In this document: positions 1 to 64,000 of the stretch, in pieces
Layout of the letters: the number at the start of each line of letters is the position of its first letter
Numbering within the stretch: position 1 is the stretch's first letter
Assembly (NCBI GenBank): GCA_026874595.1
Contig: CM049311.1
Location: 60,392,453-60,456,452, forward strand
DNA: 64,000 nucleotides
Reading direction: 5' to 3'
Source of the DNA: Sipunculus nudus
Taxonomy: Eukaryota > Annelida > Sipuncula > Golfingiida > Sipunculidae
The notes under the pieces: model-generated
Database searches by the model: none
Told to the model about the DNA's origin: nothing
Seen by the model: the letters and a program-made list of their open reading frames with translations, nothing else
Translations under genes and position numbers: made by a program

Positions 1-2451
1 TGTTCCTGAATGTGGGCAACAGGTTTTTTTTGTTGTATCCAGGGTTGTCTGTGTATGATAGGGTATGGGGATAATGGAAGCCACTGTTAGTCAAGTGTAG
101 TGCCTTTCCTACAAAAAGTGTCGCGCCACATTGATAAAAACCAAAAAGAGTACCATATGCACATGGCATTATGTTTCTTGATAACCATTGATGCCAACTG
201 ATAACACCTGTATTCATCAGATAACCAGTCATCCAACTTTTGTAATGATTAGATAAACATATTTTTTTTTGCTTCTCAGTAAATATAGCAACATCTGTTA
301 CCCTCTAAGATTTATAGGAACAAACAATATATATGGTATATTTCTGGTATCTGCTGTACTGAACATAAGTGTGTAAATACACATCTGTGCTCACTTTGCT
401 TCTTAAACCTTCACCCCTTCAATACACAGGACTAATAAACATGATGAATTTTATAATTTTAATGTTAAAAATTCTTTTTGATGAGACTTGGACAATTTTG
501 ATTTTTTTTTTTTTTTAAGAAAAAAAAATGTTCAGGAATTCAATCCTAATATTCAAATGTGATAAAATATTAGAATCTAATGTAAGTGCTAAACTGACAA
601 GATTTAAGAAGATATAAATACTCTGTAGCATTTCATTCATATCTCTTTGAAGTTGGCGAGGCCTAGGCGTGAATAACAATGTTAACTTAGTATTAAAATT
701 AGGAATATTGGTCAAACTTTGTGGGATTAATTTTTAACTCATATGGCCATATATTTAACTTTTGAAAACTTAATTACCTTCACACATTATTTGTTGATGA
801 AATGTTACTTCTATAAAACACTTACTGTAGGCCCATTTTTACCCTTGGTGCATCACTAAATGGTTTAGCTCATGTCCATTATTCTATAATATACAGAGTT
901 TCATTTTAGCAGGGCTATTTTCTCATAGTTTTTCAAATGATAATATTCATGAAAAACCAAAAGATATAAAAATATTTTGCAGTTACTAATATTATCCAAA
1001 ATTCAGCTGAGCGATGTGACCCATGGGTCCCTTGTTCTTAGATTTTATAGGGATAAAGCTAAAAAAGCTTTAAAAATTTTCATCTCTGAAACTGTCCAGC
1101 CAAATTGTCCAATATTTCACAGAAATGATCCCTGGAACAATCTTTGTGTTAAATGGTTCCAGTTACGAGATATTTGGCTCCAAAAAAGCATACTAAATCA
1201 AAATCTCAGAAACAGCTAGAGCTATCATCACCAAATTTTATGCAAATGTTTGTCACATATGTCATATCTGAAATTGAGGTGTTGGTGGCTCCACCTACAT
1301 TGATCTGTTCAAGCGAAAATGTAATTTTAGACTCTTCTAGCTTATATACTGTTTTATGATGAAACTGTTCAGTTGATTGGTTTAAACTTGACCAGAATTA
1401 TTCTATGGTAGGGTTCTGCCAGTTTTATAAGAATAGATTGGGTAAATGCAGCTTTAAAAAAAGCAGTGTAGCCAATTGAAAAAGGCTTTCTGTGTTTGAA
1501 AACAGATTTTACAACATGACGAGTTTCAGCAGCCAAGTCAAGAGGTCACTCAGTTTAACCAGGTGGGGTCCAGACATCACCATGGCAACTGACCTGGCTC
1601 TGTCTGGTGTCTAGACTAGACGTCTTGACACATCGTCTATACGCAGAAAGTCCAGATTAGAACTATTGGAACTATATCTTTCAACTGTTTGAAAAAAACT
1701 TGGTTTGCATTTTTAGCTAATCTGTGAGCTAATGCAATGGTGTGGCGTCATCCGTTGTGTGTCATAGCTATCTCAAAAAGGGCAGGAGCTAGCATCACCA
1801 AATTTTTTGCAAAAAAATTGTCATCTGTCAAAAATCTATTGGATTTTGCTTATTTCATGGCTAACTGCATTTTCTTAGATTTTATAGGGAAGAAGCTAAA
1901 AAAAATTAAAAAATATCCTTCTCCAAAACCATTGTAAAATTGTCTGTTCATCTGTCCCAGTAATCCTCCCTGTCAAAAAGAAATATCCTGACTAATACAT
2001 CTCAGTTTTAAAATGTCCTAGTCTGAAACCTGCAGGTCCAAAATCATAAAACTAAGGTTGATATACAGGACATAAGAGCATCAATATTAAATTTAAAAAA
2101 TAAACCTCCATTCATACTCCCAAACTTTGCACAGGTCAGCATTAGGCCTGTAGGCCTTGTTTTTTAAATGCAAAAAACTACAATGTCCAGAGGGCCACTA
2201 AAGTGAACACCTAAAAACTGACTCCTGTGCCTAGAATTTCTAAGATCAAATATAATGCATTTTCATTTTCAGTTCTAAAGATTCCCATTAACCTAAAGCA
2301 CACCTTGTTGTGTCTGTCAAAGAGTACCTTTCATCAGAACCTTTCTCACTGTACCCCAACTTTCACTTTCGCTTCAGATCATGTTATCTGAGGCAGTTAT
2401 ATTTCATAGTGGCTCAGACAAAACAATTCTACCAATGTTTATTCCTTTCAG
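1..2451. other. Afadin intron, no exon recognised
   Basis: A+T-rich sequence upstream of the first afadin exon. No conserved afadin coding segment was seen. The 3' terminus of a family D element (subterminal CAGCTGAGCG, then palindromic GACCCATGGGTC, then CCTTGT) lies at about 1003-1036 on the + strand. Confidence 0.6.
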
Positions 2452-2592
2452 GGAGGCCGGTCAGGAACACTGCCCCCTGGTGGCCCGCCAGGGGAACCAC
2501 CTGTACCAGGAATGCCAAGAAAGCCAGAAGTAGTGACCATTGTCTTCGGGAAGGTCAATGGGAGCCTGGGTCTGAGCATTGTTGCTGCCAAG
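2452..2592 (+). CDS. AFDN: Afadin exon a (PDZ start)
   Basis: This exon of 47 codons follows the acceptor ttcctttcag and ends AAG|gtaact. It reads a Gly/Pro-rich linker (GTLPPGGPPGEPP) and then PEVVTIVFGKVNGSLGLSIV, the first two strands and the peptide-binding loop of the PDZ domain. It is in phase 0 at both ends. Confidence 0.95.
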
Positions 2593-5385
2593 GTAACTGT
2601 TTTCATGGGTTTATTATACATTTATAAATTATGTTGATGATCCAGTGGTGAATATTTTGCTCTTTTATCAGTAAGAATGTGTGATCAGTCATAAAATATT
2701 TTCAAAACCATATATAAGGAGTTGCTCATGATTTTGATAGAATAATGCTTCAGATATAGAATATTTGTAAGAATTAAGGTCTCTTTAGTGCTCTGATGAA
2801 GTTATTTATAGGATCAAGAAAAAATTATTTAAAAAGTTATTAATAAAATCAACAATACTCCTTTCACCATTAGGTTAATTCTGTATTCTTTGCCAATTAT
2901 CATTCATCAGTTAGGACTTACAGATCTCTATTGCTGTCTTGAGATAGGATTTCCAGACACTGAGTAAGATTTGATGAAGATGAACTATGTCAGAATTTTC
3001 ATGTTTATGGTTAGCACCTCTTGCCTTTGCAGGTGTTTGATTATGCTGTATATATATGGGACAATTTCTGTGATCGGCTTACCTTATCAAGGACCAGTGA
3101 ACATTACAACCATAATTCTGTATACATTACCTCAAACACACATTCCAGTAAAGTGCCTGTACTCAGGTACTTTGGTCTATGCAGTTCACTAAATGCAGGA
3201 AGCACTTGTATAAAGGTCATATACAGGTGTGTCATGCTGTTTGTTGTATGATTTCATGGTTAGTTGCTGGGCTATTGTATCAAGAGATAAGGTGTGTAGT
3301 TAACGATCATGTTTACTGTGTAAGGGGAACTGTATACTCAATTACACAACAGATTATGATACAGCACACTTTACTTGACATTTGTGTTCAGTCTTGCTCT
3401 CTGCAGCATGTTGGTAACATCCAATATAATTGTGGAGTGGGCAATGGCTAGTAATTAATCATGCCTTCCTTTGTATTAGTTCAAGTGCAGGATTAATCCC
3501 TTCTTGCTATATCCCCATTGCTATACCTACATACCTTAATTATATCAAAGAAAATAAAAATCAGTAATAATTATAAAGTCAGCATAATACATTACTTTGT
3601 TTATATTGCTGCCATATCACAGCTAACTGATGTGTCTTATTGCACAGTGTCAGCTGTTAATCATTTATATACAATGTATAACATTTTATGGCAATTCAAG
3701 CTACCAAAGCCAACTATCAGGAAGACTTGCTATGGTGTCTGAATTAAAAAACAGACTGATGCTTAGGTAGTAGGACCTTAGTATTAGTATATATAGATAA
3801 CATGGTATCAGCTGCATTTCAGGTGTCATAAAATGATATTTTCTGGATCCAGTGCATGAAATCAAAAGTGTTATTAATTTTATATCATTTAATGGACAAC
3901 CTACGTCTTTAACCACAATGTATAATAGGAATCTCTGACCAAAAAAAATACTGCCCTTGATCCAAGGACATGAACAAGCCGACAACAGATTGCACTGTAA
4001 CGTGGCCTTGTCATGTGACTCGCATGGTCCAGCTTTGTGCTTTCTTAACAATTTTGAATATGTGAAATGTAGATAAAACAGCATCAGTCATTTTCTAATG
4101 ACACATAAATAATCATGTTGTATTGATATCAGACATGAACAATCATTAGAAGTTTAAATTAATGAGCAATGAGGAATTATGAAAAATCCTTGGCTCTTCT
4201 ATTTTCACCCACCTGCCGATTTTTAGTGTCAGATGATCTTCATTTCTGCAAAATACTAAAATACCAGAATAGCTTGAAAAAGTTTTACCTGATATTAACC
4301 TTAAAAATTTATCCTCAACTTATATGCCAGGTTGACTTATATGCACCTTTTAACGGTATGGGCCCGAACATAATGCTCTTTGAAAAATTCAGGAAAAATA
4401 TTTACTCACTTAACATGAAAATTTTTAAAGCTAGAGACTTTTTTTCAGGTATATATAACTATATTTAATCAATTGTAAAGCTGTTTCCACTCCATTACAA
4501 AAGAATTTTGAAATAGTAATTCAAGGAATAATCCAGAAGATGCCATGTTGTGGTAATTAAAATATAATTAAACCCATCAGTAGGCATAATTTGATAATAT
4601 ATGAACCAAATCATGGATAAAAAATAAAGGTGCAATTTAGAATTTTGAATTCAGAATCAAGTGTTCTTTTCAGATATGTTTTTTATTGCAGTATAAAAAA
4701 ATATATTTTATATAAAAATTAATTATTCTGTGTGCATAAAATGATGTCACTTGACCCAATTAGCTATAGATTCTGGTGCAATTTAGAATCAGATCAGCAG
4801 AACGACGTGGCCCAAAGGTCCTTTGTCTTCTTGCTAAATGGATTCTAAAAAAAATATCGTGAAAAAACATAGGTGGACCAGGGTGCTGGAACTGAATGCT
4901 GTCCATTGGGTGAATATGACATTTCTGCCACTGTCAAGTTTTTGTTTCATTAAGATCTGTAAGTGTCTGTATTAACTGGATTCATAGATCTTAATTTAGT
5001 CGGCACCAAGGTCAGTTGCATGAATATTTGATGATGGAACTTATTTGTTGTATCTGTATGTTCCCGGACAGCAACCGGCAGACATTTATGTCTTCGGACA
5101 TCTTATTAACTTATTACCAAATTGAGCTTACAACCATTAAAGCAAGCAATAACTGTGTTTTACAGGGAGAAGGTCAAGATAAGCGAGGAATCTATATCAA
5201 GTCAGTGGTACCAGGAGGTGGGGCTGCTCAGGTATGCATTACACATAAACACACTGGCCTCTATCTCCCTCTATCTTCCATATATACACATATCTTGTGA
5301 GCTTTGACAGGGTTCACAGCTAAGGCCAACAAAAAAAAGTTTGGTTCTCAGTCACTTTTTTTCAGAAATCAGTGTGCGAGGGCGA

Positions 5386-5416
<31 letters not shown>

Positions 5417-8400
5417 CAATAAAAATGTCATATGGTCAGGGAAAAGCATTATAATAGCAGAATTATTTTGCGGAACAGGTAAAAGCACTACATTACAAAG
5501 GAATATAATCAAAAATGTATTATCTTTTCAAAAGAAATGTCTGTGCGGTTGGAGCTCAAAATAGGTTAGTTTCTTTGAAAAATCAACATGTTTGATTGGG
5601 GGGGGGGGGGGGGGGGGGGAGGGGGGTAAAATTGACATGGCATTGCCTGAGAACCTTACCCCTTTTTCTTTTTGCCTAACTTTTACTGTCTCTGATTGAG
5701 TTAAGAATGCTGTCATGTATAACCAAGGTTTATTTCATTCAATCACCCATGGCAATAAACAGTAAATGAAATAATAATAATATATATATAAATATATATG
5801 TGTCTTTTTTGTAGAATTGTGGCATGTGTTCCTGTTGTAACTGATGTAGTAAATACCTATTTAATATTTCTGCTCTTTATGTATTTGTCTTTTGTTTTAG
5901 GGATGACTTCTAAAATTATGCATGCCCATCCCTCTGTCTTTCCCTTTATTAGCATACTTTGTAATACAATATATTCAGTTTTGCGGGATGGAACCTAATC
6001 TTGACTGATACAAGTTGACACAGACCTCAGGTTTTATTATGCCCCCGCCACAAAGTGGCCGGGGCATATAGTTTACCCATGTCCGTCATTCCGTCCTTCC
6101 GTCCTTCCGAAATCAAACAGTTGAACAGATTTTTTCGCAATGCCTGCAGATATTGGCCTGATTTTTGGTGTGTAGGCAGTTAATGAGCAGTTACAGATCG
6201 AGTTCACGTTTTGTCCCAGTTGACCTACTTTTGACTGTTTTACGGCTCCTAAACTTAGAAAGTTTCATGAAAAATAGAAATTTTCATGACAAATGTACAC
6301 ATGTATGGACTTTTTTTCGCAATGCCTGCAGATATTGGCCTGATTTTTGGTGTGTGGGCAGATAATGACCAGTTACAGATCGAGTTCGCGTTTTGTCCCG
6401 GTTGACCTACTTTTGAACGTTTTACGCCTCCTTAACTTAGAAAATTTCATGAAAAATAGAAATATTCATGACAGATACACATGTACTGACTTTTTTTCGC
6501 AATGCCTGCAGATATTGGCCTGATTTTTGGTGTGTGGGCAGATATAGACCAGTTACAGATCGAGTTCGCGTTTCGTCCCGGTTGACCTACTTTTGACCGT
6601 TTTACGGCTCCTGAACATAGAAAATTTCATGAAAAATATGAAATTTCATGACAAATACACATGTACAGACTTTTTTTCGCAATGCCTGCAGATATTGGCC
6701 TGATTTTTGGTGTGTGGGCAGATATTGACCAGTTACAGATCGAGTTCACGTTTCGTCCCAGTTGACCTACTTTTGATTGTTTTACGGCTCCTGAACATAG
6801 AAAATTTCATGTTAAATATAAATTTTCATGACAAATACACTTGTACAGACTTCTCTTTGCAATACCTGCAGATATTGGCCTGATTTTTGGTGTGTGGGCA
6901 GATAATGACCAGTTACAGATCCAGTTCACGTTTTGTCCCAGTTGACCTACTTTTGACCATTTGATGGTGCTCTAACATAGAAAATTTCATAAAAAAGTGC
7001 ACATGTATGGACTTTTTTTCGCAGTGCCTGCAGATACGGGCCTGATTTTTGGTGTGTAGGCAGATAATGACCAGTTACAGATCGAGTTCTTGTTTTGTCC
7101 CAGTTGACCTACTTTTGACCATTTGACTGCTCCTGAACATAGAAAGTTTCATGAAATATAGAAATTTTTTATAACAAATGCATATGTACTGGCTTTTTTT
7201 TCTCAGTGCCTGCAGATACCACCCTGATTTTTTATGTGTGGGCATAAGACCTTACTAGATAGATCATGTTTTAAGGCCACACATTAATGAATGCTGATAT
7301 ATCTTCAGGATGGAAGACTGCAGGCAGGAGACCAGCTACTGGAGGTTGACGGCAAAAATCTGGTTGGACTAACTCAAGAAAAGTATGTAACCCTTAAGAC
7401 ATCTGTAGATGAAGCAGACATGCTTATGATCCAACTATATTATCATATACATGTACCAAACATGCCTGCAGAAAATAACTTATCACAGCTAACGTTAAAG
7501 CGAAGCCCATTTCCTGAAAAAAATTATTTTCTTTGTCTCACCATGGCAAGTTTTTTTCCTGTTAGTGCTGTGGATTTAATTTTCACAGCATATACATAAG
7601 CATTTCATCTAATAAAATCTGAAATTTGAAACCAATTGATAAAAAACTGTAGATTTTATTTATCAACCAACCATGGCCTAGATTACCTTTTACTCTCAGA
7701 CTGTATCTCCATTTGATAATATTTTAGATTTTTACTTACAAAGTGTATGAGTATTGTTGACTGCTACGCACTTCTCTTTTTCTCCTTTTCTTTTGCATCC
7801 ACCATCTTTGCTGCCCTCACTGTTCCCCTCTCCAAACCCTGTCCCAATGTCAAACTCAGTAAACAAACAAGATGAATCAGATATATTCATATTTTTATAT
7901 TTTGCATAATTATTTGTCCATATATTTCCCATGTACATGCCATGGAACCCGGGTTCCCTGGTGTTTAATTCTCAGCCTTGCACCGAGGCAATGGTCATTG
8001 ATGTCTAAATTTTTATGTTTAAGTGAACATAGATGTAGGTCCTAAATTTCTAATCTATCATAGCTCTTAATACTTGGTGAATAAAAGTGCTGAAAGTAAG
8101 TTGTCAGAAGTGAATGAATCCATAATTGACCTTCAAATAAACATGACCTGCAAATAAGAAAATATATATTATTAAATAATAATATTTAATATTTTAACCC
8201 ATTATAATTATGTTTCAGGGCTGCTGAGTTTATGACTAAGACTGGACAGACCGTGACACTAAAGGTTGCTAAACAAGGTGCTATTTATCATGGACTTGCT
8301 ACACTTCTCAGCCAGCCCTCACCGGTACTGCAGAGAGGTAGGTACCTGGGGCACAAGACTGTATATACATTTCCTGTATAGCATCTGTAGAAAGACTGCA

Positions 8401-11400
8401 GTGTGGGCCTCCTTAGGATAATTGTACAGTTCTGATATACTATCTTCCCTGATCAATCTATCATCTGTACAAGAACAAGAACATGCAGGCCTGATTATAA
8501 AAGTCTGGCACAAATCCATTCAAGTTAAACTCACTCTTTTAAAAAAAATTCATGTCCGAAATTCTGTTTCTTCAGAAATGAGTAGAAACCTAATAATGCA
8601 GGTTTTTTAAATGCATTCCGATATCATGGCTCACAGCTAGCCTCAGCTAGCCAAAGCATTGACAACTGCCTTGTCATGGCCTTTTAACCTGTCTCATTAA
8701 TATTAAAAAGAGTTTGCCAAATTTTAAGGAGTTTCTATAATGAAGGCTTGTGAGAAAATTACTTCTCCAATACCAGTAGAACTCAAAATTTGTAAGCCAG
8801 ACATATAGCTTAACACCAGAATGTAATGAAATCAATTGCAGTGCTTTATTATCCTAATGGTACCAGATTCACCCTCCAGGTGTCAGAACATGCAGCTTTT
8901 TTTCCAATCATTTTCAAAACAGTTGTACATACCACCTCTGTAGCTGGTCTGTGATAGTAAACAATACCTTGCTTGGTAAGATCAGTGTTAAGTGCTCTCA
9001 TAATGTCACCTTTTATCATGCCAAAAAAAAACATTTTATTCTTTAAGAAAAACAATGATACATACATAATCATATGTACATATAATATAATGACAGTTGT
9101 CATATGATACTGACAGCTGCTGCATCAGGGATGTCCTCCCCTCACCGGCGTCCAGGACCAGGTCAGAACACACGAGAGAGACCAAAAAGTGAAGAGGCCT
9201 CGCAGTATCTTGATCACCGTAACGGACCTGGCGGGGACATGGGAGGTAGATACAGTCAGCAGCCACAAGGAATGCCTGACCCGAGGCAGAGGCCGCTAAA
9301 TCAACAAATCAACGCTCGTTCATCACCAGCACTGGCTTGTATGTTTACAAATATCAAGAAGTTACACGTATATAAGGCTTTTGTCAGTGTTAACTATCAG
9401 AGCTGACTCCATACTATTATTCTCTGACAGTGCAAGTTCCACATTAGAAGTTATCTGGCAAGGACCTTAATAGGGTCCAAACATATTCAACTTTATTAAC
9501 TTTTATAAATCCTGATAAATATGTTACCTGTATTTCAGACCATGATAAAGATGTTACCTGTGTTTAAGACCATGATAAAGATTTTACCTTTGTTAAGAAC
9601 TCTGATAAAGATGTTACCTGTGTTTAAGACCATGATAAAGATTTTACCTTTGTTTCAAATCCTGATAAAGATGTTACCTGTGTTTAGGACCATGATTAAG
9701 ATGTTACTTGTGTTGCAGACCTTGATAAAGATTTAACTGTGTTTCAGATCATGATAAAGATGTCACCTGTGTTTTCAGATCCTGATAAAGATGTACCTGT
9801 GTTTCAGACCCTGATAAAGATGTTACTAGTGTTTCAGATCCTGATCAGGATGTCACCTGTGTTTCAGATCCTAATAAGATGTCACCTGTGTTTCAGATAA
9901 TCAGCAGCAGCAGCAGCCACAGCCACAGGACTCCTACAGAGATGACCCCTACAATAATATGTACCAAAAATCAGTTCCTGGTGGACCATGGGGGTACGAC
10001 CAGGGAGAAAGTGCCATGCGTTCAAAATCAGTCACCAACCTTGACAGGCCAGAGCCCGGTCAGCCTGATCCCAGGCACATGGCGTCAACCAGCACACTAC
10101 CGAGACACTTCACAAAACACCAGCAACCACAGCCACAGACAAGCCAGCCAGGAATGGAACGAAACAGAGCCATATCACAACCAGCTCTCAATCACCAGGA
10201 TGATGGCTCCCCAGGGGGTCCCAGGAATAATAACTACGAGAATTTCCCTTCAAAGCAACAAGCTCCACCTGCTTACAGACAGGATCCTTATGGTGCAGGG
10301 CAGCATCAGTCGCACATGGATCCTCGTGGACATTATATACAGGATCAAGATATTCGCAGTGCACAGTCTTTGGGGAACCTACAGGATCAGTATGCCAGGC
10401 CGGAAAAAGGACCAAACCGAGCCTTATCAGGGGATAGCATCAGCAGAGTAGAGGACTGGAGGCGACAGAATGAATTAACTCAAAGGGGTCCGGATGATAC
10501 CATGACAGCACCACCTGGTGGTGGGTATGGGATGCAGCAGCTCTCATCTCCTCATGATCGATTTGGTGATGTTCCTCGCAGCCATGCTGGAAATCAGCAG
10601 TATCAGCAGAATTTCTACAAGAACACTACGCCTCAACCACAGGAGAACACGAACCAGCAGAGGCACAGCATGGGAGGGCCAGTACCACCGGTAAAACCCA
10701 AACCACCCGTCGCAGCTAAACCAGCCGTCGCACCAAAACCCTCCGCTGGACCGCAGGAGGTTCCCCGAATCCAAACTGATAACACACGGTCCCAACCAAA
10801 TTTTTATGATGGCAGACAGCCTAGTCCACAGGAGCCAAAAAGGGGACCACAAGTGTCACATTATGGCCCTCCAGATGCCCCTTCCTTGTCACCCCACGCT
10901 CACAGAGAGAGATCCCCTGGTGCACGCCTTGATCAGTATGAGAAGCGGAACGATTCACCAGACTTGCCACCACCTCCTGAAGTGCCCCCAGAGCTGCCGC
11001 CCCCGCCAAACGAGGGGCGGGGCTACCAGGAGGATCTGCCCCCTCCACCACCCCCGCCAGCCAATGAGTACGGTCGACAGATGAGAGAGGAGCAGGAGAT
11101 GATGCGGAGGATGGGACAGCTGGAGATACAGAATCAGAAGCCAGGCTGGCCTGCATCCTCCAGCTATCAACCTAATCAGCATCCAGTCAGCATCAGCACC
11201 AGCAGCCAGGGTCCCTCATCACAGCAGACCGGCTACCCCCCACCACTTCTCACCTACACACAAGCTGGGGCGTACAGACCATCCTCACACCCAGGATACA
11301 ACCCTGCTGCTTCTGGTGTGACCCCACACTCCCAGTCCAGCTACCACAACTACCAAAACTTCCCTCAGCAGTCCCAGTCAGGTCAGGTGCGGCCTGCTTA

Positions 11401-14400
11401 CCAGCAGCAGGAGTGGGTTGATACCCAGCCAGCACAAGCCCCTGCCCAGCAACAGCTGCCACAGCCCCCCCAGTCGTCAGCTCCCCAGTACCCATACCAG
11501 CCCCGCCCAGCACCTGCCAGTATTGGTGCCCCATCATCCCCGGCCAAGCAGCGCCTTCTTGCTGACGAGGTTGCCCGCATGGCTCGGGAGAACTCTCCAT
11601 CATCAGTGTGGGAACGTGAGCAGCGGGAGCGCAAGCAACAGGAGGAAATCAAACATAACCGTGAGCTGGAGATCAGCCAGTTGGAATCAAAACGCTACAG
11701 AACGCCAGAAGAGGACGAGAGATTACAGAGAATGAAGATCGATCAGGAGTTCCAGAGACGGATGGAGGAACAAAATAACAGGGATGATGACTCGGATAAT
11801 GAGGCACCTCCTAAAGGGGTAAATATCTACTCACCAGTTAATATCAGAACTGTTAATGATAATATTAAAAATGATTTTTAAGTCCAAAAATTGTATAGAA
11901 GTTAGGCTGTTGTTGATGTAAACATTATAAAACTTACATTCAGGGTCACAATATTTTACAAGATAGGTATAAATTGATGGGTACTTTGTCATATATGCAC
12001 ACCTTTTTCTTCCTTTTTGGACAATTGTATCAGTTTTGTAGTAAAATTAGTATTTTAGGGAAATTCAGGTGTTGCAGCATCAGTTCTTTCATTGTCACTT
12101 CATAGTGTGTTTCTGCATGTCTGGAAAACATTGTTTATTCGATTTAATTTAATTGCAGGCAAGGAAAGCTTTGATAAAATCTATGCAAGATGATATGGAA
12201 CGGAAAAGGCTGCAAAGGCAGGCAGAGCAGCAACAGCAGGAACAGGCCTCTGCCATAGCAGAGCGGGAAAGGCTAGAAAGGTGTGTGATTGGTCTGTATT
12301 TTATTGCATTAAATTTATGAGGCAGATGATACCCATGCCTGTTACAGGCATGTCTCATGTTAAGTCTTGTCACCATGTTAATTTGCTGTTTAAATGGTAC
12401 TGCAAAATTTGTGATGTAAGCACTAGTCAGATTTTCAATCTAGTGACTACAGCTTCTCAGCAAGCAGTTGTCTAAAGAAAAACTTGAAGACTTTTCATTT
12501 CACAGGTCAAAGTGTACGCTCCCGAGGCAGCGGAAATCTTGCGCTTCTATAGAAGCAACTGATTTTCACGCTGCCAGCTTTGTCCATTTATGATATATTT
12601 AGACACCAGATGGCGGTTTGTTGTCCACTGAAATAAACGTGCGTACGATGTGACAAGCAGCCAATCAGATGCCAATAAACAAACACTCAACAGGCATCCT
12701 TGCTCCGCCCATTGCCGCGCTTCAAGCGCCGTTTGATGATTTCTGGTCGAATTTAAATTGCTCCCTCTGCATTCTCGCATCATCGACCGATTCGATTATG
12801 ACATTATGACTGTGTTAGCGTAGCCATATATCTGTTGTCTGCAGAACTGACACCAGCCAGCGAGGTGTGCACGCAGCCTTTGTTGTTACGTTTCGTTTGA
12901 ATTACAGCTCACCGGCCGAGCATCCTATGTGCCCAAGGCCCTAAGCAAACCACGTCAGGGGCAATTCTCTCTGAGCCTGTGGCCTGTTTAGACGGTTACG
13001 CTGGGGGATGAGCTGTCACTCAAAAAGAAATGAATATGATTGGCTCCGTGTATTCCTCGCTTGGCTTTGTCTTCCAGCACAAAGTTTCATCTGATTGGAC
13101 AAAAATACAGTGCTCCCCTCTGGTGTTGCAAAGCAGGATACGAGGTCATAACAAACAGCGCCTTATGATATAGGAAGTAGCCCTATAGGTAAAGCGCTGT
13201 GTAAAGAGCGTAGTCAAAGTGTGGTACTTCCAAGACATCAGTCATAGTATAACCATTACACAGTGTGAGTGTGTAACTAGATGTGTCGGAACGACACGAA
13301 TGCCCCCGCCTGGGGCAAATAAGAAACATTTGTAAAATTTTGAAAAATTTTTTAAGTTCAGGAGGTGTCGCATGGTCAAAAGTAGGTCAACAAGGGCAAA
13401 ATGCAAACTCGATCTGTAACGGGTCATTATCAAGCAACACACCAAAAATCATGCCAGTATCTGCAGGCATTGTGAAAAAAAGTCCATACATGTGCATTTT
13501 CCATAAAAATTTCTGTCTTTCATGAAATTTTCTATGTTTAGGAGCCATAAAACAATCAAAAGTAGGTCAACCGGGACGAAAAGTGAACTCGATCTGTAAC
13601 TGTCATTATCTGCCCACACATAAAATATCAGGGTGGTATCTGCAGGCATTGAGGAAAAAAAGTCCATACATGTGCACTTTTTTATGAAATTTTCTATGTT
13701 AGAGCACCGTCAAACGGTCAAAAGTAGGTAAACTGGGACAAAACGTGAACTCGATCTGTAACTGGTCATTATCTGCCCACACACCAAAAATCAGGCCAAT
13801 ATCTGCAGGTATTGCGAAGAAAGGTCTGTACAAGTGTATTTGTCATGAAAATTTATATTTTACATGAAATTTTCTATGTTCAGGAGCCGTAAAACAATCA
13901 AAAGTAGGTCAACTGGGACGAAACGCGAACTCAATCTGTAACTAGTCTATATCTGCCCACACACCAAAAATCAGGCCAAATCTGGAGGCATTGCGAAAAA
14001 AAGTCCATACATGTGTATCTGTCATGAATATTTCTATTTTTCATGAATTTTTCTAAGTTAAGGAGGCGTAAAATGTTCAAAAGTAGGTCAACCGGGATGA
14101 AACGCGAACTCGATCTGTAACTGGTCATTATATGCCCACACACACAAAATCAGGCCAATATCTGCAGGCATTGCGAAAAAAAAGTCAGTACATGTGTATT
14201 TGTCATGAAAATTTCTATTTTTCATGAAATTTTCTAAGTTTAGGAGCCGTAAAACAGTCAAAAGTAGGTCAACTGGGACAATTCGCGAACTCAATCTGTA
14301 ACTGCTCATTATCTGCCTACACACCAAAAATCAGGCCAATATCGGCAGTCATTGCAAAAAACTTGTGGCGGGGGTGTAAAAATAAAGGGCTTTCTGGATC

Positions 14401-17003
14401 TTTATAAATTAATTGCAGCTACAAAGGATGTTCTGTATTTTCTCTTGGTTTTGACCCATTATCTTGTCATTTAAGGCAAGAAAGGCGCCTGCAGCAATTT
14501 GAACAAGAAAGAAAAGAACAAAAACAGAGGGAGAGAAAACGACAGGAAAGAAAAGAGAGAGAGATAGAAGAAAACCTGAGGAAACAGAGGGTGAGAAATT
14601 CAGGTTCTTGCTAATTGTATCCTCAGCTAACAGGCAAAATGCACAATTGTTAATATTTGAATGCTTTAGAAACATGGTGAGAGATATGTTATTTATCACT
14701 GCTGGAGAGAAGGAGTGCAAAATACAGCAGGTATATTTTATTTTCACCAAGAAAACATACAGGGTAAAAGAATGGCTCAACTAAAATTTGTGCTTTTTTA
14801 AGAGCTTTGACTCCTTTTACTCAAACTTTATTAATTTTTTTTTTTTTTTCGGGGGGAGGGATGTTAGTGTTGGTTTGAAATTCCAACAAAATGGCTCTGA
14901 ACAGTATATATTTTAATGTTATGTTGATCGCATAATGAACTAAAAACAAATTTTATGACAGAAATTGTGAAAATTTCATTCATTCATTTTCAAACAAAGT
15001 AGAGAATATTATATTGTAGATTTTTACATCTGTGAACTTGTATTTAGTTGTAATTGTTATGATGACAGGAACAGCGCGAGCGTGAACAGCGGGAGCAGGA
15101 AGATCAGATTAGACGGCAGCGACAAGAAGAGGAACAGCAGAGAGAGCAGCAGCGGCTAGAGGCTCAGCGCAAGAGAGATGAGGTGCGTACATTATACACT
15201 CCACTCTGATTGGCTGCCTTTAAACAAATGGTGGACTGGACTGGCCAACAGATGCTGGGCTGTCTGGGTATTTCCAATGCGTAACATCAAAACACGTCAT
15301 TATTAAGACATTATTATTTTTTTGGACACCTCATTACCTATATAAGCTATATTATATATTGTGATACATTTGTTTTGTTTCTTGTAAAATCTAACAATAA
15401 AAGCGGTCCTGTAAGATTTCTTTTATTGGACATTGATTTTTTGTGGAACAAAGTCGTCACATGCATGGTATTATGCCTGATTAATTCAGTTTCAGTAGAA
15501 AAACAAGTGCCATCGACTTCATGCCATTTTTCAAACTAAGTGTACCCTTTGTCTTTTTTTACGGACATGCAGACTTAAATGTGATTTTGCCTTTTGTATA
15601 TATTATTGTATACATTTCAATTTTCAATCATTCCCAGTCTTGTATGGGGACATTGTCACATTTGAAATTTGTTATCACTAATTCTAAAGCTTATATGCTA
15701 AATCGTTTGAATTCTTCTCAATTAAAACACTGATTTTTTTGCTTAAATACTTCTCTTAAACATTTCAGCTACAGGTATTTTAAAATAAAAAAGATATGGT
15801 TGTTATAAAGATAATCTTTTGATTTTGAATAAACTTTATAGTTTACGGTGTTCAGGATTTGTCAACTAAAACTTTGCATTGATGGATTTTAGTTCTTGTT
15901 AGCAACAGTCCATACTTAAAAAACAAACAACAGTAGCAGCTTGGTAATACTTGGTAATAAGTATTTTCTTGTAAGGATACATTGGACATGGCTTAACATA
16001 GAACAAATCTCAGCATGAATAACCGATGTCATATCAAGCTTTTTCAAACAAATTTCTCGTTTTCTTTTGTCTGTACAATTACAATATTTTTTATTCTCAG
16101 GAGAAAGAACAGCTGCGTGCAATGCAGGCAGCTCAAGAGGCTGAGGATCGCAAGAGAGGTGCCCTGACCAAGGAAGAGTTAGAGCTACGACGCTTAGACC
16201 GCCACGGTCGTCTGAGTCTTGGACAGCCATCCCCCACAGATTATCATCCACACAGCCAGAGCAGAAATCAGTTTGCACCCCCTCCCCCCGAACGAACCTC
16301 CTCTTATGAAATTGCCAACCAGGGACAGTATCGCGCTGGTAGCCTGCCCCCTGGTGGTCAAGATGCTAGTCAGTCCTTCAACCAGGCTTCAAGGTCAACC
16401 AGTTCAACCAGCTTGCGCCCACCAGTGGATGTGGGACCAAGCAAGAAAAGTGTGTCATTCAACCAGACCTTGGCTACAGATATTCGAGACAGCAGACCAC
16501 ATGCTGTGCCCCCTGGTGGTGATCCTTACAACTACCCCCAGCAACCAGTCAGCTCATCCTATCAGAGTCCACCACCTCAGTCTGGTTACCAACAGCAACC
16601 ACCTCAGACAACCTATCCGTACAGTGGCTGGAACCCTGCGAATGATCAGCCCCAACACTCGCAGTACAACCCTGTCAGCTCAGCAGTGCCATCTAGTGTT
16701 CCAAGCAGTCATCAGTATGCTCCACGGACCCCAGAAAATGCGTACAACCAGCCACCAACCCTGGTGACAGGTGTGGACACCCCCGGGGTTGTAGGAGCGC
16801 AGGAAGTATACCGCGATCCCCGAGATCGTATTCACGCGCAGAAAGCAGCAACAGAAGCGTCCAAAGACCCCAGTCCTGAACGAATCTCCTTCAGAGATAA
16901 AATGCGATTGTTTGCTAAAGAGATTGGGGAGAACACCCCAAAAGAGCGAACCACAACCTCCCGAGCACAGAGACAAATAGAGCTACACCTGAATGGACGA
17001 TGA
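2452..17003 (+). CDS. AFDN: Afadin (AFDN/Canoe), C-terminal part, 10 exons
   Basis: Afadin links nectins and other junction receptors to F-actin at adherens junctions and is a Rap/Ras effector. The join 2452-2592, 5166-5231, 7309-7382, 8219-8337, 9117-9338, 9897-11818, 12159-12280, 14476-14590, 15069-15182, 16101-17003 keeps phase at every AG/GT junction and gives 1265 codons plus TGA. Residues about 25-115 form the PDZ domain, with carboxylate loop LGLSIVAAK and the afadin-typical stretch VAKQGAIYHGLATLL. Residues about 209-760 are disordered, rich in Gln, Pro, Ser and Tyr, with PVKPKPP and polyproline segments. Residues about 760-1020 are a charged Glu/Arg/Gln coiled coil. The end (FRDKMRLFAKEIGEN, about 1229 on) aligns with the conserved afadin C-terminus. 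The RA, FHA, DIL and start lie outside the window; I found no exon in 1-2451. Family identity is sure; exon edges are by eye. Confidence 0.96.
2593..5165 (+). other. Afadin intron a-b
   Basis: Mostly unique A+T-rich sequence with no supported gene. A decayed family D 3' end (cagatcagcag, then gacgtggcccaaaggtcc) is near 4790-4830. Confidence 0.5.
5166..5231 (+). CDS. AFDN: Afadin exon b (PDZ)
   Basis: This 22-codon exon (GEGQDKRGIYIKSVVPGGGA) has acceptor tgttttacag and donor CAG|gtatgc, phase 0 at both ends. It matches the middle of the afadin PDZ domain. Confidence 0.95.
5330..5672 (+). mobile_element. MITE-like TIR element with poly(G) tract
   Basis: The segment starts with ggttctcagtcac and ends with attgcctgagaacc, an imperfect inverted pair, and shares internal motifs (aaaaatgtcatatggtcagg, aaaagcactacat) with the better copy at 44262-44493. 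A T run at 5387-5410 and a G run at 5598-5626 have expanded inside it. Non-coding. Confidence 0.6.
6037..7259 (+). mobile_element. Family C element with seven 180-bp repeats (afadin intron b-c)
   Basis: The 5' end is a palindrome built from ATGCCCCCGCCAC and GTGGCCGGGGCAT (about 6039-6068). It is followed by seven direct repeats of about 180 bp, one of which is shortened to about 162. The repeat anchor TGCCTGCAGATA falls at 6141, 6323, 6503, 6683, 6863 (variant), 7025 and 7207. The 3' hairpin and CTAG end seen in the inverted copy at 13277 are missing, so this copy is 3'-truncated. It occupies most of the intron before exon c. Confidence 0.8.
7309..7382 (+). CDS. AFDN: Afadin exon c (PDZ)
   Basis: The exon reads DGRLQAGDQLLEVDGKNLVG and LTQE, then two bases of a split Lys codon before gtatgt. 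The acceptor is atcttcag. The motif GDQLLEVDG is the typical PDZ helix-strand signature. It ends in phase 2, which fits the single leading base of the next exon. Confidence 0.95.
8219..8337 (+). CDS. AFDN: Afadin exon d (PDZ end)
   Basis: The acceptor is tatgtttcag. One base completes Lys, then AAEFMTKTGQTVTLKVAKQG and AIYHGLATLLSQPSPVLQR follow, ending with one base before gtaggt. AIYHGLATLL(S/N)QPSP is specific to afadin PDZ domains. Confidence 0.96.
9117..9338 (+). CDS. AFDN: Afadin exon e (linker after PDZ)
   Basis: The exon starts after gatactgacag and ends GCT T|gtatgt, giving 73 full codons and two split ones. It is low-complexity linker: AAASGMSSPHRRPGPGQNTR, later RPKSEEASQYLDHRNGPGGD and QQPQGMPDPRQRPLNQQINA. 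The short motif RPKSE also occurs just after the PDZ in vertebrate afadin. Phase fits both neighbours. Confidence 0.85.
9510..9896 (+). repeat. 30-bp minisatellite made of 3' splice sites
   Basis: About 13 tandem units of 29-31 bp with core gataaagatgttacctgtg and a tttcag-like end run directly into the acceptor of the large afadin exon at 9897. The last unit is the real splice site. All units but one keep an AG at the acceptor position (tttcag, tttaag, ttgcag, tttagg; one reads tttcaa). The frame that leads into the exon has TAA at 9875-9877, so use of any upstream acceptor would add a premature stop. Confidence 0.9.
9897..11818 (+). CDS. AFDN: Afadin exon f (large disordered exon)
   Basis: This 1922-nt exon begins right after gtgtttcag and runs 640 codons to AAAGGG|gtaaat. 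It opens with a (CAG)5 glutamine run. Further on are PVKPKPPVAAKP (about residue 473), polyproline LPPPPEVPPELPPPP and LPPPPPPP (about 565-596), and the charged helix VWEREQRERKQQEEIKHNRE, ending in QRRMEEQNNRDDDSDNEAPP. The second half aligns with the vertebrate afadin polyproline and coiled-coil region. The frame stays open 63 nt into the intron (TAA at 11879), so intron retention would give a shortened form. Its acceptor is the last unit of a 30-bp minisatellite. Confidence 0.95.
12159..12280 (+). CDS. AFDN: Afadin exon g (coiled coil)
   Basis: The exon lies between tttaattgcag and gtgtgt: ARKALIKSMQDDMERKRLQR then QAEQQQQEQASAIAERERLE plus a split Arg. The heptad-like Arg/Glu/Gln pattern continues the coiled coil. 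It starts in phase 0 and ends in phase 2. Confidence 0.93.
12515..13212. mobile_element. 698-bp TIR element with 9-bp target duplication
   Basis: GTCAAAGTG at 12506-12514 is repeated exactly at 13213-13221. The segment between them begins TACGCTC and ends GAGCGTA, a 7-bp inverted repeat. It is visibly richer in G+C and CpG than the surrounding intron and holds several CCAAT/ATTGG motifs but no open frame. A 9-bp duplication would suit a Mutator-like non-autonomous element, but the superfamily is not settled. It sits in the afadin intron between exons g and h. Confidence 0.7.
13277..14377 (-). mobile_element. Family C element, inverted copy (afadin intron g-h)
   Basis: Read on the minus strand, it ends with subterminal GGCGGGGGCAT, then the perfect hairpin GTGTCG-ttc-CGACAC, then AT and CTAG followed by T. 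The 5' end (near 14377) carries CCCCCGCCACAAG. The core is about six 180-bp units (anchors near 13461, 13641, 13803, 13983, 14162, 14342), inverted relative to the copy at 6037. Non-coding. Confidence 0.8.
14476..14590 (+). CDS. AFDN: Afadin exon h (coiled coil)
   Basis: The exon begins after cttgtcatttaag, a somewhat weak acceptor. One base completes Arg, then QERRLQQFEQERKEQKQRER and KRQERKEREIEENLRKQR follow, ending at gtgaga. Phase fits both neighbours. Confidence 0.92.
15069..15182 (+). CDS. AFDN: Afadin exon i (coiled coil)
   Basis: Thirty-eight codons lie between gatgacag and gtgcgt: EQREREQREQEDQIRRQRQE then EEQQREQQRLEAQRKRDE. It is the same charged coiled coil, phase 0 at both ends. 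Confidence 0.93.
15183..16100 (+). other. Afadin intron i-j
   Basis: A+T-rich sequence without recognised repeats or genes. Confidence 0.5.
16101..17003 (+). CDS. AFDN: Afadin last coding exon
   Basis: The acceptor is ttattctcag and the stop TGA is at 17001-17003. It finishes the coiled coil (EKEQLRAMQAAQEAEDRKRG), passes through a second disordered Pro/Gln/Ser stretch and ends with the conserved basic segment around FRDKMRLFAKEIGEN and RAQRQIELHLNGR. That segment corresponds to the vertebrate afadin C-terminus, where LTFKERQRLFSQG is the equivalent motif. Confidence 0.95.
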   Translation, partial: EKEQLRAMQAAQEAEDRKRGALTKEELELRRLDRHGRLSLGQPSPTDYHPHSQSRNQFAPPPPERTSSYEIANQGQYRAGSLPPGGQDASQSFNQASRSTSSTSLRPPVDVGPSKKSVSFNQTLATDIRDSRPHAVPPGGDPYNYPQQPVSSSYQSPPPQSGYQQQPPQTTYPYSGWNPANDQPQHSQYNPVSSAVPSSVPSSHQYAPRTPENAYNQPPTLVTGVDTPGVVGAQEVYRDPRDRIHAQKAATEASKDPSPERISFRDKMRLFAKEIGENTPKERTTTSRAQRQIELHLNGR

Positions 17004-17815
17004 AGTGGACCCTCAAGTTCATGAACAAAACTTGCCAATTTTATGATGAGCCACATGTGCTTACTTGTTGATTCATATATGCAAGTCATAAGGAGTGTTA
17101 ATAAGCTCCATCTGCGGAGCTTCTCGTTTACATACTGCCTGTAACATAACCATATGTACACTCACACCTCGACAAGCATCAAGTGTTGTTTCTTGTATTT
17201 GAGCTATATCACACTCTATATCATCTTGGTAAAAGGACCAGACATTTATTCGTTTACTTTTATCTTTTTGATTTTACTTATATGTTATTTTAGGCTGTTC
17301 AGGCATTTTGTATTAACTAATGGTTGTGATAGAGTATTCTCTGACATACATTCACCTTAAAATGGTTGTGCAAAATCAAACACGGTTGTGTATAGAAAAA
17401 AATAACAGGCATTTTCGGGTGGTTATTTAAAATGGGCATGTTGACATTTTGTGGTCTTAATGTATATAGAATTTTTTTAGTAATATTTTTAGTGTATAAA
17501 GACTTAAAAAGAGTAGTTATATCATACATCAGTTTTAACATGATCAGAATAAATTTTATGTACATAACAATATATATATGCAAATTATGTAAGATAAATG
17601 TGACCTTTGTACAATGTTGAGCTATTTTTTTAGTGACTGACCAGCATGCTTTATGGGGAATGTGAAGTTTTACATTAGTTAGAGATAAAATGACATGGGA
17701 ACCACAGAAATCCCACCCAGTGACAGTATTCTTACACGATGAAATTAATAAACCCTAGGACCAACCTCCAGACACATATCTTTTAAAGTTGTAATAAAAG
17801 AATTTCTCACTAAGT
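17004..17815 (+). other. AFDN: Afadin 3' UTR with poly(A) signals
   Basis: The sequence after the afadin stop is A+T-rich and non-coding. AATAAA occurs at 17747-17752 and again at 17793-17798, the latter followed by a T/G-rich stretch (gtgttcttgctctt). These are the likely cleavage signals; the exact end of the transcript is inferred. Confidence 0.6.
17747..17798 (+). terminator. Afadin polyadenylation signals
   Basis: Two AATAAA hexamers (17747-17752 and 17793-17798) lie about 750-790 nt after the stop codon, with a T/G-rich downstream element near 17815-17835. Confidence 0.55.
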
Positions 17816-18373
17816 GTTCTTGCTCTTTTCATTCAAGACTTGTGAAACACTGTTCCATTGGCATATTCTTCTCAAGTTGCAACAGAAAATGACATTGTGT
17901 AAAGTTGGACGAGACTGATGTTATCTCCAATATCAGACCATAAATCCCCTCGTTTAGGAAAGGACATGTGCCAGGCTGTTAACTTTGTTCAAACTCTTTT
18001 AATATCTGTAAGACAACAAAAAGCCGGAAGTCATGTGCACTGGATGGAGATCGTCAATGGCCTATGCTCCTCATGGGGTTAAGGACCTAAGTAAATAAGA
18101 TGAGGGTTTTTTTATGAGCAAATTTGGAGAACCTCCGGCATTGCAAGATTCATAAATAAATTCAGAATATATATATCAAAACAAATTGATTTATGTCATA
18201 AAGTAATTTTAATTTCTATTTGCTACAGAGACCAGTAACAAGTCTGCCATTTCAATAAGAATAAAATATCCCAGTAAATGTAGACCCTGGAATCAATTAG
18301 CATTTAAAAGTGACATTTTCTATATTAACAAGACATGGCACTGTAACTATTTTGCACAGCTGACAGTGTAAGA

Positions 18374-18379
18374 TTTATT
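18374..18379 (-). terminator. Candidate RMI1 polyadenylation signal
   Basis: Plus-strand TTTATT is AATAAA on the RMI1 strand, about 740 nt beyond the RMI1 stop. It was the only canonical hexamer I saw in the first 750 nt. If it is used, the two convergent transcripts end about 0.5 kb apart. Confidence 0.35.
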
Positions 18380-18439
18380 GAAAAATATGGTAAATAATCC
18401 CCCTTAAGAAAACTTTGCTAAATTTCCAAACAGTTCAAA

Positions 18440-19060
18440 GACTAACAAGCGCCCAATGGGCCATGACTCACAGATGTCCAAGGAGACTTTACAATGACCT
18501 CCGTTTACATTACTTAAGACGTTTCTAGGTTCATTACTTAAGATTTGTGCCCTGACTTTCTGGTGGCCCAAAATCAGGTTTCTGGCTTGTACCTCGCAGA
18601 ATATTGTTCATCATAACCTAATCTCAGGTGTTTAGGGAGATTTGGCCAGGACTTCTATGGATGTTCCGTGAGAAGGTTCCAGGTTCACTGTTATGTTTGT
18701 GCCGATGGTCTGACTTGCACAGTGCTCAAATGTTTTCCTCCGTAGCTCACACAGATCACAATGACCTAATTTGAAGAATTTGCCCATGACCTCCCTGGAT
18801 GTAACAGTAGAAAGTTCTAGGTTCAAAATTAAAGATTTGTGTCCTGTCTGTCTGGGACATGTTTTGGCCCATGACTCACAGAATATAGGTCACCATGACT
18901 TAATTTCTGGTTTACCTAGAAGAAGATTAGATGTACCCTCAATGTAAAATAGATTATAGCCTAAAGGTTATGATTTGTGTCCTGTGAATGGCCGGACGGA
19001 CAAAGGATGATCACTATAGCTTGGATGACTGGTTAAAAACTTATGTTCCTTGCACTATGT
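18440..19060 (-). repeat. Degenerate repeat in the RMI1 3' flank
   Basis: The motif set 'aggttcactgttatgtttgt', 'gatttgtgtcctgt' and 'cccatgactcacag' recurs at roughly 150-190-bp spacing. The block ends near 19014 in 'ctatagcttggatgact', a decayed form of the family D terminus described below. No coding potential. Confidence 0.5.
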
Positions 19061-19120
19061 CCAATTATTTGTCAAGGCAGTCCACAGGGCCCACTTAAAA
19101 ATGTAATTTCAGATTTTAGT

Positions 19121-19276
19121 TCACAGGGCTTGCGAAGTCCTTTTGGTCAACAACAGGATAGCACTGTCAGTGACTGCTAGATGGCTCTGTACGTATGGTC
19201 TCGGCAAGCTGGGGTCCATCACAACCTCCATGATGCAGGAAAGCTGGATGAGCTGTTCTTGACACTTCTTTATTCC
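19121..19276 (-). CDS. RMI1: RMI1 exon 13 (OB2 end and stop)
   Basis: After ttattcag the exon reads GIKKCQEQLIQLSCIMEVVM, DPSLPRPYVQSHL and ends at TGA 19123-19121. GLQKCQRDLIDLCCLM in human is the counterpart. It is 16.2 kb from exon 12. The last 14 codons (TDSAILLLTKRTSQAL) do not resemble vertebrate RMI1. Confidence 0.95.
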   Translation of the reverse strand, partial: GIKKCQEQLIQLSCIMEVVMDPSLPRPYVQSHLAVTDSAILLLTKRTSQAL

Positions 19277-22200
19277 CTGAATAAAAACAGAGTAATGAAA
19301 AAATTATCATCACATACAATCAACATATGGTATATACAACTTTATACAGATCAATGATAAAAAGAATGTTCCTATGCATAATCAAGACCATTATTATCAT
19401 CCTTATGAACAAACAAGACCACTGTCATCGTCTAAATCAATCATGAAGAAGATTATTATCATGCAGACAATTACCAGGCATTAGTATCAGACCATTACAG
19501 TATCCCCAGGCAGAGTTGGGATACTATGGTTTCACAACGGTCCAGCGGTCTTGTGAGCAGGATAACTAAACAAGTGACCCATGGGTCATGACGCTAAGCT
19601 GACTGGGAAGAGATTCGCAAAAGGAAATTTTATCATCTGAAGGGTAGTATATACCCATTCAACTAAAGCATCAAACAGATTAACCTAGAGGCCAAGATTG
19701 TGTCTGTATTTATATATCTCAAAAATATAGAGAAAAAATGCGTAAACTTAAAAAAAAAATACAGGTGGCTCCACCAGTCTGCAGAAACTAATAAAAACAC
19801 ATGGTCAATATCCATGCAAAGAATCATGGTGATCTCTGCATTATATTGTTTAGATACTTCAGCTTTTGTATCAAATTTTCCATTATTCTGAGGGATACTT
19901 CTGAGCCCTATAGCTTGAAGGATATGGGAAACAGAGACCCAATTTCAGGTTTCCACAGACACTTTTCATGGGCCTCCTTGCATTACAAGAATGAAGAATC
20001 TAGGTCCAGTTGTTACGATTTGTACCCTGTTGACAGATAACAACATCTTTAAAGGTCTAAAAAATAGAGAAAAAAAATTCGTAAAAATTTGAAAATAAAA
20101 TAGAGGTGGCACACCCAGTCTGCAGAAACTGATGAAACACCTCATGATCAGTATGTATGCCAAAAATCATGAACATCAGTGTTGTAGTTATTGAGATACT
20201 GCAGTTTTTGTATCAAATTTTTCATTATTCTGGGGGGTATTTTGGAGTCATACAGCTTAAAGGATATGGGTAACAGAGACCTTATTTCAAGTTTCCATGG
20301 ATACTTTTCATGGGTCTCCCTGTGTGTCAAGAACGAAGATTCTTGGTCCAGTTGTTATGATTTGGGCCCTGTTAACAGATGTTCATATCTTTAAAGGTCT
20401 CAAAAATTTAGAAAAAAATTTGTTAAAAAACATGAACAAATACAGATGGTGCTACCAATCTCCAGAAACTGATGAAACACTCAATGATCAATATCCATGC
20501 AGTTATGGTGATCTCTGCATTTGTTGTTCAGATACTTTAGCTTTTGTCTCAAATTTTCCATTATTCTAAGCTGTACTTTGGAGTGCCATAGCTCAAAGGA
20601 TATGGGTAACAGAGACTTAATTTCAGGTTTCCATGGAGACTTTTCATGGGTCTCCCTGTGTGTCAAGAATGAAGATTCTAGGTCCAGTCGTTATGATTTG
20701 TACCCTGTTGACAGATAACTACATCCTTAAAGGTATCAAAAATAGAGATAAAAAAGTACTTGACATTTTGAATAAGAAACAATTACACAAACATCACTGC
20801 TGAAATTCTGGCATGGGTGCACACAACACAAAAATGATTGTAGCTGGCACCACCAGTCTTGTATACAACAAAGCTATAAGAGATATATACATATGCCCAA
20901 TTTCAGACCGATATATCAAACCCCTCCTGAAAATAATCAGGGACACGCACCGTGCAAAAATTATTGTAAGTGGCATAACCAGTCTTGTATACGACAAAGC
21001 TATTGATATGTATATATATGCCTAATTTCTGGCTGATATATCAAATTCCTCTGTCAAAATAAGCAGGCACATACACTGTGCAAAAGTCATTGTAGGTGGC
21101 AACACCTGTCTTGTGAATGAGAAAGCCATCAAAGACACATAGACAGGTCAAAATATCAGGCCAATACATCAAACTTACCTTGAGTCTGATGCATGGGGCT
21201 GGCTAGGCTTAGGTGAGAAAGGCAGTTGCCCCGAGTGAACTGTGACAAATTTGCTGGCTCAGGCTACTGCACTAAGTGAACTCATGACCTGCACCTGGCT
21301 AGACTGAGTGAAATCTTGACCTGTTGCATAATCTGACACAGTTGGCAGTCTGCCAAAGCTATAAATAGATCAAGGCTGACCTCTAGCCTGATGCCAAGTC
21401 TGAAATAGTAGCCACACCATGGCATAGGCTCATGCAGGGGCCCTGCCCTGAGGGGCATGATACCCATGAGGTGATCACATGGTGCCCATGAGTTGTTCAC
21501 ATGTTGCCCATGAGGTGATCACATGTCACCCATGAGGTGATCACATGCCTTGTGCTTGGCTGCACTGATTGAACTCTTGACTTGTATCTGGCTACACTGA
21601 ATGAACTCTTGATCTGTTGCCAAATCTGAAACAGTTGGCAGTTTCTCAACCTATTTAAAGATACATACACAATCTCTGAGTGTTGGTGAATCTGTTTACA
21701 CATACTGAAAGACTTTGGCTAAAATGCTTTTTCTCAAGCTGACATATTCATAAACTTTTGATAAAAATATCTAGAATAATAAAAGATGCAGTTCTTTCAT
21801 TGTTAAAGGTCCAATAATTCTGCCACAAATCATTTAAGTAAACTTGAACAAAGGCCACCTATGAATAATTTTTGTGCAATGTTACAGAAGTTATAATTGA
21901 AACAATAATTTTGTAGAAGAACAGTTTTGCAGTCCTCAGTCTGAGATAGACATAATAATGGCCATAAGACCAACAAAAGCTTTTCTGATATGATTGAAAG
22001 AACCATTTCCTAGGATAATTCTTTTGAAACAAGGGACCCATGGGTCACGGCGCTCAGCTGAAGTTTGAAATTTTTGCAAATGCAAATATTCTATTGTAAT
22101 GTTTTCCATTTATATAAGCATATGAGAAGCTAAGAGGAAAGGGGCCCTCCTACTTGGTTATAGTAAAGTTCTAAATATATGATTGCAAACTAATATTCTG

Positions 22201-25200
22201 ACAAGACTGTCATAAAGAAAAACAGTAAAGTTTTGTGATACTGTGATGCATATGAAAAATTTACAGATGGACAGGCAAGTGGACAGAATGGACTAATACT
22301 TTTATTTCACTTTCAAGGGAATAATACATTTAAGTTTATATATAAGCCTATATTAGCATATCAACTTTTTCCATTAATAGTTTTTATCTGATTCATTTTT
22401 AGCTCAGCTGACTTTAAGTCATCTGAGCTATAGTCGTGGTCCATTGTCCGTCGTCCGTCCGTCTGTCCGTCCGTCCGTAGATGTGGCACGTTTTGAAACC
22501 GTAAGACCTAGGAATCCAAAATTCAGCATAATGTTAGATGTCCCCAAGATCTCCTGCCAAGCCGAAAACTGGGTCTTTGCGACTTCGTTCCTTTGAGAAA
22601 TTAAGGAAAAACCTCAATTTTTTTATTAAAATCCTATTTTCACACTTCAGGACTGCCTAATATCAAAACCACTCATCTGTTTTTCCTCATATTTACCATA
22701 AATATTCCTCTATATAGTTCCTATGTACATGCCAGAAATTAAGTCTGTAAAGTATAAATTCTTTAAGTTATGGGCCCAAACATAATGGACTTTGTAAAAA
22801 ATCAGGAAAAATAATAACTCACTTAACATGAAAAATTTTGAAACTAGAGTCTATTTTCTCAAGTATATAACTATGTATAATTAAGATTCAATTGTTTACC
22901 CAAAATTAGATCTGAATTTTGTAAATTTTTTAAGTTATTAGCATAAAAAAAAATCAGTACCTTAAATTTTGCCCAACTTTGACCATGGCACGTTTTTTTT
23001 CCTGTAAGCACCATTGATTTAATTTTCACAGCATGTAAACATAAATATTTAGTTTGTCTAAATCTGAAATTTGAAAATAAAAGCTTCAAAATTAAGCTAG
23101 TTATTGATTTTTAGCACAGCTGACTATAAGTCATCTGAGCTATAGTCGTGGTCTATTGTCCGTCTTCTGTCCGTCCGTCTGTCCGTCCGTAGATGTGGCA
23201 CGTTTTGAAACTGTAAGACCTAGGCATCCAAAATTCAGCATAATGTTAGATGTCCCCAAGATCTCCTACTAAGCCGAAAACTGGGTCTTTGCGACTTCGT
23301 TCCTTTGAGAAATTAAGGAAAAACCTCAATTTTTTATTAAAATCCTATTTTCAAACTTCAGGACTGCCTAATATCAAAACCACTCATCTGTTTTTCCTCA
23401 TATTTACCATAAATATTCCTCTATATAGTTCCTATGTACATGCCAGAAATTAAGTCTGTAAATTATAAATTCTTTAAGTTATGGGCCAAAACATAATGGA
23501 CTTTGTAAAAAATCAGGAAAATTAATAACTCACTTAACATGAAAAATTTTGAAACTAGAGTCTATTTTATCAAGTATATAACTATGTTTAATTAAGATTC
23601 AATTGTTTACCAAAAATTAGATCTGAATTTTGTAAATTTTTTAAGTTATTAGCATAAAAAAAAATCAGTACCTTAAATTTTGCCCAACTTTGACCATGGC
23701 ACGTTTTTTTCCTGTAAGCACCATTGATTTAATTTTTTCACAGCATGTAAACATAAATATTTAGTTTGTCTAAATCTGAAATTTGAAAATAAAAGCTTCA
23801 AAATTAAGCTAGTTATTGATTTTTTTCTGTAGTCACTTGCTTTGATTACAGATGCAGGGTCCCACTCCAGGTCACTGGAAGTCAGCTATGCCAGGGTTTC
23901 TGATTTGTTACAGTCACTGGGGGAGATCCCCTGCTGTGACAGGTGTAAAGTTATTCTCATATCACCACCCCAATCCCCCCCCCCCCCCCCCCCCCGCAAA
24001 CCCAACCCACTAAGTGTTATGCAGTAATTGTATCCGCCAAAACAGAGTTTTGCGGATACTATGTTTTCAGCTGGCCGCCGCCGCCGCCGCGTAGGTGTCC
24101 GGAGAACTCCTCCGTAACCGCTGGGCGGAATTTTCCGAAACCCGGGATTATGTTCGGGTCACATGTGAACTGCTGCGCCCCAATTTTGTTTTGACCTCTG
24201 ACCTTTCCTTTGCGCTCTGCGTCCGTTTGTGCGTCTGTTTCCACACATAAACCCACATATCTCGGGAACCGTTTGACCGATCAGGAAAATTTTTTTGCAC
24301 AAATGTAGCCCTCGGAGAGCTTTATAACATACACCAAAAATGGTGGCGCCACCTGCAACCATGTTTGCACAGTGTCCATCTGTTCGTCTGCCTTGGGTTA
24401 AAATCACTCATATCTCTGCAGTGACTTGACTAATTCACCTGAAATTAGGCATGCGTAAACATCCTGGATAGCTTTTCTGATTTTATGACAGGTGGTGCCA
24501 CCTACATTCACGTTTACGCTGCAGACATCCAAGCTCATATCTCGGGAACCGTTTGACCGATCAGGAAAATTCTTTTGCACAAATGTAGCCCTTGGAGAGC
24601 TTTATAACATACACCAAAAATGGTGGCGCCACCTGCAACCATGTTTGCACAGTGTCCATCTGTTCGTCTGCCTTGGGTTAAAATCACTCATATCTCTGCA
24701 GTGACTTGACTAATTCACCTGAAATTGGGCATGCGTATACATCCTGGATAGCTTTTCTGATTTTATGACAGGTGGCGCCACCTACATTCACGTTTACGCT
24801 GCAGACATCAAAAGTCATATCTCGGGAACCGTTTGACCGATCAGGAAAATTCTTTTGCACAAATGTAGCCCTTGGAGAGCTTTATAACATACACCAAAAA
24901 TGGTGGCGCTACCTGCAACCATGTTTGCACAGTGTCCATCTGTTTGTCTGCCTTGGGTTAAAATCACTCATATCTCTGCAGTGACTTGACTTATTCACCT
25001 GAAATTTGGCATGCGTATACATCCTGGATAGCTTTTCTGATTTTATGACAGGTGGCGCCACCTACATTCACGTTTACGCTGCAGACATCCAAGCTCATAT
25101 CTCAGGAACCGTTTGACCGATCAGGAAAATTTTTTTGCACAAATGTAGCCCTTGGAGAGCTTTATAACATACACCGAAAATGGTGGCACCACCTGCAACC

Positions 25201-28200
25201 ATGTTTGCACAGTGTCCATCTGTTCTTCTGCCTTGGGTTAAAATCACTCATATTTCTGCAGTGGTTTGACTAATTCACCTGAAATTCGGCATGCTTATAC
25301 ATCCTGGATAGCTTTTCTGATTTTATGACAGGTGGCGCCACCTACAATCAAGTTTACGCTGCAGACATCCAAGCTCATATCTAGGGAACCGTTTGACCGA
25401 TTGGGCCAAAATTTTGCATGTGTATAAATCTCACATAGCTCTTTATCATACGCAAAACTGGTGGCGCCACCTGCAGCCATGTTTGCACAGCTCCCATCTG
25501 TTTGTCTGCCATGGGATAAAATATCCATGCTAATATGCAACACTTCACCCGTTCCACTCTGATTTAGGCGGATACAAGTAGTCGCTTGTCGACTACCCGT
25601 ATTCTAGTTGTTATTGTTTTCACTGTATCTCCTTAATTGTAATGCTGTTTTCCACTCCGATATGCAAAAACTTTCCTTGAAAAAATAATTCAAGGTGTAA
25701 TCTAGAAGATGCAATGTTGTGTAATGTAGCATTTTTAAAGAAATCAATTTTCTTTTAAATGATTTTAACAAATATAAATGAACCCATCAGTATGCTTAAA
25801 TTATCATAAAATATGAAGCACATTATGGATAAATAAACACACAATAAAAAATTGTGAAATCTAAATCAAGTATTATTTTTAGATATTTATTGTTTTACAG
25901 ATTTAAAAGATATATTTTTGTGATAAAAAATTAAATAAACATTTGTATGCATGATGTGGTGTTATCTGACAAGATTGAGATTTATGATGATGCAATTGAG
26001 AATTATGAATCAACTTTTATATTCAGATATATATGTTATATTGGAAATGTATAGAAATATAAACTTAAATTAGAAAATAATTGATGTGATAAAAAAAATC
26101 AGGATTTAATACAAACATTTGTTCATTATTTTCCTGCCTCAGCAGAATCTGAGATCAGGCTTTGTTTGCCCTGTTTTATGTTGTTAATTAGCTATATTTC
26201 TACTGTATACATTTCATAAAAAAAAATACATATATATTTAATAATATATATTATACAAAAAAATAGATTCAATTGAACAAATGTGTAAACTACTGAAATG
26301 TCAACAGTTAATCGAAAAACCAACCAATGATCATGGTAATAGTACAGATCATTTGTTCACAAACTGCTCACATGCTTTAGTTTCAACATTAGGAAACACA
26401 TGGTCAGGTCACAAAATATTTTTGCAACAATTTCTTGCTCATCAATACAAACCAATCATATAAACCAACCATGGCCTTTACTACCTCTTCCTCTTACACT
26501 TTATCTCCATTAGATATTATTTTAGATTTTTACCTTCAAGGTTAACGTCAGCTGAGCACAGTGACCCATAGGTCCCTTGTTTTTTCTGTAGTCACTTGCT
26601 TTGATTACAGATGCAGGGTCCCACTCCAGGTCAATAGAAGTCAGCTATGCCAGGGTTTCTGATTTGTTACAGTCACTTGGGGAGATCCCCTGCTGTGACA
26701 GGTGTACAGTTATTCTCATATCATCACCCCCCCCCCCCCCCTGCAAACCCAACCCACCAAGTGTTATGCAGTAATTGTTTATTGTTTTCACTGTATCTCC
26801 TTAATTGTAATGCTGTTTCCAATCCGATTTGCAAAAACTTTCCTTGAAAAAATAATTCAAGGTGTAATCTAGAAGATGCAATGTTGTGTAATGTAGCATT
26901 TTTAAAGAAATCAATTTTCTTTTAAATGATTTTAACAAATATAATTGAACCCATCAGTATGCTTAAATTATTATAAAATATGAAGCACATTATGGATAAA
27001 TAAAGACACAATTAAAAATTGTGAAATCTAAATCAAGTATTATTTTTAGATATTTATTGTTTTGCAGATTTAAAAGATATATTTTTGTGGTAAAAAATAA
27101 ATAAACATTTGTATGCATGATGTGGTGTTATCTGACAAGATTGAGATTTATGATGATGCATTTGAGAATTATGAATCAACTTTTATATTCAGATATATAT
27201 GTTATATTGGAAATGTATAGAAATATAAAATTAAATTAGAAAATAATTGATGTGATAAAAAAATGAGGATTTAATACAAACATTTGTTCATTATTTTCCT
27301 GCCTCAGCAGAATTTGAGATCAGGCTTTGTTTGCCCTGTTTTATGTTGTTAATTAGCTATATTTCAACTGTATACATTTCATAAAAAAATACATATATAT
27401 TTAATAATATATATTATACCAAAAATAGATTCAATTGAACAAATGTCAACAGTTAATCAAAAAACCAACTAATGATCATGGTAATAGTACAGATCATTTG
27501 TTCACAAACTGCTCACATGCTTTAGTTTCAACAGTAGGAAACACATGGTCAGGTCACAAAATATTTTTTTGCAACAATTTCTTGCTCATCAATACAAACC
27601 AATCATATAAACCAACCATGGCCTTCATTACCTCTTCCTCTTACACTTTATCTCCATTTGATATTATTTTAGATTTTTACCTTCAAGGTTAACGTCAGCT
27701 GAGCACAGTGACCCATAGGTCCCTTGTTTTCATTTACAAGTTTTATAAATTTGTAAAAAAAATATTGAAAATATAAGTTAAAATATTAGAATTCTAAGTT
27801 GCAATCAGTATATATCCAGAGTGTAGCTCATATTGGGTCATATTATGCATACACATATATTTTATTATTTTTAAATCACAAATGTTTAAATTGAATTTAA
27901 AAGAAAATAATGCCACAACATGGCATCTACAAGATTATTCCTTGAATCACTATTAAAAAGTTTTGCACATTGGAGTTTTAAGTACATGCTTAATTTTATT
28001 CACTGAAATAAAATAAAAGATTCAGTAAATTTGATCAAATAAAACATCTTTTCAAATAAAGTATACACATTGTTGGTTGAATGAGGGGAAAAAATATCAT
28101 TGTGCTTATTACTATCTCAGCTATAATTTATTACTGGAATTAATAGTCAATTTCACACCTGGGGAAGTTTTTACTCTTCTGAAGTAAGGAATTACTTATC

Positions 28201-31200
28201 TGATGAACATCCACACTTTCATAGCAATACACCACTTTGTGGACACAATTTAATGTGCACTTTAATCATTGTAACCCTGGTGGTACAATACAAAATCTAA
28301 AATGTAGCATAGAGAAGAATAAAATAAAATACAGAAAATTATAACATTCACCTAGTTAATGCACAATGAGGGGGGGGGGGGGAAGGGGAGTGCAGGGCAG
28401 AGGGGAAGCCTGCTGGTAGTGGCCAAGCTGAGCCAAGGCAAACTGCCTGGGGTGGGTTACATAATGCAAGTGAAGGCTGTACTACTAGGTGGGCTAGATG
28501 TAAACAACACTTGAGAGGGTGTATGAAAACTTAAATAAAAGCTACTCTTTTCAATCAATTCCTTTGAAATTTCAGATTTTAAAAGATTAAATCCTTATGT
28601 ATATATGCTGTGAAAATTAAATCAACAGTGCTTACAGGGAAAAAACGTGCCATTGGCAAAGTTTGACAAAATTTAAGGTATTGATTTTTTATTTATGATA
28701 ATATCTTGAAAAATTTGCAAAATTCAGATCCAATTTTGGGTAAACAATTGAATCTTGATTAAATAAAGTTATATTCCTGAAAAAAAGTCTCCAGCTTCAG
28801 AGATTCTCATGTTAAGTGAGAAAATATATTTCCTGATTTTTAAAAATTGCATTATATTTGGGCCCATAACTTCAGAATAATACCCAATACTGACCTAATT
28901 CTTGGTATGCTCATAGAAAATGTATGGAAGAATATGAATACTAAATGTGATCAAAAACAGATCAGTGGTTTTGATATTAGGCAGCCTTTAAGTATAACAA
29001 TGGCTTTTTTATGGAAAACGGAGATTTTTCCTTAAAATCACCAAGGAACGAAGTCCTAATGGATTTTGGGGGCATCTTATGGTATGCAAAATTTTGGATT
29101 CATAGGTCCAACGGTTTCAGAACGTACCCTGTTAACGGATGGATGGCCGGACGGCCGGACAAACGGACGGACGGACAAAGGACCACGACTATAGCTCAGA
29201 TGACTTAAAGTCAGCTGAGCTAAAAATTGAACGATTCAACTTGACAGTTTCTTCATAAACATATAAGCTGAAAGAGGCTAAAATTATGAGGTTTTTGCCC
29301 ATAAAAAAACAGGTCAATGTAGGTGGCACCACAAAATCTGCAACTTCAAATAGGAGTCATGTGACCAACATTTGCACAATACTTTGTAATGCTAGCTTCT
29401 GTCATTTCTGAGATTACTATGTCAGTATGCTTACTTGGCCAAATGACTGTTCAAATTCATGCAACTTCACTAAAATTCATCAGATGCAAACCATTTGAAC
29501 AAACTCGAGAGTGCTTGCCTCTTGGATCATTTCTGCAAAATATTGAACAATTTGGCTGGACTGTTTACAAGAAGAAGACTTTTAAAGGTTTTTCAGCTTT
29601 TTCCCTATGAAATATAAGTGAACGCAAAAAAATAAGCTGAATCCCACAACATTTGATATGTGACAGATTATTGCATAAAATCTGGGGATGGTAGCTCCTG
29701 CCTTTCCTGAGAAATTATGGGTTAATGTACAGATGACCAATGACCCCCGTACAAAAAAAGGTCAATGCAGGTGGCGCCACCAATACCTGAATTTCATATA
29801 TGACTCATGTGACCAACACTGGCATAAAATCTGGTGATGATAGCTCCTGCCATTTCTGAGACTGTCATTTTAGAATGCTTTTTTGACAGATGACTAAGTT
29901 CAACTTCCTATAACTTCCAAAATTCACCGAACTTGAAACATTCAAACAAACTTGTGAGAGATGGTATAAAAGATTATTTCTGTGAAATATTGAACAATTT
30001 GGCTTTACTGTTTCTTCGGAGAAGATTCTTTTAGGTTTTTTACCTTTCCTCTATAAAATCTAAGAAAATGCAGAGTTTTTCAGATGGCTAATTTTTTGCA
30101 TTAAATTTCATGATGCTAGCTCCAGGTGTTTTTGAAACAGTATGGGTTAACGTACAGACAGTGGACACCGCCACACCATCGCATTAGCTCACAGATTCAC
30201 TAAAAATTACTACAGATGCATATTGAATGCAAAATTATAATACAGATAGATCTCAATGATGGCAAAATCTTGAATTAAGTTGAGTATGGATACCTATTAT
30301 TTATAATCCATGTACAGCCCTCTTTATATACCCACAGAGTGCTGTATACCTGTGATTGTAAACATTTCCTGGCATGAGGAATATCTAAAATCATAAATCT
30401 ACATTTTTTAAAAGCTTTTAAAAAACATTCTTGTCAATATTAACCGTAGATAACCTGAAATCTAAATGTCTAGTGGCATGATGCAATAGATGCTGATAAA
30501 CTGGTGCCAGGCTAGATGTAACAGCATCACACAGCTTACATATATGGTAAAATGACTAAATTCAATCTTTATTATTCAGCCAAAATTCATTCTTTGGAAC
30601 CATAAAAGACAATTGTTATAAGAATTTTTCAGGGGATTATTCTTGTAAAATATTAAACAAACTGGCCTCGGTGGCATCAGTCAAAAAACGTTTTACAGGT
30701 TTAAAACTCATATGGGAAAATACAGCAAAATGGCTAAGTTAAGCTTCTGATAACTCAGCCAAAAATCACTGAACCAAAACCATTTGAACAAACTTGAATT
30801 ATCAACATCTAAGGATAATTAATGTGTGAGGTTTAAGAATTTGGCCCAGTGGTTTTTGAGAAGAAGATCTTTGTAGCCACTTAGCTAAAATGGGATGTTA
30901 TGGGATATGACTAAATTCAGCTTCCAATAAATCAGCCAAAAGTCACTGAACTGAGACCATTTGAACAAACTTCAGAAAGCACTACCCTAGGATCATTTCT
31001 GTGCAATATTAAGCAATTTGGCGATATAGTTTCAGAGAAGACATTTTTTGTAGCCGTCAGTATGATACGGGCACTGATGACCCCCGTATAAAAAAGGCTG
31101 ATGTAAGTGGCGCCACCAATACCTCAATTTCAGATACGACTCATGTTACCAACATTGGCATAAAATTTGGTGATGATAGCTCCAGCCGTTTCTGAGATTG

Positions 31201-34200
31201 TAATTTTACTATGCTTTTTTGGACAGATGACTAAGTTCAACTTCCTGTAACTCAGCCAAAAATCACGGAACTTAAACCATTCGAACAAAATTGAGAAAGA
31301 TTGTTCCAGGAATCATTTCTGTGAAATATTGGACAATTTGGCTGAACAGTTTAGAAGAAGAAGATTTTTAAAGCTTCTTTAGCTTTTTCCCAATAAAATC
31401 TAAGAAAAAGCAGTTAGCCAAAAAACAAGCAAAATCCGATAGAATTTTTAGATAACTAATTTTTTGCATAAAACTTTGTGATGCTTACTCTTGCCATTTT
31501 CAAGATAGTATGGGTTAAAGTACAGACGACGGACAATGGACGACGCAACACCATCGCATAAGCTTACAGGTTCGCTAAAAATACAGGTAGCGCCACCAGT
31601 CTGCAGGAACTGATGGAACACCTCTTTATCAATATGTATGCCAAACATCATGACCATCAGTGTTGTAGTTATTGAAATGTTGCAGTTTTTTTTATCAAAT
31701 TTTCCATTATTCTGGGGGGGGGGGGGGGGGGTAATTGGGAGCCCCACAGCTCAAAGGATATGGTTTCCATGGAGACTTTTCATAGGTCTCTCAGTGTGTC
31801 AAGAATGAAGATTCTCGGTCCAGTCTTTACGATTTGTGCCCTGTTAACAGATGTACACATTTTTAAAGGTCTCAAAAAAATAGAGAAAAAAATTCGTGAA
31901 AAAATAGAATACAGGTGGTGCCATTAGTCTGCAGGAAATGATGGAACATCTCATGATCAATATGTATGCCAAAAATCATGACCATCAGTGATGTAGTTAA
32001 TGAGATGTTGAAGTTTTTGTATGAAATTTTTTACTATTCTGGTGGGTACTTTGGGGCCCCATAGCTCGAAGGATATGGGTAACAGAGAATTAATTTCTGG
32101 TTTCCAAGGAGATTTTTTATGGACCTATAAGAATGTCAAGTTACAAGTTTGTAGGTCCAGCAGTTACGATTTGTGCCAGGTCAACGGACGGACGGACGGC
32201 CAGACAGATGATGGACAAAGGGTGATCGCTATAGCTCAGATGACTTACAGTCTTTACGTTTGTATAGATATAGGTAAGAGGACGAAGCCTATTTAAAATG
32301 GGGTCATGACCTTTACTAAGAGAGTGACCTTGACCTTGAATAGGTCAATTTTTGCTGAAAATAACACAAATTCTTAAATATCTCAAGAAAGCTTGCATGG
32401 ACTGGTCCAAAAATCATGGTGACCGAAGATCTTGGATGGCCTTGTGATATGCCGGAAACAGATGGCGCCACCTATTATCCTATACTTGTTTTAACGCCTT
32501 TTAATACCCCCATAATTGCCACTTGACAGTACTGTGAGCATTATAAGTAAAAAACTAATGGACGGATTTCTTTCATATTATGAACATGTAGAGAGATGGG
32601 TTATGGGATGAGGTCTATTTAAATTTGGGTCATGACCTTTACCATGAGAGTGGTCTTGACCTTAAATATTTCCGTATTTGGGGAAAATCACACACCTTTT
32701 GTGATATCTCCAGTGTTGATAGCCATATGAATTTCAAACGTGACTTACATATAGCCCACCACTGAAGTAAGAACTCTGTAGGTTCTAGGGTCATGAGGTC
32801 GAAGGTCAAGATAATTGGACTCACATCTTTAAGGATATTGTGGATGCATTTTGAACCAAACTTTTCATCCCTGATCTTCTTTCTAGAACATATAGCTCAC
32901 TTACCAATAGTGGATGATCCACATCAATTTTGGGGTCACAAGGTCATAGGTCAAGGCCACAGGAGCAATATGACCAAAAATTAGTTTCCAGATGATAATT
33001 CGAGCTTTTTTTGATGTATGGATCTCAAACTTGACTTATGTTCCATTAAAAAAGCAAGATCCCAATTGATTTTGGGTTCATGAGGTCAAGGTCACAGGAC
33101 ACATCTTTAAAATGATTGTTGATGCATTTTCAGCAAAACTTTTCATCTCAGACCGTTTATCTTGCACATATAGTTCACCAGCCAATAGAGGAAGACCCCT
33201 GTCCATTTTGACGGCACAAGGTCAAAAGTGAAGGTCACAGGAGCCATCTGTCCAAAAATTAGGTTCAAGGATGATAATTCCAGCTTGGATTGATATATGG
33301 ATTTCAAAATTGACATTGCCCATCAATAAAGCAAGACCCTTTTGATTTTGAGGTCATAAGGTCAAAGATCAAGATCACAGGACACACGTCTTTGAAAAGA
33401 TTGTTGATGCATTTTCAGCCAAACTTTCAATTTCAGACCTCTTATCTTGCACATATAGTTCACCTGCCAAAAGAGGAAGACCCCTGTCCATTTTTAGGTC
33501 ACAAGGTCAAAGGTGAAGGTCACAGGAGCCACCTCTCCAAAATTCATTTCCTGGTGATTACTCCAGCTTGGATTGATATATGGGTTTCTAACTTGACTTA
33601 TATATGTCCACTCATCTTGGAAAGTTTTCTCATAAACCATACAGGTGGCACCACCTACCTTCCCGTTTTTGTAGTTTAAATTAATACCCTCTCCGAGGAG
33701 TGATTTGCTCTATTGGCCATTTTGTAACTGTCTGGGGATACAAGAAATATATAGTTATCATCCAGACCAATATCCTTGAGGATTATTATCATCAAGACCA
33801 TTAATATAATCGAGACCAATAACCCTGAACATTAGTGTCATCCAAACCAATAATCAAGACCATTATTATCATCCAGACCAATAATCAAGACCATTATTAT
33901 TATCAAGACCATTAATATTATTCAGACCAATAACCCAGACCATTAATATAATCCAGACCAATAACCCAGACCATTATTATTATCAAGAAAATTAATATCA
34001 TCCAGACCAATAACCCTGACCATCAGTATCATCCAAACCAATAACACAGATCATTAATATAATTCAGACCAATAATACAGACCATTTATATAATTCATAC
34101 CAATAATCAAGACCATTAGTATCATCCAGACCAATAATCAAGACCATTATTATCATCCAGACCAATAACCCTGACCATTAGTGTCATCCAGGCCAATAAC

Positions 34201-37200
34201 CTTGACCATTTGTATCATCAAGACCAATAATCAAGACCATTAGTCTAATCCAGACTAATAACCCTGACCATTAGTGTCATCCATACCAATAATCAAGACC
34301 ATTAGTATCATCCAGACCAATAATCAAGACCATTAGTATAATCCAGAACAATAATAAAAGACCATTTATATAATCCGGACAATAACCCAGACCATTTATA
34401 TAATCCAGACCAATAACCCTGACCATTATTATTATCCAGACCAATAACCCTGACCATTATTATCATCCAGACCAATAACCCTGACCATTAGTATCACCCA
34501 GACCAATGACCTTGACCACTATTATCATCCAGACAAATAACCCTGATCATTATTAGCATCAAGCCCATTAAAATAATCCAGACCAATAACCCAGACCATT
34601 AGTATCATCCAGACCAATGACCTTGACCACTATTATCATCCAGACCAATAACCCTGATCAGCATTAGCATCAAGCCGATTAAAATAATCCAGACCAATAA
34701 CCCTGACAATTAGTATCATCCAGACCAATAATCCTGACCATTGTTTCATCCAGACCAATAACCCTGACCATAAGTGTCATCCAGACCTATAACCCAGACC
34801 ATTAGTGTCATCCAGACCAATAACCCTGATAATTAATGTCATCTTGACCATTAACCCTGACCATTAGTGTCATCAAGACCAATAACCTTGACCATTAGTA
34901 TCATCCAGACCAATAACCAAGACCAATAGTATCATCCAGACCAAAAATCTTGACCATTAATATCATCTCGACCAATAACCCTGATCATTAATATAATCAA
35001 GACCAATAAACAGACCTTTTGTATGACCAATAACCAAGACCATTAGTGTCATCCAGATCAAGAATAAAGACCATTAGTATCATTGAGACCAATAACCCAG
35101 ACCATTAGTGTCATCCAGACCATTAATATTATACACACCAATAACCTTGACCATTAGTATCATTCAGACCATTAACCCAGACCATTACCATCATCCAGAC
35201 CAATAACCAAGACCATTAGTGTCATCCGCACCATCAATATTATCCAGACCAATAACCCAGACCATTAATATCATCCAAACCGATAACCCAGACCATTTGC
35301 ATCATCCAGACCAATAATCCAGACCATTATGTATAGTGTTACCTGTTAATTCTTCAGACCAATAACCCAGACCATTAATATCATCCAAACCGATAACCCA
35401 GACCATTTGCATCATCCAGACCAATAATCCAGACCATTATGTATAGTGTTACCTGTTAATTCTTCAGTATCAATGTTTCTGGGGAGGAGTTATAATACAC
35501 TGAATCTCACCTGTGTCATTCTGTTTCTTGCAGACATATCTGTCTTTGCCCTTGCTCTCATTTCCTGCAATAAAGCCCACACATTACACTTGATCAAGTC
35601 CAGTTTAGCAAATACTATATGACATATTCTCATGCTGTGATGTTAATAAAGAGTATTACTTGCAATATTGTAATACAATTAATTTAACAATCTGTTTAAG
35701 ATGTAAGGACTCAAAACAAGTGACCCATGGGTCATGACGCTCAGCTGACTGGGAAGAGATTCACAAAAGGAAATTTTATCATCAGAATGGTAGTATATAC
35801 TCATTCAACTGAAGCATCAAACAGATTAACCAACAGGCCAAGATTAAGTCTCTATTTATATATCTATAAATAGAGAAAAAGGTGTAAACTTAAAAAAACT
35901 AGAAAATGGGTAGCCGACAAGTGACTATGTGTATCCGCCAAAATCAGAGTAGAACGGGTGAAGTGAGGCATGGATTGAGTGGCATGGGGAAATAGAGTGA
36001 GGTATGTTGCATATTAGCATAAATGTCTGCAGCCTGAATGTGTATGTAGGTTGTGCCACCTACTACAAATCCAGAAAGCTGTTCAAGTTATATACATATG
36101 CAAAATTTTAGGCAGAAAAGTCAAACCCCTACATGTGTATGAGTGATTATAGCCCACGGCAGACAAACAGACAGACGCTGTGCAAAATGGTTGCAGATGG
36201 CCCCTCCAGTTTTGTGTATGATAAAGACCTATGTGAGATCTAAACACATACACAATTTTGGCCCAATCAGTCAAAGGGTTCCTGAGATATGAGCTTGGAT
36301 GTGTGCAGCCTAAACTACAATTTAGGTGGCGCCACCTGTCTTAAAATCAAGAAAGCTGCCCAGGATGTATAAACGTGCAAAATTTTAGGCAGTCATGTCA
36401 AACCACTACAGAGAAATGAGTGATTTTAGGCCTCAGCAGACAAACAGACAGACACTGTGCAAAAATGGTTGCAGGTGGCCCCTCCAGTTTTGTGTATGAT
36501 AAAGACCTATGTGAGATCTATACACATGCAAAATTTTGGCCCAATCAGTCAAATGGTTCCCGAGATATGGGCTTGGATGTCTGCAGCATGAATGTGAATA
36601 TAGGTGGCGCCACCTGTCATAAAATCAAGAAAGCTATCCAGGATGTATAAGCTGCCGAATTTCAGGAGAATTAGTCAATTCACTGCAGAGATATGAGTGA
36701 TTTTAACCCAAGGCAGATGAACAGATGGACACTGTGCAAACATGGTTACAGGTGGCGCCACCATTTTTTGTGTATGTTATAAAGCTATCCAAGGGCTACA
36801 TTTGTATAAATTTTATTTCCTGATCGGTCAAACGGTTCCTGAGATATGAGATTGGATGTCATCAGCGTGAATGTGAATGTAGGTGGCTCCACCTGTCATA
36901 AAATCAGGAAAGCTATCCAGGATGTATAAGCATGCCGTATTTCAGGTGAATTAGTCAATTCACTGCAGAGATATGAGTGATTTTAACCCAAGGCAGATGA
37001 ACAGATGGACACTGTGCAAACATGGTTACATATGGCGCCACCATTTTTTGTGTATGTTGTGAAGCTATCCAAGGGCTACATTTGTATAAATTTTATTACT
37101 TGATCGGTCAAACGGTTCCAGAGATATGAGCTTGGATGTCTGCAGCGTGAACGTGAATATAGGTGGCGCCACCAGTCATAAAATCAAGAAAGCTATCCAG

Positions 37201-40200
37201 GATGTATAAGCATGCCGAATTTCAGGTGAATTAGTCAATTCACTGCAGAGATATGAGTGATTTTAACCCAAGGCAGATGAACAGATGGACACTGTGCAAT
37301 CATGGTTACAGGTGGCGCCACCATTTTTTGTGTATGTTATAAAGCTATCCAAGGGCTACATTTGTATAAATTTTATTTCCTGATCGGTCAAAAGGTTCCC
37401 CAGATATGAGGGTTTATGTGATGAAACAGACGCACAAATGGACGCTGGGCAGAGAGGAAAGGTCAGAGGTCAACGCAAATTGGTTAGGCACCAGTTCACA
37501 TGTGACCTGATAATTGGTGTAAGTTTAAGAAAAATCGTGTTGTAGTTATTGAGATACTGCAGTTTTTGTATCAAATTTTCTATTATTCTGGGGGGTATTT
37601 TGGAGTCATACAGCTTTTCATGGGTCTCCCTGTGTGTCAAGAATGAAGATTCTAGGTCCAGTGTTAATGATTTGTGCCCTGTTAACAGATGTTCATATCT
37701 TAAAAGGTCTCAAAAATAGAGAAAAAATTCGTAAAAAAACCCGAACAAATACAGGTGGCATCACCAGTCTGCAGAAACTGATGAAACACTCCATAATCAA
37801 TCTGTATGCCAAAAATCATGACCATCATTGATGTAGTAAATGAGATATTGAAGTTTTTGTATGAAACTTTTGACTATTCTGGGGGGTACTTTGGGGCCCC
37901 ATAGCTCGAAGGATATGGGTAACAGAGACCTAATTTCTGGTTTCCATGGAGACTTTTCATAGGTCTCTCAGTGTGTTAAGAATGAAGATTCTAGGTCCAG
38001 TCTTTATGATTTATGCCTTGTTAAGAGATGTTCACATTTTTAAAGGTCTCAAAAATAGAGAAAAAAATTCGTAAAAAAAATAAAAAAATACAGGTGGTGC
38101 CACCAGTCAGCAGGAAGTGATCTGCTGACATCTCATGATCAATATGTATGCCAAAAATCATGACCATCAGTCAAGTAGTTAATGAGATATTGAAGTTTTT
38201 GTATGAAATTTTTTACTTTTCTGGGGGGTATTTGGGGCCCCATAGCTCGAAGGATATGGGTAACAGAGACCTAATTTCTGGTTTCCAAGGAGATTTTTCA
38301 TGGACCTCTCAGAATCCCAAGTTACAAGGTTCTAAGTCCAGTGGTTACGATTTGTGCCTGGTTAACGGACGGACAGACGGACAGACAGACGGACGACGGA
38401 CAAAGAGTGATCGCTATAGCTCAGATGACTTTCAGTCAGCTGAGCTAAAAAGCTTGTTTCAAACTGCATTTTTTCACTATTATTTAAGTACAATTATATT
38501 CTTGCATAATGGATAAAAGTATAAGAATATTAATATTAGTTGCAAATATTCTTTCACTTTGGTTTAAAGTATGGTGATATAATATTTTGTATAAATATTA
38601 ATACAGTTTATTAGGAACATCAAAACTCCTCTGCAGTCAATGGTTTGGCATACTCTGTGGCCATGACTTCTTGACAGTTCCAGTGTATTCTGAATAATTA
38701 TAATCCTGGGCTAATTAAAGATATGCACATTTGCTGGTTTGACATGAAGTATGCATGGTATTTCCACTTCATGTTATCCAGCACAGAAATGTTAGAAAAA
38801 GAACCACTGATACATATTCCCTTCCCCCTATCTCTTTTCAAGGAGAAAAGCCACACCCCTAAAAATAAATTGTTCCAGGGATTATGGAACTCATTTATGA
38901 AGCAGGTTTTTTTTTAGGTGGGGGTGGGGGGGGGGGGGAGATTTACCGGTCAAGAGACCATACTTCAAAGTTTGCTGTAGCGAAGGAAGAATTAAAAAAA
39001 AAGGTGCAGAATTTTTAAAATTTCGCACATGTTAGTACAAAAGTTAATCAATTTTTAATTATATTTTTGAAAATTAAAATGTTTAGATTGTTATCACACA
39101 TGATGATTCACTTGTTGGGCCTTAGGCAAAAGTAGCGATCAGCACCAATTATAGTCACAGTCCTGGTACCCATTTGCAAAAAATAAAAATTTTGGTCCAT
39201 GAAAAACAGAAGCAGGTATTCCGTAGAAGAAATATAACTTATTCTGAGAAGTCCTTATCACAAAACACCCATTTTTATGTTATTTGCCTTGAAACAATTC
39301 TTATCAACATATTTGAACAGACTACATTGTCCTCTTCACTACATTTATAACTACGCTGCTGGTGTACACCTGGTGCATTCTGTATGGAAGACTTTGAAGA
39401 ATTTTGAAACGCTAACCAACAGGGTCGTACTTTTATGAGTTAGATTCTGCACAGTGTGAGAATCTTATTATTCAAATGGGAAATGTCAGTAGAACTTTAC
39501 AAAAAAAAGACAAAATTTAACATGATGTTAAATATACTCACCAAACATTCCTTTGCAGTGAAACCAATAAGTGCAGTCAAAAACTGGAGGAAGGAAATAC
39601 AGGAAACAGTGACCCTTAAGCATGTATTACTAAGAAGAATATGTCAATTTAAAAACAATATTCAAATTATATTTTAAAATTAGGTCACAATTCAGTTGCA
39701 AGGTTTCTGGTAGATAAGAAAATTTGTGATTATTTCTTTGATTTCTGTGACTGCTGTCAGCTTTAGTACAGCATGATGGATGTTTGCTGAAGTTATTAAT
39801 TGAATCTGCAAAAGTCCACAAACTGATCGAACAGTCTTATTTTTTAAGAGGAAAGGTTACTTTATAATTAAAACAAGGCACCCATGGGTCATGTCACTCA
39901 GCTGAATTTTGGAAAATCTAGCAAATGTAAAATATGCTTATTTTTTTGGTTTTTCATATATATTAGCATTTGAAAAGCTATGAAAATGGCCCTGCTAAAA
40001 TGAGACCTCATAAATTATAGAATAATGGACATGAGTCAAAGTATAATAATACACATTAAAACAAAATTTAATAAGCATATTAAAACAAGCCAATTAGGTA
40101 TAAATTGTATTTTCACAGTGTAATAAATGAAACTTGGGACCTGAAACCATTTATTGATGCAAAAAGGAAAATGTGCCTAAGTGTTATATGAAAGGATACA

Positions 40201-43200
40201 TTTCATAAACAACATTGTGTGAATGTAATTAATTTTTTAATATTTAAATGTATGGCCATATGAGCTAAAAATTAATCCCATGAAAATTTGCCCAATATTC
40301 CTTATTAACTAAGTTTAACAGTGTTTTACATATTAAGAGATATGAAATGTTACAATGTATTGATATCTTATTAAATCTGTCAATGAGCACTAACATTAGA
40401 TCTTAGTATTTTATCACATTAGAATATTAGGATTCAGATCCTAAAACATTTTGTTTAAAAAAAAATAAAAAAATGAATTGACCATTGAAATTACAAGATT
40501 CATCTTGTTTAATACTCCTGTGTATTGAAGGGGTGGGTGGGCAGAGGAGTCTCAGTGCCTACTGCTGTTGCTGACAAAAATGTGAAATAACTAGATATTT
40601 CATGGCACCGCAGGTGCCATAGTATCCCCAGACAATTAATCCCCCCCGCTTTAAGAATAGGCCCCCCATCTTCAGCAACAATTAATATTAGACCACACTC
40701 ATAGAAAAGGTCACTCTCATAGAAAAGGTCATGACCCCAATTTTAATATACATCATCCCCTAACCCATGTCTATGAATATGCGTAATATATAAGAAATCT
40801 GTCCATTAGTTTTTTATTTTTAATGCTCACAGTACTGTTAAGTGGCAATGATGGGGTATTAAACGGCACGAAAACAAGTAAAAGAATAGCAGGTGGTGCC
40901 ACCTGTTTCCGGTACATGACAATACTATCCAAGATCTTTGATCAAGTTGATTTTTGGACCAATCCTTGCATCCCTTATTGAGATATATTAAACGGCACGA
41001 AAACAAATAAAGAATAATAGGTGGCGCTACCAGTTTCCAGTACAAGACAACACTATTCAAGATCTTCGGTCAAGTTGATTTTTGGACCAATCAATGCATC
41101 CCTTATTGAGATATTAATGATTTTGTGTAATTTTCACCATATATGGCAATATTCAAGGTCAAGGCCACTCTCACAGAAAAGGTCATGAACCCAATTTAAA
41201 TAAACATCATCCAATAACCCATATCTATGTATATGCATAATATGAAAGAAATCTGTCTGATAGTTTTTGACTTATAATGCTCACAGTACTGTTAAGTGAC
41301 AATTATGGGGTTTTAAACGGCACAAAAACAAGTAAAAGAATAACAGGTGGCACCACCTGTTTCCGGTACATGACAATACTATCCAAGATCTTCGATCAAG
41401 TTGATTTTTGGACCAATCCTTGCATCCCTTATTGAGATATATTAAACGGCACGAAAACAAATAAAGAATAATAGGTGGTGCCACCAGTTTCTGGAACATG
41501 ACAACCCTATCCATGATCTTCCATCAACTTGATTTTGGGATCAATCCATGCAAGATTTCTTGAGATATTTAAGAATTTGTGTGATTTTCCCCAAAATTGG
41601 AAATATTCAAGGTCAATGACACTCTCCTATTCAAGGTCATGGCCTCCTTTTTTAAAAAGGCATCGTCCTTTCACCCATATCTATACATATACCAAGTTTG
41701 GTAAAGATCTGTGAAATATTTTTTGAGTTATCGCGCCAACAAGATTTATACGCGGCCGCGGGACCAGTATGAAAACAGTATCCCCCAACTTTGTCTGGGG
41801 ATACATTAAGATTCATCGTCTATTGTACAGGTCTGTCAATAGGATGGGGTGAAGGGATGGGGAGTTGAGAGAGAGAAAGGTTCTCTGTCATAGTTACTGC
41901 AGACAGCCTGACCAAGCTCAGCTAGACAGAGGGGTCTGGCCAGGAGTGAAGCATTTACATAACAACCCGGGGAACTGAGGGCTAGCTCTAGCACACTGCA
42001 TACCACTGTTCTTTGCTGGCTTGAAGTACATTATTTTACACGGTGCTTAAAAACTTGAATAAAATCTACAGTTTTTTATCAACTGGTTTCAAATTTCAGA
42101 TTATAAAAGATTAAATCCCAATGTATACAAGCTGTGAAAATTAAATCAACAGTGCTTACTGAAAGAAAATGTCCAATTGTCAAATATGGGCAAAATTTAA
42201 GGTACTTAATTTTAAATTATGATAATAACTTAAAAAATTTACAAAATTTTGATCTATTTTTGTTCACAATTAAAACTAAGTTCAATTTACTTATATGCTT
42301 GAAATATGCTCTTTAGCTTAAAAAATATTATGTTATGTGAGTCAATATATTTTCTGAGTTTTGACAAAGTGCATCATGTTTGGGCACATAACTTCAAGAA
42401 ATTACATAATACTGACCTTATTTCTGATTTGTACATCAGACATATACAGAGAAATGGTTATATTAAATATGATCAATATCAGATCCGTGGTTTTGATAAT
42501 TTGCAGTCTTGAAATGTTACAATGGGTTTTTAATGGAAAATTGAAGTTTTTCCTTAATATTTCAAAGCTATTAAATCTTAGTGACCAAATTTCTGGTAAG
42601 GTAGGAGATTTTGGGGACACCTAACTGAATTTTGAATTGGTAGGTCCAACAGTTTAAAAACATGCCCTATTAATGAATGGACTCCCAGACGGTCAGCAGA
42701 CAAAGGACCATCGCTATAGCTAAAAAAGAACTGAAAAAATAGTTAAAATAATAAATATAATTAATTTTCATCAGAGGAATAAGTAATGCTATCTTCAGAT
42801 TTGTAAACCTATACTTCTAATACTCTGCAGAGAATATCTCATGCATTAAATAATGCTGGTAAAGAAATCGCCAGACACATCATGAAACAGCCATCTGCTG
42901 TCAGAAAAGATGCACAACCTGTGTTTATGACTGGCAGCTATAAAAAATATCATGATAACCATTGTGGAGTCAGACTAACAATCAGCCATAACACCTGTCT
43001 CACCTCATCTCCTAAATCAACATCTAACGCTGAAGACCCATCATTAATCTTCGCTTGGAGGGACCACTTGCCAGTCTTGTAGTCAAGACGGCTCAGTAAT
43101 GTGGATATAAATGCCTACGAAAATATAAATGTATTATGTTTACAGTGAAACAAAATACTGCTACAATGGATTATGTTTAGATATAGACAAGTTTATGTAT

Positions 43201-43204
43201 TATA

Positions 43205-43267
<63 letters not shown>

Positions 43268-46200
43268 CATATATATCACTAATAACATATTACTTCTGCA
43301 AAACATCAATGAGTATCAACAATATATACACAGATTTATATGTAAACTAATATTATTGATGGCTCAAACAAAAACACAATTATCCATGGATCTGATATCC
43401 ATCAATGTTAGAAGTAACCTGGTAGGACAGACATGGCAAGTTTTTATTTTATTCTTCTTCTGTTCCTTAAGGAAAACATTGCAATAAAAAATGTTGGAGT
43501 ATATCTAAAGATTAACAGGCAAGGTTTTGCCGGTTTTTGTTGCATTCATGAAGAAAATGCAACACCTTTACTTTTACTCAACAGCAGGTAGGCTTCCTGC
43601 CTTGAGCTGTTCTTCAAAAAAATTTCTTAACTCTCTTGTCAAACATTTTGATAATTTAAGGAACCCAAGCTCATCAGTGTTAATAACATTTATCCCTACA
43701 GCAACTATCACTTCTGAAATTCACTATGGCCAATAATAAATTCTAACATTTCTCATTAAATTTCAATTTTTGTTAATAAGCTATCGCTCTATCTGAGCCA
43801 ATATATATTAATATTTCTCAAAAGCCAAGCTACTGGGCTCTGTTGGAGATATCAAGGTCAGTTCTCAACATGTCATCTCAACAGTAACTCCACCATCTGC
43901 AGTGAGGGGCAGAAGTGCAAGTAGGAAACACAAGAACACATACATTCAAATTCATTAAAAGGGCATATTCCGATATCTGACATTCATTAACAAAACATCA
44001 TAATCTGGAACTTTTATAAAAATAAGCCAGAAAATCACAGGGCTGTTCGTTTTGTTTATATCCACATGTTTATAACATGGGGGCCCCAACAAAATAATCC
44101 AAATACAGATGAATCAGAGTTTTGCAAATAGTGACCGTTCAACTGTGACACATGCAAGCAGTTGCAACCTTATGTGGTTTTTCCAATTGTCAACACGGTT
44201 GTGTTTGCCAACAGACTGTAGATAAACAAGTTCATACATCCACCCCAGAGGGTGGAAAAATAAGGTATGGTTCTCAGGCACTTTGGTATTTTATTTTTGA
44301 CCTTTTTTTGAGTGTCTCCATAAAAATGTCATATGATCAGGGAAAAGTATGAAAATAACAATTTTTTTTGGAAAACAGGGAAAAGCACTACATAAATTGT
44401 AATATTCATCTTCTTGAAAGATAAAAATCAAAATAAAAATTGTTGATGCGGGGGGTAAAAATTGACGCGGGCGGTGCCTGAGAACCATACCTTTTATTTT
44501 TTTTGGCCTTACAGGAACAACAAAGAGTTATTTAAATATACAGAGTGTGACCAAGAAATCATATAAATTCTACAGAAAAGTATGTGAACAGCTGGCTTAA
44601 AGAAAATAATTTACCAGTTTAATTAACTATAATACGGGTAGTGGACAAGCGACTTTGTGTATCTGCCAAATCACAGATAAAGTAAAGCACTGAATGTTCC
44701 TGACATGACATGACTCCAAATTTGTGGCATCAGTGATGTCATTAAGGAGGCACCACCTGTCTGGTCAACCACAATACTCTCCCTGATGGATGGACATGAC
44801 AAAATTGCCGGGTTTCGAAAAGATCAGTCCATGGGTCTCAGAGGAGTTCTATGAAAATGAACGCGGCAGTTGAGGCGGAAACCTTGTAAAAAACATAGTA
44901 TCTGCAAAACTTTGGTATTGCAGATACATTAATGTTAGTGGCCAATATTTTCTGAGCCATAAACTACTGAATTAACTCACCTTGACCCTGACTACACAAG
45001 GTCCATCTGACGGAGCATCCCTCATTGCGAGACTAAGGTAAGTGTAGGGGGGTGTATCTATACCTGTAATCAATAACAAAACAATCACTATAAAATAATT
45101 TTAACTCTGCCAACCTTCTAACTGAACACAGGTGTACTTGATAGCTAGTGTTGTGATCCAGGGGCGGATCCATGATTTTGGAAAGGGGAGGATCCAACCC
45201 AGGGAAACCAACAAAAGAAGTACCCTGATCAAGAGAGGAAGGGATCCAGGCCAGAACAAGGGACCTATGGGTCACGACGCTCAGCTGTTATATATGATAA
45301 AAAAATATTATTTAGAAATGAGGCACATGCTGGTTTTGTGTGGTAATAAATATAAGCTGTATTATGAGTTGTTGTTGTTTAGCTTATGTATGATTTTGAT
45401 AGTACCTTTGGAGACAGGGAAGAGGATTGATTTCATTTATTTTTATTAAAAATTGGAGTACTATTGTCACACAGATTTTGACTTGGCCATATAACTTATA
45501 AGCAGAACATATAATATAAGAGTTTAACTATTTATTAAAAAAAATTACAAATATTGTCCCAAATATAATTTTTATTAAAAATAATAAGATAATCATATGA
45601 TTTTTTAAAATGAAATAAAACTGATATGATTATTAAAATAATATTAAAGAATATATTCATGAATGCATTCATGAATACATTTTGAAAGTATTTGCACGAG
45701 TATTCATATACTTTCATTTTTACCTGAATTCCCGTTCTTTATGCAAGAAATTTTATAATGGAGTACATAATCATATTCGTATTTAAATACAATTACAAAG
45801 TATTCGCACCATGTCTGGTATTTATTCAATTTTCACCAAACAATGATGTTGAGAATCCAGAATATACAAAATTCACACATTTAAATAATGATCATAAGTA
45901 CCTGGTTTTATGGCTTTTATTTATATTAAAAAATAACTGTAAAAAATTCATTTTGGACTAATTTCACATCAATGTACACACTAGACACAGTAGGAATCTT
46001 ATTATTAAAATTATTGCAATTCAAAGAGACTAGAACAAATTCCAAGTGCATATTATCAACTGCATCTTTGTCTATCATTAATTTCCTTCATATGATCCCT
46101 AATGATTAGTAATGAATAATATGATTTACTTCTTTATCATTAAAATTGAACTGAAAAATGCCATAGGTGACTGCATGGTGTTATTTGGAATATGTGACAT

Positions 46201-49200
46201 TCTACCCATCGATACAAGATTCTTATATCATCAGTAACTGCAAGTTAATCTCCTGTTATTATAAACTAACAAATCCCTTTTCTATTTTTCTTTAATTTGT
46301 TATTAAAAACCAATAAAAATTTATTAATTTGTTGTTTATTGTTATGTTGTTGGTTAAAACTACTAGATGAGTTGGGTTGGACACCTGGATCAACTGTGGC
46401 TGGCCATAAGCTGTCTGGATTCCTGTATGCCTCGCCTCAAGCGTGCATAATTTGATGAAAGGTCAACAAGGTCAACATATAGGTGACTCAAGAGGGGCTG
46501 GAGAGAGCCAAAGTCTGACAGGGTGTCATAAAAAAACATTAATAAAAGCTACAATTTTTGGCCAATTTCTTTCAGCTTTCTAAACTAAAAAGCTGAAATC
46601 CGTATGTGTGCATGATATGAAAATTATATCAACAGTGCTCACGGGAAACAAACGTGCCATGGTCACAGTCGGGCAAAATTTAAGGTACTTATTTTATATT
46701 TATACTAATAACTTATAAAATTTGAAAAATTCAGAACTAATTTTGGGTATTCAATTGAATCTTGATAAAATAATGTTACATCCCTGACAAAAAAATCTCT
46801 AGCAATGCCCTTGTTAAGGGAGTAAAAATATTTCTTGATTTTTTACAAAGTGCATTATGTTTGGGCCCATAACTTAAAACAATTACGCAATACTGACATC
46901 ATTCTGGGATGTGCATAGAGAATGAAAAATATGTATATTGTTTATGATTAAAGTCAGATCAGTGGTTTTGATATTAGGCAGTCTTGAAGTGTAACAATGG
47001 GTTTTTAATGGAAAAATGAAGTTTTTCATTAATATCTCGAAGGTATTAAGTCCTAGTGACCAAATTCTTGGCATGGTAGGGGATTTTGGAGACATCTAAC
47101 TGTATGCTGAATTTAAGGAACTTAGAGCTGAAGCTGGGGAGCTGAGCTTTTGCAAACTGCATAACACTAGCTTGATGTAAACAATATGTTACAAGGTGCT
47201 TGAAAACTTGATTAAAATCTACAGTTTTTGATCAACTGGTTTCAAAATTTTGGTGTTGGCAAAATTTAAGGTACCAATTTTTTATTTTTATTAATATTTT
47301 AAAAAATTTAAAAGATTTTCATCTTATTTTGGGTATTCAATTTAATTTTGATTAATTAAAGTTATATTACTGGAAAAAAGGTCCACAGCTTTAACATTTT
47401 TTTGTGTTAAGTGATCAAATATCTTTCCTTATTTTTTTCAAAATGCATTATGTTTGGGCCCAGAACTTTTTAAAATTAAATAATACAGACATAATTTCTG
47501 GCATGTACATAGGAACTATATAGAGGAATATTTATGGTAAATATGAGGAAAAACAGAGGAGTGGTTTTGATATTAGGCAGTCCTAAAGTGTGAAAATAGG
47601 TTTTTAATAAAAAATTGAGGTTTTTCCTTAATTTCTCAAAGAAACAAAGTTGCAAAGACCCAGTTTTCGGCTTGGTATGAGATCTTGGGGACATCTAACA
47701 TTATGCTGAATTTTGGATTCCTAGGTCTTACAGTTTCAAAACGTGCCACATCTACGGACGGACGGACGGACGGACAGACGGACGGATGACGGACAATGGA
47801 CCACGACTATAGCTCAGATGACTTATACTCAGCTGAGCTAAAAATTAGTTTAAAACTCTGGAAAACAAGGGACCCATGGGCCACAGCGCTCAGCTGTAAT
47901 ATATGATAAAAAAATATGATTTATAAATGAGGCACATGCTTGTTTTGTGTGGAAATAAATATAAGCTGTATTATGAGTTGTGGGTGTTTAGCTTATGTAT
48001 GATTTTGATAGTATCTTTGGAGACAGGGAAGAGGACTGATTTCATTTATTTTATTAACAAATGGAGTGCTATTGTCACACAGATTTTGACTTGGCCATAT
48101 AACTTATAAGCAGAACATATAATATGAGTTTAACTATTTATTAAAAATAATTACAAACTGTCCCAAATATAATTTTTATTAAAAATAATAAGAGAATCAT
48201 ATGATTTTTTCAATTAAAATACAACTGAAATGATTATTAAAACTAGAATACGGGTAGTCGACAAGCGACTACGTGTATCCGCCAAAATCAGAGAAGGACG
48301 GGTGAAGTGAGGCATTGATTGAGTGGCAAAGGGATATAGTTACATGTGTTAAATATTAGAATGGATCTCTGCCACATAAACATGATTGTAGGTGGCGCCA
48401 CCTGTTATTTGAATGAGAAACTATCCAAGATATATACATATGCAAAATTTCATGTGGAAAAGTCTAACCACTGCAGAGATATGAGTAATTTTATCCCACA
48501 GCAGACAAACAGATGGACGCTGTGCAAAAATGGCTGCAGGTGGCGCCACCATTTTTGTTCATGTTATAAAGCTATCCTAGGGCTACATTTGTGTAAAGTT
48601 TTTTTCCTGATTGGTCAAACGGTTCCCGAGATATGAGCTTGGATGTCTGCAGCATAAACGTGAATGTAGGTGGCGCCACCTGTCATAAAATCAAGAAAGC
48701 TATCTAGGATGTATACACATGCCGAATTTTAGGTGAATTAGTCAAACCACTGCAGAGATATGAGTGATTTTAACCCCAGGCAGATTAACAAATGGACACT
48801 GTGCAAACATGGTTGCAGGTGGCGCCACCTTTTGTTGTGTATGTTATAAAGCTATCCCAGGGCTACATTTGTGTAAGAAAATTTTCCGGATCAGTCAAAC
48901 GGTTCCTGAGATATATGGATTTATGTGTGGAGTGTTAACATGATTGAAGGTGGCGCCACCTGTCATTAAATCAAGAAAGCTATCTAGGATGTATATGCAT
49001 GCTGATTTTTAGGTGAATTAGTCAAACCACTGCAGAGATATGAGTGATTTTAACCCCAGGCAGATGAACAAATGAACACTGTGCAAACATGGTTGCAGGT
49101 GGCCCCACCTTTTGTTGTGTATGTAATAAAGCTATCCCAGGGCTACATTTGTGTAAAATTTTTTTCCGGATCTGTCAAACGGTTCCCAAGATATATGGGA

Positions 49201-52200
49201 TTATGTGTGGAGCGTTAACGTGAATGTAGGTGGCGCCACCTGTCACAAAATCGAGAAAGCTATCTAGGATGTATATGCATGCCGAATTTTAGGTGAATTA
49301 GTCAAACCACTGCAGAGATATGAGTGATTTTAACCCCAGGCAGATGAACAGATGGACACTGTGCAAACATGGTTGCAGGTGGCGCCACCTTTTGTTGTGT
49401 ATGTTATAAAGCTATCCCAGGGCTACATTTGTGTAAAATTTTTTTCCGGATCTGTCAAACGGTTCCCAAGATATATGGGATTATGTGTGGAGCGTTAATG
49501 TGAATGTAGGTGGCGCCACCTGTCACAAAATCGAGAAAGCTATCTAGGATGTATATGCATGCCGAATTTTAGGTGAATTAGTCAAATCACTGCAGAGATA
49601 TGAGTGATTTTAACCCCAGGCAGATGAACAGATGGACACTGTGCAAACATGGTTGCAGGTGGCGCCACCTTTTGTTGTGTATGTTATAAAGCTTTCCAAG
49701 GGCTACATTTGTGTAAAAATTTTTTTCCGGATCGGTCAAACGGTTCCCGAAATATTTGGGTTTATGTGTGGAAACAGACGCACAAACGGACGCTGGGCAG
49801 AGACGAAAGGTCAGAGGTCAAGGTCACTTGGTTAGGCACCAGTTCACATGTGACCCGATAATTTGTGTAAGTTTCGGAAAAATCTGTCCAGTAGTCTCAG
49901 AGGAGTTCTCCGGAAACGAACGCGGCGGCGGCGGCGGCGGCGGAACCCGGTCAAAAACATAGTATCCGCAAAACTTCGTTTTGGCGGATACAATAATATC
50001 AACGAATATATTCATGAATGCATTCATGAATACATTTTGAAAGTATTTGCGCAGGTATTCATATACTTTAATTTTTACCTGAATTCCCATTCTTATGCAA
50101 GAAATTTTATAATGGAGTACATATTCATATTCGTATTAAAATACATTTGCAAAGTATTCACACCATGTCTGGTATTTATTCAGTTTTCACCAAACAATGA
50201 TGTTGAGAATCCAGAATATACAAAATTCACACATTTAAATAATGATCATAAGTACCTGGTTTTATGGCTTTTATTCATATTAAAAAAAAATGTAATATAT
50301 TCATTTTGGACTAATTTCACATCAATGTACACACTAGACACAGCTGGAATCTAGATTAATATTATCAACTGCATATTTGTCTATCATTAATTTCCTTCAT
50401 ATGATCCCTAATGATAAGTAATGAATAATATGATTTATTTTTATCATTAAAATTGAACTGAAAAATACCATAGGTGACTGCATGGTGTTATTTGGGATAC
50501 ATGACATTCTATCAATCGATACAAGATTCTTATATCATCAGTAACTGCAAGTTAATTTCCTGTTATTATCAACTAACAAATTCCTTTTCCATTTTTCTTT
50601 AATTTGTTATTAAAAACCAATAAAAATTTATTAATTTACTGTTTATTGTTATATTGTTAGTTAAAACTACTAGATGAGTTAGGTTGGACACCTGGATCAA
50701 CTGTGGCTGGCCATAAGCTGCCTGGCTGCCCAAGTTTATGCCTCGCGTCAAGCGTGCATAATTGGATGAAAGGTCAATAAGGTCAACATACAGGTGACTC
50801 GAGGGGCTGGGAGAGCTAAGGTCTGACATGGTCTCATTAAAACATTAATAAAGGCTACAATTTTTGGCCAATTTCTTTCAGCTTTCTAAACTAAAAAGCT
50901 GGGATCCTTATGTGTGCATGATATGAAAATTATATCAACAGTGCTCACAGAATACAAATGTGCCATGGTCAAGTCTGGCAAAATTTAAGGTACTAATTTT
51001 ATATTTATACTAATAACTTATAAAATTTGAAAATTTAAGAACTAATTTTGGGTATTCAATTGGATCTTGATAAAATAATGTAACATCCCTGACAAAAAAT
51101 CTCTAGCTTCAGCAATCCTCTTGTTAAGGGAGTAAATATATTTCTTGATTTTTTACAAAGTGCATTATCTTTTGGCCCATAACTTATAACAATTACGCAA
51201 TACTGACATCATTTCTGGCATGTGCATAGAGAATGTATAGAAAAATAAGTATATTATATATGATTAAAGTCAGATCAGTGGTTTTGATATCAAGCAGTCT
51301 TGAAGTGTAACAATGGGTTTTTAATGGAAAAATGAAGTTTTTCATTCATATCTCAAAGGTATTAAGTCCTAGTGACCAAATTCTTGGCATGGTAGGGGAT
51401 CCTGGAGACATCTAATTGTATGCCAAATTTTTGGAACTGAGAGCTGAAGCTGGGGAGCTGAGCTCTTGCAAACTGAATAACACTAGCTTGATGTAAACAA
51501 TATGTTACATGGTGCTTGAAAACTTGATTAAAATCTACATTTTTTGATCAGCTGCTAACAAAAACATGCTGTGAAAATTAAATCCACAGTAAACGTGCCA
51601 TGGTCAAAGTTGGGCAAAATTTAAGGTACCAATTTTTTATTTTTGTTAATATTTCAAAATATTTAAAAGATTTTGATCTAATTTTGGGTATACAATTTAA
51701 TTTTGATTAATTAAAGTTATATTACTGGAAAAAAAGCCCATAGCTTTAACATGTTTTGTGTTAAGTGATCAAATATCTTTCCTGATTTTTTACAAAATGC
51801 ATTATGTTTGGGCCCATATCTTTTTTAAATTATATAATACAGACATAATTTCTGGCATGTACATAGAATCTATATAGGCGAATATTTATTGTAAATGTGA
51901 GGAAAAACAGATGAGTGGTTTTGATATAAGGCAGTCCTGAAGTGTGAAAATAGGTTTTTAATAAAAAATTGAGGTTTTTCCTTAATTTCTCAAAGGATCG
52001 AAGTCGCAAAGACCCAGTTTACGGCTTGGAAGGAGATCTTGGGGACATCTAAGATTATGTTGAATTTTGGATTCCTAGGTCTTACGGTTTCAAAACATGC
52101 CACATCGGACGGACGGACGGACAGACAGCAAGACAGCAGACGGACGACGGACAATGGACTACGACTATAGCTCAGATGACTTATAGTCAGCTGAGCTAAA

Positions 52201-55200
52201 AAGGGTTGTTGCGGCTCACAATGAGAGGGTCTGTACCCCCCCCCCCCCCCCCGGATCTGCTCCTGTGATCACAGTCTCTCAGGTTCCACTGTAGTATGAA
52301 GTAACTGAAACACATTATGTGACACTGCTTCCCATAAATTTGTAGTGTTGTCAAACAATTTAATCATTTTTGTGACATTTTCAATTACATTTCAATTACA
52401 TTAGGCTTCAACGCTTATGTTGCTCATGCATTATTAATCCTGAAAAGGGGGTAAACCTGTAATATATCAATTCTGTACACAATCTGCCACCATCTGTACT
52501 GCCCTCAGTTCAATATTAATTCTTTTCACTTATTTTAAAAGAAAGAATTACTTGAGGCAATAAATTTCAAGCAGAAGAACTTGCATTTGCATGTGCAAAT
52601 ATGTGAAGTGCCCCATACAGTGCAAATTAAGGGAAACTTTATATGCTTTAGCATGGCAAAGCTATGGCAAAAGTTTACTGTAACATGCAACTGAGAGTAG
52701 AATAAAGTCGAAGGTCACATTGAAAGTGTTTACTGACATCAGTCAATGTGACCTGATCTCAAGAAACGGTGTTTACTTGCAATAGTGTAGCACATATATA
52801 AGAACAACTTACCTGCATTCCTTAAATCACATGAGTGAGGCCTATGTCAATGCTTAAACACTGAATAATATCCAATCCAATTAAAACTACAGATGCTATT
52901 GTGCTAATGAGAAAATGATACCAAAAGTCTATTCTGACATCACAATGACAGCAAAATAACCTCTCCCCATCCCCCACTCCCCCCAAAAATTCAAATATGG
53001 CCCTCAATTTACACCCTTGTGCAGCTTTGCATGGCCACATGAATTAATTCAGAAAGAATTTCTGAATTAATGACATATCTGCAACCAGAGTGCATAATAC
53101 GCCTCTGGTATGTCATACAGCTGTCGCATGTCTTGTAACCCTTGGCTCAACAGACTTTACAACTAAATGCAGGTCAGACATAATATTGGATAATATATCT
53201 TTCAGTTTCATAAAAATCAATCAAATTCTTGGTTAAGTTATTTCAGTAATACTTAAAGTTTAAGGACATACAGATATTAATATATTAATACTACAATGAT
53301 ATCAGCCATGGATGTGTATGAACTATGTTTCCTACCTAGAGGTTTATTTATCTGTTGTTCCCTGCTATGTTTAGTACTGTCACAGCTGGATGGTACCTCT
53401 TGCTTGCTTCTGTGACTGCCATATTCAGTCCCTATACCTGTCTGGGCAGATTTCTGGCCAGCTATCATTCTGTGTGATAAGCTTGTTTGCTTTTCTGCCC
53501 TGCTTGTAACAGGGGTACCAAAAGTGGAGCTTTCCATCACTGCCCCGGAGTCCTGACTATTCACAAATATAACATCATCAACATCATCACCGAATCTAAT
53601 CATATCACTTGCACTCAACATGGCAGAATCTGATGTCCTTTTAATTTTCTTCTGAACTGGATGGAGCAACTCATTTTGAGTTTTTCCTAAAGTCAATCTA
53701 TTATTATTGGAAAAGTTCTCTTGAGTGCTTATATGAGGACTGTGAATGTGAGGACTGTGATTCCTCAGCTGCTGTTTTTGAATTTCATTGGTAATCATGT
53801 TTCCTCTCTGTGCCAATCCTGACTGTTTCCGATTACATCCTACTGCAGCTGATGGCTCCCCCTGCTGCCGGGCATCATCAAATAATGCCTCATAATCTAC
53901 ACCATCCTCCTCCCACTGAAACAGAAAGTCAAACAGCCCAATATAGTGGTTGCTGGATAGCATGCTGTGTAGAGAATCAGGTCAATATGAAGTGGACAGA
54001 CTATTTGTCACGCAGATGTTTTTGGCAGGTGTACAGAAGGCCTTAAAACAGATATCATTAAGGGTGTAAGCATAAATAATCCATTTAATCAATGGAATAT
54101 AATAAAATGCATGTTAATCCATCATTCTTGAATTTGTTTTCTTCTTATTTCAATTTTTTATTGGTTAAAGAAATTTGCACAGAAAAATATGAATCTTAAA
54201 AAAAAGGATGAGAGTTATGGGGTGTTAGCCATGGTTTGTTTAGTTTACTAACTGCTCAGTAGATCAGGCCAGCAACAGGATAGAGCCTTAAAAATAAGGA
54301 GTATTTACACATCTGGAAAACCAGAACAGCTTTTTCAGGTCGCTCTCCAAAAACATGAGCAAAGCTATCTATTGAAGAATTACAATGTTTTAATTTTTGA
54401 TACATTGATAAAAAAAAAATCACTGATAGACAGATCGATTTGAAGAACCCAAGACTATTTGCAGGCCTCATTATCATGTACAACAAACTGTTTCCATGGT
54501 GATGCTCACCTGCTGCTCCATGGCTTCTACTTCTGATGCATCCATATCATCCCACATGTCGTCAGTGACAGAGGAATATCCTGGCAAAAAATGTCTAAAT
54601 GTGTCCAAACAAGTATTAAACAAGTCAATTTGTACCAAAAACAACACTCACTCAATCATTACTTTGGGCACTAGTACTGAATCTGCTCTGGACAGTAATG
54701 CAAAGATGTGAACCATTTTAGTGCCCTGGTTGATGTATAAGACAAAGCTGACCTTTGCAAGCAGTAAGCAGGTGGAATGTGCAATAGTAATGTAACCTGC
54801 CCATTTAGCAATGTGGAGCAGAGGGTCGAGGAGTGAAAGGAAAAGTAAAGAGAGTAATTATGTTTAAACAAAATTATGAATCTTATGAAACATGCATCTT
54901 GTAATAAACTTTACCATGTTTGACTCTGTTTCTGATACTGAATGTTCTAATTTCCAAAAAAAAAATAACAAGAATGTCCTCTTTCTGCAGAAGGCTAGAA
55001 GACATGTGTATAAATGTTTGATAAGGTAATATACCAAGACTTGCTGACTGAGTGATCTGCTGAGCTTGAGTTCTGTCTTGCTGCCGTCCCTGAGTGCTCC
55101 ATGAAGGGTTAACCTGATTAACTTGTCTGTTCACATTAACTTGTCTCTTTGCTTCCCTAGATGCCCCTGTATTACTTTTCTTTGAGGGACCATTTTGAGA

Positions 55201-58200
55201 GAAGATTTTCCGCTGCTGAAGATTCTGTCCTTGAGTGTCCGCTAGTTCATGCTTAACATTTCTGAAAAGAGATCAGTTACAAAGATATAAAAAAGTTTTT
55301 AAATCAAAATCTTAATTAATTGTTTAAAAAGAATACTACAATGCTCTTGGTGAGCAAACTTGACAAAACATGTTGATACATGGCCAATGTGACCTTGTGT
55401 AAAATTAGCCCAGTGGAGCATCATACATATATACAGCAGAGATCATTTATTTGTTTATCAATCCCTGTATGATTAGCATGAGTGTCTGAAACTGTTAGAA
55501 GTGTCTGAAACTGTAATGGCTTGACCAGGTAACACATGAATGATGCAGGACTTTACATTGTTAAAATATCTGCAAGACACTCAGAGAGCATCTCTCCTAA
55601 AACACAAAAACTTTTTTCTTCTGCCAATATGATTTGCAGGCTAGACTTCTTTTGTGATCTATGGCAAAGGCTTCTATTATGATCTGTGGAACAGTTTTTT
55701 TTTGTCATTTGTGGGCCAGGCTTCTTTTGCAATCAATCTATGGCAAGGCTTCTTTTGGGATCTGTAGATCAGTCTACTTTTGTGATCTGTGGGCCAGGCT
55801 TCTTTAAAAGTTATCTAGTCACCACACAACCAGGATTCTTTTGTGATAGCCTCTTCTTTTGTGCATACCTTTATTTGTGCTTATCATCTTGCTAAAAAGG
55901 TAATCTGCTACCGCAGATAATCCGCACCCCCATTCAGAGCACGATTTTGGTGGGAAAACACATAACTCTATGTATTATACACACCCATTTTCTGGCAAAA
56001 ATCCTGGATGTTGTGATTAGTTTTCGCAATAGTCAGTGGAACATTTACTGGGTCTTTGGCAAGGAACTTTGACAGTTGGGCAGACACTCATAGTTGTGTC
56101 ATCACAATAGCAGTGATCACATAACTGTTCAAGCTGCTTGCCATGCTGTCAACAGCAGGTATTTAAATCTAAGGAAGCAATCAGGCCTTACATTGCACTA
56201 GCCTTAGGAATTGCAGCAGTGCCTGAGATTGATATTTGATCACTTACAGTCCTGCCTTGAGAAGATTTTCCTGTGTGTTCTGTTCCATCAAAGCATCAAC
56301 TTCCCCTCCCAACACTTTCAGATTCTTGGCTGTCAGCATGATGACTCCAAGTCTACACAGTACTGGTCCCTTCACTTGTACCTGCCAGTTAACATTATAT
56401 TTATAATTTTCATAACCGATTAAAAACAAGGGTGTGAAACATTAATAGGAAAACCTCCCTTTTACAGGCATGACTCATTAGAGTGATTAAGATGGGTCAG
56501 CTTTCTGCAATCTTTCTGGTACGACCATCTATCTATTGAATTTCAAGATTACACCAGTCTGTGACTGACAGGTAAAATGAAATATTATGCACTTACATTT
56601 ATTGTTATTTTGTCATTTTACATGTCTAGGATTGGATAAAATTTACTTTAGCAAAATTTCCCTAAATCCTTAATTATTTAGCACTTATAACAGATTCATG
56701 GTGAATGCTTCAAACAAAATATAACGAGCAAATTCGTGGAATTTATGTCTCTTCTCATGTTGTCTTTCATGCCTGCCTTATAAATGTGTTTTAGTTTTTA
56801 TGTTGGCCTGAAGATGTCTCCACATGTCCTACTGGCTCTGTTTTAGATTTCATGAAGATGTCTCCACATGTCATAATTTTGGCTGTAAAATAGGACCAAA
56901 AATTGATAATACTGTTTTGGAGCTGGTGAGAAAAAATTTTCAGACAGATAGTCCAAAACCAATCCCAACCAAGGTATGCATGAGAGCAATCAATGACTCA
57001 AATCTGAATGAAAACAGATAATATTTAGGAAAGTTATTGCACAGAAACAAAAACCTGACGAATGGACAGACAGAGGAATAAAGGGACAGACAGACAAACC
57101 CAAATCAATGTCCCTCATTCCTTCCAAGTAAGCTGGGGACAATAAAATAACTTCATATCACTTTGATCATTTGTCATGATCTTTGCAATATCTGAAACGG
57201 ACACATGATTTTCCAGAATGTCATGAGACTTGCCAACAAATCACAGCACCCCCTGAATGTCAAGGTTGTTAGGAAGTAACATACCTTGGCTCCAGGTAAG
57301 AGACTTGTGTTGAGGACCTGTAGTCTCTGGTACTCCATGCCCTGGACATCTTGGGTACCATCTGTCATCTTCAACATCAGCATGCGTGAAGCCTTGGTGT
57401 CCCACTATAACATAATATAATCAGGGTTAACACTTTGTTATGAGCTCCCACTCCCTAACCCAAACTGAGGGACAGACACACAAACTACAAGGAGGACGTA
57501 TTAACAAATCATGTAAAAAAGGCACAGCAACCATGACTTAGTACACAAGATTTAGTCACAAAAATTCATCTGATAAATCAAACATTAATCTGTCGTAAAA
57601 AATAAACCAGGTCAGATGTTAGACTGCCAGCATTACTTGTTACTTACAGTGTACTTGGTTGCCCATTTGGCTCTCAACTTTATTTGTGACTCACAGAAGG
57701 CTAGGTTGGTTGCATGACCATTACCTTTTCCTTGTAACATCCAGTTGGTTGGGTTGGCTGTGTAACAGTCACCTTTACTTACAGTGGGTTGTGTCCACTT
57801 TGTGACCATCAACTTTACTTACAATGGGTTGAGTAGGCTGTGTAACTGTCAACTTTATCTACAGAGGGTTGGGTCAGCTGTATAACTGTAACTTTACTTC
57901 CAATGGGTTGGGTCGGCTGTATGACTGTCACCTTTATTAAAGTGGGGTGGGTCGGCTGTGTGACTGTGACCTTTATTAAAGTGGGCTGGGTCGGCTGTGT
58001 GACTGTCACATTTACTTACAATGGACTGTGTCAGCTGTGTGACTGTCATCTTTACTTACAGTGGGCTGGGTCGGCTGTGTGACTGTCACCTTTACTTACA
58101 GTGGGCTGGGTCTGCTGTGTAACTGTCAGCTTTTCTTACAGAGGGCTGGGTCGGCTGTGTGCCTGTCAACTTTATCTACTGAGGGTTGGGTCAGCTGTAT

Positions 58201-61200
58201 AACTGTAACTTTACTTCCAATGGGTTGGGTCAGCTGTATGACTGTCACCTTTATTAAAGTGGGCTGGGTCGGCTGTGTGACTGTGACCTTTATTAAAGTG
58301 GGCTGGGTCGGCTGTGTGACTGTCACATTTACTTACAGTGGGCTGGGTCGGCTGTGTGACGGTCGCCTTTATTTTCAGTGGGCTGTGTCGGCTGTGCAAC
58401 TGTCACCATTTCTTACAGTGGGCTGGGTCGGCTGTATAACTGATGCCTTTTAATTACAGTGGGCTGGGTCGGCTGTGTGACTGTGACCTTTATTAAAGTG
58501 GGCTGGGTCGGCTGTGTGACTGTCACATTTACTTACAATGGACTGTGTCAGCTGTGTGACTGTCATCTTTACTTACAGTGGGCTGGGTCGGCTGTGTGAC
58601 TGTCACCTTTACTTACAGTGGGCTGGGTCTGCTGTGTAACTGTCAGCTTTTCTTACAGAGGGCTGGGTCGGCTGTGTGCCTGTCAACTTTATCTACTGAG
58701 GGTTGGGTCAGCTGTATAACTGTAACTTTACTTCCAATGGGTTGGGTCAGCTGTATGACTGTCACCTTTATTAAAGTGGGCTGGGTCGGCTGTGTGACTG
58801 TGACCTTTATTAAAGTGGGCTGGGTCGGCTGTGTGACTGTCACATTTACTTACAGTGGGCTGGGTCGGCTGTGTGACGGTCGCCTTTATTTTCAGTGGGC
58901 TGTGTCGGCTGTGCAACTGTCACTATTTCTTACAGTGGGCTGGGTCGGCTGTAAAACTGATGCCTTTACTTACAGTGGGCTGGGTCGGCTGTGTGACTGT
59001 GATCTTTATTACAGTGAGCTTGGTCGGCTGTGTGACTGTCATCTTTACTTACAGTGGGCTGGGTCAGCTGTGTAGCTGTCACCAGTACATTCTCATTCTC
59101 TGTTCCTGTCACCTTCTGTAGCTGTCCGTAGTATGGCTGGCTCACGTCCATAACTGAGTCCACCTGGAGGTACATTTAATAACTACAGTAGAGCGCCTTT
59201 TCCTGAAAGCGTCGGGGGACAAGCTTTTTGTTCGTAAAAACAAACATTCGGAAATGCGGACAAGGGTATAGGGGCAAGTTATAGCATGATAGTTAATGAT
59301 TAACTTAATGCCATTTTACCCGAGGAATATAGTGTTTCTTTTCAATATTCGTAATTGACGACCTGGGCGTATATAAAATATTCGATTATTGGGGAGCATA
59401 ATTGGCAAGATCAGTCTAACCTGGCTAAAGGATACGTGCGTGCTCTTTTTTCATCAAATTCACTGGAGGGAAAGGTCAAATGCATACATCGCCAAGCAAC
59501 ACGATGTTTCTTATCAATCTACATAATTGAAGACCGAGATATTTATAAGCTGCTCGAGCATAAGCGTTTAATGAATTATACCTAACCAATGCTGATGCGA
59601 GTAAACTGCTCAGTTATTTGGCATGACATCCTGTCCCAAGCCGATGAACTATGCATTTTTGAGTACAAACAAAATGTGGTTGATAACACACAAGTGCTCT
59701 AAGATAAACTGCTCAGTCGCTTGCTAGGGGTACAGGGGGCCGAGCGTAGCAGGGCTAGTGGTAGTTTTTACACACTTGCCCCGGCGACAACATCGGCCCA
59801 GAACTAATTAATTAGGGTCACCACTGGGCTTAACACATGACTGCAGGCCTTGTGACTCGTAATTATAATACTCATTTTAGGTTTTTACATTCTTGAAATA
59901 TATTTCGGAAACACGAATAAATTTTCGGTTCCCCATTTTAATTTTTGGAAAAATGAATTTTTGGAAATTTGGCATTCGGAAATGTGGCGCTCTACTGTAA
60001 TCACATTTATGTGTGGTGGTCATTTTAAATTATGAATATGTCAAATGCAACTAGGGACCTATGAGTCTAAATGCAGAGCTGAATATGTCTATATGAATAT
60101 TTCTATGAGATTTTTTAAAATACGGGTCATGTGACTTTGACCCTTGACCTTTTGACCAAAACATCAGAGAACTTCTATCCTTGAGCTTGCAGCCTCTCAA
60201 TTTTCATAAAAATCTTTTAAAAAAAGTGGGTCCAGTGATATTGACCTCTGACCAGGTAACCTCAAAATCTACAGATTTTTTTCCACTTTGGGCATGTAAG
60301 CCTTATGTGAAAGATGGAGGGTTGGGGATGAAAAGTTTGATTTACAATGCATCAAATATCTTTTAAAGATGTTGGTCCTGTGACGTTCACCTTTGACCTT
60401 GGGACCCTGAAATCAAAATGATTCTTACTTTAGAGGTTGGTTGTTAATAAATCAAATTTGAAGTCATTCAGTCCATCCAAACAAAAGTTATCATCCATAA
60501 ACTAATTTGCAGATCAGCCTTGTGACCATGACCTTTGATCTTTTGACCCAAAAGTCAAAAAGAATCTTCTGCTATTGGCAGATGAGAAATATCTGGAAGA
60601 CAGACGGTTTGTGATGAAATGCATTCACAATCTTTTCAAAGAAATGGGTCCTGTGACCTAGACCTTATGACCACAAAATTGATAGGTATCTTACTTTAGT
60701 GATGGGCCATATGTAAGTCAAGTCTGAAAGCAATATATCAAACCAAACTAGAGTTATCATCTGTAAACTAATAAATGACAGATGGCCCTTGTGACCTTTG
60801 ACCTGGTGACCCAAAATTCATTTTGGCTCTTCACCATAAGCAGGTCAGCTTTATGCGGAAAGATGGAAGGTTCAGGATGAAAAGTTTGGCTTAAAATACA
60901 TCCACAAACTTTTTAAATATGTTGGTCCTGTGACCTTGACATTTTACCTGATGACCCCAACATGATTAGGGTTCTTGCTTTCGCAATTGGCAATACATAA
61001 TTCAAGCCTGAAAACCATATGCCAAACCAAACTGGGGTTATCATCAAGAATTTTTTTTATGGACAGACAGATGGATGGACATCCACTTATGATCAATAAA
61101 CACATCAGGTTTCAAGACACTACATGACACAGCTGAGAAACTGACATGATTGCAGTCATTTTAGAGTCTAAAATTTTTTTTAAATCATAAAATTTGAAAA

Positions 61201-63194
61201 AAAATACAGGTGGTGCCACCAGTTTTCAGAAACTGACAAAACTAGTCATGGTCAACATTCAAGGTAATATTCATGACAATTAATGCATTCATTATTAAGA
61301 TAATGGAGATATTGTATCCAAATTTTTATTATTCTTGGAGGTACTTACTAGCCCAATAGCCTGGTTGGTTATATCTGACCTAATTTCAGGTTTCTAAGGA
61401 GATTTTTATTGACCTCCATAGATGTTAACTTAGAAGCTTCTATGGTCAGCTGTAATGATTTGTGCCATGCCCAGGATGGACAGATGCCTGGACAGATGAC
61501 CAACTAAGCGCCATACCTACTTTCAGTCAGCCTAGCTAAAAACTCTACAGGTAAAGTTGGGTTGATTGCATATTCTGCAGGTCTTCTTTGAAATCTTGTC
61601 TATTCAGCTCAAAGAATGGCTAGAAAATTGTTCTTCAGTAACGTGTTTTCTAACAAGTCAGACTCAAGTGATTATAACAATGTGACAGTAACACACTGAC
61701 ATTTTTCAAAGAGATTTTCTTACTGCATAGTTATTTTCATCCACATGAGACAGTGTGCTCCACCTCCAGGCTATAGACCCAATATGGAGAACAAGTCCCG
61801 GTCTTACCTGTAAACAGTAAGTGCCAGTCAGAGTGGTCTTTTCTTGCTCAGCCAGGCCGGCTGGTAGACATGATGAGCTAAGGTCTCGCAGATCTGCCAG
61901 CAACCATTGTTCATATACCAGTTCCTTGAGCTGGTCAGGGGACAGATGGCTGCCCTGGGTGATATGCACAATATGTTATGAATTCATGCCTTTGAAAATT
62001 ATTCAGATATTTACTTGAATTAATATTAAATGACACAAATTTTGATTATTCTAGCCGAAATGGAGCTAAGTCCCTTTGAGTTGAAAACATAAACTATTCT
62101 GGCATAAATGGTGTATGAAACAGAGATGCTTTCATTAAGATTAACAGTTGCTAAAAGCTGACCTGCTGAGGATGGGGGTTGGATACCTGTGGCTAGCTGC
62201 CAAGTATGCCCCGCTTGAAAGGTGTAAAATTAGCCTGAAAGGTCAACAAGGGTGACATACAGGTGACTGAAAAGGGGCTTCAGTATAGCCCAGGTGTAAG
62301 TAAGACAAGGTCTTATAAAAACCTAAATAAATGCTACAGTTTTTGGCCTATTCATTTCAAATTTTGGAATTTATAAGCTGAAATCCTTACATGTGCATGA
62401 TATGAAAATTAAATCAAGAGTGCTTACAGGAAAAAAACATACCATGGTCAAAGTTGGGAAAAATTTAAGGTACTGATTTTATATTTATGCTAATATCTTT
62501 ATAAAATTGCAATATTCAGATACAATTAGAAATTGATTAATTAAAGTTATATTCCTGAAAAAAAGCCTCTAGCTGCAACATTTCTCATGTTAAGTGAGTA
62601 AATATCTTTTCTGAATTTTTTTCAAAGTGCATAATGTTGGGCCCATAACTTCAAGAAATTACACAATACTGACCAAATTATAGGTATGTACATAGGAAAT
62701 ATTACAGTAATATTTACATAAAATATAATCAGATCAGTGGTTTTGATATTATGCAGTCTTGAAGTGTGAAAATAGCTTTTTAATGGAAAATTCAGGTTTT
62801 CCCTTAATATCTCAAAGGAAGAAAGTCATAGTGACCCAATATTTTGGTATGGTAGGACTTATGGGGACTGTATGCAAAATTTTGGATTCTTATATCCAAT
62901 TGTTTCAAAATGTGCGCTGTGAATGAACAAACCATGGACAAAGGACCGTGACTATAGCTCCGAAGACTTAAATGCAGCTGAGCTAAAAACTGAACCTAAG
63001 AGGGTTAGGTGTAGAATGTTTTGTTTTTGCTAGAATTCATCTTACACATTTTCAGGAATATATGATTGACAGTTTGATGTATTCACCTGGTTCTCTCCCT
63101 GTATCCAATCCAGACATGCCTCAAGCCAGTCCTCTGGGACCTGTATTCCATACTGCTGTACCAGCCACTGACGAAGTCTCTCAGCATGGTTCAT
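19121..63194 (-). CDS. RMI1: RMI1, RecQ-mediated genome instability protein 1 (complete, 13 exons)
   Basis: RMI1 is the OB-fold subunit of the BLM-TOP3A-RMI1-RMI2 complex, which dissolves double Holliday junctions in the nucleus. On the minus strand the join 63194-63087, 61954-61808, 59163-59053, 57404-57285, 56381-56248, 55261-55035, 54580-54510, 53915-53336, 45063-44981, 43114-43004, 39583-39542, 35564-35511, 19276-19121 keeps phase and totals 1944 nt, 647 aa plus TGA. Residues 1-85 are the N-terminal helical domain (LKELVYEQWLLADLRDL). About 86-207 are OB1 (VDVSQP-like start, SRMLMLKMTDG, KVLGGEVDALME). About 208-500 are disordered. About 501-647 are the C-terminal OB2, which in vertebrates binds RMI2 (TPPYTYLSLAM, KWSLQAKINDGSSALDVDLG, LIGFTAKE, KKCQEQLIQLSCIMEVVMDP). 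Similarity to human RMI1 is clear throughout both folded ends. Exon edges are predictions from AG/GT and phase. Confidence 0.97.
19567..20760 (-). repeat. Family D end plus ~335-bp tandem repeats
   Basis: It opens with the family D terminus acaagtgacccatgggtc at 19569. About three diverged units of roughly 335 bp follow, each with 'ggtggcaccaccagtctgca' variants, 'aggatatgggtaacagagac' and 'ggtccagttgttacgatttg'. The same units recur at about 31570-32250 and 37540-38450. Confidence 0.6.
20790..21180. repeat. Degenerate ~125-bp tandem repeat
   Basis: Three diverged units contain the motifs 'agtggcataaccagtcttgt', 'atacgacaaagctat' and 'gcaaaaattattgta'. No coding potential. Confidence 0.45.
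22399..23820 (+). repeat. Tandem duplication of a family D 5' module (~0.71 kb x 2)
   Basis: Two nearly identical head-to-tail copies (about 22399-23104 and 23105-23820) each begin with TTTTTAGC(T/A)CAGCTGACT, followed by the complementary AGTCATCTGAGCTATAG and a (CCGT)n tract. Both contain the same internal text (for example 'ttcctttgagaaattaagg' and 'accttaaattttgcccaact'). Confidence 0.8.
23821..26579 (+). repeat. Family D 3' module, copy 1 (carries a family A insertion)
   Basis: It begins ttttttctgtagtcacttgc and ends CAGCTGAGCACAGTGACCC then ATAGGTCCCTTGT. Without the 1580-bp family A element inside it, its length is about 1.18 kb, close to the tandem copy at 26580-27727. Confidence 0.8.
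24028..25607 (+). mobile_element. Family A element copy 1, Helitron/Helentron-like
   Basis: 5' end TTGTATCCGCCAAAAC, which pairs with GTTTTGCGGATAC just downstream to form a long hairpin. Then come (CCG)n-like sequence and a core of about 280-bp tandem repeats, each with GGTGGCGCCACC. The 3' end carries subterminal GGCGGATAC, then hairpin GTAGTCG-cttgt-CGACTAC, then CCGTATT and CTAG. The same sequence without the element is present at about 26774, and comparison shows insertion with no target-site duplication. No open frame for Rep/helicase, so non-autonomous. Confidence 0.85.
26580..27727 (+). repeat. Family D 3' module, copy 2 (empty site for family A)
   Basis: A tandem copy of 23821-26579 lacking the family A element: gtgttatgcagtaa is followed directly by ttgtttattgttttcac. 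It ends with the same CAGCTGAGC, GACCCATAGGTC, CCTTGT terminus. Confidence 0.85.
28375..29226 (-). mobile_element. Family D element, 3' end uncertain
   Basis: The 5' terminus is clear at 29193-29226 (minus strand TTTTTAGCTCAGCTGACT, then AGTCATCTGAGCTATAG), with (CCGT)n next to it. The other end fades out near a poly(G) tract at 28371-28382. Confidence 0.6.
33757..35466. repeat. 31-bp minisatellite (~55 units)
   Basis: Tandem units of about 31 bp with the core ccagaccaataaccctgacc followed by attagtatcat run for 1.7 kb. The last ~113 bp (including 'ttacctgttaattcttcag') is a near-exact direct duplication at about 35245-35355 and 35356-35466. The array stops 45 bp from the donor of RMI1 exon 12. 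Confidence 0.9.
35511..35564 (-). CDS. RMI1: RMI1 exon 12, 54-nt exon (OB2)
   Basis: Eighteen codons (EMRARAKTDMSARNRMTQ) lie between ctttattgcag and gtgaga, phase 0 at both ends. The position corresponds to human EMKQSKKDPLKYQKFLE. Less conserved than its neighbours but required by spacing. Confidence 0.85.
35716..38451 (-). mobile_element. Family D element carrying a family A insertion (RMI1 intron 11)
   Basis: It begins acaagtgacccatgggtcat and ends at 38451 in the minus-strand TTTTTAGCTCAGCTGACTG terminus with (CCGT)n beside it. The family A copy 2 lies inside. The remainder matches the repeat units at 19567-20760. Confidence 0.75.
35899..37537 (-). mobile_element. Family A element copy 2, 5'-truncated
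   Basis: The 3' end is intact on the minus strand: GGCGGATAC subterminal repeat, a hairpin with one mismatch, then CTAG at 35899-35902. The core has several about 280-bp units with GGTGGCGCCACC. The sequence breaks off near 37537 before the 5' hairpin, and about 90 bp of the host repeat next to the break is also missing relative to its relatives, so a deletion removed this end. Confidence 0.8.
38452..39541. other. RMI1 intron 11, unique part
   Basis: Non-repetitive A+T-rich sequence apart from a G-rich run near 38916-38940. No gene seen. Confidence 0.5.
39542..39583 (-). CDS. RMI1: RMI1 exon 11, 42-nt exon (OB2)
   Basis: The 14 codons FLTALIGFTAKECL lie between ttccttcctccag and gtgagt. They match human ILTSMIGFSVPEM in position and sequence and are needed to join exons 10 and 12. 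It is a short exon isolated by introns of about 3.4 and 4.0 kb. Confidence 0.9.
39873..42727 (-). mobile_element. Family D relative carrying a family B insertion (RMI1 intron 10)
   Basis: It starts acaaggcacccatgggtcat, with a degraded CAGCTGA, and ends near 42727 in a decayed 'ctatagctaaaaaa' terminus. The element at 40591-41805 is nested in it. Confidence 0.55.
40591..41805 (-). mobile_element. Family B element, Helitron/Helentron-like
   Basis: On the minus strand the 5' end is TGTATCCCCAGAC (41805-41793). GGGGATAC at its inner side (41785-41778) makes an 8-bp perfect stem. Near the 3' end is the exact inverted repeat GTCTGGGGATAC (40633-40622), then hairpin GGCACC-tgc-GGTGCC (40618-40604), then atgaaatat and CTAG (40594-40591). 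The core has about two or three diverged units with GGTGGYRCCACC-type motifs. No coding frame. Confidence 0.85.
43004..43114 (-). CDS. RMI1: RMI1 exon 10 (OB2)
   Basis: Thirty-seven codons (AFISTLLSRLDYKTGKWSLQ then AKINDGSSALDVDLGDE) lie between tacgaaaa-side acceptor cgtag and gtgaga. W(S/K)(L/I)xAK(I/V)xDG(S/T)xxLDVD is the OB2 core. Phase 0 at both ends. Confidence 0.96.
43199..43276. repeat. (TA)n microsatellite
   Basis: A nearly pure TA dinucleotide run of about 75 bp in RMI1 intron 9, 85 bp upstream of exon 10 on the transcribed strand. Confidence 0.95.
44262..44493. mobile_element. 232-bp MITE with 20-bp perfect TIRs
   Basis: AAGGTATGGTTCTCAGGCAC at 44262-44281 is the exact reverse complement of 44474-44493. 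The interior is A+T-rich and non-coding. A diverged relative lies at 5330-5672. No unambiguous target duplication could be read. It is in RMI1 intron 9. Confidence 0.85.
44627..44928 (-). mobile_element. Family A copy 4, 302-bp core-less derivative
   Basis: It keeps both ends of family A (GTATC...GCAGATAC hairpin at the 5' end and the 3' hairpin region ending ATAG instead of CTAG), but the 280-bp repeat core is gone. It lies 53 bp downstream of the RMI1 exon 9 donor. Confidence 0.75.
44981..45063 (-). CDS. RMI1: RMI1 exon 9 (OB2 start)
   Basis: After gattacag the exon reads IDTPPYTYLSLAMRDAPSDG then PCVVRVK|gtgagt. PPYTYLSLAM corresponds to human PPFVYLSVLM, and VVRVK leads into AFISTL exactly as VKVKAFI does in human. 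Two leading bases complete the split codon from exon 8. Confidence 0.93.
45256..47844 (-). mobile_element. Family D full-length element, copy 1 (2.59 kb)
   Basis: It runs from acaagggacctatgggtcac to the terminus ctcagctgagctaaaa. It holds the GACC(C/T)ATGGGTC palindrome at one end and an AGCTCAG...CTGAGCT stem-loop at the other, with (CCGT)n beside it. It is non-coding. It contains the empty target site for family A at 45638/45639 and a 22-bp perfect palindrome at 45655-45676. Confidence 0.85.
47865..52202 (-). mobile_element. Family D full-length element, copy 2, with nested family A
   Basis: A tandem, same-orientation copy of 45256-47844 separated by 20 bp. Its length without the nested element is about 2587 bp against 2589 bp for copy 1, and both ends agree. 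The family A copy 3 is inserted at the position homologous to 45638/45639. Confidence 0.87.
48243..49993 (-). mobile_element. Family A element copy 3, full length (1751 bp)
   Basis: On the minus strand it runs from TTGTATCCGCCAAAACGAAG, a hairpin with GTTTTGCGGATAC (49962-49991 region), through a (CCG)n tract and about five 280-bp units to GGCGGATAC (48283-48275), hairpin GTAGTCG-cttgt-CGACTAC and CTAG (48246-48243). Flanks 'gattattaaaa' and 'taatatcaacgaatatattc' join directly in the paralogous site, showing insertion without target duplication. Confidence 0.88.
52235..52252. repeat. Poly(C) tract
   Basis: A run of C directly beside the family D end. Similar C or G runs occur at 23975-23997, 26727-26741, 31716-31731, 38924-38938, 63836-63848 and 63880-63893. 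Confidence 0.9.
53043..53071. repeat. Perfect 13-bp hairpin in RMI1 intron 8
   Basis: ATTAATTCAGAAA, loop gaa, TTTCTGAATTAAT. It lies about 265 nt downstream of the exon 8 donor in sequence without other repeats. Function unknown. Confidence 0.8.
53336..53915 (-). CDS. RMI1: RMI1 exon 8 (long disordered exon)
   Basis: The exon is 580 nt after ttctgtttcag. It starts WEEDGVDYEALFDDARQQGE and passes through Ser/Gln/Asn-rich sequence with a KKIKRTSD basic patch, which could be a nuclear localisation signal. It ends KPL plus one base before gtagga. The frame is open well past the donor, to 53277. Confidence 0.88.
54510..54580 (-). CDS. RMI1: RMI1 exon 7 (acidic linker)
   Basis: This 71-nt exon after tttttgccag reads GYSSVTDDMWDDMDASEVEA then MEQQ|gtgagc. 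The acidic DDMWDDMD type segment resembles the SDEELLASLDENDE region that follows OB1 in vertebrate RMI1. Phase fits both sides. Confidence 0.85.
55035..55261 (-). CDS. RMI1: RMI1 exon 6 (disordered linker)
   Basis: The acceptor is ctcttttcag and the donor CTTG|gtatat. The translation is polar linker (NVKHELADTQGQNLQQRKIF and later QVNQVNPSWSTQGRQQDRTQ). Identification rests on phase agreement with exons 5 and 7 and on open frame, not on strong homology. Confidence 0.85.
56248..56381 (-). CDS. RMI1: RMI1 exon 5 (OB1 end)
   Basis: After aactggcag it reads VQVKGPVLCRLGVIMLTAKN then LKVLGGEVDALMEQNTQENL, LKAG and a split Leu before gtaagt. (V/L)KVLGGEVDALxE is a strongly conserved RMI1 segment at the end of OB1. 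Confidence 0.96.
57285..57404 (-). CDS. RMI1: RMI1 exon 4 (OB1)
   Basis: Forty codons (WDTKASRMLMLKMTDGTQDV then QGMEYQRLQVLNTSLLPGAK) after gttatag, ending AAG|gtatgt. SRMLML(K/Q)(M/L)TDG and QGMEYQ are conserved OB1 strands. Phase 0 at both ends. Confidence 0.97.
57646..59082 (-). repeat. 40-bp minisatellite made of RMI1 exon 3 end plus 5' splice site
   Basis: About 35 units of 38-41 bp fill most of RMI1 intron 3. On the minus strand the unit is exon-like CACAGCCGACCCAGCCCACT followed by intron-like GTAAGTAAAGG and TGACAGT. The exon-most unit is the real end of exon 3 (ACACAGCTGACCCAGCCCACT with GTAAGT at 59052). Many other units keep a GTAAG donor. The unit length is not a multiple of three. 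A higher-order duplication with a period of 517 bp makes 58061-58577 and 58578-59094 almost identical. Confidence 0.93.
59053..59163 (-). CDS. RMI1: RMI1 exon 3 (OB1, minisatellite seed)
   Basis: Thirty-seven codons (VDSVMDVSQPYYGQLQKVTG then TENENVLVTATQLTQPT) lie between tgtacctccag and GTAAGTAAAG. By alignment with human RMI1 (DVSQPVYSQIQKIRG) this covers the start of OB1 and most of its insertion loop. The last 28 nt plus the donor are the unit of the adjacent 40-bp minisatellite, and a TIR element ends 22 bp from the acceptor side. Confidence 0.95.
59186..59997. mobile_element. 812-bp pogo/Tigger-like non-autonomous element
   Basis: CAGTAGAGCGCC at 59186 is mirrored by GGCGCTCTACTG ending at 59997. 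TA dinucleotides flank both ends (59184-59185, 59998-59999), as for Tc1/mariner/pogo insertions. The inner ends share 'attcggaaat'-type sequence. No transposase frame. Its left edge is 22 bp from RMI1 exon 3. Confidence 0.82.
60050..61560 (-). repeat. Degenerate repeat block in RMI1 intron 2
   Basis: Diverged units of about 180 bp carry 'ggtcctgtgaccttgacctt', 'aactagagttatcatc' and 'gaaaagtttg'. The same text occurs near 32800-33600 in the opposite sense. The block ends near 61525 in a decayed family D terminus (ctttcagtcagcctagctaa). Non-coding. Confidence 0.55.
61808..61954 (-). CDS. RMI1: RMI1 exon 2
   Basis: Forty-nine codons after atatcacccag: GSHLSPDQLKELVYEQWLLA, DLRDL, and on to GTYCLQ|gtaaga. 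YEQWLLxDLRDL is the best RMI1 signature in the window. Phase 0 at both ends. Confidence 0.97.
62160..62990 (-). mobile_element. Family D relative in RMI1 intron 1
   Basis: It shares long stretches with 46380-47100 and 50670-51420 (for example 'aaattaaatcaagagtgctt', 'gatcagtggttttgatatta') and ends at 'gactatagctccgaagactt' then 'aaatgcagctgagctaaaaa', the family D 5' terminus on the minus strand. Confidence 0.65.
63087..63194 (-). CDS. RMI1: RMI1 exon 1 (start)
   Basis: ATG at 63194-63192 opens MNHAERLRQWLVQQYGIQVP then EDWLEACLDWIQGENQ, ending CAG|gtgaat. It matches the RMI1 N-terminus, where WLEAC(I/L)xWIQEEN is conserved. The sequence just upstream of the ATG (atatccag) could be an acceptor, so a 5' UTR intron is possible. 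Confidence 0.95.
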
Positions 63195-64000
63195 CCTGGA
63201 TATCTCTGTACGGACAAGCCCCTAAGAATCTTATATAATCAAGTGTACATACTGCAGGCCTCTCCTGAGCTCTTTGTTAACACATCAGAGATCTGAAAGA
63301 ACAATCTGAAATTTACCATTTACCACTGAATGTGTATTTTAACTGAACTAGTGACCCAGGGGTCTTTATGCTTAACAGACTAGGAAGACATTAACAAAAG
63401 GAATTTTATCATCTGAATTCCAAATTTTATATGTGGCATCCCTATTCAACTAAAGCATAGCTCAGAGGATATATATTGGTAACACTCCATGATGAATATG
63501 CAAGCAAAGAATCATGGTGATCAATGCATTAGTTGTTCAGATACTGGACCTTTTGTATTAATTTTTTAATTATTCCTGGTGGTATTTCTGAGCCCAATTG
63601 CTCATAGGATATTGGTAACAGAGACCTAATTTCAGGTTTCCAAGGAGATTTTAATGGAACGTCAAGTATGAAGATTCCAGGTCCAGCGTTACAATTTGTG
63701 CCTGGTTAACAGATGGACAGATGGATGAACACCAGACAGAGTGATTGCTAAAGCTAAAAAATGGTTGTTTTTGTTTGAAAGACAACAAATCCTGAATGAC
63801 TCTTCATAGAGTTATAAAGAGCCACATAAAAAGTGTGGGGGGGGGGGAACCAGGAAGAAGCCCCCTTCCTGCAACCTTCCCCCCCCCCCCCCCTCCATGT
63901 GACCAGTAATGCACACTAGAGCAACCAGTGCTGGTACATCATGCAGGTTAAGAACACAACCCTGGAGGTCAGAACCAGGTAGCATGAAGCAGATTATATA
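63195..64000. other. Upstream of the RMI1 start: 5' UTR/promoter region and repeat
   Basis: The first ~100 bp beyond the ATG may be 5' UTR. From about 63350 the sequence is a diverged relative of the 335-bp repeat ('atggtgatcaatgcattagt', 'ggtaacagagacctaatttc'), then poly(G) and poly(C) runs near 63836-63893. No TATA box or CpG-rich promoter could be singled out. Confidence 0.45.

Follow-up and report, generated by a model that had tools for sequence, protein, structure and literature searches.

A minisatellite across the predicted end of RMI1 exon 3 multiplies a 5' splice site in Sipunculus nudus

The RMI1 gene of the sipunculan Sipunculus nudus carries in its third intron a minisatellite of 36 units of about 40 bp, the first of which straddles the exon 3/intron 3 border. 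The tandem unit thus contains the native 5' splice site of the exon, whose end is placed by homology, and repeats it through most of the intron. The array is probably a neutral minisatellite that originated at the exon end; splicing would normally start from the native donor, and the copies would occasionally yield faulty transcripts. The window analyzed is a stretch of 64,000 nucleotides (assembly GCA_026874595.1, contig CM049311.1, positions 60,392,453–60,456,452); all positions below refer to it.

The minus-strand gene had been named RMI1 in a preliminary description of this DNA, and the assignment was borne out by a phmmer comparison with human RMI1 (E=5.7e-61). Our exon model comprises exons 1–5 with 206 full codons; exons 1–4 have lengths that are multiples of three and join in frame, and introns 1–4 have GT-AG ends. 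The query compared with human RMI1 had 207 residues, the last one read across the exon 5 donor; E was about 6e-61 for the human RMI1 chains 3nbi and 4cgy, and TDRD3 chains reached no better than 4.9e-10. The alignment to human RMI1 crosses both junctions of exon 3 with a one-residue gap. The product of exons 1–5 contains the Pfam domains RMI1_N_N and RMI1_N_C with the long OB insertion loop that marks RMI1. The C-terminal OB domain, RMI1_C, is known from separate domain matches: two hits above the cut-off lie downstream on the same strand within the window and cover domain positions 28–67 and 96–142 of 143. The features are collected in Table 1.

Table 1. Coordinates of the RMI1 gene model and of the exon 3 minisatellite in the window (a slash marks the exon/intron border)
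Feature	Position	Strand	Basis or remark
RMI1 exon 1 (coding part, from chosen Met)	63087..63194	-	in frame, human RMI1 alignment
RMI1 exon 2	61808..61954	-	in frame, human RMI1 alignment
RMI1 exon 3, 111 nt, phase 0/0, VDSVMDVSQPYYGQLQKVTGTENENVLVTATQLTQPT	59053..59163	-	joins exons 2 and 4 in frame
Array unit 1, predicted exon 3 end and native 5' splice site (ACT/GTAAGTAAA; intron 3 begins at 59052)	59044..59083	-	37/40 to unit consensus
RMI1 intron 3, 1,648 nt, 86% array	57405..59052	-	GT-AG ends
35 intronic units, ~40 bp: GTAAGT in 12, GTAAG without the final T in 4 others, AATAAA on the sense strand in 11	57640..59043	-	TRF and wrap-around alignment
Duplicated 13-unit block (58964-58448, 58447-57933)	57933..58964	-	5 differences/520 consensus columns
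RMI1 exon 4 (WDTKASRMLML...)	57285..57404	-	in frame, human RMI1 alignment
RMI1 exon 5	56248..56381	-	in frame, human RMI1 alignment
RMI1_C domain match (C-terminal part of RMI1)	42998..43117	-	38.4 bits, cut-off 27
RMI1_C domain match (domain end)	19139..19279	-	27.5 bits, cut-off 27

TRF delineated the array at 57742–59083 (period 40, 33.8 copies, score 1632), and wrap-around alignment to the consensus extended it to 57640, giving the unit across the border and 35 intronic units. The preliminary description had placed exon 3 and the array at 57646–59163, with a boundary-spanning unit and about 35 further copies in intron 3, and in all of this it was accurate. It had also given the unit length correctly as 40 bp, but its division into 28 nt of exon and 12 nt of intron has to be revised. 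The layout is GGTGACAG...CCCACT/GTAAGTAAA, that is, 31 nt of exon coding for VTATQLTQPT followed by 9 nt of intron (GTAAGTAAA), the exon match reaching GGTGACAG with its V-T-A codons.

Mean identity among the units is 81%. The exon copy, unit 1, has a mean identity of 84% to the other units and 92.5% to the nearest, and units 35 and 36 at the far end are the most divergent (64–67%). Units 4–16 recur as units 17–29, and the count of five differences between these blocks leaves out one inserted base in unit 16; in this one assembly the block duplication is an indirect sign only of length polymorphism. Elsewhere in the window, the best ungapped match to the unit reaches only 22/40. An origin from a dispersed satellite was discarded: a search of the species' own genome with 57742–59163, which ignores simple repeats and very common words, returned a single locus, its own. 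Plus-strand open reading frames over the array, up to 171 aa long, look like products of the 40-nt period.

Many of the copies retain a donor, as the preliminary description had stated for GTAAG. GTAAGT is kept in 12 of the 35 intronic units, which gives several downstream units a donor that looks usable in sequence, and GTAAG in 16; with the native site included, the array holds 13 and 17, respectively. The native 9-mer ACT/GTAAGT is repeated exactly in nine intronic copies, and three more read ATT/GTAAGT. On the sense strand, the array accounts for 13 occurrences of GTAAGT (the native one among them) and the remaining ~62.5 kb for 12. We also ran the check with a splice-site scorer that had been proposed earlier, using general consensus weights. 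By these weights, 12 sites in the 1,449-nt array (native included) score at least as high as the native donor, against 1.48 per kb and strand outside it (185 in 125,102 bases; binomial P = 2.7e-6). The downstream candidates were the 27 sites whose score lies no more than 3 bits below that of the native donor, 25 of them in the array and two beyond. In the first downstream copy, at +40, the donor has decayed to GTAATAAA; its GT falls below the 3-bit threshold and hence outside the 27 sites. Intact GTAAGT is found in 2 of the first 10 intronic units and in 10 of the other 25 (P = 0.43, with block copies counted twice).

Every one of the 27 downstream alternatives examined ends in a premature stop, in accord with the earlier claim that a stop follows use of a distal donor. 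At 26 of them the stop lies inside the extension, after 28 codons of it, and at site +79 the frame is shifted and the stop is met in exon 5. The additional claim that a distal donor shifts the frame holds for some sites, +79 among them, but not for several distal donors that lie at multiples of 3, for which the in-frame stop after 28 codons comes first. Because such in-frame distances occur, it is the stop and not the frame shift that is the general reason for failure.

Only the native donor leaves the RMI1 frame open, whereas none of the 27 downstream sites does, and exon 3 is shortest when it ends there. Exon definition should favour the shorter exon. Against dominant use of the native donor, the intron-proximal copy is often preferred when donors are duplicated. 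The U1 pairing energy of the native donor, -7.0, lies in the middle of the five RMI1 donors. Other observations also count against the reading of a neutral array with a dominant native donor: by the consensus weights no other of the five scored RMI1 donors ranks below the native site, which shares the lowest place, and it has nine exact 9-mer twins downstream. Local sequence barely marks the right donor, because the upstream exon context has been copied as well. Masking of the decoys by RNA structure was considered and rejected, as predicted local accessibility did not separate the native donor (0.007) from 13 copies (0.004–0.125).

The insertion loop of human RMI1 is described as spanning Val95–Ser132 (PMC5296760), and the part of the S. 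nudus protein aligned with it is encoded by exon 3 and the beginning of exon 4. According to a review, RMI1 appears to provide a decatenation loop in trans, and a scrambled-loop mutant is reported not to stimulate dissolution (PMC4109787). Judged by the human alignment, the exon 3 end sits in the loop that contacts TOP3A in human RMI1, as the preliminary description had proposed. Its corollary, that mis-splicing would hit a functional loop, is right as to location. The loop would not be a special target, however, because the products of downstream donors would be truncated, and loss of the remaining OB fold and of everything after it would matter more.

We propose that a 40-bp segment across the RMI1 exon 3 end (31 nt of coding sequence and 9 nt of intron with the 5' splice site) was duplicated in tandem and spread through intron 3 by slippage or unequal exchange, with a recent duplication of a 13-unit block. 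The copies would drift neutrally, the donor being kept in some and lost in others, several of the latter turning into AATAAA. Normal mRNA would be spliced from the first, native donor, and occasional use of later donors, +79 foremost, would produce out-of-frame or stop-containing mRNAs presumably destined for nonsense-mediated decay (NMD).

The evidence on drift bears on a different view of the same decoys, in which they would be maintained as a rheostat of poison donors that sends an adjustable fraction of the RMI1 transcripts into NMD, array length setting the RMI1 dose. The 12 GTAAGT decoys and the premature stop at all 27 examined alternatives fit such a function, and in human ABCA7 the length of a donor-containing repeat is reported to be inversely correlated with expression, retention of a single unit causing a frameshift (PMC5954066). 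The donor columns of the RMI1 array, however, show no extra conservation, and the copy at +40 has lost its donor, so that we regard maintained decoys as unlikely. Variability was compared in 20 intronic units, the 13 units of the second block copy and units 34 and 35, which contain gaps, having been left out: the GTAAGT columns average 0.150 versus 0.127 for exon-derived columns (P = 0.30 against six random columns). On a tree of all 36 units, parsimony changes per column are 2.00 for the donor and 2.32 for exon-derived positions. Of the 20 units, 40% retain the donor 6-mer unchanged; among 40 six-base windows (median 50%) this value ranks 7th from the bottom. Selection on the decoys was accordingly rejected, as neither column variability nor parsimony shows a clear excess or deficit at the donor. 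Column variability is roughly that expected of a neutral array, although with few independent units this is a weak test. The least variable columns are the last three intron positions, AAA (0.033), which drift alone does not explain, though it may be due to chance.

The direction in which the array arose was assessed from the fit of the exon to human RMI1. The exonic 31 nt give VTATQLTQPT opposite human VTAEAQVTPKP, and exon 4 continues with W..K.SRML as in the human protein; 208 of 59,827 stop-free 30-nt windows (outside 53000–63300) fit those human residues equally well. Since the residues fit, with 208 of 59,827 windows as good, the exon end is most likely older than the intronic copies. 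The exon would then most likely be the source of the array, and unit 1 real coding sequence. Conversely, an older intronic minisatellite could have taken over the splice site, or the last residues of the exon could have been overwritten from the array by gene conversion. The exon unit is indeed 37/40 identical to the array consensus, and QLTQPT is unlike human AQVTPKP at most places. Yet 99.65% of stop-free windows fit the human residues less well than the exon copy does, and so does the array consensus when read in that frame (10 against 13 for the exon copy), which leaves an array-made exon end with little probability. The last, variable exon residues may nevertheless have been partially overwritten by the array.

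In 11 units the sense strand reads AATAAA, a density of 7.6/kb versus 1.09/kb in the rest of the strand; a first-order Markov expectation gives a mean of 0.3 and a maximum of 3 (1,000 sequences). The hexamers come from several unit types (GTAATAAA, TTAATAAA, GAAAATAAA and unit 35). Loss of one base from GTAAGTAAA creates AATAAA, so that the motif arises easily without selection. The 10–40 nt past the array hexamers are GU-poor (0.29 versus 0.49 after the other 68 AATAAA on that strand), and strong 3'-end formation at the array hexamers is therefore unlikely. A more elaborate reading would take intron 3 as a two-sign RNA code, with GTAAGT in 13 of the 36 units (native included) and AATAAA, one deletion away, in 11. 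The ratio and order of the two could set the loss of RMI1 transcripts to poison splicing or early 3' ends, and conversion from the array could rewrite the exon end in unit 1, thereby editing the TOP3A-contacting loop; we consider this very unlikely. An intronic polyadenylation switch, in which donors decayed to AATAAA would be held in check by U1 at the intact copies, draws on the excess of the hexamer and its origin from several unit types, but the ease with which the motif arises and the GU-poor downstream sequence make it highly improbable.

It is equally improbable that exon 3 ends further upstream, for instance at -30 (CTG/GTGACA at 59082), which would make the whole array intronic and leave no coding sequence multiplied. 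The GT sites within exon 3 at -30, -60 and -93 would leave the frame intact and delete loop residues. Their scores of 5.04, 6.33 and 5.90 are, however, lower than the 6.57 of the native donor, and the VTATQLTQPT that would be lost aligns with human RMI1 VTA..Q.T. Human homology thus argues for a predicted exon 3 end at 59053 over the upstream GTs. A wrong unit number or a false 13-unit block duplication in the assembly, where near-identical blocks of ~517 bp are typical error sites, is likewise hardly credible, as the blocks differ from each other and the boundary-spanning unit is independent of copy number.

The titles and abstract beginnings surveyed report no such array in RMI1; some of the papers concerned contain both "RMI1" and "minisatellite". 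The preliminary description regarded a donor-multiplying boundary minisatellite as undescribed for this gene. Within the scope of titles and abstract beginnings that stands, but the structure itself is not new, as ABCA7 and IFI6 show. DDX3Y MSY2 and LHX3 were considered as parallels and set aside as a different matter. The interest of the RMI1 array lies in its being a natural experiment on how the splicing machinery selects a 5' splice site, with nine exact copies of the native 9-mer in one intron of a core DNA-repair gene. If array length varies, RMI1 dose could differ between individuals.

Ordinary neutral minisatellites evolve by slippage or unequal exchange, undergo block duplication and have divergent end units. 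The RMI1 array shares these features and differs in that it straddles an exon border and hence carries splice sites. The IFI6 (6-16/G1P3) minisatellite, described by Turri et al. in 1995, is said to have a 12-bp, frame-keeping unit that gives rise to protein isoforms. Two downstream repeat units of human IFI6 are reported to act as donors (PMC4526556). Units at an exon end thus serve there as alternative donors, as they might in RMI1, where the sequence offers candidate donors. In contrast to the reportedly frame-keeping 12-bp unit of IFI6, the RMI1 unit has 40 bp, and all 27 donor choices examined end in a stop.

The 25-bp VNTR in intron 18 of human ABCA7 is described as flanking exon 18 and starting with the GT of the exon 18 donor; splicing from a donor one unit further along adds 25 bp to the transcript and shifts its frame, and the repeat is polymorphic, with 12 to about 427 copies, and alternatively spliced (PMC5954066). 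Both arrays are tandem repeats that include the splice donor of their own exon. The ABCA7 repeat is presented in that source as intronic, donor included, with no stretch of coding exon named in the passages concerned, whereas 31 of the 40 bp of the RMI1 unit are exon-derived. Polymorphism and splicing are documented for ABCA7, whereas the RMI1 array is known from the sequence of one assembly. As far as these accounts of ABCA7 and IFI6 go, the RMI1 array is a new example of a donor-multiplying boundary minisatellite, a type already known in the two human genes. With it, the ABCA7-type architecture is present in a further gene, a hint that arrays of this type may recur.

Exon 3 of RMI1 carries two copies of GGTGACAG, spaced 30 nt apart and sharing a frame, and the start of the unit of the ~40-bp, 36-unit minisatellite that runs from the exon 3 end through intron 3 coincides with the second of these. 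This second copy was perhaps the seed of the first slippage of the array. GT dinucleotides lie within the exon 30, 60 and 93 nt upstream of the native donor, all in frame and with donor scores near that of the native site.

Within the array, 11 sense AATAAA hexamers are sited in decayed donor copies, the change from donor sequence requiring one deletion; the sequence downstream of the hexamers is GU-poor. The inverted repeat GTGAC-A-GTCAC is present in 6 of the 36 units, is absent from the unit copy that spans the exon 3 end, and has no match in the window outside the array.

Table. Coordinates of the repeats and associated features.
Feature	Position	Strand
RMI1 exon 3	59163-59053	minus
GGTGACAG, first copy	59113	minus
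GGTGACAG, second copy	59083	minus
AATAAA hexamers in array	57640-59043	minus
GTGAC-A-GTCAC units	58843-57999	minus
RMI1 intron 5 repeat	55646-55805	
30-bp repeat (13 copies)	9511-9897	plus
Pro/Gln-rich ORF	9878-11881	plus
280-bp unit, array 1	24256-25522	
280-bp unit, array 2	36023-37410	
280-bp unit, array 3	48379-49772	
Second RMI1_N_C locus	G000:C10:46611669-46612433	

Intron 5 of RMI1 contains a degenerate 25-bp repeat with recurring ACAGAT-like, acceptor-like motifs on the minus strand; because ~380 bp separate it from candidate exon 6 downstream, it is not boundary-spanning. Elsewhere in the window, a long Pro/Gln-rich ORF begins within the end of a 30-bp repeat, and a 280-bp unit with GGTGGCGCCACC forms three arrays.

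RMI1_N_C matches were also found at a second locus in the genome; this is probably TDRD3, a protein with a related OB fold.
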